Source of the DNA: a virus
DNA: 35,818 nt
IMG/VR virus record: IMGVR_UViG_3300003894_000014
Location: 1 to 35,818 of that record
Reading direction: 5' to 3' (one strand)
The notes beneath the pieces were generated by a model. The model saw only the letters and a program-made list of their open reading frames with translations, made no database searches and was not told the origin of the DNA. Below, piece by piece: positions 1-35,818 of this stretch (position 1 is its first letter; every line of letters begins with the position of its first letter). The translations under genes and the position numbers were made by a program.

Positions 1-437
1 TCATTCTCCATCTCAGTCTGAATGTCCGTGTATTCATCAACATCACTAATCTTATGTGAAGTGAAATCAAAAGTCTCATTGAGACCTGAATATATAGTTC
101 CTAGAGCTTGACCTACTGCCATGATTCTTTCAAAATCACGAGTCTGTGCTTCCGGATCTGGTTCATCAATCAACATCTGTGTCTCTTTAAACACATTATT
201 AAACTCTCCTGGCGAACCATACTGCGCCTGAGAAGATAATTTATTGTATGAATCTGTTGCATCAATTTCATACTTTACTGCCGGTATTGGTTGATCACCT
301 ACAATGTAACCAGCAACGCCTCCTACTACAGCACCTGCTGCTGTTCCAATACCAGGCCATACTGCCGTTCCAATACTAGCACCTGCTCCTGCACCCTTTA
401 AAGCTGTGCTCCATGCTCTGTCACCTCTGTCACTCAT
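1..437 (-). CDS. Glycine-zipper virion protein, N-terminal part only (possible ejected cargo protein)
   Basis: The frame opens at an ATG at 437, one base after the TAA of the muzzle-like gene, and stays open to the window edge, so 145 residues are visible and the C-terminus is missing. Residues about 15-48 are a Gly/Ala-rich segment with small residues at regular spacing (GAGAGASIGT, then GTAAGAVVGGVAGYIVGD). Such glycine zippers often insert in or pack across membranes. The rest is polar, with an acidic stretch near residues 85-100. No enzyme motif is visible. In crAss-like phages the genes after the muzzle gene encode large proteins carried in the virion and ejected with the DNA, so an ejection or cargo role is inferred from position and the zipper. 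It could also be another tail-associated protein. Confidence 0.8.
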   Translation of the reverse strand, partial: MSDRGDRAWSTALKGAGAGASIGTAVWPGIGTAAGAVVGGVAGYIVGDQPIPAVKYEIDATDSYNKLSSQAQYGSPGEFNNVFKETQMLIDEPDPEAQTRDFERIMAVGQALGTIYSGLNETFDFTSHKISDVDEYTDIQTEMEN

Positions 438-438
438 C

Positions 439-3400
439 TTACTTTATTTTGTATTTAGTTTCAAATGATCTTACATAAAAATCTGCTGCATTATCTGCCT
501 CAAGCTGTATATACAACCATGTTCCCTCCATCTCTTTCTTCTCATCAAAGAACTTCTCATTGGTTGTCTGTTGTGGTATAGCCATTGTCCACTTAGCCCC
601 ATCTCTCTCTGGATTATTCCAGAACCTCTGTTCTTTATAGAACGGAACTAAGTTTGTATGTTGGCCCTCTGTCTGAAACAGTATCCTTGAGAAATGCGTG
701 TATGAAGATACAATATCTAACGATTCAAAAAACTTATCGATTAAAGTCATGTTACCTTCAGCACTCATTCCATTAGCAATGATACCGAGTTTAAAAGTAT
801 GGTCTTTGCCATAATAATTCATTATATTATCCTGATGTTCAATGTAGAACTTGTTTCCATCACGTGAGGTAAAGAACCCGTTGTCAGTTAAATGCGCTCC
901 CATGTAAGCAGCAGTTCTAACTGTTGATATTATATTCCTTTTGTAATCATAAATAACCACCTTGTCATTATTCTCTGAAGAGAACCATACTTCCTTGCTT
1001 ATCTTATTAACGCTTACATATACATCTCCTCCTTGAATGTTCTTTTCGAATAAGTTGGAGACTAATCCTCCCTCAGTAATATCGATAGCATTAACAGTAA
1101 CTCTGGTGTTCGTTGTTTTAACAGTAGTTACCCATGCAATGTTTCTTAGGTTGTCGTAACCAATTATCATCTCATACAATGATGCGAATGCCCTGTTGGA
1201 CTGTGCTCCATATTCTGAGAGTACATTTACTTTATCAGACAATACTGAACCACGACCTATCACAAGTTCACCGGATGTACTAGGTATCTTAACTTCCTTT
1301 TCATTCACATAATGACGATTGATAGCACTCTCCTGTATAGATATAAGATAACCATATACAGCAGCAACACCTACAAACTCTCCATTACGTTGATCATAAT
1401 CCTTGTATGCACTTGGAGCGAACAATCTCCATGAGTCTCTAACCTCTCCTGAAGATGACTCTACAGAATACCTCATTCTGGTTTTAGCCTTAATGATCTT
1501 CTTGTCATAAATATTTATCTTATCATGACCATATACACCCCTGATAGAATTCATCTGATTATAGGCTTTATTAAACGCAAATGACTCTAAAGTAGTTCCA
1601 TCTCTACGTATTCCCATTCTTGTGTAAAAAGTGCTTCTTGGACCTTTTATCCATTCTTCATGAGAAAGTGTTCCTAAAGCTGAAGGGTAGAACGATTTCG
1701 CTACATCCTCAGTCCTATAGCCAATGTTGTCCTCAAAGAATCCAGGAAAAAATATCTGTAGACCATGAGCATATGTATAATATTTACCTGTACCTAACCA
1801 CTGATCATCTCCTGCCGAATCCATAAAAGCAATATCAACACCAACTGATTCATTAGCCTCTTTTGCTGTATTCCAGATAAGTGAAGATGAAGGATCCCAT
1901 GACATTTGTTTAAAATTAAATAGCCCAAAATACATATCCCCTTTTGCAACTTCCTTTGTATCCGTGATATCGGTAAGCGCAAGAATACTCTTTTCATAGT
2001 ATATTGTATTCTCACTTTGAGCTAAATCAGCTACAGTGATGTCATTAGGGTTTTTCTTGTAAGCAACCATTATAGCAGGAGGTCTTGGCCCACTAACAGT
2101 TTTAAATGAACTGGACTTAAGAAGTAAGTATTTAGGTGTAACAAGATTCCTGTTAGACCAACTGTAGGATACAGTCTCACCATTTTGTGATGACGCTTCG
2201 TTAAAGTAATAAATAGAGAAAGCTTTCTCTCCAACATCTGACTCAGGATTAGGATCAGTATAAGCATCAAAAGCCTGATTAATACACCTGTATTTCTGAC
2301 TTGGATTAGCAGGATTATTATTTACAATATCACCCACCATTTCATAGTCATCAATATCGGCATCTGACATTATATCCAATCCTGGTTTTTTCATATTAAC
2401 CTGAATAAGCGATGGACGTGTCTTTGTTGTCTGGTGTGAGTGACTAGGATCAACAACCCACCATTTAACATACCCTACTTGTGATATATCGTTAGTCTTA
2501 TTAAACATTATATCAGGTGAATACAACGCCATAAACTGCTTCTCATAATCAGTGTTATCCATAGATTCTGCATAGAACTGACTCTGATACTTTATAATCC
2601 TTCCATCATCAGCTTTATGATACTGATAAAACTGAGCAGGCATTCCCGTAGACGACTTCTGTCCTCCTATCAGTGTATGCTGATACATAGGAATACTTAC
2701 CCTATTACTAATAGCGTGTTTACCATCGAGAAAATATAAATCTTCATTACCAACAATAGGCAAAGAGATACCCATAGCAACCCTGTTTTTGATTCTATCA
2801 CCCTGAACAATAACAAAGTCTTTAACGTTTTGATACATCCATGTCTTTTGCTCTTGAGTAAGTCCCTGGAAAGCTTGTAGGAGCTTAAACTTTATTGCGT
2901 ATACTTTGTATTCATATTCACTGTAATCAGCGTTAGAAGTCAAAGCAGGAAACCTTACAAGGCCATTATCATTTGCAAGTGTTGTACCAGTAGGATCTTT
3001 AAAAAAATCTCTTCCCGTTATCGGATATGGATACGTTATTGTACCACTATGAAGTATGGCTTTAATAGCAAAAGGATAAACCTCTTCAGGAAAATAGTAC
3101 ACAGGCGTGTTAGGATCATTTCTTTTGTAATAAGTGTTGCCTGAATCATAAATAGTATTAAGGACAGGCTCAGGTTCAACAAGCGCAGCGAATGCCTGGA
3201 CAACAGAACTATGTTTATTCTGACGTACCCAGTTAACTCCCCACATGCGATTATTGAACTCTGCAATATAGTCAGCCTTATCATCGACAGGTATCTCATT
3301 TGTTACATCCTCATCGAGAACTGTAATCATCTCTTCGTTACCATAAATAAGCATCTGAACTCCATCAGTAGCCTCATACTTCTTATTGACAAGCCCTGTC

Positions 3401-4308
3401 CTAACTTGAGTTATCCCATTCTCATCCGAGTAATATTTACTGAGAATGACTTCAACATACTCGTATGACGTGTCAATGTCCTCTAGGATAATCTTAATTC
3501 TTTTATCGCTCTTTTCATTAGTTAATTCTGTGTTTCCTCCGGCAAACTTATCGACATAGTTCTCTGCCTTGTTTATTCTAAGTGGACCAAACTGCTTTAC
3601 TATAGCAGAAACATCCAAGTTAGATGTAGCATATCTGACATAAGCAAAGTATGTAGCATAGTCAAGCTCACCACCTTTCTCGATAGTAGCACTCGCAGGA
3701 GTTGTCAACCTTGCAACATTCTGGATTAGGTTAATTTGGCTTACAAAGTATTCATTGGTGATATCATGGTTGTCAACAATGTTACCATCAGTATCAAACC
3801 CTGAGTTAATCAAGCGTACTGGATTTTTCCTGTCAGTATAGTATAAATTATAGGTGTCATCATAAATAACCCTCGCTAACCCTTGAACAAGCTTGATTGA
3901 GTCAAACTCAAAGAGATTAGTCCTCAACCTCCTTTTACCGGTAAAATTACACAGTGGCTTATATACATTCTCGAATCCGGACAGTGATGTGTCAATAATT
4001 GCATCACCTCTGTCATTGAATCCTGTTAACTGTTTTGGAGATGGATAAGACCCAACTTCGTATAGGCCGGAAGAATTCCTCGAAAAGATAAATGATATCT
4101 CCCCTTTTGATATCTCTCCGCAATACTGAAAGCCCTCACTTAAAGTATAAGCCTGTCTGTTACCGTAGAATGGATGAGCAATAAAGTCACCATTGTCATC
4201 ATAGAACCTTACGTTCTCACTAACATAACAGCGATCCTGATGGATTTCACTCCTGTCAAGATCACTCATTATTCCTTGTTTCGGTATGTTAACAAATACT
4301 TTCTTCAT
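439..4308 (-). CDS. Large tail protein resembling crAss-like muzzle / tail stabilisation protein
   Basis: A 1,289-residue protein rich in Tyr, Asn and Asp, with alternating hydrophobic patterns suggesting mostly beta structure. No signal peptide or membrane segment is seen. The N-terminus (MKKVFVNIPKQGIMSDLDRS, then a YVSENVRFYDDNGDF stretch) resembles the start of the large stabilisation proteins of crAss-like podoviruses, which form the muzzle that closes the tail. Its length and position (after the small connector genes, before a probable cargo gene) also fit. The ATG at 4308 follows the previous gene's TAA by one base, suggesting translational coupling. The assignment comes from remembered family features and synteny, not an alignment. 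The gene is certain; the specific role is probable. Confidence 0.8.
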   Translation of the reverse strand: MKKVFVNIPKQGIMSDLDRSEIHQDRCYVSENVRFYDDNGDFIAHPFYGNRQAYTLSEGFQYCGEISKGEISFIFSRNSSGLYEVGSYPSPKQLTGFNDRGDAIIDTSLSGFENVYKPLCNFTGKRRLRTNLFEFDSIKLVQGLARVIYDDTYNLYYTDRKNPVRLINSGFDTDGNIVDNHDITNEYFVSQINLIQNVARLTTPASATIEKGGELDYATYFAYVRYATSNLDVSAIVKQFGPLRINKAENYVDKFAGGNTELTNEKSDKRIKIILEDIDTSYEYVEVILSKYYSDENGITQVRTGLVNKKYEATDGVQMLIYGNEEMITVLDEDVTNEIPVDDKADYIAEFNNRMWGVNWVRQNKHSSVVQAFAALVEPEPVLNTIYDSGNTYYKRNDPNTPVYYFPEEVYPFAIKAILHSGTITYPYPITGRDFFKDPTGTTLANDNGLVRFPALTSNADYSEYEYKVYAIKFKLLQAFQGLTQEQKTWMYQNVKDFVIVQGDRIKNRVAMGISLPIVGNEDLYFLDGKHAISNRVSIPMYQHTLIGGQKSSTGMPAQFYQYHKADDGRIIKYQSQFYAESMDNTDYEKQFMALYSPDIMFNKTNDISQVGYVKWWVVDPSHSHQTTKTRPSLIQVNMKKPGLDIMSDADIDDYEMVGDIVNNNPANPSQKYRCINQAFDAYTDPNPESDVGEKAFSIYYFNEASSQNGETVSYSWSNRNLVTPKYLLLKSSSFKTVSGPRPPAIMVAYKKNPNDITVADLAQSENTIYYEKSILALTDITDTKEVAKGDMYFGLFNFKQMSWDPSSSLIWNTAKEANESVGVDIAFMDSAGDDQWLGTGKYYTYAHGLQIFFPGFFEDNIGYRTEDVAKSFYPSALGTLSHEEWIKGPRSTFYTRMGIRRDGTTLESFAFNKAYNQMNSIRGVYGHDKINIYDKKIIKAKTRMRYSVESSSGEVRDSWRLFAPSAYKDYDQRNGEFVGVAAVYGYLISIQESAINRHYVNEKEVKIPSTSGELVIGRGSVLSDKVNVLSEYGAQSNRAFASLYEMIIGYDNLRNIAWVTTVKTTNTRVTVNAIDITEGGLVSNLFEKNIQGGDVYVSVNKISKEVWFSSENNDKVVIYDYKRNIISTVRTAAYMGAHLTDNGFFTSRDGNKFYIEHQDNIMNYYGKDHTFKLGIIANGMSAEGNMTLIDKFFESLDIVSSYTHFSRILFQTEGQHTNLVPFYKEQRFWNNPERDGAKWTMAIPQQTTNEKFFDEKKEMEGTWLYIQLEADNAADFYVRSFETKYKIK

Positions 4309-4309
4309 G

Positions 4310-4930
4310 TTATTGTGGTTTATAATACCTTACATCCTGAACCATATTATACATAATACGGTAATACTTTTGCTTGTCTGCATAACTTGTGTGTCTGATC
4401 CTTGTATTTGTCTTAGCAAGTGCCATTGTGAACACATCTTCAATCTTGTTCCATCTGTTATCACTGATAACCTCTGTGAGATAATCCTCATAGTACATCT
4501 TCATTACACAATAAGCCTCACATGCTGCTTCATGACCTTTAAGAACTAATGGCATACCTGTTTTACCATCTACCGGCAAACCCTCATAGGATAGATAGAT
4601 CCACTTCTTACCATCAGAATCAGCAGTACCATAGTTATCCTTTACGAATACATAGGAACCATTCTCTGTATAGTTAGTGTAATAATCACCATCAATCTTT
4701 TCCTGAAGAGCAAGTATCCTCCATACATTACATGGAAGTTTAGCTTTACCATTAATAACCTCAAGTTTTACATTCTTAAACTTAACGTTATACTGATACT
4801 CTTTAATCTCTTCAACCTCACACTGAGCGCACCAGTTAATGAAGTCCGTAATGTTAGTAGGCTTATGCGGGTGAACAGCATTCACTCTACTCATTATTTC
4901 CTCAGCCGTTGTATATTTATAATTGTCCAT
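4310..4930 (-). CDS. Putative head-tail connector or tail tubular protein
   Basis: A 206-residue soluble protein that begins one base after the TAA of the gene upstream and ends one base before the muzzle-like gene, so the three are probably co-translated. The N-terminal half has an acidic helix (TAAEEIMSRV type) and two cysteines (WCAQC near residue 35). The C-terminal half is helical, with a Tyr/Met-rich segment (EAYCVMKMYYEDYLTE) followed by WNKIEDVFTMALAKTNTRIR. This pattern of a small helical protein just before the muzzle gene matches the ring or tail-tube proteins of crAss-like phages and other podoviruses. The fold cannot be confirmed by eye, so the specific role is an inference from position and size. 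Confidence 0.7.
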   Translation of the reverse strand: MDNYKYTTAEEIMSRVNAVHPHKPTNITDFINWCAQCEVEEIKEYQYNVKFKNVKLEVINGKAKLPCNVWRILALQEKIDGDYYTNYTENGSYVFVKDNYGTADSDGKKWIYLSYEGLPVDGKTGMPLVLKGHEAACEAYCVMKMYYEDYLTEVISDNRWNKIEDVFTMALAKTNTRIRHTSYADKQKYYRIMYNMVQDVRYYKPQ

Positions 4931-4931
4931 G

Positions 4932-5507
4932 TTATATGTAGTTACTTACGTCATTATATTCTTTGTCATATGCTTCAATGATCCTTTCGGTCTCTTTGTA
5001 CTTACCCATATTCTCGAAGTAGGCTCTACCATATGAATACACTCTTCCGTTCTTTACCTGGTCCATCAGCTTCTTTTGCCAACCCTTTGAAAAGTTCATA
5101 TAGTAATAAAACCCTGAGCATCTCTTAAAGAAATTATGACCGAATGTTAGCCATGGCCTGTACTCTTCACCAAATGTCTCAATGTTATACTTCTTAGGTT
5201 TAGGATTCCTTGCAATACCCATCCTAACGGTATTACCAATAGGGAACACGAATATAGTGTTGTTCTCTATCATATCCTTAAACACAAGCTCGAAGAAAAT
5301 TTTAACAACTCTACCGGCAATACGGACATGTGAAAGCTTCTCAGGATTAGCAGTGATGTTTAGATCATCATAGCTATCCCACTTTCTATTCTGCTTGAAA
5401 AGCGGATTAGAAACGCTAACAATATCCATCATACCAAACCTCTTAGTATATAAAAGGTTTTCTCGATATGTCATCTGGAGTTTCTTCTTCCTCCTCTTGT
5501 TGTTCAT
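4932..5507 (-). CDS. Small structural-module protein of unknown function
   Basis: 191 residues from the ATG at 5507. The N-terminus is strongly basic (NNKRRKKKL) and overlaps the preceding gene by 65 bases. Alternative starts exist at Met12 (5474) and at the Met-Met pair near 5432, the latter lying just after the upstream stop at 5443, so the N-terminus is uncertain. The body has aromatic-rich stretches (GFYYYMNFSKGWQKKL) and a C-terminal charged helix (KYKETERIIEAYDKEY). No known domain is recognised. Its place between connector-like genes and the muzzle gene suggests a tail or connector component. Confidence 0.65.
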   Translation of the reverse strand: MNNKRRKKKLQMTYRENLLYTKRFGMMDIVSVSNPLFKQNRKWDSYDDLNITANPEKLSHVRIAGRVVKIFFELVFKDMIENNTIFVFPIGNTVRMGIARNPKPKKYNIETFGEEYRPWLTFGHNFFKRCSGFYYYMNFSKGWQKKLMDQVKNGRVYSYGRAYFENMGKYKETERIIEAYDKEYNDVSNYI

Positions 5508-5862
5508 TTGTCTTATGCTTTATAACAACACCATCAAAATCGACCCTATACATCATGCCAATAGTAATACCAAATGCATCCTCGTATGCTTCATGAACGT
5601 CTGCTGTAGTGTCCAGGAGGCCGTTGAGTGTATCATCTAATGTTTTCAGAGGTGTAACCCCATCATAGACTACGCACTCTGATACTGGAACATAAACATA
5701 TTCATTATAGTGCTTAACTGAATAACAGTCCTCTGCTTCTTTATATTCTAAAAACGAAGGAATAACTCTTAATACGCCATCTGATTCATATACTGTCTTA
5801 GGTTCTAACAGCACACCAGTATCTTCATTAAAAAACTTACTTGTTACGAGAATCTTTGTCAT
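5443..5862 (-). CDS. Small structural-module protein with acidic C-terminus, function unknown
   Basis: 139 residues if translation starts at the ATG at 5862 (MTKILVTSKFFNE). A longer frame from 5889 would add nine residues (MMTVKKPKK) but would overlap the upstream gene by 53 bases. The ATG at 5862 is preceded by an A-rich leader (AAACCAAAAAAG) like other starts here, so it is preferred. The protein is beta-rich at first (TGVLLEPKTVYESDGVLRVIP), then ends in a run of five Glu followed by TPDD. The Glu run is encoded by the same purine repeat that encodes a Lys/Arg run in the next gene's overlapping frame. No domain is recognised; a minor connector or completion protein is the likely role from context. 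Confidence 0.65.
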   Translation of the reverse strand: MTKILVTSKFFNEDTGVLLEPKTVYESDGVLRVIPSFLEYKEAEDCYSVKHYNEYVYVPVSECVVYDGVTPLKTLDDTLNGLLDTTADVHEAYEDAFGITIGMMYRVDFDGVVIKHKTNEQQEEEEETPDDISRKPFIY

Positions 5863-6493
5863 CTTTTTTGGTTTCTTCACTGTCATCATTTACAGGATCT
5901 AACAAAAGTCCATAGCTTCTTGCAACTGTGTCAACAACCATGGCTTCTAACTTTACGAGTATTCCTGATGGAACAGGAACTTGGCTATTATCAGTAAACC
6001 CTAGACCACTTCTAAAGTCCTCCAATAATATCAGTGAGGTTAACAGGTTACCTGCAGGTCTTATATGAAATACAATCATCTCATCTATTACAGTACCTAC
6101 AGGAATGTGTTTTGTGTGTCGTCTATATCTTGCTGTGAGCCATTTAATGTAAGGAACAATGTCATACAATACCTCCATGTTGTGAGATCCAATCGAGAGG
6201 ACAGGATTATCAACAATCTTCATTATTCCTGGTACATTAACGTAGTATCCGGATACCATCCCTACTGATGTAGACTTCGAGTTTACGAGGTTCTTAATCT
6301 CAAGACCATTAATAAGCTGATAAAAGCCCTGTTCGACTTTACCCTTATTCCTTTTTCTATGATCTTTTATTAATGTAACTCGTGCGTCCTTTATCTTGCC
6401 ATCGATAAAACTCTTAGGGATTCTAACATCATCTGAATACTTATGCAATGCTACAAGTACAGAGTCTCTAACTTCTCTTAACGTTTTGCTCAT
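5837..6493 (-). CDS. Putative head-tail connector (ring) protein
   Basis: 218 residues, starting with an ATG at 6493 preceded by AAGGAC. This is the first gene after the probable terminator at 6501-6540. The N-terminal helix (LREVRDSVLVALHKYSDDVR) and following basic helix, a central beta segment, then a helical segment near residue 180 (LVKLEAMVVDTVARSYGLLL) resemble small helical connector proteins that stack under the portal. The C-terminus is highly charged (EETKKDDKDSRNK) and overlaps the next gene by 26 bases. No enzyme motif is seen. The ring-protein role is inferred from synteny with crAss-like phages. Confidence 0.65.
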   Translation of the reverse strand: MSKTLREVRDSVLVALHKYSDDVRIPKSFIDGKIKDARVTLIKDHRKRNKGKVEQGFYQLINGLEIKNLVNSKSTSVGMVSGYYVNVPGIMKIVDNPVLSIGSHNMEVLYDIVPYIKWLTARYRRHTKHIPVGTVIDEMIVFHIRPAGNLLTSLILLEDFRSGLGFTDNSQVPVPSGILVKLEAMVVDTVARSYGLLLDPVNDDSEETKKDDKDSRNK

Positions 6494-6500
6494 GTCCTTA

Positions 6501-6540
6501 GAAAAAACAAGGAGGACAAAGTTGCCTCCATCCTCCCCTA
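6501..6540 (-). terminator. Probable intrinsic terminator after the 452-residue structural gene
   Basis: In the 76-base gap after the 452-residue gene the transcribed strand reads GGGGAGGA, a loop, then TCCTCCTT followed by GTTTTTTC. A six-pair GC-rich stem (GGAGGA/TCCTCC) can extend by G-T pairs, and an alternative stem GGAGG/CCTCC is also possible. The T-run follows on the minus strand only, so it would act on the gene upstream. It lies in the leader of the 218-residue gene, so downstream genes need read-through or a new promoter. I saw no comparable stem plus T-run in the other gaps. Confidence 0.6.
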
Positions 6541-6569
6541 ATGTTTAACTAAATACTTCTACAATATTA

Positions 6570-7928
6570 CTATACCTGTGATAGCGTTACAGCAGTCACG
6601 GTAGTATCGCCAAGAGTTTCGCTTACTGTACATTCTGTGATACCAGCAGCTTTTGTTATAGTCACTTCACCTGTATCAACAGCAGCAGACAGACCATCAA
6701 CAGTATCAACAGCAGCTTTAACAGCAGCAGCAATCTGTGTAGGTGTCTGACCGGTAGCCACATCGATTGACATTTCAAAGTCGTCAATGCTCAAGAATAC
6801 AGAACCACCCTGTGTTGAGTCGGTAGCAAATGTAAATACAGCAGTATTGTACAATGGAGTACCTGAACCGTTCACAAGGAAACCACCTGCTTTAAGAGCA
6901 GCCTCGAAAGTTGCAATGTTAGTGCTAACGTGAGCAACATATACATCAAGTCTTTCTTTAAACTGGTCAAGATGGTTTGCACCGTCAAGAGCAAAAGCCT
7001 CATGAATAAGCTCGAATCTGTATAGTGAATAACTTACATTCTGTACTGGAGTTTCAGGAATAGATCCATGATCCTGTGACAGAACTGGGAAGATACGGAA
7101 CATGTCCTCAGTTGTAAGATAAGGATATGATCCTTCATCCTGACTGAGTCTTGAACCATCAATATCACGAATGTACGCATCTACTTTATACTTAGGATCA
7201 TCTGAGATAATACCAATAGCATCTTTGTATGTAGTGCTGTCAGCACAATTATCATGACCTGCAGTGGTAATATCTGCATTAGTACGAGACACAATGTAAA
7301 TCGTACCTGTTACACCTGCACCATCAACGCTCCAAGCATAAGCCTGAGAACCTGCATTGATAGCAGCAACAACTAATGCCATTGTATTAGCATCATAAGC
7401 AGTAGTACCGGCACCATCAACAAGAAGATCAAGCTGGATAGCAGAAGTACGGTCAGTTACATCAACAACCTTTGTTTTACCAATCTTAAAGAATGGAAAC
7501 AGCTCTTTTTGAGCTAGGTCAACAATGCCTGTAGCAAGTAGAGTGTTGTCAGCAGCAGGAATAAAACCACCTGAGCAATCACCTGAAAGAGCATTAACGT
7601 TACCGTCATAATCTTTTCCAAGCATTGTCACGTTTTGGGTCATACCAACTTGTCCTGCGAGACGTGGGCGTTTTCTCAAATTAACTGAAGCCTGAACCGG
7701 TGCAACAGCACAAGCGGCTTTTATATTAATCACTTCTTTGGAAACTTCACCAGTTCTGGTTGTAACCTTAAGAACATCTTTAGGCGTACCATTCCATCTT
7801 GCCTTAGCTGACAGAAGCTCACCGTAGTCCTTTAGGAATACACCGGTATTGGCTGCGTTCTCCGCAATAACTGAAGAATCAACTGTGTTGATCAATATTT
7901 CTGTGGGTTTTCTTACTAAATTTCCCAT
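6570..7928 (-). CDS. Structural virion protein with a duplicated Ig/sheath-like domain
   Basis: 452 residues, Ala/Thr/Val-rich and low in cysteine, typical of abundant virion proteins. Two similar blocks are visible: residues about 164-220 (LDLLVDGAG, VVAAINAGSQAYA, TGTIYIVSRTNADIT) and about 376-433 (VFLSIDDFEMSI, AAAVKAAVDTVDGLSA, TGEVTITKAAGI). Each has a beta-strand, an Ala-rich helix, then a beta-hairpin ending in a T-x-x-AG turn, as in small domains common in phage tail sheath and decoration proteins. The gene ends with tandem stops TAG-TAA and is followed by a probable terminator, which suggests high expression. Candidate roles are an auxiliary capsid, head decoration or tail protein. 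The exact role is unknown. Confidence 0.75.
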   Translation of the reverse strand: MGNLVRKPTEILINTVDSSVIAENAANTGVFLKDYGELLSAKARWNGTPKDVLKVTTRTGEVSKEVINIKAACAVAPVQASVNLRKRPRLAGQVGMTQNVTMLGKDYDGNVNALSGDCSGGFIPAADNTLLATGIVDLAQKELFPFFKIGKTKVVDVTDRTSAIQLDLLVDGAGTTAYDANTMALVVAAINAGSQAYAWSVDGAGVTGTIYIVSRTNADITTAGHDNCADSTTYKDAIGIISDDPKYKVDAYIRDIDGSRLSQDEGSYPYLTTEDMFRIFPVLSQDHGSIPETPVQNVSYSLYRFELIHEAFALDGANHLDQFKERLDVYVAHVSTNIATFEAALKAGGFLVNGSGTPLYNTAVFTFATDSTQGGSVFLSIDDFEMSIDVATGQTPTQIAAAVKAAVDTVDGLSAAVDTGEVTITKAAGITECTVSETLGDTTVTAVTLSQV

Positions 7929-7937
7929 TTTTACCTT

Positions 7938-7952
7938 ATTTTATTAGTGAAT
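7938..7952 (-). promoter_or_regulatory. Recurrent 15-base element before a structural gene
   Basis: On the minus strand this reads ATTCACTAATAAAAT. It spans the stop of the 257-residue gene and the leader of the 452-residue gene. An identical 15-base copy is at 19468-19482, and a shortened form (ATTCACTTAAAAT) is at 12100-12112. It could be a promoter element (TAAAAT resembles a -10 box) or a translation leader; the sequence alone does not decide. Confidence 0.4.
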
Positions 7953-8717
7953 AATTCTATTTATAATCTGTTCGTTTGTCAGACTCTCATAGCGTGGATC
8001 GCTTTTGGCCTCAAGGAATAACCTTGCAGCCATCGAAACGATTTTTATAGTTATGATATCGTTAAACTCACAAGGAACAGATCCACCACCCCGAACAAGA
8101 TTAACATTCTCAATGTTATCTTCAGGTTGGCTTTCATCGAAGAAATAAGGAAACGGCTTTCTTAAATAAGATATCTTGAACGAATCAATAGAACTCATTG
8201 AATGCAGAACCTTAAACACACGGCCACCAGGATTGTAACTTGTTCCATCCTCGACACGGTGATACACTTTTTCCATTGAGGGTTTTAAATAAGTATTAGA
8301 CTTAATCTCGTCCTCCTCATTGGTCTTTAATGACTCACTTGGTATCTCAACCCCATCTACTATAAGAAATGCGTTCAGCAGCCTGAAATAATCTGGATAT
8401 TTAGTCTTGCTGCCATCACTGCCAAACTGATAATTATTCTTGTTTGACGGTGTTGACTCAGGGACCGGAAATACAGATATGTCAGAATTACTGTCAATCT
8501 CTTTCAATGGTTTGAATGGTAGTCCATCCGTTGTGACTGTTATCATAGACAGGTCATCAGTTTGAAGTTGGTTTCTCTCCACCTGGTCCTGTTTCATGTT
8601 TACCCACTTTAATATTGTACTATTAAAGAACAGGTTCCATGCAGCAGGTTCCAAAGAGGCGTTACTCCCTGAACGTATCTCACTTAAGAACAGTCTATAT
8701 GTTTTTTCTGCGTTCAT
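7944..8717 (-). CDS. Putative head-tail connector protein (first ring below the portal)
   Basis: 257 residues beginning with MNAEKTYRLFLSEIRSG. The start lies one base after the stop of the previous gene. The N-terminus is helical (WNLFFNSTILKWVNMKQDQVERN), the middle is beta-rich, and the C-terminus carries CEFNDIITIKIVSMAARLFLEAKSDPRYESL, a helix-loop-helix ending similar to connector proteins of crAss-like phages where a CEL/CEF-(x)-I-V-x-x-A helix is frequent. Its place soon after the major capsid gene fits a portal-binding ring protein. The family match is from memory; the gene itself is clear. Confidence 0.72.
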   Translation of the reverse strand: MNAEKTYRLFLSEIRSGSNASLEPAAWNLFFNSTILKWVNMKQDQVERNQLQTDDLSMITVTTDGLPFKPLKEIDSNSDISVFPVPESTPSNKNNYQFGSDGSKTKYPDYFRLLNAFLIVDGVEIPSESLKTNEEDEIKSNTYLKPSMEKVYHRVEDGTSYNPGGRVFKVLHSMSSIDSFKISYLRKPFPYFFDESQPEDNIENVNLVRGGGSVPCEFNDIITIKIVSMAARLFLEAKSDPRYESLTNEQIINRIIH

Positions 8718-8718
8718 T

Positions 8719-9618
8719 TTATTCTTCCTTTATCGTATCAAAATGCTTATTAAGCAAACCTACTTTTCCGTTAAGTCTGTAAATAGCAGGAGCCTGTAAT
8801 GAATACTCCTTAAGGAGCTCATCAGCTCTTGCTTCATCTACGGACTCAACTTCTCCGTTTGGCAACGTTACTTCCATCTTATCGAGTTCAGTCTCGCTCT
8901 TTCCTTCCTTCACCATCAAATTATCACCAAGCATATCCACAAGGTTCTTATTCTTAGGATTCATAATAAACAGAATAGCATCCTCTTCATCCTTACCGAT
9001 CATGGTCTCACCATGCATGTACATTCCACCCTTACGTGTAATAATGCCCTTAAAGTATAATTTTGAAAGGAAAATCTTATGCTTTCCGTTATTAGCAATC
9101 GAATTAATAATACGTTGTGGTTCTGTTTTAGCAGTATCATAAATGAGTTTCTTCATGATCTTCTCAGTCATACCTTCAGGATCCCTCTGCAAGAAGTATA
9201 CGATATTACGCATCTTCTCAAGTGATTTATTCTGTGTTATAACGTCAAATGCTTTCATCATTAACTCATCCTGATCTACACTAATTTCTGCTTCTTGTTC
9301 GATATCTTCAAGATAGAACAGGTGCACCTCCGGGTTTGCCTCAGCGAAACGTGGAGCAACCTCCTCAAGGACCTTAAGAAAAGCTATGATACATTGATCA
9401 CGCTCATCATCTTTATGTAAACGCAGACCATGAGTTAAAACAACCTCACTGTCTTTAGTTATACGATGAGGACTATTTTGCAAAGACTTTGAAAGTGATT
9501 TCTGTCCTGTTATATGTCCTCTGTTCTCTGTGTCCTGATGAGGTACTGCATGAAATGGTGCATACCTGTACTTTTTAATTAGAGCTCTTACTGTTACTAC
9601 ATTACTATTTTGTGCCAT
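8719..9618 (-). CDS. Conserved-looking head-module protein of unknown function
   Basis: 299 residues from the ATG at 9618 (MAQNSNVVTVRALIKKYRY). An open frame extends upstream to 9720, but those 34 residues overlap the end of the major capsid gene, whereas the ATG at 9618 lies 19 bases after the capsid stop and directly after the leader AAATCTAATCTA, a motif shared with two other genes. The protein is charged and mostly helical, with a segment LYFKGIITRKGGMYMHGETMIG that looks like a beta hairpin and an acidic C-terminal third (EVESVDEARADELLKEY). No membrane segment or known catalytic motif is seen. Its place between capsid and connector suggests a capsid accessory or head-completion role. 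Confidence 0.7.
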   Translation of the reverse strand: MAQNSNVVTVRALIKKYRYAPFHAVPHQDTENRGHITGQKSLSKSLQNSPHRITKDSEVVLTHGLRLHKDDERDQCIIAFLKVLEEVAPRFAEANPEVHLFYLEDIEQEAEISVDQDELMMKAFDVITQNKSLEKMRNIVYFLQRDPEGMTEKIMKKLIYDTAKTEPQRIINSIANNGKHKIFLSKLYFKGIITRKGGMYMHGETMIGKDEEDAILFIMNPKNKNLVDMLGDNLMVKEGKSETELDKMEVTLPNGEVESVDEARADELLKEYSLQAPAIYRLNGKVGLLNKHFDTIKEE

Positions 9619-9631
9619 TAGATTAGATTTT
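9619..9631 (-). promoter_or_regulatory. Start-proximal element AAATCTAATC (copy 3)
   Basis: The minus strand reads AAAATCTAATCTA immediately before the ATG at 9618. The first ten or more bases match the leaders at 12088-12100 and 17656-17668. Its contact with the start codon decides the start of the 299-residue gene. Function (translation enhancer or promoter part) is not determined. Confidence 0.45.
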
Positions 9632-9637
9632 AAAAGG

Positions 9638-11056
9638 TTAAACCATGTAAAGCTCTGCTGTACCGTACTCATCACGTGATATGATACCTGACTCAGATAG
9701 AACATGTGTGTGCTCACCATCGACAGATGTTTTCATATTCTCTCCGTGATTGATACCAGGAACAGAACCTTTCAAGAAATTACGATTACCAAGAGCGATT
9801 AGCTCAACGTTTGGCATACCCACTTCGGTGTTACCCAATGAGGTGAAGAAAGCGTTCCATGATAGCTTACGGCTACCGTCATTCGCTTTCTGAGAAGGAC
9901 GTGTCATGTCATCGAACCATTTACTCCATACAGGAATAATACGAACACCATCAAGCTCATAATACTGGAATGAGGCATTGATACCTTTTGAACGTCCTGA
10001 ACCTTCAACAAGTTCCTGAGCAGTTACTTTGAACTCATCTCTCATGATCTGTCCAAATGTAGTGTTGAACTTACGTCCACCAACAGCAGCAACTTCCATT
10101 ACGCCATCATCATTTGAAAGAATAGAAAGATTCTCAAGAACGTTATCGATAGTACGTTTTGTAAGCTTATTGAAAGGGAATTTCAATGAGCCATCTCCAA
10201 TGTTAAGCAGACCATCTCCTGAACGGATATCACGGCCTTTAAGGTCACGAAGAAGTACTTTTTCGTCAGCACTTACTGTACCTTTACCACGAATTAACTG
10301 GAATTCACGAGCAGCAGCCCATCTTTCCAACATCTTAAGCTCCTGATGAGTAACCCATGCCATTTCATTGTTATGCATTACCCACTGTTTGCCAGTTTTC
10401 ATTTGAGCAGCAGTACCTGAGATAGACCACTTCATTCTCTGAATTGTCAGAGTTGAGCTAGCCCAATCGTCAAATGTATACTTCTCGTATGCTGTCTCGG
10501 ACATTTCGTAGAAGTTGGTGTAACCAAATCCTATTTCCATACCTTCAGCTAGTAGAGTTGGATCAATGTAAGCACTGTCAGAGGATCTGTTAAGTCTTAC
10601 TTTGTATTCCCATACACCTGTCTCAACCTCTTCAGGAGGAGTATCATCAACAACAGTCACAATAGTTTTGTTGTCTGAAAGTTCAAGTGCATCGTATGGA
10701 CTGAACCAGTTAGTATCAATCTTAAGAAGAACAACTTCACCATAGATACCGGGAGTAGCTGTAGTAGCTGCTGTGTATCCTAAGATCACACCTTTGCGAG
10801 AATGCAAAGATTTTACGGGCCACTTAACACGAGTGTTACCAACAACTTTGTACTTGTCAGTATTCATGTCAGCAAATAAACCTTTAGCAGTAAGGTTTCT
10901 GTCAGCAAGCAGAGTTTGGAATGTAGCCACTTTAGGGAACATTGTAACTGCTTGGTTCAAAATTTCTGGCTCAGCTATTGCATACTGAAACAAATGGTTC
11001 TCCATTGTGGTCTCATTTGCAAAGCCTTTTAAAGTACCAGGATTTACTAATCTCAT
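9638..11056 (-). CDS. Major capsid protein (HK97-fold, putative)
   Basis: 472 residues, starting at ATG 11056 after an A-rich leader. It lies after portal and putative scaffold genes, the usual place for the capsid gene. The sequence mixes helices and strands, with no membrane or signal segment. A region near residues 205-330 (DDWASSTLTIQRMKWSIS, then LERWAAAREFQLIRG, then GVMEVAAVGGRKFNTTFGQIM) has the pattern of the long helix and A-domain of HK97-fold coat proteins, and ~470-500 residues is usual for crAss-like capsids. I cannot see a protease gene nearby or a clear cleavage site. The identification rests on position, size and fold-like pattern rather than a diagnostic motif. Confidence 0.8.
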   Translation of the reverse strand: MRLVNPGTLKGFANETTMENHLFQYAIAEPEILNQAVTMFPKVATFQTLLADRNLTAKGLFADMNTDKYKVVGNTRVKWPVKSLHSRKGVILGYTAATTATPGIYGEVVLLKIDTNWFSPYDALELSDNKTIVTVVDDTPPEEVETGVWEYKVRLNRSSDSAYIDPTLLAEGMEIGFGYTNFYEMSETAYEKYTFDDWASSTLTIQRMKWSISGTAAQMKTGKQWVMHNNEMAWVTHQELKMLERWAAAREFQLIRGKGTVSADEKVLLRDLKGRDIRSGDGLLNIGDGSLKFPFNKLTKRTIDNVLENLSILSNDDGVMEVAAVGGRKFNTTFGQIMRDEFKVTAQELVEGSGRSKGINASFQYYELDGVRIIPVWSKWFDDMTRPSQKANDGSRKLSWNAFFTSLGNTEVGMPNVELIALGNRNFLKGSVPGINHGENMKTSVDGEHTHVLSESGIISRDEYGTAELYMV

Positions 11057-11070
11057 TTTAATTATGTTTT

Positions 11071-12087
11071 TTAATTAACTTCTGGAGATGATAGCCTGCT
11101 TAGCTTACTCTTAGCATCAGTTTCCTGTTTAACCCCAGTGAGGTTAATGTCTTTGATGTCGAGTGAGTTCAGAATGGCTTTCTTTGTCTCCTCTTTAGCA
11201 TTAGATAGTAAATTGTCGATCGCTTCTTTCGATCCAAATGCACTTATGATTGTGTCAAAAAGAAAATTGTTTTCATTCATCATCAATCCAAATACGCTTG
11301 TACCTAAATCTTTATTATAGGTAACAATTTGTGAGAATAGTTCACCCATCTGTCCAACCTGTTCGGCTGTATACTTGATACCGTTAACTACTCTCTCTTT
11401 ACCCTTGATAGAATCTACAAAGGTATTGACAGTGTTACGAGAATTTTCCTCAACTTGTTCTGGAGTTACTGGTTTAGGCATTTTATCCTGGTACTCCTGT
11501 TCGTCTTTGTCTCTCCACTGCTTGACCATGTTTTTATACACGATCGGGGATTCTTTCAGCTTTTCTAACTCAGACTGTAGCTGCTCGTCATCCATTCCGT
11601 CAGGACGGTCATCGGTCTTGCCGTATTCATCCTTGAGTTTATACATGGCGTAGACATCATCAGTCATCGTTTGAAAGTCAGGTTTACTGACCTTGCTTGA
11701 ATAGTAATCTTCAGGGTTGCCCCCGTTTGCTATATGTTGATTGAGGCTAATCACTTCTTCGTGCATGCCTCCCATCACTTTCGTTTTGTACGCTGCTTCA
11801 AAAAGGGCTTTTTCCTCTACCCCTTCAGGCAATTTATCAACTTTCAGAGCTTCTGGAACCTCAACCCCAAAAGTCTCCCAATATGCGGCAGGTTTAAATT
11901 TATCTTCACCACCACCAGCACCACCACCGGCACCTGTTACTTCAGTTCCTCCACCTGCGCCTGAACCACCTCCTGCGCCTGCTCCGCCAGCACCTCCTCT
12001 ACCGGCCACATGTGTTCCTTCGGCAGCAGCCATTGCTCCTAGAATGCTGTTGCCCTCTTGATTACGTAAGTCTCTTCCAAATTTCAT
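11071..12087 (-). CDS. Putative scaffolding protein with Gly/Ala-rich linker
   Basis: 338 residues between portal and capsid genes. Residues 1-27 are polar. About 28-60 form a Gly/Ala-rich flexible linker with almost no other residues. The rest is highly charged and helical, rich in Glu, Lys and Asp, with a possible coiled coil at about 165-205 (DDEQLQSELEKLKESPIV). The C-terminus is Lys/Ser-rich (KSKLSRLSSPEVN), a common feature of scaffold tails that bind coat protein. No enzyme motif is present. Scaffold is inferred from position, charge and low complexity; another capsid-assembly or internal head protein is possible. The ATG directly follows the leader AAATCTAATCGAA. Confidence 0.65.
   Translation of the reverse strand: MKFGRDLRNQEGNSILGAMAAAEGTHVAGRGGAGGAGAGGGSGAGGGTEVTGAGGGAGGGEDKFKPAAYWETFGVEVPEALKVDKLPEGVEEKALFEAAYKTKVMGGMHEEVISLNQHIANGGNPEDYYSSKVSKPDFQTMTDDVYAMYKLKDEYGKTDDRPDGMDDEQLQSELEKLKESPIVYKNMVKQWRDKDEQEYQDKMPKPVTPEQVEENSRNTVNTFVDSIKGKERVVNGIKYTAEQVGQMGELFSQIVTYNKDLGTSVFGLMMNENNFLFDTIISAFGSKEAIDNLLSNAKEETKKAILNSLDIKDINLTGVKQETDAKSKLSRLSSPEVN
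11907..12006 (-). repeat. GC-rich Gly/Ala-coding low-complexity repeat
   Basis: About 100 bases of imperfect GGTGCTGGTGGT/GGAGCAGGCGCA units encode the linker of the putative scaffold protein. The coding strand is rich in closely spaced GG pairs, in contrast to the A/T-rich surroundings. Such tracts expand and contract by slippage. Confidence 0.7.
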
Positions 12088-12112
12088 TTCGATTAGATTT
12101 TAAGTGAATAAT
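12088..12112 (-). promoter_or_regulatory. Composite leader joining both recurrent elements, before the putative scaffold gene
   Basis: The minus strand carries ATTCACTTAAAATCTAATCG and then AA directly before the ATG at 12087. It joins the ATTCACT-AAAAT element (near-identical to those at 7938 and 19468) with the AAATCTAATCGAA element (also at 17656 and, slightly changed, at 9619). This copy is the most complete and is the best candidate for the ancestral form. Confidence 0.45.
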
Positions 12113-14658
12113 TAGTCTTTTATATGTTCTTTGCCTGACCCTTGAGATCTGGCTTTTGTTTTCTCTACATCAAGTTTCTTCATACTCTCCTTATGCGATT
12201 TCTCATTAGCATCAGCGTTTAAGAGAATGTTTGCCTGGTTAGCAAGACCATCCATTCTTAGTTGAGCAGTGCGGATCTTCTCATCAACTGAATTAGCTCT
12301 GCTATCTTCTGCAAGATATGCCATTTCCACATCAGTCTCAGCTTGGATCTCAGTAGCCTTAATCTGAGCATCGATACCCATCTCTTCCCTCTTAAGCTTA
12401 GCATCAATGTAAGTCTTAAGTTTTTCCATCTCTAGTTTACCCTGTTCTATTCTTAACTTAGCTTCCTCAAAACGACCCTTCTGAGCCTGTAGCTGCATAT
12501 CGATTTTACCTTTCATCTCAATAAGCAACTTCTGAGCTTCTGCTTTTTGCTGTTCAACACTCATAGCATTGTCCTGTGCAATCTTAGCCATCTTCTCAGA
12601 GTAGTGAGATATCTTCTCCTCCATCTCTTTTAAGTTGTTGGTATCAAATATCGATATCAACTGTGAAAGGGTAATCTCCCTGTTTGAACGAGCCTGTGCC
12701 GCTAACTGCCGGATAGTAGTAAGCTTGTTATTATCATCAGTACTATCACTTAAGAATAAACTAAAGAACCTGTCAACAGCAACGTCTGGATGTATCTTAA
12801 AGAATTTCTTAGCATTAGAATCTGTCATGTATGTACCATCCTTACCACCTTTCCATGCATATCTCGCACAATTAATGTAACGTGTAAGCGCATGCTGTAA
12901 TGTGATATCATGTTCATAGTATATGATAAACGTGATAAGGTTAGAGGCATTAATAGCCATCTCAAATGTACCTACCTGGTCGTTAGGATCTGTTCTACCA
13001 ACAGACTCTCTGTTTACACCTGTGATATCTGAGGCCATCTCATCGAGGTCCTTCAGGATTTCTGTCAAATAACCTAATGCGGGTGATACAGTATTGTCAT
13101 ATGTTTGGAATTGGTTGAATGATGCTGCTTTACCATTTTTCCATGAGTCTATCCATGCGATACCACGTTTAAAGTCCATTAACCACTCTCCATCATCCAT
13201 ATCAGCTTTCTGAGCTACATCCATCACAATACCCTTAACACCTGCCATAGCAAGCATAAGCTCTCTGTGATAGTGAATAATAGAACTTAGTTCTTGGATA
13301 TCACGTGTCTCCCATATGAGACTGTAAGGACGGTTAGCAGGATCATTGAATGTTTCTCCAATAATCGGACCCTGTACATAGGACGGTTCATCATCAAATC
13401 TACGAAGTTGTAGAGGTGATTTACGAATGTTAACATAATATGTATCGTTTAACATCACACCCTCCCATAAGTCTTGCACGTTCTTGCTTATTACTGTTTC
13501 ACCTTTTTTGGGCTTATAACCTGCAGATACTACATGACGGAAGTAATCGCCTGTATGTTTATTAGGTGTCTCCTTATAACTGACATCTCTGTTTGCTTTC
13601 CAGAAACCCATAGTAACCTTAACATTATTACCACCAGTAGTACTGTAACTATCATCTAAGAATACAGCACCATTGTTAGGTGTAGGAACAACGGCCCCAT
13701 TCTGAGTAGTCTGAGCTCCTGATGCACGAACTATATGTTCTAGCTCTTCAGGTTTAAGATGCTTGCCATATCTAAGAATAACCTCACTGACACTCATCTC
13801 GATATCAAATGCCATAGCAGCACAATCCTGCACATAAAACTTACTACTTTCACTGGAGAACCTTACATTCCTGACAGGAATAACCTCAAATACAGGATTC
13901 AACATTCCTGGCTCCCAGTTAACATAGTAGAATTCCTTACCGGTAATAACACGGTTACGCATGTTGATTACCTTTTTACGCTTGATTTCTTTCTTTACGA
14001 TAGCTTCATTAAGACCTCCCTGGAAACCTTGTTCAATGATATCACTATCATCATAGGTCATATGTCGGTCAGCTTCGTCAATATCTTTTTGAGTAAGCAC
14101 GTTGTCGATATCGATATTCTTAATCGCATGATCGAACTTTGATTCGAGAACTGGCAACTGCATCTGTAATTGCTCTAATTCGGCAGCCTCAGCTTGCGTC
14201 TGAGGACTTCTCTGCACCAACTGGGCCAATCTATTCTTAGCAGCCATTAAGCTCTTCTGGACGGTTATTTGGGCTTGGTTAACAGCTTCTATTCTCTTAC
14301 GTGCTATATTAAATACTCTCTCTGCTCTTCTGAGGTTTCTCTCCTCAATGCTTCTTTTGTCTGATGCATAGATCCTTGATTTGACTTCACGTTGAGCATC
14401 TTGGCTAACGAGCTTGTTAACTTTTGATGTCACCATAGGAATCCATCTCATTTTTGCCGGAAGGATATTCCCATCTATTTCTGTCAAATAGCTAAACTCT
14501 TTATTGTCGATCTCACCATGATATATCTTGTAACATTTAGTATCCTTTTTTACATCACGTGCTGTAGTACCGACAAGCTTCATAGCATCGTCAAACATCT
14601 TATGCTTAACAATATCGTCAGGTTCACCGACTTTAGTTGTTGGAAGTTTCTTTGTCAT
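12112..14658 (-). CDS. Portal protein
   Basis: 848 residues, close to the usual length of crAss-like portals. The portal forms the dodecameric ring at one head vertex through which DNA is packaged and ejected. Predicted features: a charged coiled-coil insertion at about residues 103-175 (RRAERVFNIARKRIEAVNQAQ onwards), a beta/alpha core, the segment MASDITGVNRESVGRTD near residue 555 that is typical of portal core helices, and a long C-terminal Lys/Glu/Gln-rich helix from about 690 to the end, likely the barrel or crown. It starts with ATG at 14658 inside the end of TerL (ATGA overlap, four bases), so the two genes are translationally coupled. Order TerL then portal is standard. Confidence 0.88.
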   Translation of the reverse strand: MTKKLPTTKVGEPDDIVKHKMFDDAMKLVGTTARDVKKDTKCYKIYHGEIDNKEFSYLTEIDGNILPAKMRWIPMVTSKVNKLVSQDAQREVKSRIYASDKRSIEERNLRRAERVFNIARKRIEAVNQAQITVQKSLMAAKNRLAQLVQRSPQTQAEAAELEQLQMQLPVLESKFDHAIKNIDIDNVLTQKDIDEADRHMTYDDSDIIEQGFQGGLNEAIVKKEIKRKKVINMRNRVITGKEFYYVNWEPGMLNPVFEVIPVRNVRFSSESSKFYVQDCAAMAFDIEMSVSEVILRYGKHLKPEELEHIVRASGAQTTQNGAVVPTPNNGAVFLDDSYSTTGGNNVKVTMGFWKANRDVSYKETPNKHTGDYFRHVVSAGYKPKKGETVISKNVQDLWEGVMLNDTYYVNIRKSPLQLRRFDDEPSYVQGPIIGETFNDPANRPYSLIWETRDIQELSSIIHYHRELMLAMAGVKGIVMDVAQKADMDDGEWLMDFKRGIAWIDSWKNGKAASFNQFQTYDNTVSPALGYLTEILKDLDEMASDITGVNRESVGRTDPNDQVGTFEMAINASNLITFIIYYEHDITLQHALTRYINCARYAWKGGKDGTYMTDSNAKKFFKIHPDVAVDRFFSLFLSDSTDDNNKLTTIRQLAAQARSNREITLSQLISIFDTNNLKEMEEKISHYSEKMAKIAQDNAMSVEQQKAEAQKLLIEMKGKIDMQLQAQKGRFEEAKLRIEQGKLEMEKLKTYIDAKLKREEMGIDAQIKATEIQAETDVEMAYLAEDSRANSVDEKIRTAQLRMDGLANQANILLNADANEKSHKESMKKLDVEKTKARSQGSGKEHIKD

Positions 14659-16598
14659 GTCGCTATAATTATACCGTTTGATAATCTTTTGTAACGAGGC
14701 AACGGACTAACACGTTGAGCCTTTTGGGGCTGAGTATCTATCTTACGTTTATGTTGAGCCATCTCATACCCATTAAGATACGCTAATGATGCCGCTATTG
14801 TTTCGTCACAGTTATAATTTTTATCGAGCTTGAACTTAATAAATTTACTAATAAGGTCAACGCTTCTAAGTCTATGGTAATTCTTTGCTATATAATCTGA
14901 AAGTAATGATAACCAGTGAGTCTTTGTACTAGGATCTACACCATACTTATTCGTCATTGAACTGTTTTGGATCCATGCTGACAACAACATTTCGGGCCTC
15001 TCTTTCAGTAAAAAGTTAAAGTTGTGGTTATCGTACCAGTCGAAGATACGGATATTTGACCATTCGATTAGGTTTTTTGCTCTGTAGTACATGCAGAGCT
15101 TTGCACTTGCTTCATATGCTGCCTCTGTACCTCCTTCTGCCAGAGATGGTCGCCAATGCAAACGTGCTACAAATATATCATAACTTGTGCCCGCATGCAA
15201 GAAAGTTTTGTAAATATGTGTAGATAATTTTGAATCCGAGGTGTTTGCTTCGTCTCTGTCATAACTGTCTGTGCCGCCTGCATAAAGCTCTTCAGGCACA
15301 ACTCCGTCCACTGTCTCAGGTCTTTCAACAAGTTCAAAAATTCCTTCATCATTTGGGATAAACTCTACACCGGTAATGATTTTTCTGCCATTATGCTCAT
15401 CATATAACCACTCAAGGTCTCCTCTTTCGGTGATTTGCATCTCCTTTGTTTTGCGAATCATAGCCTTGATCTTATTCAGCTTATGAGCATTCGCTTTACC
15501 AAAATAACCACCAGTACGTGTAAGGAAAGCTTCATCAGGAATGATAGGTTCCTGAGTAATGGATGTGTATAGCTTATCATCAGTATCAGCATCTTCACGC
15601 TCTTTTTTAATCTGATCGATACTTTCTTGCTTAAGGTAGTTACCCTCACTATCAACAAGCTTATACTTCCACTTAGGACAGAACCAACCCATTTTAATTG
15701 TGCCTGGCTCTATATCACTATCCCATTCACTTGCATCAAATGGAAGAATATCAAATTCATTAGGAGTATAAATAATCTCTTGGAGCTCTTCAGCACCCTT
15801 TTCCATTTCACCACCAGTACCAACAAAGATTACAAATCCTGTCTTGATACCCTCAGAGTATAGAGATGGCTTAATGAACTTATACACTCCACGTACTCCA
15901 GGAAACACTCCTGCTTCCTCCATAAGCACAAAAGACGGACTCAATGAAGAGACCGCCTGTAAGCTATTCTTAGCAGTGATGGCAAAGATTTCGGACATGT
16001 ATCCTGCCTCCTGCGTAATCTTTTTACCGTCTTTCACAATGACCCTATCATAAGCGGCCCTCATGTATTCGGTTCTGTTTGGTTGTCTGTGCTTGTAGAA
16101 CTCAGTAGGAACAAGTGAGTTTAATCCTCTGCGAACAAAACCCATTGTAGTATTGGTATACTTTTCGAGTCCTGATACGATAACGCTCTGTGATGCAGGA
16201 TGGAATGAGAACTCCTCTCCAATTAGACATGCATGCTTTTCACTGAATCCTGTTTGTCTCCCTTTGATTACCCCTACATTCTTGTCCTGTTTACGTGCTT
16301 GTTCTACTACATGGAAATATTCATGGTCCATTTCCAAGAAACGAGGGGCAATAAGCTCTTTACGTTTTGTCTTGTGGTTTACACCACGTATCTTCCAAAA
16401 ATTGAGATAAAAGTAATGTGAACCTGTAATTCTGTGACCTCCTACAGAGTATCCATCATTCATAATGATATCTCTCTGTTCATACCACCACGACTCATAA
16501 TACGAGCTATCCTCTGGCGGTATGCCGTCACTCACTACAGGAGCAAAAAGGGACGTGTTAACCCACGCCCCTTCCGGTGTTTTTACAGTATTACTCAC
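14655..16598 (-). CDS. terL: Terminase large subunit (packaging ATPase and nuclease)
   Basis: 647 residues. The ATPase domain shows a Walker A-like P-loop GRQTGFSEK at about 113-121, a Walker B segment FVLMEEAG (about 223-230, with the acidic pair EE) and the coupling motif VGTGGE at about 259-264. The RNase H-like nuclease domain shows an acidic first motif GGTDSYDRDE (about 441-450) and a late acidic residue in NCDETIAASLA (about 598). It pumps DNA into the prohead through the portal and cuts the concatemer. The frame begins with GTG at 16598, which overlaps the upstream gene by eight bases; no ATG lies close enough to be a better start. Motifs and position beside the portal make this one of the firmest calls. 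Confidence 0.95.
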   Translation of the reverse strand: MSNTVKTPEGAWVNTSLFAPVVSDGIPPEDSSYYESWWYEQRDIIMNDGYSVGGHRITGSHYFYLNFWKIRGVNHKTKRKELIAPRFLEMDHEYFHVVEQARKQDKNVGVIKGRQTGFSEKHACLIGEEFSFHPASQSVIVSGLEKYTNTTMGFVRRGLNSLVPTEFYKHRQPNRTEYMRAAYDRVIVKDGKKITQEAGYMSEIFAITAKNSLQAVSSLSPSFVLMEEAGVFPGVRGVYKFIKPSLYSEGIKTGFVIFVGTGGEMEKGAEELQEIIYTPNEFDILPFDASEWDSDIEPGTIKMGWFCPKWKYKLVDSEGNYLKQESIDQIKKEREDADTDDKLYTSITQEPIIPDEAFLTRTGGYFGKANAHKLNKIKAMIRKTKEMQITERGDLEWLYDEHNGRKIITGVEFIPNDEGIFELVERPETVDGVVPEELYAGGTDSYDRDEANTSDSKLSTHIYKTFLHAGTSYDIFVARLHWRPSLAEGGTEAAYEASAKLCMYYRAKNLIEWSNIRIFDWYDNHNFNFLLKERPEMLLSAWIQNSSMTNKYGVDPSTKTHWLSLLSDYIAKNYHRLRSVDLISKFIKFKLDKNYNCDETIAASLAYLNGYEMAQHKRKIDTQPQKAQRVSPLPRYKRLSNGIIIAT

Positions 16599-17649
16599 TT
16601 ACGAAGTATGTTAATAGTTCCGACTGCTCAAGAGTTAATTCCATTTCCTCAAGCTTTAGCTTTTCATCGATCTCAGATAGATACTTACTTACATCAACAA
16701 CTTCAAGATTAACTTCGCTCTCAAGCCATTTGTCAAACTTATCCTGAAGAGCTTTTTTCTTCTCCTTAAGTTCTTCAAATGCTATGTTAAAACTACCGAG
16801 ATCTGGAATCTTATACCCCATCTGTGTACGGATAGCTTCACCGTTATCATTCTTTTCGGAGAAATCTTCACAAAGCTGTATCCTTGCTTTATCAAAGTCT
16901 TTTTTATACTCAAGGTATATAGGATCATTATTTAGCTCCATTCCTTTCTCACGGATCTGCCTCATGTTATAGGTAAGAACTACACAAAGGTCCCAAATAT
17001 CGAACTTGTTAAACATTCTCATGTTATCGATATCAGCAAGACCTTCCTCGCCTTTCATATCACCAATGATATCCTTAACGGTAAGAGTAATCTCCATTTT
17101 CTTTTTAAGAAGTGGATCTTTATCAAATTCCTCGATAAGCGGATAAGCAGCGAATAACTCTTCAAATGTTGTCTTTTCCTTAACAAAGTCACCAAACTTA
17201 ATAGGAGCAAACTTACAGTTTACCGGTGCCATAAGGGTATCATTGTAGCTATCCTCTAACTGTTTAGCAGTATCGATAACCGCTTTATACTTCTTGCGTA
17301 ATAGGGCAACGTCCTTGAGATGTTTCTCCCTTTTCTTTTCGATAACTGGTAACTTGACTTTGCCACCTCTGCCATCAGGATATTCCTTCTCAACAATTTT
17401 ACCTGCCTCATCACGATCGGCATTCTTCTTTTTAAGGTCCTCCAACTCATTTGAAAACTTTTTATAATCATCATCCGGATTAAGACCCTCGTTTATCTCC
17501 TTAAGAGCATTAGTCACTTGTGTTAGCCTCCTGCTTACACCCATACGATGTAGAGCACTTGGTTTAGAACTAATTCCTTTTCCTGTTAACCCTGTTTGCA
17601 GAAATACTAAGTCTGCATTCTTAACTACTTTTAGCTTTTTAGTTGCCAT
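16591..17649 (-). CDS. Charged coiled-coil protein upstream of TerL (possible small terminase or assembly factor)
   Basis: 352 residues, Lys/Glu-rich and almost entirely helical, with coiled-coil-like stretches at about 55-75, 105-135 and 295-345. No membrane segment, signal peptide or helix-turn-helix is obvious. It ends overlapping TerL by eight bases, so it is probably translated with it. Small terminase subunits usually sit here and are helical, but they are normally shorter (about 100-200 residues), so that role is only a possibility. Its ATG at 17649 is preceded by AAATCTAATCGAA with a six-base spacer, an element shared with two head genes. Confidence 0.7.
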   Translation of the reverse strand: MATKKLKVVKNADLVFLQTGLTGKGISSKPSALHRMGVSRRLTQVTNALKEINEGLNPDDDYKKFSNELEDLKKKNADRDEAGKIVEKEYPDGRGGKVKLPVIEKKREKHLKDVALLRKKYKAVIDTAKQLEDSYNDTLMAPVNCKFAPIKFGDFVKEKTTFEELFAAYPLIEEFDKDPLLKKKMEITLTVKDIIGDMKGEEGLADIDNMRMFNKFDIWDLCVVLTYNMRQIREKGMELNNDPIYLEYKKDFDKARIQLCEDFSEKNDNGEAIRTQMGYKIPDLGSFNIAFEELKEKKKALQDKFDKWLESEVNLEVVDVSKYLSEIDEKLKLEEMELTLEQSELLTYFVSE

Positions 17650-17655
17650 TTTCTT

Positions 17656-17668
17656 TTCGATTAGATTT
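17656..17668 (-). promoter_or_regulatory. Start-proximal element AAATCTAATCGAA (copy 1)
   Basis: This is identical over 13 bases to the leader of the putative scaffold gene at 12088-12100. It begins within the stop codon of the upstream gene and lies six bases before the ATG at 17649. It may be a translation leader or part of a promoter. Confidence 0.45.
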
Positions 17669-18269
17669 ATAAATTAAATAATATACTCACTTTCACTTGG
17701 CTTCCTAATATTCCATAGGATGCGCTGTAAGCTCTTTTCTTCTTATTGATCACCATTCCGTCCACCCAAAACTCAAAGTGCTGCGTAGAACCTCCTACAC
17801 CACCTCCAATGAAAAATAAATTCTTTAATGGAGGAGGCTTTATCACCTCATAAGTATGAGTGTAGATTTCAAATACCGGATACGACCGACTGACTATCTT
17901 ATTTCGATAAACAGTATCGATTTGATATATCCTACCATTTGTATCATCCAATATCCATTTGTTATAAGGCCTAACAACATTATAGTCATGATGTGCAAGA
18001 TACCACTGCATAATTGCATTAGAATCAACTAAAGCTGCGTAAACAGCATTAGAATCAACATCTGCAGGAACTTCTATAGGATCCCCCTTTACATAAACAG
18101 TTGGACCAGGTACCGGCACCTCTTTCTCTATCTCTATTTCAATAGTGTCTTGAGGCAGGTACTTGACAATTACTTCAGGTTCTGGAGGCTCATTACATGA
18201 GTCCTGAATAAAGATAACTGTAATAGCTATCATAAGTAGTCCGAGCAATATCTTGTTAGTTAACGTCAT
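17667..18269 (-). CDS. Membrane-anchored Pro-rich protein, possible spanin-like or envelope protein
   Basis: 200 residues. Residues about 5-22 are a hydrophobic anchor (ILLGLLMIAITVIFI) followed by a Cys, but the residues before it (IQDSC) fit a lipobox poorly. Next comes a Pro/Glu/Val-rich extended region (EPEVIVKYLPQDTIEIEIEKEVPVPGPTV). The C-terminal ~55 residues are Gly/aromatic-rich with alternating hydrophobicity and end in ILFNL, as in beta-barrel hairpins of outer-membrane proteins. The start overlaps the stop of the CHAP gene (ATGA), so it is coupled to the endolysin. A role bridging the envelope during lysis is plausible, but no family is recognised. The gene is clear; the function is inferred from position and topology. 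Confidence 0.65.
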   Translation of the reverse strand: MTLTNKILLGLLMIAITVIFIQDSCNEPPEPEVIVKYLPQDTIEIEIEKEVPVPGPTVYVKGDPIEVPADVDSNAVYAALVDSNAIMQWYLAHHDYNVVRPYNKWILDDTNGRIYQIDTVYRNKIVSRSYPVFEIYTHTYEVIKPPPLKNLFFIGGGVGGSTQHFEFWVDGMVINKKKRAYSASYGILGSQVKVSILFNL

Positions 18270-18799
18270 AAGAATGAGCTTATTTTATAAATAGTACCTT
18301 TCGGTCTATACTTTCGGTATACGCCCTGACCTTCACGAGATCCTGCGTCATTGGTGTTACCCTCTACGGTAATGAAGTAATCCTCTGTCTCTCCATCATA
18401 GAAACCGACATGAGCGATACGCTTCTTGCTAGAAAAATAAATCCCGATGACATCACCGGGCTGTGGAGGACACTTAAAACCTTCCCCCCTTGTGTATATG
18501 ACATTATCATCAGGAAAATAACTGGGTGCATATGCAGGATACTTCATTATTAGCTCATGACCAAACTGGACATAATTCCAATATATGAATGCAGCACACC
18601 ATGGATAACCGTCTCCAAGATCAGTAGTGGCTAAGTACTCCTCAACCATTTCACCGTCATTGTTGCCGGTTAACTCTACAACTCCTATCTGTGCTCTATA
18701 CTGTTTTTGAAGAGAGTCTCTTAGATCACACTGACCAGAAACACTAAGAAAAACAAATAAGCAAGCAATAAGACCAATGCTATTTTTGATTTGTGCCAT
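18266..18799 (-). CDS. Secreted CHAP-type peptidoglycan hydrolase (endolysin)
   Basis: 177 residues. Residues 1-22 form a signal peptide (Lys5, then a hydrophobic core IGLIACLFVFLSV), so it may be exported by the host Sec system rather than relying only on the holin. The CHAP domain shows the catalytic Cys in GYPWCAAFIYWNY (Cys68), the catalytic His in RIAHVGFY (His130) and an acidic/amide residue in TVEGNTND (Glu146/Asn148). It would cut amide or peptide bonds of the host cell wall at lysis. The ATG at 18799 lies inside the holin gene: the first 79 bases are shared, with the signal peptide encoded in the frame next to the last holin helix. The end overlaps the next gene by four bases. Confidence 0.88.
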   Translation of the reverse strand: MAQIKNSIGLIACLFVFLSVSGQCDLRDSLQKQYRAQIGVVELTGNNDGEMVEEYLATTDLGDGYPWCAAFIYWNYVQFGHELIMKYPAYAPSYFPDDNVIYTRGEGFKCPPQPGDVIGIYFSSKKRIAHVGFYDGETEDYFITVEGNTNDAGSREGQGVYRKYRPKGTIYKISSFL

Positions 18800-19113
18800 T
18801 TTGATAACGAACCTTGTTGGTTAGTATACGATTGATTCATTGACTGTCCAAGTGTATTATCGAGGAAGTTATAGACATTAGGAAATGTAATTTTTATAAA
18901 CAACCATGCAATACCTGACAGTATGCTAAGAGCCATAATGGAATAGATAATCTTCATGAATACAACTCCATCATACTCACCCGCTGTAGAATCGAATCCA
19001 GACCATCTCATTAAAGCAGGCATGTACCTCCATAACAATAACCCTATAGGAATAGTTACGAATTCATTCCACTTCACTAAGAAAGCCCGGATTCTTTTTA
19101 GCTTAAAGCCCAT
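18721..19113 (-). CDS. Three-helix membrane protein, likely holin
   Basis: 130 residues with three predicted membrane helices at about 19-36 (VTIPIGLLLWRYMPALMRW), 50-75 (VVFMKIIYSIMALSILSGIAW) and 109-130 (KIALVLLLAYLFFLVFLVSVI), and basic residues at the N-terminus (KLKRIRAFLVK). Size, topology and direct overlap with an endolysin gene suggest a class I-like holin that forms the membrane lesion at lysis. The last helix runs to the C-terminal Ile with no charged tail. Its final 79 bases are shared with the endolysin's signal peptide. The ATG follows the TAG of the previous gene by one base. Holin is inferred from topology and context because holins have no conserved motif. Confidence 0.8.
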   Translation of the reverse strand: MGFKLKRIRAFLVKWNEFVTIPIGLLLWRYMPALMRWSGFDSTAGEYDGVVFMKIIYSIMALSILSGIAWLFIKITFPNVYNFLDNTLGQSMNQSYTNQQGSLSKWHKSKIALVLLLAYLFFLVFLVSVI

Positions 19114-19114
19114 A

Positions 19115-19459
19115 CTACACTCCTACTGCTGTTGGATCTTCTACAGTCCATGGACCGATTGCGTCAGCTTCTCCTGGAATTCTAACGCTGAATCTCTCAG
19201 GGCTATCTGCGCTAAGAGTCACAATAAGGTTATAACAGATATCCTGGTTAGTAGTCTGAGCGAATGTAGTACCGCTGCCTTTTGTAGTTTCAAGAGCTTC
19301 TCTTTGCCCTTGTGGAGTAAATGCAAACTCATGTTTTGTGTCCCATGCTCCGAAGTTGTCATACTGAGTTTCATCCTTGTAAAGGAATCCACGCACGCTT
19401 GTCTGGTTTACATCCTCTATCACAAGGAAGTTACCTGACGGGTTAAATAATCCTTTCAT
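19115..19459 (-). CDS. Small protein paralogous to the 58-residue protein at 21265-21441, function unknown
   Basis: 114 residues from ATG 19459 (MKGLFNPSGNFLVIEDVNQ). An open frame continues upstream to 19537 but would overlap the previous gene; the chosen start lies 14 bases after that gene's stop and follows the recurrent ATTCACTAATAAAAT element. The first ~36 residues match the 58-residue protein: G-L-x-N-x-(S/T)-GNFLV near the start and an acidic Tyr-Asn segment (KDETQYDNFG versus ESEEKYNAG). The remainder is acidic and beta-rich (NLIVTLSADSPERFSVRIPG) with no known motif. It ends in TAG. A small structural or lysis-associated protein is possible; the duplication shows the fold is used twice. 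Confidence 0.7.
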   Translation of the reverse strand: MKGLFNPSGNFLVIEDVNQTSVRGFLYKDETQYDNFGAWDTKHEFAFTPQGQREALETTKGSGTTFAQTTNQDICYNLIVTLSADSPERFSVRIPGEADAIGPWTVEDPTAVGV

Positions 19460-19467
19460 TTGTACAA

Positions 19468-19482
19468 ATTTTATTAGTGAAT
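19468..19482 (-). promoter_or_regulatory. Recurrent 15-base element, identical to 7938-7952
   Basis: The minus strand reads ATTCACTAATAAAAT and includes the stop of the 210-residue gene. Both exact copies occupy the same position relative to a gene end (the upstream proteins both finish in Ile-His) and a following start. Confidence 0.4.
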
Positions 19483-20106
19483 ATTCAGTTTCTTTTTGAT
19501 ATACTTTCCAAACAACATAAACGTAATAGGATTCCAAAGATATAAAATAATTGTTTTGGAGGCAAAAGACCTTCCACCGAAGTAAGGTTCTAACCTTATA
19601 AAGTGAGGTGTCTTTTCAGCCCATATACATGTACATCCCTCTCCGTGAATGTTGTTAGTAAGGTTGTTAACATACCCTAGATAACAATCATCCTCTGCTT
19701 TTAGACCGCAAAGGAATAATTTATTACCCTCGACTGTTAGTATTTTCTTTGCTATCCATTCACCCTCATTATAAACATAAAGGTAAATATCAAAGTACCC
19801 GTACTGATCCCACTTGGGTTGCCATACGAGTCTTGCTGAAAACTCATGATGATTAAAGCCTGCGAAACCGTAAAGTTTATTCCATCCGGTTAACGGCCTA
19901 CCCTCATTATCTTTGTCAAGATCCGATTTGTTATACCAATCTGATTTTGGTATATAAGCATAACGCTGCATCTCATTTCCAAAACGGAACATGAATGTAC
20001 GTCTTAAAGATTCTGCATTTATTGGTCCAACAAATAATCCGGATAGCATAAAGCGTATCTTATTATTGCTGAAATGTCTCCCTTTTTTTATTATATACTT
20101 GGCCAT
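19474..20106 (-). CDS. Beta-rich protein of unknown function
   Basis: 210 residues, rich in Trp, Tyr and Phe with alternating strand patterns (ARLVWQPKWDQYGYFDIYLYVYNEGEW), suggesting a beta-sandwich. The N-terminus is basic (KYIIKKGRHF) and there is no signal peptide. The C-terminus is hydrophobic then basic (LYLWNPITFMLFGKYIKKKLNIH), which may be a membrane-associated segment. Two Cys pairs occur near residue 135-160 (LFLCGLKAEDDC, EGCTC). The start at 20106 overlaps the upstream gene by 16 bases. I do not recognise a family; a carbohydrate-binding or envelope role would fit the aromatic content but is speculative. Confidence 0.7.
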   Translation of the reverse strand: MAKYIIKKGRHFSNNKIRFMLSGLFVGPINAESLRRTFMFRFGNEMQRYAYIPKSDWYNKSDLDKDNEGRPLTGWNKLYGFAGFNHHEFSARLVWQPKWDQYGYFDIYLYVYNEGEWIAKKILTVEGNKLFLCGLKAEDDCYLGYVNNLTNNIHGEGCTCIWAEKTPHFIRLEPYFGGRSFASKTIILYLWNPITFMLFGKYIKKKLNIH

Positions 20107-20471
20107 AATGAGTGTACTATTTGACTAATTATAGCGAGAGCACCTCCTATACCAATGCTTATCCATGCAGCTCTCTTATTGGCTTCCTTTTTAGCGTCAG
20201 CCTTAGCTTCTGTTTTAATAACGGTTATCTCGGTGTTAACGGTATCAATCCGATCATCGAGTAACTTAACCTTTTCATCGTACTCTTTAGTGAGTTTTGA
20301 GATTGCCTCCTTTAAATCGTCTTTTGCTTCATGGATAGTCTGTATTAAATACTCTCTATCTTCTTGACGGAGGCCACGTAATTCTTTTGCTTCTCCCACG
20401 AGCATCTCAAGCATGTATAAGACATGTACACTGTGGTTATTCCAATCACCCTTTTGATCAGTCTCGTTCAT
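20091..20471 (-). CDS. Coiled-coil protein with C-terminal membrane helix (haemolysin XhlA-like layout)
   Basis: 126 residues. A charged coiled coil spans about 27-98 (KELRGLRQEDREYL to EAKADAKKEANKR) and a single membrane helix about 101-121 (AAWISIGIGGALAIISQIV). This arrangement is seen in XhlA-type phage lysis proteins and in some holin-like or spanin-like proteins. It sits four genes from the holin/endolysin pair. No motif settles the role, so a lysis accessory protein or membrane-anchored structural protein is proposed. It starts at ATG 20471, nine bases after the cupin gene's stop. Confidence 0.7.
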   Translation of the reverse strand: MNETDQKGDWNNHSVHVLYMLEMLVGEAKELRGLRQEDREYLIQTIHEAKDDLKEAISKLTKEYDEKVKLLDDRIDTVNTEITVIKTEAKADAKKEANKRAAWISIGIGGALAIISQIVHSLWPSI

Positions 20472-20480
20472 AGTTATTTT

Positions 20481-20900
20481 TTAAGGTGTTTCAGGGTAAC
20501 AGTCGTCTGCCGGAATTGTCATGCCTACCAAAAAAGTATCAATGATAGCTTCTGCATCATGTTCTACATTTATATCGACAACTACGAGCTCACCGGTTTT
20601 AACTACTTTAGATTCCTTGCCATAAGTGACTTTAATTTCGCCATTAATGACAATGAGGATCTCTTTAGAACGCTCATGAACGTGCATTCCGAATATAGAG
20701 CCTTTTTTCATGAAAGCCTGCTGAATAGCATACTGAGGTTTTTTCCAGATAGCCTCGCCTGTGACGTATCCTTCCTTTACCTTGTATTCAACCAGACCTT
20801 TGGTGTCAGTCATAAAAGCACTTAGATTAGGAATCGGTGGTAGCGAATCCGTGATCTTCCTTAGCTCTTCTAAGCCTTGATCCAATTTCTTAATACACAT
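20481..20900 (-). CDS. Small cupin-domain protein
   Basis: 139 residues. Residues about 1-45 are a helical/charged lead. The cupin barrel follows, with motif 1 GMHVHERSKEILIVINGE: His73, His75 and Glu80 fit the metal-binding G-x(n)-HxH-x4-E-x6-G pattern. Motif 2 is GELVVVDINVEH with His114 as the fourth ligand. Such cupins often bind a metal ion and a small molecule or sugar, or serve as epimerases, isomerases or dioxygenases; the substrate cannot be told here. A cupin among lysis genes is unusual. The ATG at 20900 lies just after the stop of the upstream gene (three-base gap), so it is in the same transcript. Possibly an accessory metabolic gene. Confidence 0.82.
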   Translation of the reverse strand: MCIKKLDQGLEELRKITDSLPPIPNLSAFMTDTKGLVEYKVKEGYVTGEAIWKKPQYAIQQAFMKKGSIFGMHVHERSKEILIVINGEIKVTYGKESKVVKTGELVVVDINVEHDAEAIIDTFLVGMTIPADDCYPETP

Positions 20901-20903
20901 AGT

Positions 20904-21275
20904 TTAATCCTTTAACACTTTATATTTGATTATAGTCTCATTGACGATTACCCTATTTTCGAGCTGATTATGATTTGTTGCCTGGTCTTTTTTTAGTTCT
21001 TTATGCTCTTCAATATAGGTTTGCAGCCTCCTCTTAGTTGTTCCTAAGTCTGTCTCTAAGGCTTGCTTTTCCAATTTATATATTAACTTGAGTTCGATTA
21101 AAGCGCTCTCTAAGCTGTCTGACTTTGCTTTCTCTGCGTTAAAACGGTCTACCCCGACATATCTATCATCTAAGTACAAAAGTGTCAGAAAACCGATTAA
21201 AATAAGTATCCAACGAAAGTTGTTTTTAGCGATCTCGCTGAAGTCCCATATATGTTTCTTTTTTTCAGTGTCCAT
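20904..21275 (-). CDS. Membrane-anchored coiled-coil protein, inner-membrane spanin candidate
   Basis: 123 residues. A basic N-terminus (EKKKHIW) is followed by one membrane helix at about 21-36 (RWILILIGFLTLLYL) and then a long charged coiled coil to the C-terminus (about 45-115, Glu/Lys/Leu-rich). This is the layout of Rz-type inner-membrane spanins, which link to an outer-membrane partner and fuse the two membranes after the wall is cut. The start at 21275 overlaps the 58-residue gene by 11 bases. The candidate is topology-based; the partner (a small outer-membrane lipoprotein) is not certain, though the protein at 17667-18269 may be worth comparing. Confidence 0.7.
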   Translation of the reverse strand: MDTEKKKHIWDFSEIAKNNFRWILILIGFLTLLYLDDRYVGVDRFNAEKAKSDSLESALIELKLIYKLEKQALETDLGTTKRRLQTYIEEHKELKKDQATNHNQLENRVIVNETIIKYKVLKD

Positions 21276-21441
21276 AGTCCATCTGGTAGCGGATCTGTTG
21301 ACCCCTTACTGCTTTTTCAAACAGTGGATCTAACCCAGCATTGTACTTCTCTTCGCTTTCGTAAATGAACACAGTTACGTTAGTCCAATTAACTTGGTCC
21401 ACTACTAGGAAGTTTCCGGTTGAATTTACTAATCCTGCCAT
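21265..21441 (-). CDS. 58-residue protein, paralogue of the 114-residue protein at 19115-19459
   Basis: A short gene of 58 codons plus TGA starting at ATG 21441. It begins MAGLVNSTGNFLVVDQVN and ends QIRYQMDYGH. Its first ~36 residues align without gaps to the N-terminus of the 114-residue protein (shared GL-x-N-x-x-GNFLV, then VN-x-T, then an acidic patch with Tyr-Asn). It lies in an otherwise unexplained 180-base gap between the GH16 gene and the spanin candidate, overlaps the latter by 11 bases, and has an A/T-rich leader (TAATATCTAAAACT) related to the AAATCTAATC element. The similarity to a neighbour supports it as a real gene. Function is unknown. Confidence 0.8.
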   Translation of the reverse strand: MAGLVNSTGNFLVVDQVNWTNVTVFIYESEEKYNAGLDPLFEKAVRGQQIRYQMDYGH

Positions 21442-21459
21442 AGTTTTAGATATTAAAAG

Positions 21460-22230
21460 TTATTCAATTATAAATAATTCTAAGTACTTGATATCCATGT
21501 AAGCATCGTCATCAAGTTCGGATGTCGGTCCAGAACCACAATAAGTTCCTTTCACAATATCAAATATTACATGATTAGGTCCACTAGGGACTCCCCTTTT
21601 CATGGTTCGTACCACAGTGTTATTAATCTTGTAGATCACTTTATACGGAGTTAGTTCCACTTCGTACAAGTTGTATTTTTCTGTTGGTCTGAAATCTTTG
21701 TACTGTCGTCCATTAGATAGAGTTGACTTCTTACCATTAATATTTTCATAATCATATCCCCAATGATGGGTAACATTAACTTTGTCTGTCCATTCTCCAC
21801 AATGTTCGAAGATATCAATTTCTGGCATACCAAACTTACCCATAAGCCAAAAAGCTGACCAAGCACCCTCAATATTAGGAGTTTTTATCATTGCTCTAAC
21901 TGTTCCGGTCTTTATTGTGAAGTTCGAGTATAGATAAGCTTCCTTTGAATGCTTGTGTCCATGCATTCTTAATCTGATTCTGTCGTCCTCTATGATAATA
22001 TTATTTTTTACACCATGATTATCATCCCAAGGCAAGTGCCATCTGAACATTGGATCGTAACCCCATTGATAAACTCTATCCCATGCTCTACCTTTCCAAG
22101 GTGGATTACCTAAAGTTATGTTAGATGCGTCAATGTAATATCTTTTCCCAAGAGGGGGTGTAGGTTCTTGATTTTTCTTGAATCCCCTAATACGGAAAAT
22201 GAATTGTTCTATTTTACTTCTTATATCCAT
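21460..22230 (-). CDS. GH16 family glycoside hydrolase (beta-glucanase/galactanase type)
   Basis: 256 residues. The GH16 signature E-x-D-x-x-E is present as EIDIFE in KFGMPEIDIFEHCGE: Glu137 would be the nucleophile, Asp139 the assisting residue and Glu142 the acid/base. Before it, VRAMIKTPNIEGAWSAFWLMG is the typical strand-plus-Trp lead-in of the jelly-roll; aromatic residues elsewhere (WGYDPMFRWHLPWDD) could line the sugar cleft. The family cleaves internal beta-1,3/1,4-glucan, agarose, porphyran or carrageenan bonds; which one cannot be told. The N-terminus is basic and shows no clear signal peptide. It sits one small gene after the giant fibre, so a role as a depolymerase that clears capsule or matrix on entry or release is plausible. 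It overlaps the upstream gene by ten bases. Confidence 0.88.
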   Translation of the reverse strand: MDIRSKIEQFIFRIRGFKKNQEPTPPLGKRYYIDASNITLGNPPWKGRAWDRVYQWGYDPMFRWHLPWDDNHGVKNNIIIEDDRIRLRMHGHKHSKEAYLYSNFTIKTGTVRAMIKTPNIEGAWSAFWLMGKFGMPEIDIFEHCGEWTDKVNVTHHWGYDYENINGKKSTLSNGRQYKDFRPTEKYNLYEVELTPYKVIYKINNTVVRTMKRGVPSGPNHVIFDIVKGTYCGSGPTSELDDDAYMDIKYLELFIIE

Positions 22231-22508
22231 TGCCCATTTATTTTTGTTTTCTTTGGCTTATGCCTTTCTTTATCTTCCTTTGATTGCTTTGCTATAATCT
22301 TCTCACATGTTTCTATTAATTCTTTGCCCTCTTTCCCTTTCTTTTCTTTTTCAAGTTCTAATCCACAATTAAATACATCAACTATAAATTTGTTAAATAT
22401 CGAACTCTTTTTCTTAGCCTCTTCATTTTTATAGATATGAACTAGTGCCATTCCTCCAGTAACAGACTTGACTATTAAATAGTTTTTATTTTTGTTATTC
22501 ATTCCCAT
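22221..22508 (-). CDS. Lysine-rich small protein of unknown function
   Basis: 95 residues. The first ~30 residues are beta-like (NYLIVKSVTGGMALVHIYK); the C-terminal half is strongly Lys/Glu-rich and helical. The ATG at 22508 overlaps the fibre's stop by one base (TAATG), so it is coupled to the fibre gene. A second in-frame ATG lies two codons later. No known domain. Position suggests a fibre-associated factor (chaperone or adaptor), which is speculative. Confidence 0.6.
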   Translation of the reverse strand: MGMNNKNKNYLIVKSVTGGMALVHIYKNEEAKKKSSIFNKFIVDVFNCGLELEKEKKGKEGKELIETCEKIIAKQSKEDKERHKPKKTKINGQWI

Positions 22509-22864
22509 TATATTGAAATATTATTAGCTTGTAAAATATTTTCTAGCTCAGCTACTCTTTCTTTAAGCAGTTCAACTTCGCTGTCAACTTCTTTAAGTCC
22601 TTCTACAATATATGTATGCATACCTGAGGCATTAGCATCATAGTATCCAGTTTCTTGATTTAACTTTACCATCTCTGGAAATACTTGCATTAATTCTTGA
22701 GCTATGTACCCTTTAAGAACTCTTCCATCTAATTCATACCCTGTAATATCTGAGTATGTTTGATTGAAACTGTATGTTACTGGTCTTAATTGGCGTATCT
22801 TTTCCATTACACTTTCTCCGTCTGGAACAAGGTTCTGAATATTAGTCTTAAGTCTTTCATCAGA
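22508..22864 (-). other. Peptidase S74 intramolecular chaperone domain of the fibre
   Basis: The last 118 residues begin with SDERLK. Ser4288 and Lys4293 form the expected Ser-Lys dyad, with self-cleavage just before the Ser as in endosialidase-type fibres. The domain then shows LRPVTYSFN, KGYIAQELMQVFPE and a C-terminal coiled coil (EVDSEVELLKERVAELENIL), which helps trimerise the fibre before it is cut off. Confidence 0.88.
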
Positions 22865-25800
22865 ATAATCAGTAAACAACTCATATCCGTTAGAGGCAGG
22901 CTCACCATTAACCTTTATAGCATACGTGGCATCAGGAGCAACTTTAAACCCTACATTTCCTCCAAAGTAACTACGAGAGGTTCCAGCTGTATATATAGAA
23001 TAGTTTGCACTTCCAGCTGTCATTTCTTGAATATACAGACCAAAGTTATTTGTAATGGTTCCAGTATTTGATGGATTCCAAGCAGACAAACCATAACTAT
23101 TTGTAACTGTATGACCGGTACCAACATCGTTTCTTGTCCACACACCATATAACCCTGTAGTTGTTCCACCGTTTCCAAGTGCCTTATTTAGAATCATTAC
23201 ACCATGACCAAATCCGCTTGTTCCAGAAGTATGTGACATATTTACAGCAACTCTTAATGCTTGCTTTCTTCCAGTAGCTGCCGCACCTGTAAATCCACTA
23301 GCTACGTTTAATGCTGCTTCTGAAGCTCCTGTGGCATCTGAAGATGGTCGGTATATATAGGCTTGGTCATTAGCTGAAGGCTGTATTCCAACACCAATAC
23401 TTTCATCTACTTTTAAATCTTTCTTAATATTAACAAGTCCTGCACTATCAATTGAAAATCTTGTTATATCTCCTGTAAGCAATGATATATAGTCCTCTAA
23501 GAAGTAAGCAGAATCCCAAGATCCGCCACTATCTTGCCCTGTTATATAAACACCTCCACTAGATGAATTAGCAGTATCAGCTCCATGAATTCTCAATGCA
23601 TTATATTCATCAGGTGTATCCATTCGTATATAAGAACCACTGCTTCCTATTCCTAAATTAAGACCATCCCATGTAAGGTATTGCTCAGCTTCAAGAGTAT
23701 TAGCGGTAGCAGAACCAGTGATAATTCTATTATTAGCATTATTATTGATTGTTGTGGTTGTTCCAGTTTCAAGTAAATCTTTTGTAACTCCATTGATACG
23801 GATGTATGCTGAAGTAGTTGTTGTCCACATATCCCCGTCTACAGGTGAGGTTGGAGCTGTACCATGAGCAAAGTTTAGACCAGCACCAGATGTGGAAGAA
23901 GCAGCTGTTCTTATAGGTACAGCGGTAGACATTTGTATTGGAAAATTATATGTTACTACATCAGATGTACCATCTATATAAAAAGCTGTTGACACACCTG
24001 TACTAAATTTTACATCTTTACCAATGATACTTAAGTCCATCCATGAGGATGTGTCAGCATTATACGATTGGATTACACCCTCACCTGCCGATATTTTAGT
24101 TATAACAAAACTGCCAGAAGAAGGAGTGGAAACATCTCCCTGTGCCACTATTCCTCCAGCATACAGGTCAGCTAAACCATTTTCATTCATATAGACAGCT
24201 GTGATATTATCGTCACCTAATGTAACAGTGTTAGAACCTTTTCCTACAGCACCAGTGCCTATAACTATTTGATTAGTTTGTCCTGAAGCAGCTGCTCTAG
24301 TCTGTGCGCCTATAAATACTGAATCGTAAGATGTTTCATTTGGATAACCATTAGCTATTTTATCTCCAGCTGTACTACCAAGACCTACATTATAGTCACC
24401 AGTTGTTACTTGCGAAAGAGCACCTTGACCTATAGCTGTATTTTTTATACCTGTACTAGAACTACCAGCATATCTTCCAACTGCTACTAAATCTGATGAA
24501 CCATCTGCATTCTGACCAGCAAATACTCCAATAGCGACCATTGAGGATGCTATATTAACTGTTTGAGCTGCTCCTCTACCTATAGCTGTAATATCGGTAA
24601 GAGTTCCTGTTGCATCCCTTAAGGCGTTTTCTCCTAACACTATAAGATTGGTTCCAGCTGTTACCTCTTTAGCTGACCAATCTCCCATTATTATATTATA
24701 ATTACCTGTAACAAGGTCTTCTCCTGCAAGATTTCCTAAGAAAATATTGCCTTGTCCAGAAGTTACTGAGTTACCAGCATTATATCCTATAAGTACATTC
24801 TGGTTAGAACCATCATCAGCTAATCCACAACCTTGTCCTATAATAACTGAAGTATCTGTAAAAGTTAAATTACCATTTACTGTTAACGTTCCTGTAAAGG
24901 TATCTGTAGTATTAAGAAGATACTGACTATGAGTATGATTGTCTAAAGAATATCTACCATCCAGATCAACAGTCAAGTCTGCTAAAGCACCTGTTCTCCC
25001 AAGGGTCAACACACCTGTTCCTGTAGCAAAACTTACTGAGTCAACGTAATTATCTGTATCTGTAGTAAAATCTAAGTTTGCTTGCATGTATGCTTCAAGA
25101 ACTGAAACATCCATCCTCTTAATTGCACCACCATCATTTACAAGTAATTCATCCGTTGATATTAATCCTGATGTAAGAGCTGTTTGACCTGTTATACCTG
25201 CTACTGTTAAAACTGTTGCCCCATCACCTGTTGAGGTAACATGACCTGTATGATTAGGATGTGAATACTCAGATGATGTTATAGCCTCTCTAATTCCTTG
25301 CTCAGTAACAAGGGTATTATCTGAACCAGTTACTCCAACACTTGTAGTTATACTATTAACAGTAGTTCCACTACTGAGTGTTATATCACTCACTGTTAAT
25401 GCAGCATTGGCAGCACTTAACTCATTATCTCTTATAGTCAACTGAGTGCCTTGGTCTACATTAAAGTTTATTTCACCTTTGGAAGCATCAGTAGCTGTAG
25501 TATATACTGTTATATCAGCATAATTAGAATAACCCCCTCCATAATATCCTTGAAACGATAATAAAGCAATACTATCAGATGTAGTTAAATTTGCAGGAGT
25601 ATCTGCTGTTCCAAAACTCCTATAAAACCATAACTGATTCCCTATACCAGAAGTTGATGTATGAGTATACATCTTAAATGAAGCTACGCCAACATTCTCT
25701 CCAGTACTTCCTTTTAGGCTTAAAATAGAGTATGTTCCGTCTTCAAAAGTTAATGTTCCCGACCCACCTAAAGTATCAGAGTCATCAAATACAGCAACTT

Positions 25801-28800
25801 GGTATTGAGCACCACTACCGTCAAGATAGTTATGAGTATGAGTAGTAGGACTATAATAACTTCCATGTTGACCGTCTAGTAAGTCTGCATCTAATCCACT
25901 TCCTGAACCATCATTTCCTTCATGCCATATTTTTGTCCAACTGCTCCAAACACCTGATGATTTACCTCTGAAATAAGTTTCTGTTCCAGCCTGTCCTACT
26001 ATGAGTTGCGCACCGTATTGAGTACCGTTGTCGTAGTTCATATGCATTACAGCACCATTTACGGGATAATTAGAAGCTCCACTACCAACCCAATAATGAC
26101 CCGTTTTGGTGATTGTGTCCAAGTCTATTCTACCATCTAATGTTGCATATAGGTTTTTACCATATACAATTCTTTCAGCTTGAATCCCATCAACCATATC
26201 TGCATCCAATCCACTACCAGAGCCGTCATTACCCGCATGCCATACCAAGTTACCTTCAACGTTTATATTTCCTGCACTTGCTCTTGTTATGGAAGTATCA
26301 GTAGAAGCTACATTTATTGCTCCTGAGAACGTAGCATCTCCTCCAGTACTGATTGATAATGCTAACAATCCATTAGCCCCACTATATATCAGATTACCTG
26401 GGTTTGAATCCACGTAGAACCTTAAATCTTGGGTAGAGGTTATACTAGCGTGACTATCTCCAACAGAAAACCCCATCTCTTGCTTCTCTGCAACAGCAGG
26501 AGTACCATCTTCAACAATCCTAATAGTTGGAACGTCGTATGCCTGTACAACTAACGTGTCATAAGCAGCGTGGCTGTAATCATTACCTCCGTTCTTAATA
26601 TAAAGAGGTCGATAAGTATTTGACCAAGAAGGGGTATTGATTGTTACTTCATTCCCAAAAGTAGCTGTTCCTGATTGGAAGTCGTGATTACCTGAACTAT
26701 CTATCTCATACCTTAAGTTCCTTCCTGATGTGTAAAAGTGAATAGGATTAGCTGTTGCTGTATAAAGTGTAAGAACTTCTTGAGAACGTAGCCCAAACTC
26801 TTCTTTACCTGTTCCTGAGAACAATGTAGCACCATAACCAATAAAACCTTTTGTAGTAGTTCCACTATCTGAGTAAACGGTATAACCTCCTACAGAATGA
26901 GTACTCTGCATTTCTGATATCTTATTAGCAGAGCCTACATTAATTGTAACAGTATTTCCAAAGTCTGCTGTACCACTTTGAAAGTCGTGGTTTCCTGATG
27001 AGTCTATTAGGTATCGTTTTGTACCATATGTACCTTGTGTCGCTCCAGTTGTGAATTGTAATTCCCCGCTATTATCAGACCATATCTGAGCAGCTCCAGA
27101 TGTCCCTGCGATCTCTATAAAGGCATTACCGCTACTATTAGCAAATCGTGCAGCCATTTGATTAGCGCTGCCAATCTTGTTTAATAACAACTGACCTGTT
27201 AAGGTTAATGTACCAGTAAACGTATCTGTAGTGTTTAATAAGTACTGAGAGTGGGTGTGATTGGTACCATCCTGAACATCTGAAAGTAAAGCTGAGTGGG
27301 TTGGATCGGTTGGAGGATCATGTATCACGACCTTACCAAAAGTAGCTATACCTGTAGAATCTATAACTAAAGAGTTGCTTGTACTTCCTGGGCCAATAGC
27401 TATGTTATCTGTACCTGACGGATTCCATATCCATTGTACTGCTGTACCGCCTGCATTTCTAAATTTTATCTCATTAGATCCACCATAAAACTGAATGTCA
27501 TTGTAAATATGAGCATCTAAGGCAGCCCAATCAACCGTACTTAAATTACTGTTTCCAGCGTGCCATACTTCATTTGAATCTACATATAAATCTGTATAAA
27601 ATATTGCTTCGTCTGTATCTCCCGTAATCTGGAATTTCATGGAACTGTTATTTATAAACTTCAACCCATCAGATGAATTATCTGATTGAATATTCCATGT
27701 TCTTACTGCATTTGTTAAATACAGATTTTTATATAAAGTAAGATTGTAGTTTCCTAAATCAACATTCGCTGTTGCTCCTGTGTATGGGACATACTGTGAG
27801 TGGGTGTGATTATTTAAAGTAGCAGGGTCAGTCCATACTAAATCTCCATCAGCATCACTAACTGCTATGTAACCATCAGCAGCTCCCGTTGTGAATTTAC
27901 CTGAAGTTCCAGTAATCTTACCAGCTACTGTAGCAAAATCTGATGCATAAATACTTGTGTTAGTAACACTATCAATACCATCAAACCCTTTTAAGGTTAT
28001 CCTTGCTTCATCAATGTAACCCCCTTGAATTACAGCATAGTAGTTTGTTACAGAATGATAACTATCCCTTAATCTAAGAGAGTGTGTATAATTACTACCA
28101 TACATAACAGTGTAATCGTTACCAGCACCATCATCAGGGTATGATTCAATATATGTTTTATTACCGTATTGGTTTTCTACTAATAATAGGTTTGCTATTA
28201 AAGAATTATCTCCCAAATCTACATTAGCTGTAGCTCCTGTATATGGAACATAACCTGTACTTAATTTGCCCCAAACTGCACCTGATGTTGGTAGGTGGGT
28301 GTCGTCATCTGTCAGGGTTGTTTCTATGGTATTTACAGAACTACCTTCCTTAAGCTTAAAGAATGATGAGAATATTCTAAACTCGTCTAAAGAAGAATCA
28401 TGCTTGAATACACTTCCTGCAACATCATAGTTATACAATGCGAAGTCATTACCAGAGTCTTTTCCAAGGTAATATTTATTGGTAGTGTTATCTGTAAATA
28501 CAATTAGGGATTCTTCTGTTCCTAATCCATCTCGCCCCGATCTAATCCATAAATAGGAGTTATCAATATTATTTATATAAACAAATTTATCACTAAAAAC
28601 AGCATCTGTACTGGAGAAGTGAAGCATTCTATTAGAAGACTCATCTCTTAAAGACAATCCTATACTGTAGCTGCCTCCATAGAGTATGTTCTCGTTATTG
28701 GTATTTTTGTATAGTAAAGTTTTGTAAGAACCCAGTGTGTCTTTTTGTTGGATGACCTGATTGTTGTCTAACTTAATATTACTAGTGGACATTATTAAAT

Positions 28801-31800
28801 CACCAGTCATTGTATCACCAGTAACATTTACATACTGGTCATCAAGCTCATTTCCTATGATGTCTGATACTGTACGGTATTTTATAACTCCTGAATCTTC
28901 TACAAGGATATTGTCTACTGTATTTGCAGCATTCGGTATATCTGTTATTGAAACTGTACCATTAGGGAATATAATCTCATTAATAGTTGTTCCAGTTCTT
29001 GTTATTCTTAAAGCATCTTCACCTGCTCCATAAGCATCCGTTTGTGTTTGTATCTCAAAGTCAGAACCGTCAAATGCCATTCTCCATACCTTTTCATTTA
29101 AAGCTCTGTCTGTTCTTTCCATTAGGAAAGCTGGAGATGTTGAAGATATATGGAGTAGGTCATCAGGACTATCTGTTCCAATACCTACATTACCTCCAGT
29201 TTCCAAGAATAAATGACTAGGACTAGTATCTGATGCTGATAGTGAAAGCCCCATTCCAGATGAAGCGGCGGGAGCAACTTGAGCATATTCACCATTACTA
29301 CTCCAGTCGGCATTAATTCGTAAAATCTTACTATTTCTAATAATATTAACATACCCGGAAGTCCCACCATCCACTTCCAGTGTTGTTGAAGGATTATCTG
29401 TGCCTATACCAACTTTACCATCTCTCAATACAAGAGTATCTGAATACCATGTACTAGAACTTCTTGTCATGAACATTGCATAACCGTCAGTGCTATCCCA
29501 TTTAATACCTAACTTATTATTTGTATCTGTTCCTAGATATATAATAGGATCAGTTCCTTGTACATGAAGTAGATTATCAGGACTAACTGTTCCAATACCT
29601 ACATTACCTGTAGTACCGTCAAAGATGGTAGCCTTAGTAGCGTCTAAGGGGTGACCTATCCACGTTTTTCCGAATGTTGGAGTTGAGAAATAGTAAATTG
29701 CTGCATAATCACTATCCTGATTCCTATATATGGTTAATCTTTTAGAATTATCAGTATCCCCGAAAATAGCAACATTTCCATTCGATGCACCATTACTAAC
29801 ATCTAGTTTTGCATCAGGAGTAGTTGTTCCTATACCTAAATAACCAGGCATATAAACATTTTGTGTATCCTTAATTACAGCTATAGCCGTTGCTCTGTCC
29901 TGATTAACTATGTTTATATCATAAAGAGTTCCTGTTCCTGAAAGTGTAAGACCTCCATCCGTTTGTAACCAAACTCCGTCTATACTTCCGGGATAACCTA
30001 TTGCTGTAGAGAAATGTATCTGTTTCTTAGCCTCAATGTCTCCTGCAAAGTAGTTTGTAGCACCGCTGTCAGCTTGATAAACTCCCCACTTATTATTTAT
30101 AGTTCCTGCTCCTGATGTAGCTCCTATATAAACACCGTACCAAGCATTAGCTTTTGCACCTAACTCTATTTCAAATCCTCTAATATAAACACCATAAGCA
30201 TTACTTAACCAGTGTTGACCTTGTATGTACTTATGATATGTCTCAGACTTAAGACCCATCAGATGTCCATTATAAGTGGTGTGTATATATGTATTATCTT
30301 CTTCGTATGTAGATTTACCCAGCACACCTACTACTTCATATGCACCCTTACTTTGATTCTCTATAACCTCACCAATAACACCATACATGTAAATGTTAGC
30401 CCACCCACCTCTTTGTGTAAGACCGTGAATGGCTATTCTCGTCATATCGTTATCTGTAACACTAACACCTTGTTTTACTAGCATTGTTGTTAAAGTACTT
30501 TCCGAAGTTGCTCTTGTATCTTGAATAAAAACTTTCTCATCTCCTACTACACTACTTGCTCCGATAGCAACAGTATCCGAAGAATTAGCTAAGTAGGTAG
30601 TATTAGCACCACTTCTATCCCATAAATCTTCTACAGATATCGCAGAATTCATCTGACCGAGAGTTACAAACTCTGTATCAAGTACAGCATCTGCTCCAGA
30701 AACAGTACCCGAGAAGAATCCTTGTTTAAACCTTAGGGATATATTTCCAATATCATTTGTAGCATCTGTGTAAGGCTGGAATGCTCCTGTGTCAAATCTA
30801 TACTCCCATCCGCTTCCAACATGCAAGAAAATAGTTCCGCCTGATACTAGCCTTAGAGTGCCAACAGAGTCATATAAATAACTACCATCTGTTCCTATAT
30901 AATGATATCCTCTAGTTCTAGCATTCCCTACTACATCTAAAGGATAAGTTGGACTAGTAGTTCCTATACCTACGTTACCAGAATTTTTAATAGTCATTAA
31001 ATCTACAAATAATCCAGATGCTGATGTTCTACCAGCAAATCTTAAATCATGACCATTACTTCCATTATTAGATGCATATACATTAAACCCATATTCACCA
31101 GTTGCAATATAACCGCTTTCAACGAGATGCATTGTTCTAGTTGCTATTGTACCATTAGATGAGGTGCTTAAATCATAATACGGATTTGTTATTCCTATAC
31201 CTAACTTACCATCATTTGTAAATCTGAACTTTTCATCCCACGAATCAGTATCATCGCCCATCTGAAAGATAAGGTCTGTATCTTTGTTATTTTGCCCTTG
31301 CCCTTCAGCGACAATTCTCATACCCCTGTAGGTAGTAGAACCTAAATTTCTCTCAAAGGATATAGCCATGGCATTACCGATAGGGTTAGAGTCTCCGTAG
31401 TTATTAGAGAGCATTAGTATTGGCCCTATATCTCCGCTAACGTTTTGTACAATATGAGTTATTGATTGTGGAGCCGTTGTCCCTATTCCTACATTACCAG
31501 AATTAGCTACTCTGATTTTAGAATCACCCTGAAGTTTAATATCAAATATCTGACTAGAACCGTAAGCATCTATGCTATTTGTATTATATAAAGTATAGTA
31601 TGTATCATCTGTCACATAACTAACTTTTATCATAGATGATGTTCCACCATATACGTGTAATGCAGCATCAGGACTATCTGTTCCAATACCTACATTACCT
31701 CCATTCTTAATATAAACGTAGGGGTTATTTGCAGCACCTAACCTGAGAATAGCTGCGGTAGTGTTTAACATAGGATAAGATGAACCGCCAGCACCTGCAG

Positions 31801-34800
31801 TTAAGTATGCTGTAGATGTTCCAACAGTTTCACTAACCGTTATTCTGGCTCCTCCTGCTTTTGTAATCTCAAGATTATTAGTTAAAGGATCATTAGCTGT
31901 ATCAAGTCTTAGATAAACAGAATCTAGTTCATCCCCTATGATATCAGACACTGTCCTAGTTGCTAGACTGTTATCGCTTTGAACTACAACGATATCATCA
32001 TCAGAACTTGTTCCTGTAGCAAAGTTGTAAATTTGAACTATACCACTATTAGTAACTCTTAATCTTTCTAAGTTATTAGTAAATATTTTTGCTTGAGCAC
32101 TGTTTACAGATATATATTGACCTCCATATTTAAGTCTTGAACCGACTACTGGGTCACCAACATATAAATCTCCATAATTTGATGATGATATTAATGCTGC
32201 TTGATTTCCTGTTGATATGTGAAGTTTGGCTGTAGGATTTATTAATCCAATTCCTCTATTTGTAGCCCATGAATAATCCTCACTTAAAGGAGAGGCTGGT
32301 GGAGAGGAATCTATGTAAGCTTGTCCTCTTAAATCGCCAACACCGTACCTAGCAGTATAGGATACATTTGCTGCAACCTTAAAATAAAAATCAATAGTAT
32401 AGCCATCAGGATTTCTGTACCCTACTATCGTATAATTATTAGAATTATCAGAATCTATAGTTAATGTTGCAGATGTAGTCCCAGAGACGTTTCTTGCTAT
32501 TATTGTCCCTTTTAATGAATGGTACGAACCAGACCCCACTATATCAAAAGAAGCAGAAGCAGATTGACCATTTGATGCAGGATTCATCGAGAATAGATAA
32601 TAGTATTCAGTTGTTACGAAATATGTTGGAACATTTTCTATAAAACCTAAGTCATTAAGGAAGTTAGATTTACTTCTTACACTCATTTCTCCTGAAGAAC
32701 TATTTCTTACAGCAACCTGTGTCCAAGCTGAATCTGTATCTGTTGGTGTAGCCCAATAAAACCCTGTAGAGTGTATGTAGAATTTAGACCTTGTTGCTAA
32801 GGTTCCGTCTACATCAAGATTATAACTTGGGTCTCTACCAATGCCAACATTTGCCGATGTGTCAATAATAACAGCTTCATTCCAACTATCACCACTACTT
32901 GCTCCTAATAGTAGTTTCCCACCATTTCTTGCTTGTACAAATATATTATTACTACCACCACTGGCTTGTCCAAATGAACCAACTCTATCTGCTCCTTTAA
33001 ATAGCTCAAGAACATTTGTGTCAGAACCTCCTGCGCCTCCTGTTAGTTTCAGGATGTTAGTAGATGCTGAAGCTATTTCGACTCTTGCTGTTGTGGTTCC
33101 TACACCTATTCCTATATTACCACTATGATTGATGACCATAGCATCAGAATAACTTGCTATAGTAGCTCCTACTGCTCCTTTAACATTTGCTACTTGGAAA
33201 GTTATTCCATTACCATTTGCTGTTATTTTCGCTGGTTTAAGGGATGCATGAGAATGAACCCAATTAGTTCCATTGTGATAATTCCACCAAGCTAAACTTG
33301 CATATCCTGATTGGTAACTAACATTAAACCATTTGCTATGGTCGAAAAGTGCTAGTCCATCACTACCAGGCATATCAAACTCAATATGACCAGCAGTATA
33401 AACATCTCCACTAGCATCTACAGTAAATATATTTGAGCCTCCACCAGTACCTTGAGTATTAACTGCGAATTTACCACCACTACCAGAAGATATACCAGCT
33501 ATTACCCATCCCGGATATGTGGCATTAACATGACCATATAAGTTTATAGCACCTCCATATGCAGCAGAACCAAGACCAGCCTGCATTTTTAAAACACCTG
33601 TTCCCGTATTAGTCTGATTCATGAGAATCCATCTGTTACCAGTTGAACTTGCAAATTGTAAATACCCTTGTTGTGTAAATCTTATTACTTCTGAATCATT
33701 ATGCTTAAATAATATATCCCCATCTCCTTCAGGATACATTCCTGTATTACCATCAGCATTAAGAAATCCTTTATTATCATTTACATAAACATCTCCAGAA
33801 ATAGCATATATTGTCCCACCCACATTTAATGGCATTCCGTTATAAGTACTTCCTATTGACACATTACCATTAGTGCCTACAAATATATCATTCTCATCAA
33901 GCCTACCGATGTGCATTCCATCAGTCTTGGTACCACCACCTATTGTAATGTTCCATCTGTCTGCGGAGTTGGCATTATATGGCTCCCATTGGGTATCGCC
34001 CCCATTATGGTTAAAGTAATTATACGAACCTGTTGTTGGTCTTAACATAACTAATCCACTTACTTCAAGTTTATAAGTGTCATTAGTATTTCCTATTGAT
34101 ACGTTGCCTGATGGATTGATGCGCATATGTTCGTCTAAACTACCTGCATTGATAGTTTCAAATTTCATATAACCATCCTCTACGCCATTCGTATCTGTGA
34201 CTATAACAGATGTTATTTGACCATATGTTGTTTGATTTCCCGATGTATCATCCAACGTCATTCTAATACCTGAACCGTAACCTACAGTGTGTGTATTTCT
34301 GTGGACTATTAGAGGAAATTCTGATGATGTTGCAAATACTTCTAATCTTGCTCCTGGACTAGTGGTATTTATACCAACATTCTGATTCTCGTCAACACGA
34401 ATGGCTTCTACTCCACCAGTAACAAAACCCATATTACCTGTTGCAGGAAACCATATTCCTGTATCAGCATCACTAAGCCAGTATATAGCAGGTACAAGTA
34501 AACTTCCTCCTGAACCTATTCTTAACCTACTTCCAATATAAGCTGTTCCTGATGTTTTGAAATTACCAACTACTTCTAACGATTCGGTTGGGGTTGATGT
34601 TGAGCCAATCATAACATTCCCTGCACCCTCTGTCAAATACATATTATCTGATGTATCAATATGGAAAGGAAAGTTTCCAGATACGGGATTATATATATAC
34701 AGATGGTTATTAGTCTCTTTATAGATTCTCCACCTTTCAGTATTCAGGTCAAAGAATCCCATTCTAACTGGAAGCCCTGCCCCTGTAGATTTTAATGTTA

Positions 34801-35818
34801 GTGCGCTGGTACTGGTTATACTCAATGTACCTGTTAATGGGTCGTTAGTTGTATCAAGTCTTAGATAGGTTGAGTCGAGAGTACCTGTTAAATCTCCTGC
34901 TAACTCGCTTACTGAGCTTCCTACTATCGCTCCACCTGAGGTTATTCTTAGAATCTCATCAGTAGCCCCAGCATCAGCAGGAGCAACTCCTAAAATAAGA
35001 GTCCCTGCAGCATTTAACTCCATCCTTAGATAGTTAAGAGCACTGTTGTTATGAGAGTCTGTTGGATCAGTATACCATTTATGAGACTTGTTCCCGTCTA
35101 CAGCGTACCAGTTATCTCCATAACCTTCTCCGTAGAATACTGTTACGTCAGGGAAAGCAGCATTATTAGAACCTCCTAACCCGAATGTTGCTCTGTGACC
35201 CGCATCATTAACTGCTGTGAATCCAACTGCTGCGCTTGTTCCAGCATTATTATTGATAACAGACTGACGTATTGTACCATCGAAATTATTCCCTAAAGTA
35301 AAATACTTTGGATTGAGTAATTCTATCTTACCCTCTGTGGCATGCTGTCTCTGCACCTCTCCTATTATAACAACAGAATGAGTTGGGTCAGATGGGTGAG
35401 TGGCTGTCCATCCTCCTGCTGTACTCATATAGAGCTTTGTCCCTACGGCATAAGCAGAAGTGTTGATGGGTTGTAAAGTTTCGCCACTAACACTACCCCA
35501 TAGTGCAATATAACCATTGCTGTTATGTGCAATATCCTCGGTAGCCATACCAAGTACGAATGACTTCTCTGTATCAGTGTTGTCGCAAAGACCAACTAAA
35601 GGTTTGTTTCCAGAAGAACCTGTTGTGTATACTAAGCTACCATTCGGAATAGTAACTCCTGACTCATTTCTAACTCTTTTTAATCCTTCTTGCCCCATCT
35701 GTAGGTTAACATTCCCTCCAGGCATTCCTAAGCTAAGTGTGCCGGCATCCGTATCCCAGTACTGGAATCCTTCTTGTGGAGATGGTGCTGTTGGTGTAAG
35801 ATCGAATTGTATTCCACC
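22508..35818 (-). CDS. Giant modular tail fibre / receptor-binding protein, 5' end beyond the window
   Basis: At least 4,436 residues. The frame is open from the window edge at 35818 (Gly-Gly-Ile-Gln-Phe-Asp onward, including EGFQYWDTDAGTLSLG) into the Met at 35725, so that Met is probably not the start. Residue numbers below count from that Met. Residues 1-150 resemble a small beta-domain found at the base of Bacteroidota phage fibres (NGSLVYTTGSSGNKPLVG). About 365-2190 hold some 15 copies of a 'GNVGIGTxSPxxxLxVxG' module. About 2190-3620 hold HTHSQY, WHAGN and YVPYTGATANVDLG modules. About 3628-3845 is a beta-roll. About 3850-4287 hold the final shaft modules, and 4288-4405 is an S74 chaperone. 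Non-repeat inserts occur at about 1025-1145 and 1700-1900. It is expected to form a homotrimer binding the host surface. Confidence 0.9.
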   Translation of the reverse strand, partial: GGIQFDLTPTAPSPQEGFQYWDTDAGTLSLGMPGGNVNLQMGQEGLKRVRNESGVTIPNGSLVYTTGSSGNKPLVGLCDNTDTEKSFVLGMATEDIAHNSNGYIALWGSVSGETLQPINTSAYAVGTKLYMSTAGGWTATHPSDPTHSVVIIGEVQRQHATEGKIELLNPKYFTLGNNFDGTIRQSVINNNAGTSAAVGFTAVNDAGHRATFGLGGSNNAAFPDVTVFYGEGYGDNWYAVDGNKSHKWYTDPTDSHNNSALNYLRMELNAAGTLILGVAPADAGATDEILRITSGGAIVGSSVSELAGDLTGTLDSTYLRLDTTNDPLTGTLSITSTSALTLKSTGAGLPVRMGFFDLNTERWRIYKETNNHLYIYNPVSGNFPFHIDTSDNMYLTEGAGNVMIGSTSTPTESLEVVGNFKTSGTAYIGSRLRIGSGGSLLVPAIYWLSDADTGIWFPATGNMGFVTGGVEAIRVDENQNVGINTTSPGARLEVFATSSEFPLIVHRNTHTVGYGSGIRMTLDDTSGNQTTYGQITSVIVTDTNGVEDGYMKFETINAGSLDEHMRINPSGNVSIGNTNDTYKLEVSGLVMLRPTTGSYNYFNHNGGDTQWEPYNANSADRWNITIGGGTKTDGMHIGRLDENDIFVGTNGNVSIGSTYNGMPLNVGGTIYAISGDVYVNDNKGFLNADGNTGMYPEGDGDILFKHNDSEVIRFTQQGYLQFASSTGNRWILMNQTNTGTGVLKMQAGLGSAAYGGAINLYGHVNATYPGWVIAGISSGSGGKFAVNTQGTGGGSNIFTVDASGDVYTAGHIEFDMPGSDGLALFDHSKWFNVSYQSGYASLAWWNYHNGTNWVHSHASLKPAKITANGNGITFQVANVKGAVGATIASYSDAMVINHSGNIGIGVGTTTARVEIASASTNILKLTGGAGGSDTNVLELFKGADRVGSFGQASGGSNNIFVQARNGGKLLLGASSGDSWNEAVIIDTSANVGIGRDPSYNLDVDGTLATRSKFYIHSTGFYWATPTDTDSAWTQVAVRNSSSGEMSVRSKSNFLNDLGFIENVPTYFVTTEYYYLFSMNPASNGQSASASFDIVGSGSYHSLKGTIIARNVSGTTSATLTIDSDNSNNYTIVGYRNPDGYTIDFYFKVAANVSYTARYGVGDLRGQAYIDSSPPASPLSEDYSWATNRGIGLINPTAKLHISTGNQAALISSSNYGDLYVGDPVVGSRLKYGGQYISVNSAQAKIFTNNLERLRVTNSGIVQIYNFATGTSSDDDIVVVQSDNSLATRTVSDIIGDELDSVYLRLDTANDPLTNNLEITKAGGARITVSETVGTSTAYLTAGAGGSSYPMLNTTAAILRLGAANNPYVYIKNGGNVGIGTDSPDAALHVYGGTSSMIKVSYVTDDTYYTLYNTNSIDAYGSSQIFDIKLQGDSKIRVANSGNVGIGTTAPQSITHIVQNVSGDIGPILMLSNNYGDSNPIGNAMAISFERNLGSTTYRGMRIVAEGQGQNNKDTDLIFQMGDDTDSWDEKFRFTNDGKLGIGITNPYYDLSTSSNGTIATRTMHLVESGYIATGEYGFNVYASNNGSNGHDLRFAGRTSASGLFVDLMTIKNSGNVGIGTTSPTYPLDVVGNARTRGYHYIGTDGSYLYDSVGTLRLVSGGTIFLHVGSGWEYRFDTGAFQPYTDATNDIGNISLRFKQGFFSGTVSGADAVLDTEFVTLGQMNSAISVEDLWDRSGANTTYLANSSDTVAIGASSVVGDEKVFIQDTRATSESTLTTMLVKQGVSVTDNDMTRIAIHGLTQRGGWANIYMYGVIGEVIENQSKGAYEVVGVLGKSTYEEDNTYIHTTYNGHLMGLKSETYHKYIQGQHWLSNAYGVYIRGFEIELGAKANAWYGVYIGATSGAGTINNKWGVYQADSGATNYFAGDIEAKKQIHFSTAIGYPGSIDGVWLQTDGGLTLSGTGTLYDINIVNQDRATAIAVIKDTQNVYMPGYLGIGTTTPDAKLDVSNGASNGNVAIFGDTDNSKRLTIYRNQDSDYAAIYYFSTPTFGKTWIGHPLDATKATIFDGTTGNVGIGTVSPDNLLHVQGTDPIIYLGTDTNNKLGIKWDSTDGYAMFMTRSSSTWYSDTLVLRDGKVGIGTDNPSTTLEVDGGTSGYVNIIRNSKILRINADWSSNGEYAQVAPAASSGMGLSLSASDTSPSHLFLETGGNVGIGTDSPDDLLHISSTSPAFLMERTDRALNEKVWRMAFDGSDFEIQTQTDAYGAGEDALRITRTGTTINEIIFPNGTVSITDIPNAANTVDNILVEDSGVIKYRTVSDIIGNELDDQYVNVTGDTMTGDLIMSTSNIKLDNNQVIQQKDTLGSYKTLLYKNTNNENILYGGSYSIGLSLRDESSNRMLHFSSTDAVFSDKFVYINNIDNSYLWIRSGRDGLGTEESLIVFTDNTTNKYYLGKDSGNDFALYNYDVAGSVFKHDSSLDEFRIFSSFFKLKEGSSVNTIETTLTDDDTHLPTSGAVWGKLSTGYVPYTGATANVDLGDNSLIANLLLVENQYGNKTYIESYPDDGAGNDYTVMYGSNYTHSLRLRDSYHSVTNYYAVIQGGYIDEARITLKGFDGIDSVTNTSIYASDFATVAGKITGTSGKFTTGAADGYIAVSDADGDLVWTDPATLNNHTHSQYVPYTGATANVDLGNYNLTLYKNLYLTNAVRTWNIQSDNSSDGLKFINNSSMKFQITGDTDEAIFYTDLYVDSNEVWHAGNSNLSTVDWAALDAHIYNDIQFYGGSNEIKFRNAGGTAVQWIWNPSGTDNIAIGPGSTSNSLVIDSTGIATFGKVVIHDPPTDPTHSALLSDVQDGTNHTHSQYLLNTTDTFTGTLTLTGQLLLNKIGSANQMAARFANSSGNAFIEIAGTSGAAQIWSDNSGELQFTTGATQGTYGTKRYLIDSSGNHDFQSGTADFGNTVTINVGSANKISEMQSTHSVGGYTVYSDSGTTTKGFIGYGATLFSGTGKEEFGLRSQEVLTLYTATANPIHFYTSGRNLRYEIDSSGNHDFQSGTATFGNEVTINTPSWSNTYRPLYIKNGGNDYSHAAYDTLVVQAYDVPTIRIVEDGTPAVAEKQEMGFSVGDSHASITSTQDLRFYVDSNPGNLIYSGANGLLALSISTGGDATFSGAINVASTDTSITRASAGNINVEGNLVWHAGNDGSGSGLDADMVDGIQAERIVYGKNLYATLDGRIDLDTITKTGHYWVGSGASNYPVNGAVMHMNYDNGTQYGAQLIVGQAGTETYFRGKSSGVWSSWTKIWHEGNDGSGSGLDADLLDGQHGSYYSPTTHTHNYLDGSGAQYQVAVFDDSDTLGGSGTLTFEDGTYSILSLKGSTGENVGVASFKMYTHTSTSGIGNQLWFYRSFGTADTPANLTTSDSIALLSFQGYYGGGYSNYADITVYTTATDASKGEINFNVDQGTQLTIRDNELSAANAALTVSDITLSSGTTVNSITTSVGVTGSDNTLVTEQGIREAITSSEYSHPNHTGHVTSTGDGATVLTVAGITGQTALTSGLISTDELLVNDGGAIKRMDVSVLEAYMQANLDFTTDTDNYVDSVSFATGTGVLTLGRTGALADLTVDLDGRYSLDNHTHSQYLLNTTDTFTGTLTVNGNLTFTDTSVIIGQGCGLADDGSNQNVLIGYNAGNSVTSGQGNIFLGNLAGEDLVTGNYNIIMGDWSAKEVTAGTNLIVLGENALRDATGTLTDITAIGRGAAQTVNIASSMVAIGVFAGQNADGSSDLVAVGRYAGSSSTGIKNTAIGQGALSQVTTGDYNVGLGSTAGDKIANGYPNETSYDSVFIGAQTRAAASGQTNQIVIGTGAVGKGSNTVTLGDDNITAVYMNENGLADLYAGGIVAQGDVSTPSSGSFVITKISAGEGVIQSYNADTSSWMDLSIIGKDVKFSTGVSTAFYIDGTSDVVTYNFPIQMSTAVPIRTAASSTSGAGLNFAHGTAPTSPVDGDMWTTTTSAYIRINGVTKDLLETGTTTTINNNANNRIITGSATANTLEAEQYLTWDGLNLGIGSSGSYIRMDTPDEYNALRIHGADTANSSSGGVYITGQDSGGSWDSAYFLEDYISLLTGDITRFSIDSAGLVNIKKDLKVDESIGVGIQPSANDQAYIYRPSSDATGASEAALNVASGFTGAAATGRKQALRVAVNMSHTSGTSGFGHGVMILNKALGNGGTTTGLYGVWTRNDVGTGHTVTNSYGLSAWNPSNTGTITNNFGLYIQEMTAGSANYSIYTAGTSRSYFGGNVGFKVAPDATYAIKVNGEPASNGYELFTDYSDERLKTNIQNLVPDGESVMEKIRQLRPVTYSFNQTYSDITGYELDGRVLKGYIAQELMQVFPEMVKLNQETGYYDANASGMHTYIVEGLKEVDSEVELLKERVAELENILQANNISI
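24200..24850 (-). repeat. YadA-like beta-roll repeats within the fibre
   Basis: Residues about 3628-3845 repeat a ~14-28-residue unit with an (I/V)-(A/G/L)-(I/L)-G turn: VLIGYNAG, IFLGNLAG, IIMGDWSA, IVLGENAL, TAIGRGAA, VAIGVFAG, VAVGRYAG, TAIGQGAL, VGLGSTAG, VFIGAQTR, IVIGTGAV and VTLGDDNI. This is the pattern of trimeric left-handed beta-rolls in autotransporter adhesins. Confidence 0.75.
29150..34630 (-). repeat. Array of ~15 'NVGIGT' modules within the fibre
   Basis: A motif of the form GN(V/I)(G/S)IG(T/S)xxPxxxLxVxG recurs at irregular spacing. Clear copies include NVGINTTSP, NVGIGTDSP (twice), NVGIGTTAP, NVGIGTTSP, LGIGTTTP, NVGIGTVSP and KVGIGTDNP. Some DNA copies are nearly identical over ~30 bases (around 29165-29195 and 31665-31695). 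Three more degenerate copies lie near the C-terminus. Confidence 0.8.

Follow-up and report, generated by a model that had tools for sequence, protein, structure and literature searches.

In lambda, the gene for an outer-membrane lipoprotein, Rz1, lies inside the i-spanin gene Rz, and overlapped pairs of the P2 type are also known. In phiX174, where lysis gene E lies in D, the hydrophobic helix of the lysis protein was created in the second frame by T shifted to codon position 2 (PMC8227390). Two described endolysins, Lys44 of Oenococcus phage fOg44 and that of Campylobacter Fletchervirus F352, are exported by Sec with a cleavable signal peptide and have a holin as activator (PMC7692668), and the endolysin that we describe here appears to be exported in the same way.

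Our locus, a lysis cassette, very probably uses the DNA of the last helix of a putative holin twice: read in the -1 frame, the same bases encode the entire Sec signal peptide of a CHAP endolysin. It is encoded on the minus strand of IMG/VR record IMGVR_UViG_3300003894_000014, all 35,818 nucleotides of which were analysed (the window). The holin-like and CHAP open reading frames (ORFs) overlap by 79 nt, at exactly 18721-18799, in -1 phase, with endolysin codon positions 1/2/3 falling on holin positions 3/1/2; ORF coordinates, conservation in relatives and synonymous constraint in both frames mark these bases as dual-coding. The endolysin ATG takes its A from the end of the K105 codon of the holin and its TG from the W106 codon, giving a tetramer, ATGG (18796..18799), in which the start codon shares the Trp106 codon TGG. 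The 26 endolysin codons of the overlap spell MAQIKNSIGLIACLFVFLSVSGQCDL, in which a basic n-region precedes a hydrophobic core and a cut site, SG↓Q (↓, cleavage), and the same bases give the last holin helix, WHKSKIALVLLLAYLFFLVFLVSVI. The original prediction had named a 79-base overlap encoding a holin helix and an endolysin signal peptide, and both peptides are present in the window sequence; the helix that it quoted, KIALVLLLAYLFFLVFLV, is there, but the AlphaFold helix (residues 105-129) is slightly longer.

Relatives were gathered by scans of IMG/VR contigs and GTDB genomes, yielding 184 usable loci, 141 of them non-redundant; the named ones are nearly all Bacteroidota. A comparison of homologous loci had been suggested with the prediction; both hydrophobic segments are conserved in homologues, and a long overlap is kept in 101 of the 141. 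These long overlaps span 64-130 nt, every length equals 1 mod 3, giving a single phase, and lengths of 79 nt (32 loci) and 82 nt (45 loci) together make up 77 of the 101. The overlap persists while CHAP identity to the window drops to 26-29%. In 13 of the 141 relatives the genes abut or overlap by 4-10 nt, with the signal peptide still present, and in the remaining 27 an adjacent transmembrane (TM) ORF or a clear start was absent by the survey criteria, some of these being fused. The earlier claim that the overlap fixes holin and endolysin together is right for the most part, but the 13 show that the overlap can be lost, and in one clade the two genes are fused. The double use of the overlap is real, old and widely conserved in Bacteroidota viruses.

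Among the 101 overlap loci the start tetramer is ATGG in 86 and GTGG or TTGG in 3, and in 86 the start is carried by the Trp codon of a holin motif, W-[EQ]-[KR]-x-K; counts of ATG, like those of hydrophobic -1 frames, are inflated because the choice of starts in the survey favoured ATG with a hydrophobic region behind it. An A precedes the start TGG in 86 of 89 cases, compared with 124 of 436 other Trp codons in the same proteins. When the Trp-codon test was repeated without start choice, A preceded the last Trp in 106 of 139 loci (redundant loci included). The earlier suggestion that the overlap could tie translation of the two genes gains no support here: the start precedes the holin stop by ~76 nt, beyond the reach of simple stop-start reinitiation, and -1 slippery heptamers are not in excess. 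Ribosomes might instead enter the endolysin frame by a programmed -1 frameshift in the holin frame, which would make a holin-endolysin fusion and leave the ATG incidental, as the endolysin is offset by -1 from the holin and single-ORF fusions of just these parts occur naturally. Yet such a shift would have no use for an ATG, which is kept at a synonymous site much more often than background would give, and -1 slippery heptamers (X XXY YYZ) occur in 22 of the 101 loci against a null expectation of 22.3 (sd 4.1). No conserved slippery site, the hallmark of a programmed frameshift gene, was found across these loci, and with such heptamers not enriched we consider frameshifting very unlikely.

The two hydrophobic readings go beyond what codon composition supplies. 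A T that opens a holin codon falls on the second position of an endolysin codon, and codons starting with T make up 48% of TM3 against 29% of TM1 and TM2, in agreement with the earlier explanation of dual hydrophobic coding by T-rich codons. When the window holin was resampled synonymously, the -1 frame gained a stop in 86% of draws, and 0 of the ~55 stop-free draws (400 total) was as hydrophobic as the real -1 frame. Across loci, an average of 41% of synonymous shuffles of the overlap brought in a stop, and the hydrophobic peak of the -1 frame (KD) had an observed mean of 2.76, compared with 1.97 in stop-free shuffles (p=3e-18). The -1 frame of TM3 is free of stops in 100% of overlap loci and as hydrophobic as a signal peptide in 90%, a TM3 figure biased upward since loci entered the set via a hydrophobic endolysin start, an entry step failed by only 6 of 141. 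The -1 frames of TM1 and TM2 of the same proteins are stop-free in 80% and signal-peptide-like in 14%, a difference that fits the predicted pair of functions in two hydrophobic frames. In the +1 frame, a signal-peptide-like reading fails in all helices of the surveyed proteins. Chance from codon composition is ruled out by the synonymous shuffles and the TM1/TM2 controls. A mild hydrophobicity is inherent in the alternate frames of membrane helices and makes such an origin plausible, but the observed frame is tuned well beyond this level.

Constraint was measured separately, in 39 independent pairs, as the share of identical residues with different codons inside and outside the overlap, a test that does not depend on hydrophobicity. 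Synonymous differences in the endolysin frame fall from 45.1% outside the overlap to 10.4% inside (Wilcoxon p=7e-12), and those in the holin frame from 39.1% to 27.8% (p=1e-5), so the synonymous-site check proposed for each frame with the prediction returned reduced divergence in both. A weaker holin-frame effect is expected, since a silent holin change hits endolysin codon position 1, where it often swaps one hydrophobic residue for another. Divergence by base position is 0.14/0.08/0.28 inside the overlap and 0.26/0.15/0.45 in the holin upstream of it. With both frames constrained, the two genes bear the mark of a functional overlapping pair. It is scarcely credible that only one frame functions, the second hydrophobic reading being a T-rich by-product and the endolysin starting further down: stop-free synonymous TM3 shuffles are mildly hydrophobic, as that reading would have it, but the observed frames exceed them, carry no stop in any locus and are not matched by the control helices. 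A later endolysin start is also ruled out in the window, where no in-frame ATG, GTG or TTG follows the start before codon 51, so that the signal peptide cannot be trimmed away.

The endolysin (18266..18799, minus strand, 177 amino acids) matches Pfam CHAP (PF05257, 27.1 bits against a cut-off of 26, E=6e-6) and a PHROG endolysin family (E=1e-13). Its catalytic domain, placed by Pfam and alignment, covers residues 62-148 (WCAAF...EGNTNDAG; 18356..18616, minus strand), and C68 and H130 are invariant in the alignment of relatives. The signal peptide (18734..18799, minus strand) reads MAQIKNSIGLIACLFVFLSVSG followed by Q, with cleavage predicted before Gln23 from the sequence and a survey of cleavage sites; its anatomy, MAQIKNS-IGLIACLFVFL-SVSG↓Q, has the n-region, h-region and small-x-small motif of a Sec signal. 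Among the 101 loci with a long overlap, 87% have an n-region with a net positive charge. Sites of the type A/G/S-x-A/G/S↓Q occur in 37 of the 101 and in 35 of these 37 place the cut within the shared bases, whereas Gln follows a small-x-small motif in 56 of 1592 background cases (3.5%). These data bear on an alternative that we regard as improbable, namely that the N-terminus is a signal-anchor-release (SAR) domain, held in the membrane until depolarisation instead of being cleaved. SAR endolysins and pinholins are frequent in phages of Gram-negative hosts (PMC8879335, PMC6139136), but a SAR domain would be an uncleaved helix of weak hydrophobicity, whereas here the h-region is short and strongly hydrophobic and small-x-small↓Q sites come after it much more often than in the background; the criteria used in PMC7692668 take these as signs of cleavage. 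Some loci have a lipobox in place of the Q-type site, and lipoprotein-like signals were noted in L005, L104, L154, L180, L181 and L185 (for example, LLLCSC, LLANC and FAYSC), which suggests that a minority of these phages may have membrane-tethered endolysins.

The putative holin (18721..19113, minus strand, 130 amino acids, TAA stop at 18723-18721) was modelled with AlphaFold on 62 homologues (mean pLDDT 81), which predicts three TM helices at residues 16-37, 49-76 and 105-129; the third (18727..18801, minus strand) has a basic N-flank with a W-x-K-x-K motif. Homologues were identified by position, an iterated HMM search having been dropped after it drifted to unrelated membrane proteins. Counts of charged residues (N-tail, 3.9 K+R; TM1-TM2 loop, 0.08 K+R and 1.9 D+E; TM2-TM3 loop, 2.0 K+R) indicate a predicted topology with the N-tail in, the TM1-TM2 loop out and the TM2-TM3 loop in, that is, N-in and C-out. 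TM3 would then run from in to out, the same orientation as a signal peptide. Class I holins such as lambda S also have three helices, in the reverse orientation (N-out, C-in).

Searches of Pfam, PHROGs and NCBIfam gave no family match for this protein, and fold searches returned only an uncharacterised phage protein (E=2) and nothing significant in the PDB. The holin assignment comes from position, size and topology, as the protein is small, falls within the range of 1-4 TM helices and is a conserved neighbour of the endolysin, and not from any database family; from these predicted features, the name is good but unproven. A less probable though serious alternative is that the three-helix protein regulates or partners the endolysin, as an antiholin, inhibitor or membrane anchor, and that the 20091-20471 protein may be the holin or trigger. 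The missing family match, a second small membrane protein of XhlA-like layout 1 kb upstream in the window and the fusion to the enzyme in one clade would all suit a partner, but size, three helices and a place before the endolysin and u-spanin-like gene are those of the holin of a complete cassette.

Taking the protein as a holin, we propose the following mechanism. Lysine codons before TM3 would yield basic residues in both frames, and T-rich codons hydrophobic residues in both, so that the same bases would encode two N-in, C-out topogenic elements, an anchor ending the holin and a cleavable export signal opening the endolysin. Endolysin synthesis would be initiated independently at the embedded ATGG, and the product would be exported by Sec and cleaved by signal peptidase I. 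For Campylobacter phage F352, the holin was shown in E. coli to be the activator or timer of a signal-peptide endolysin (PMC7692668), and we infer the same role for the putative holin. By this analogy, it would time or trigger lysis through membrane disturbance, not by releasing the enzyme, and a spanin would carry out the final step. The arrangement is likely to have arisen by N-terminal extension of the endolysin into TM3, where the alternate frame was already rather hydrophobic. With both frames membrane-inserting, a single indel inside the overlap could yield a working fusion, as one clade shows.

In 14 loci, 7 found first and 7 from a targeted scan, a continuous ORF runs through TM1, TM2, TM3, cut site and CHAP (L161, L105, L110, L120, L184, L187, L198, L207, L208, L209, L211, L212, L214 and L219). 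They come from many independent contigs with GC contents of about 28-63%, and the fused proteins form one clade in the CHAP-domain tree (support 96). Their N-terminal part resembles the separate holins, as judged by eye; at the L161 junction, RIFFAFLFALVFLSSGFAQ is followed directly by ESQLR, with the predicted cut between the two and TM3 doubling as the signal peptide, and the AlphaFold model of L207 has helices at 2-32, 37-69 and 90-114 and then a CHAP-like alpha/beta part. A shift between the two hydrophobic frames would be the simplest route to such a fusion. Abutting genes were tried as the ancestral state and rejected, since CHAP trees, unrooted or rooted on CHAPs without a signal peptide, show the overlap on the main branches besides the fused clade, with basal forks not resolved; from the outgroup-rooted tree, the overlap is probably ancestral and the fusion derived.

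The CHAP ORF extends 142-176 codons beyond the normal CHAP end in 8 of the 14 fused loci, and another frame of the extension encodes a protein laid out like a unimolecular spanin, with a lipobox at its N-terminus and a helix at its C-terminus. These u-spanin-like genes lie at L161:2985-3461, L184:3054-3527, L187:3063-3572, L105:2898-3422, L110:2982-3506, L120:2880-3386, L209:3297-3806 and L219:3339-3854. When they were shuffled synonymously, the CHAP frame stayed open with a probability of <=0.03 per locus (0 of 2000 draws in four loci), values that are not to be multiplied as the eight loci are related. This is evidence that the open CHAP frame over the u-spanin-like gene is maintained, which does not imply that the extension is translated. 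Of the 101 unfused overlap loci, 37 also have a u-spanin-like gene where the endolysin ends or shortly beyond, which agrees with a published statement that the spanins of Bacteroidetes phages are all unimolecular (PMC12596118).

We tentatively offer a broader reading, to which we give somewhat less than even confidence. The overlap would be a two-frame topogenic segment, selected for N-in/C-out insertion in either frame, through which holin and endolysin are interchangeable between two genes and one polypeptide; the fused holin-signal-CHAP polyprotein would be cut by signal peptidase, and with the nested u-spanin-like gene the whole programme would occupy one ORF and one gene in another of its frames. 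If so, these fused members pack lysis of inner membrane, wall and outer membrane into the same DNA.

In the window itself, the gene after the endolysin (17667..18269, minus strand, 200 amino acids) overlaps it by 4 nt (ATGA), and its product has an N-terminal hydrophobic helix and a proline-rich stretch. We found no C-terminal helix and no family match in this product, which is not a recognisable spanin; standing in place of the u-spanin-like gene of relatives, it is possibly an atypical one. All further genes described here are on the minus strand. At 20091-20471, a 126-amino-acid protein with a coiled coil and a C-terminal helix, an XhlA-like layout and a weak PHROG hemolysin match (E=0.21) is a second candidate lysis or holin-related gene product. 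Short proteins at 19115-19456 and 21265-21441 have a common G-L-x-N-x-[ST]-G-N-F-L-V-[IV]-[ED]-x-V-N-like motif and are probable paralogues flanking the lysis region. A GH16 glycosyl hydrolase (21460-22230; Pfam E=7e-16), possibly a polysaccharide depolymerase, adjoins a tail-fibre-like gene, and a 4405-amino-acid protein rich in GIGT-type repeats (22508-35725, more than one third of the record) is probably a giant tail fibre. Terminase, portal and major head protein (9638-16598) match phage families. The best terminase matches are crAss-like and other Bacteroidota phages at ~27% identity, which makes the record a very distant member or relative.

If our reading is correct, this is a rare case of one DNA segment holding two hydrophobic membrane-targeting signals in two frames that have persisted despite large divergence, and this in ordinary double-stranded DNA phages and prophages, in which room in the genome is not at an extreme premium. 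It points to a route by which a signal peptide may be born, with the enzyme growing upstream into another frame of the membrane helix encoded next to it, and to a way for two genes to fuse without loss of function. It also provides a candidate lysis cassette for Bacteroidota phages, consisting of a putative holin, an exported CHAP endolysin and a u-spanin-like protein. Automatic annotation of these phages may trim the overlap and so miss the signal peptide or the helix, and with the 14 natural fusions the model can be tested directly.

In the literature covered, with subscription journals thinly represented, we found no description of shared bases for a holin helix and the signal peptide of an endolysin, or of a natural fusion through them. 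For Lys44 and F352, the available part of PMC7692668 describes no overlap of signal peptide and holin, and by the same text the F352 lysis genes are not in one cassette, unlike those of the window. The gene downstream of the endolysin in 37 of the 101 relatives has the N-terminal lipobox and C-terminal helix of unimolecular spanins of the phage T1 gp11 type; the fused clade differs from that type in nesting the gene in another frame of the endolysin ORF, and the downstream gene of the window does not fit it. In phiX174, D is not a membrane protein, whereas both readings of the window overlap are membrane-targeting. Lambda Rz/Rz1 and the P2-type pairs have in common with our locus two lysis genes whose localisation signals lie on shared DNA in different frames, but here a TM helix and a signal peptide come from the same bases and the pair is a holin-like protein and an endolysin. 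Overlapping lysis genes as such are already known, from Rz/Rz1 and from E in D; it is the version that joins a holin helix to an endolysin signal peptide that we call new.
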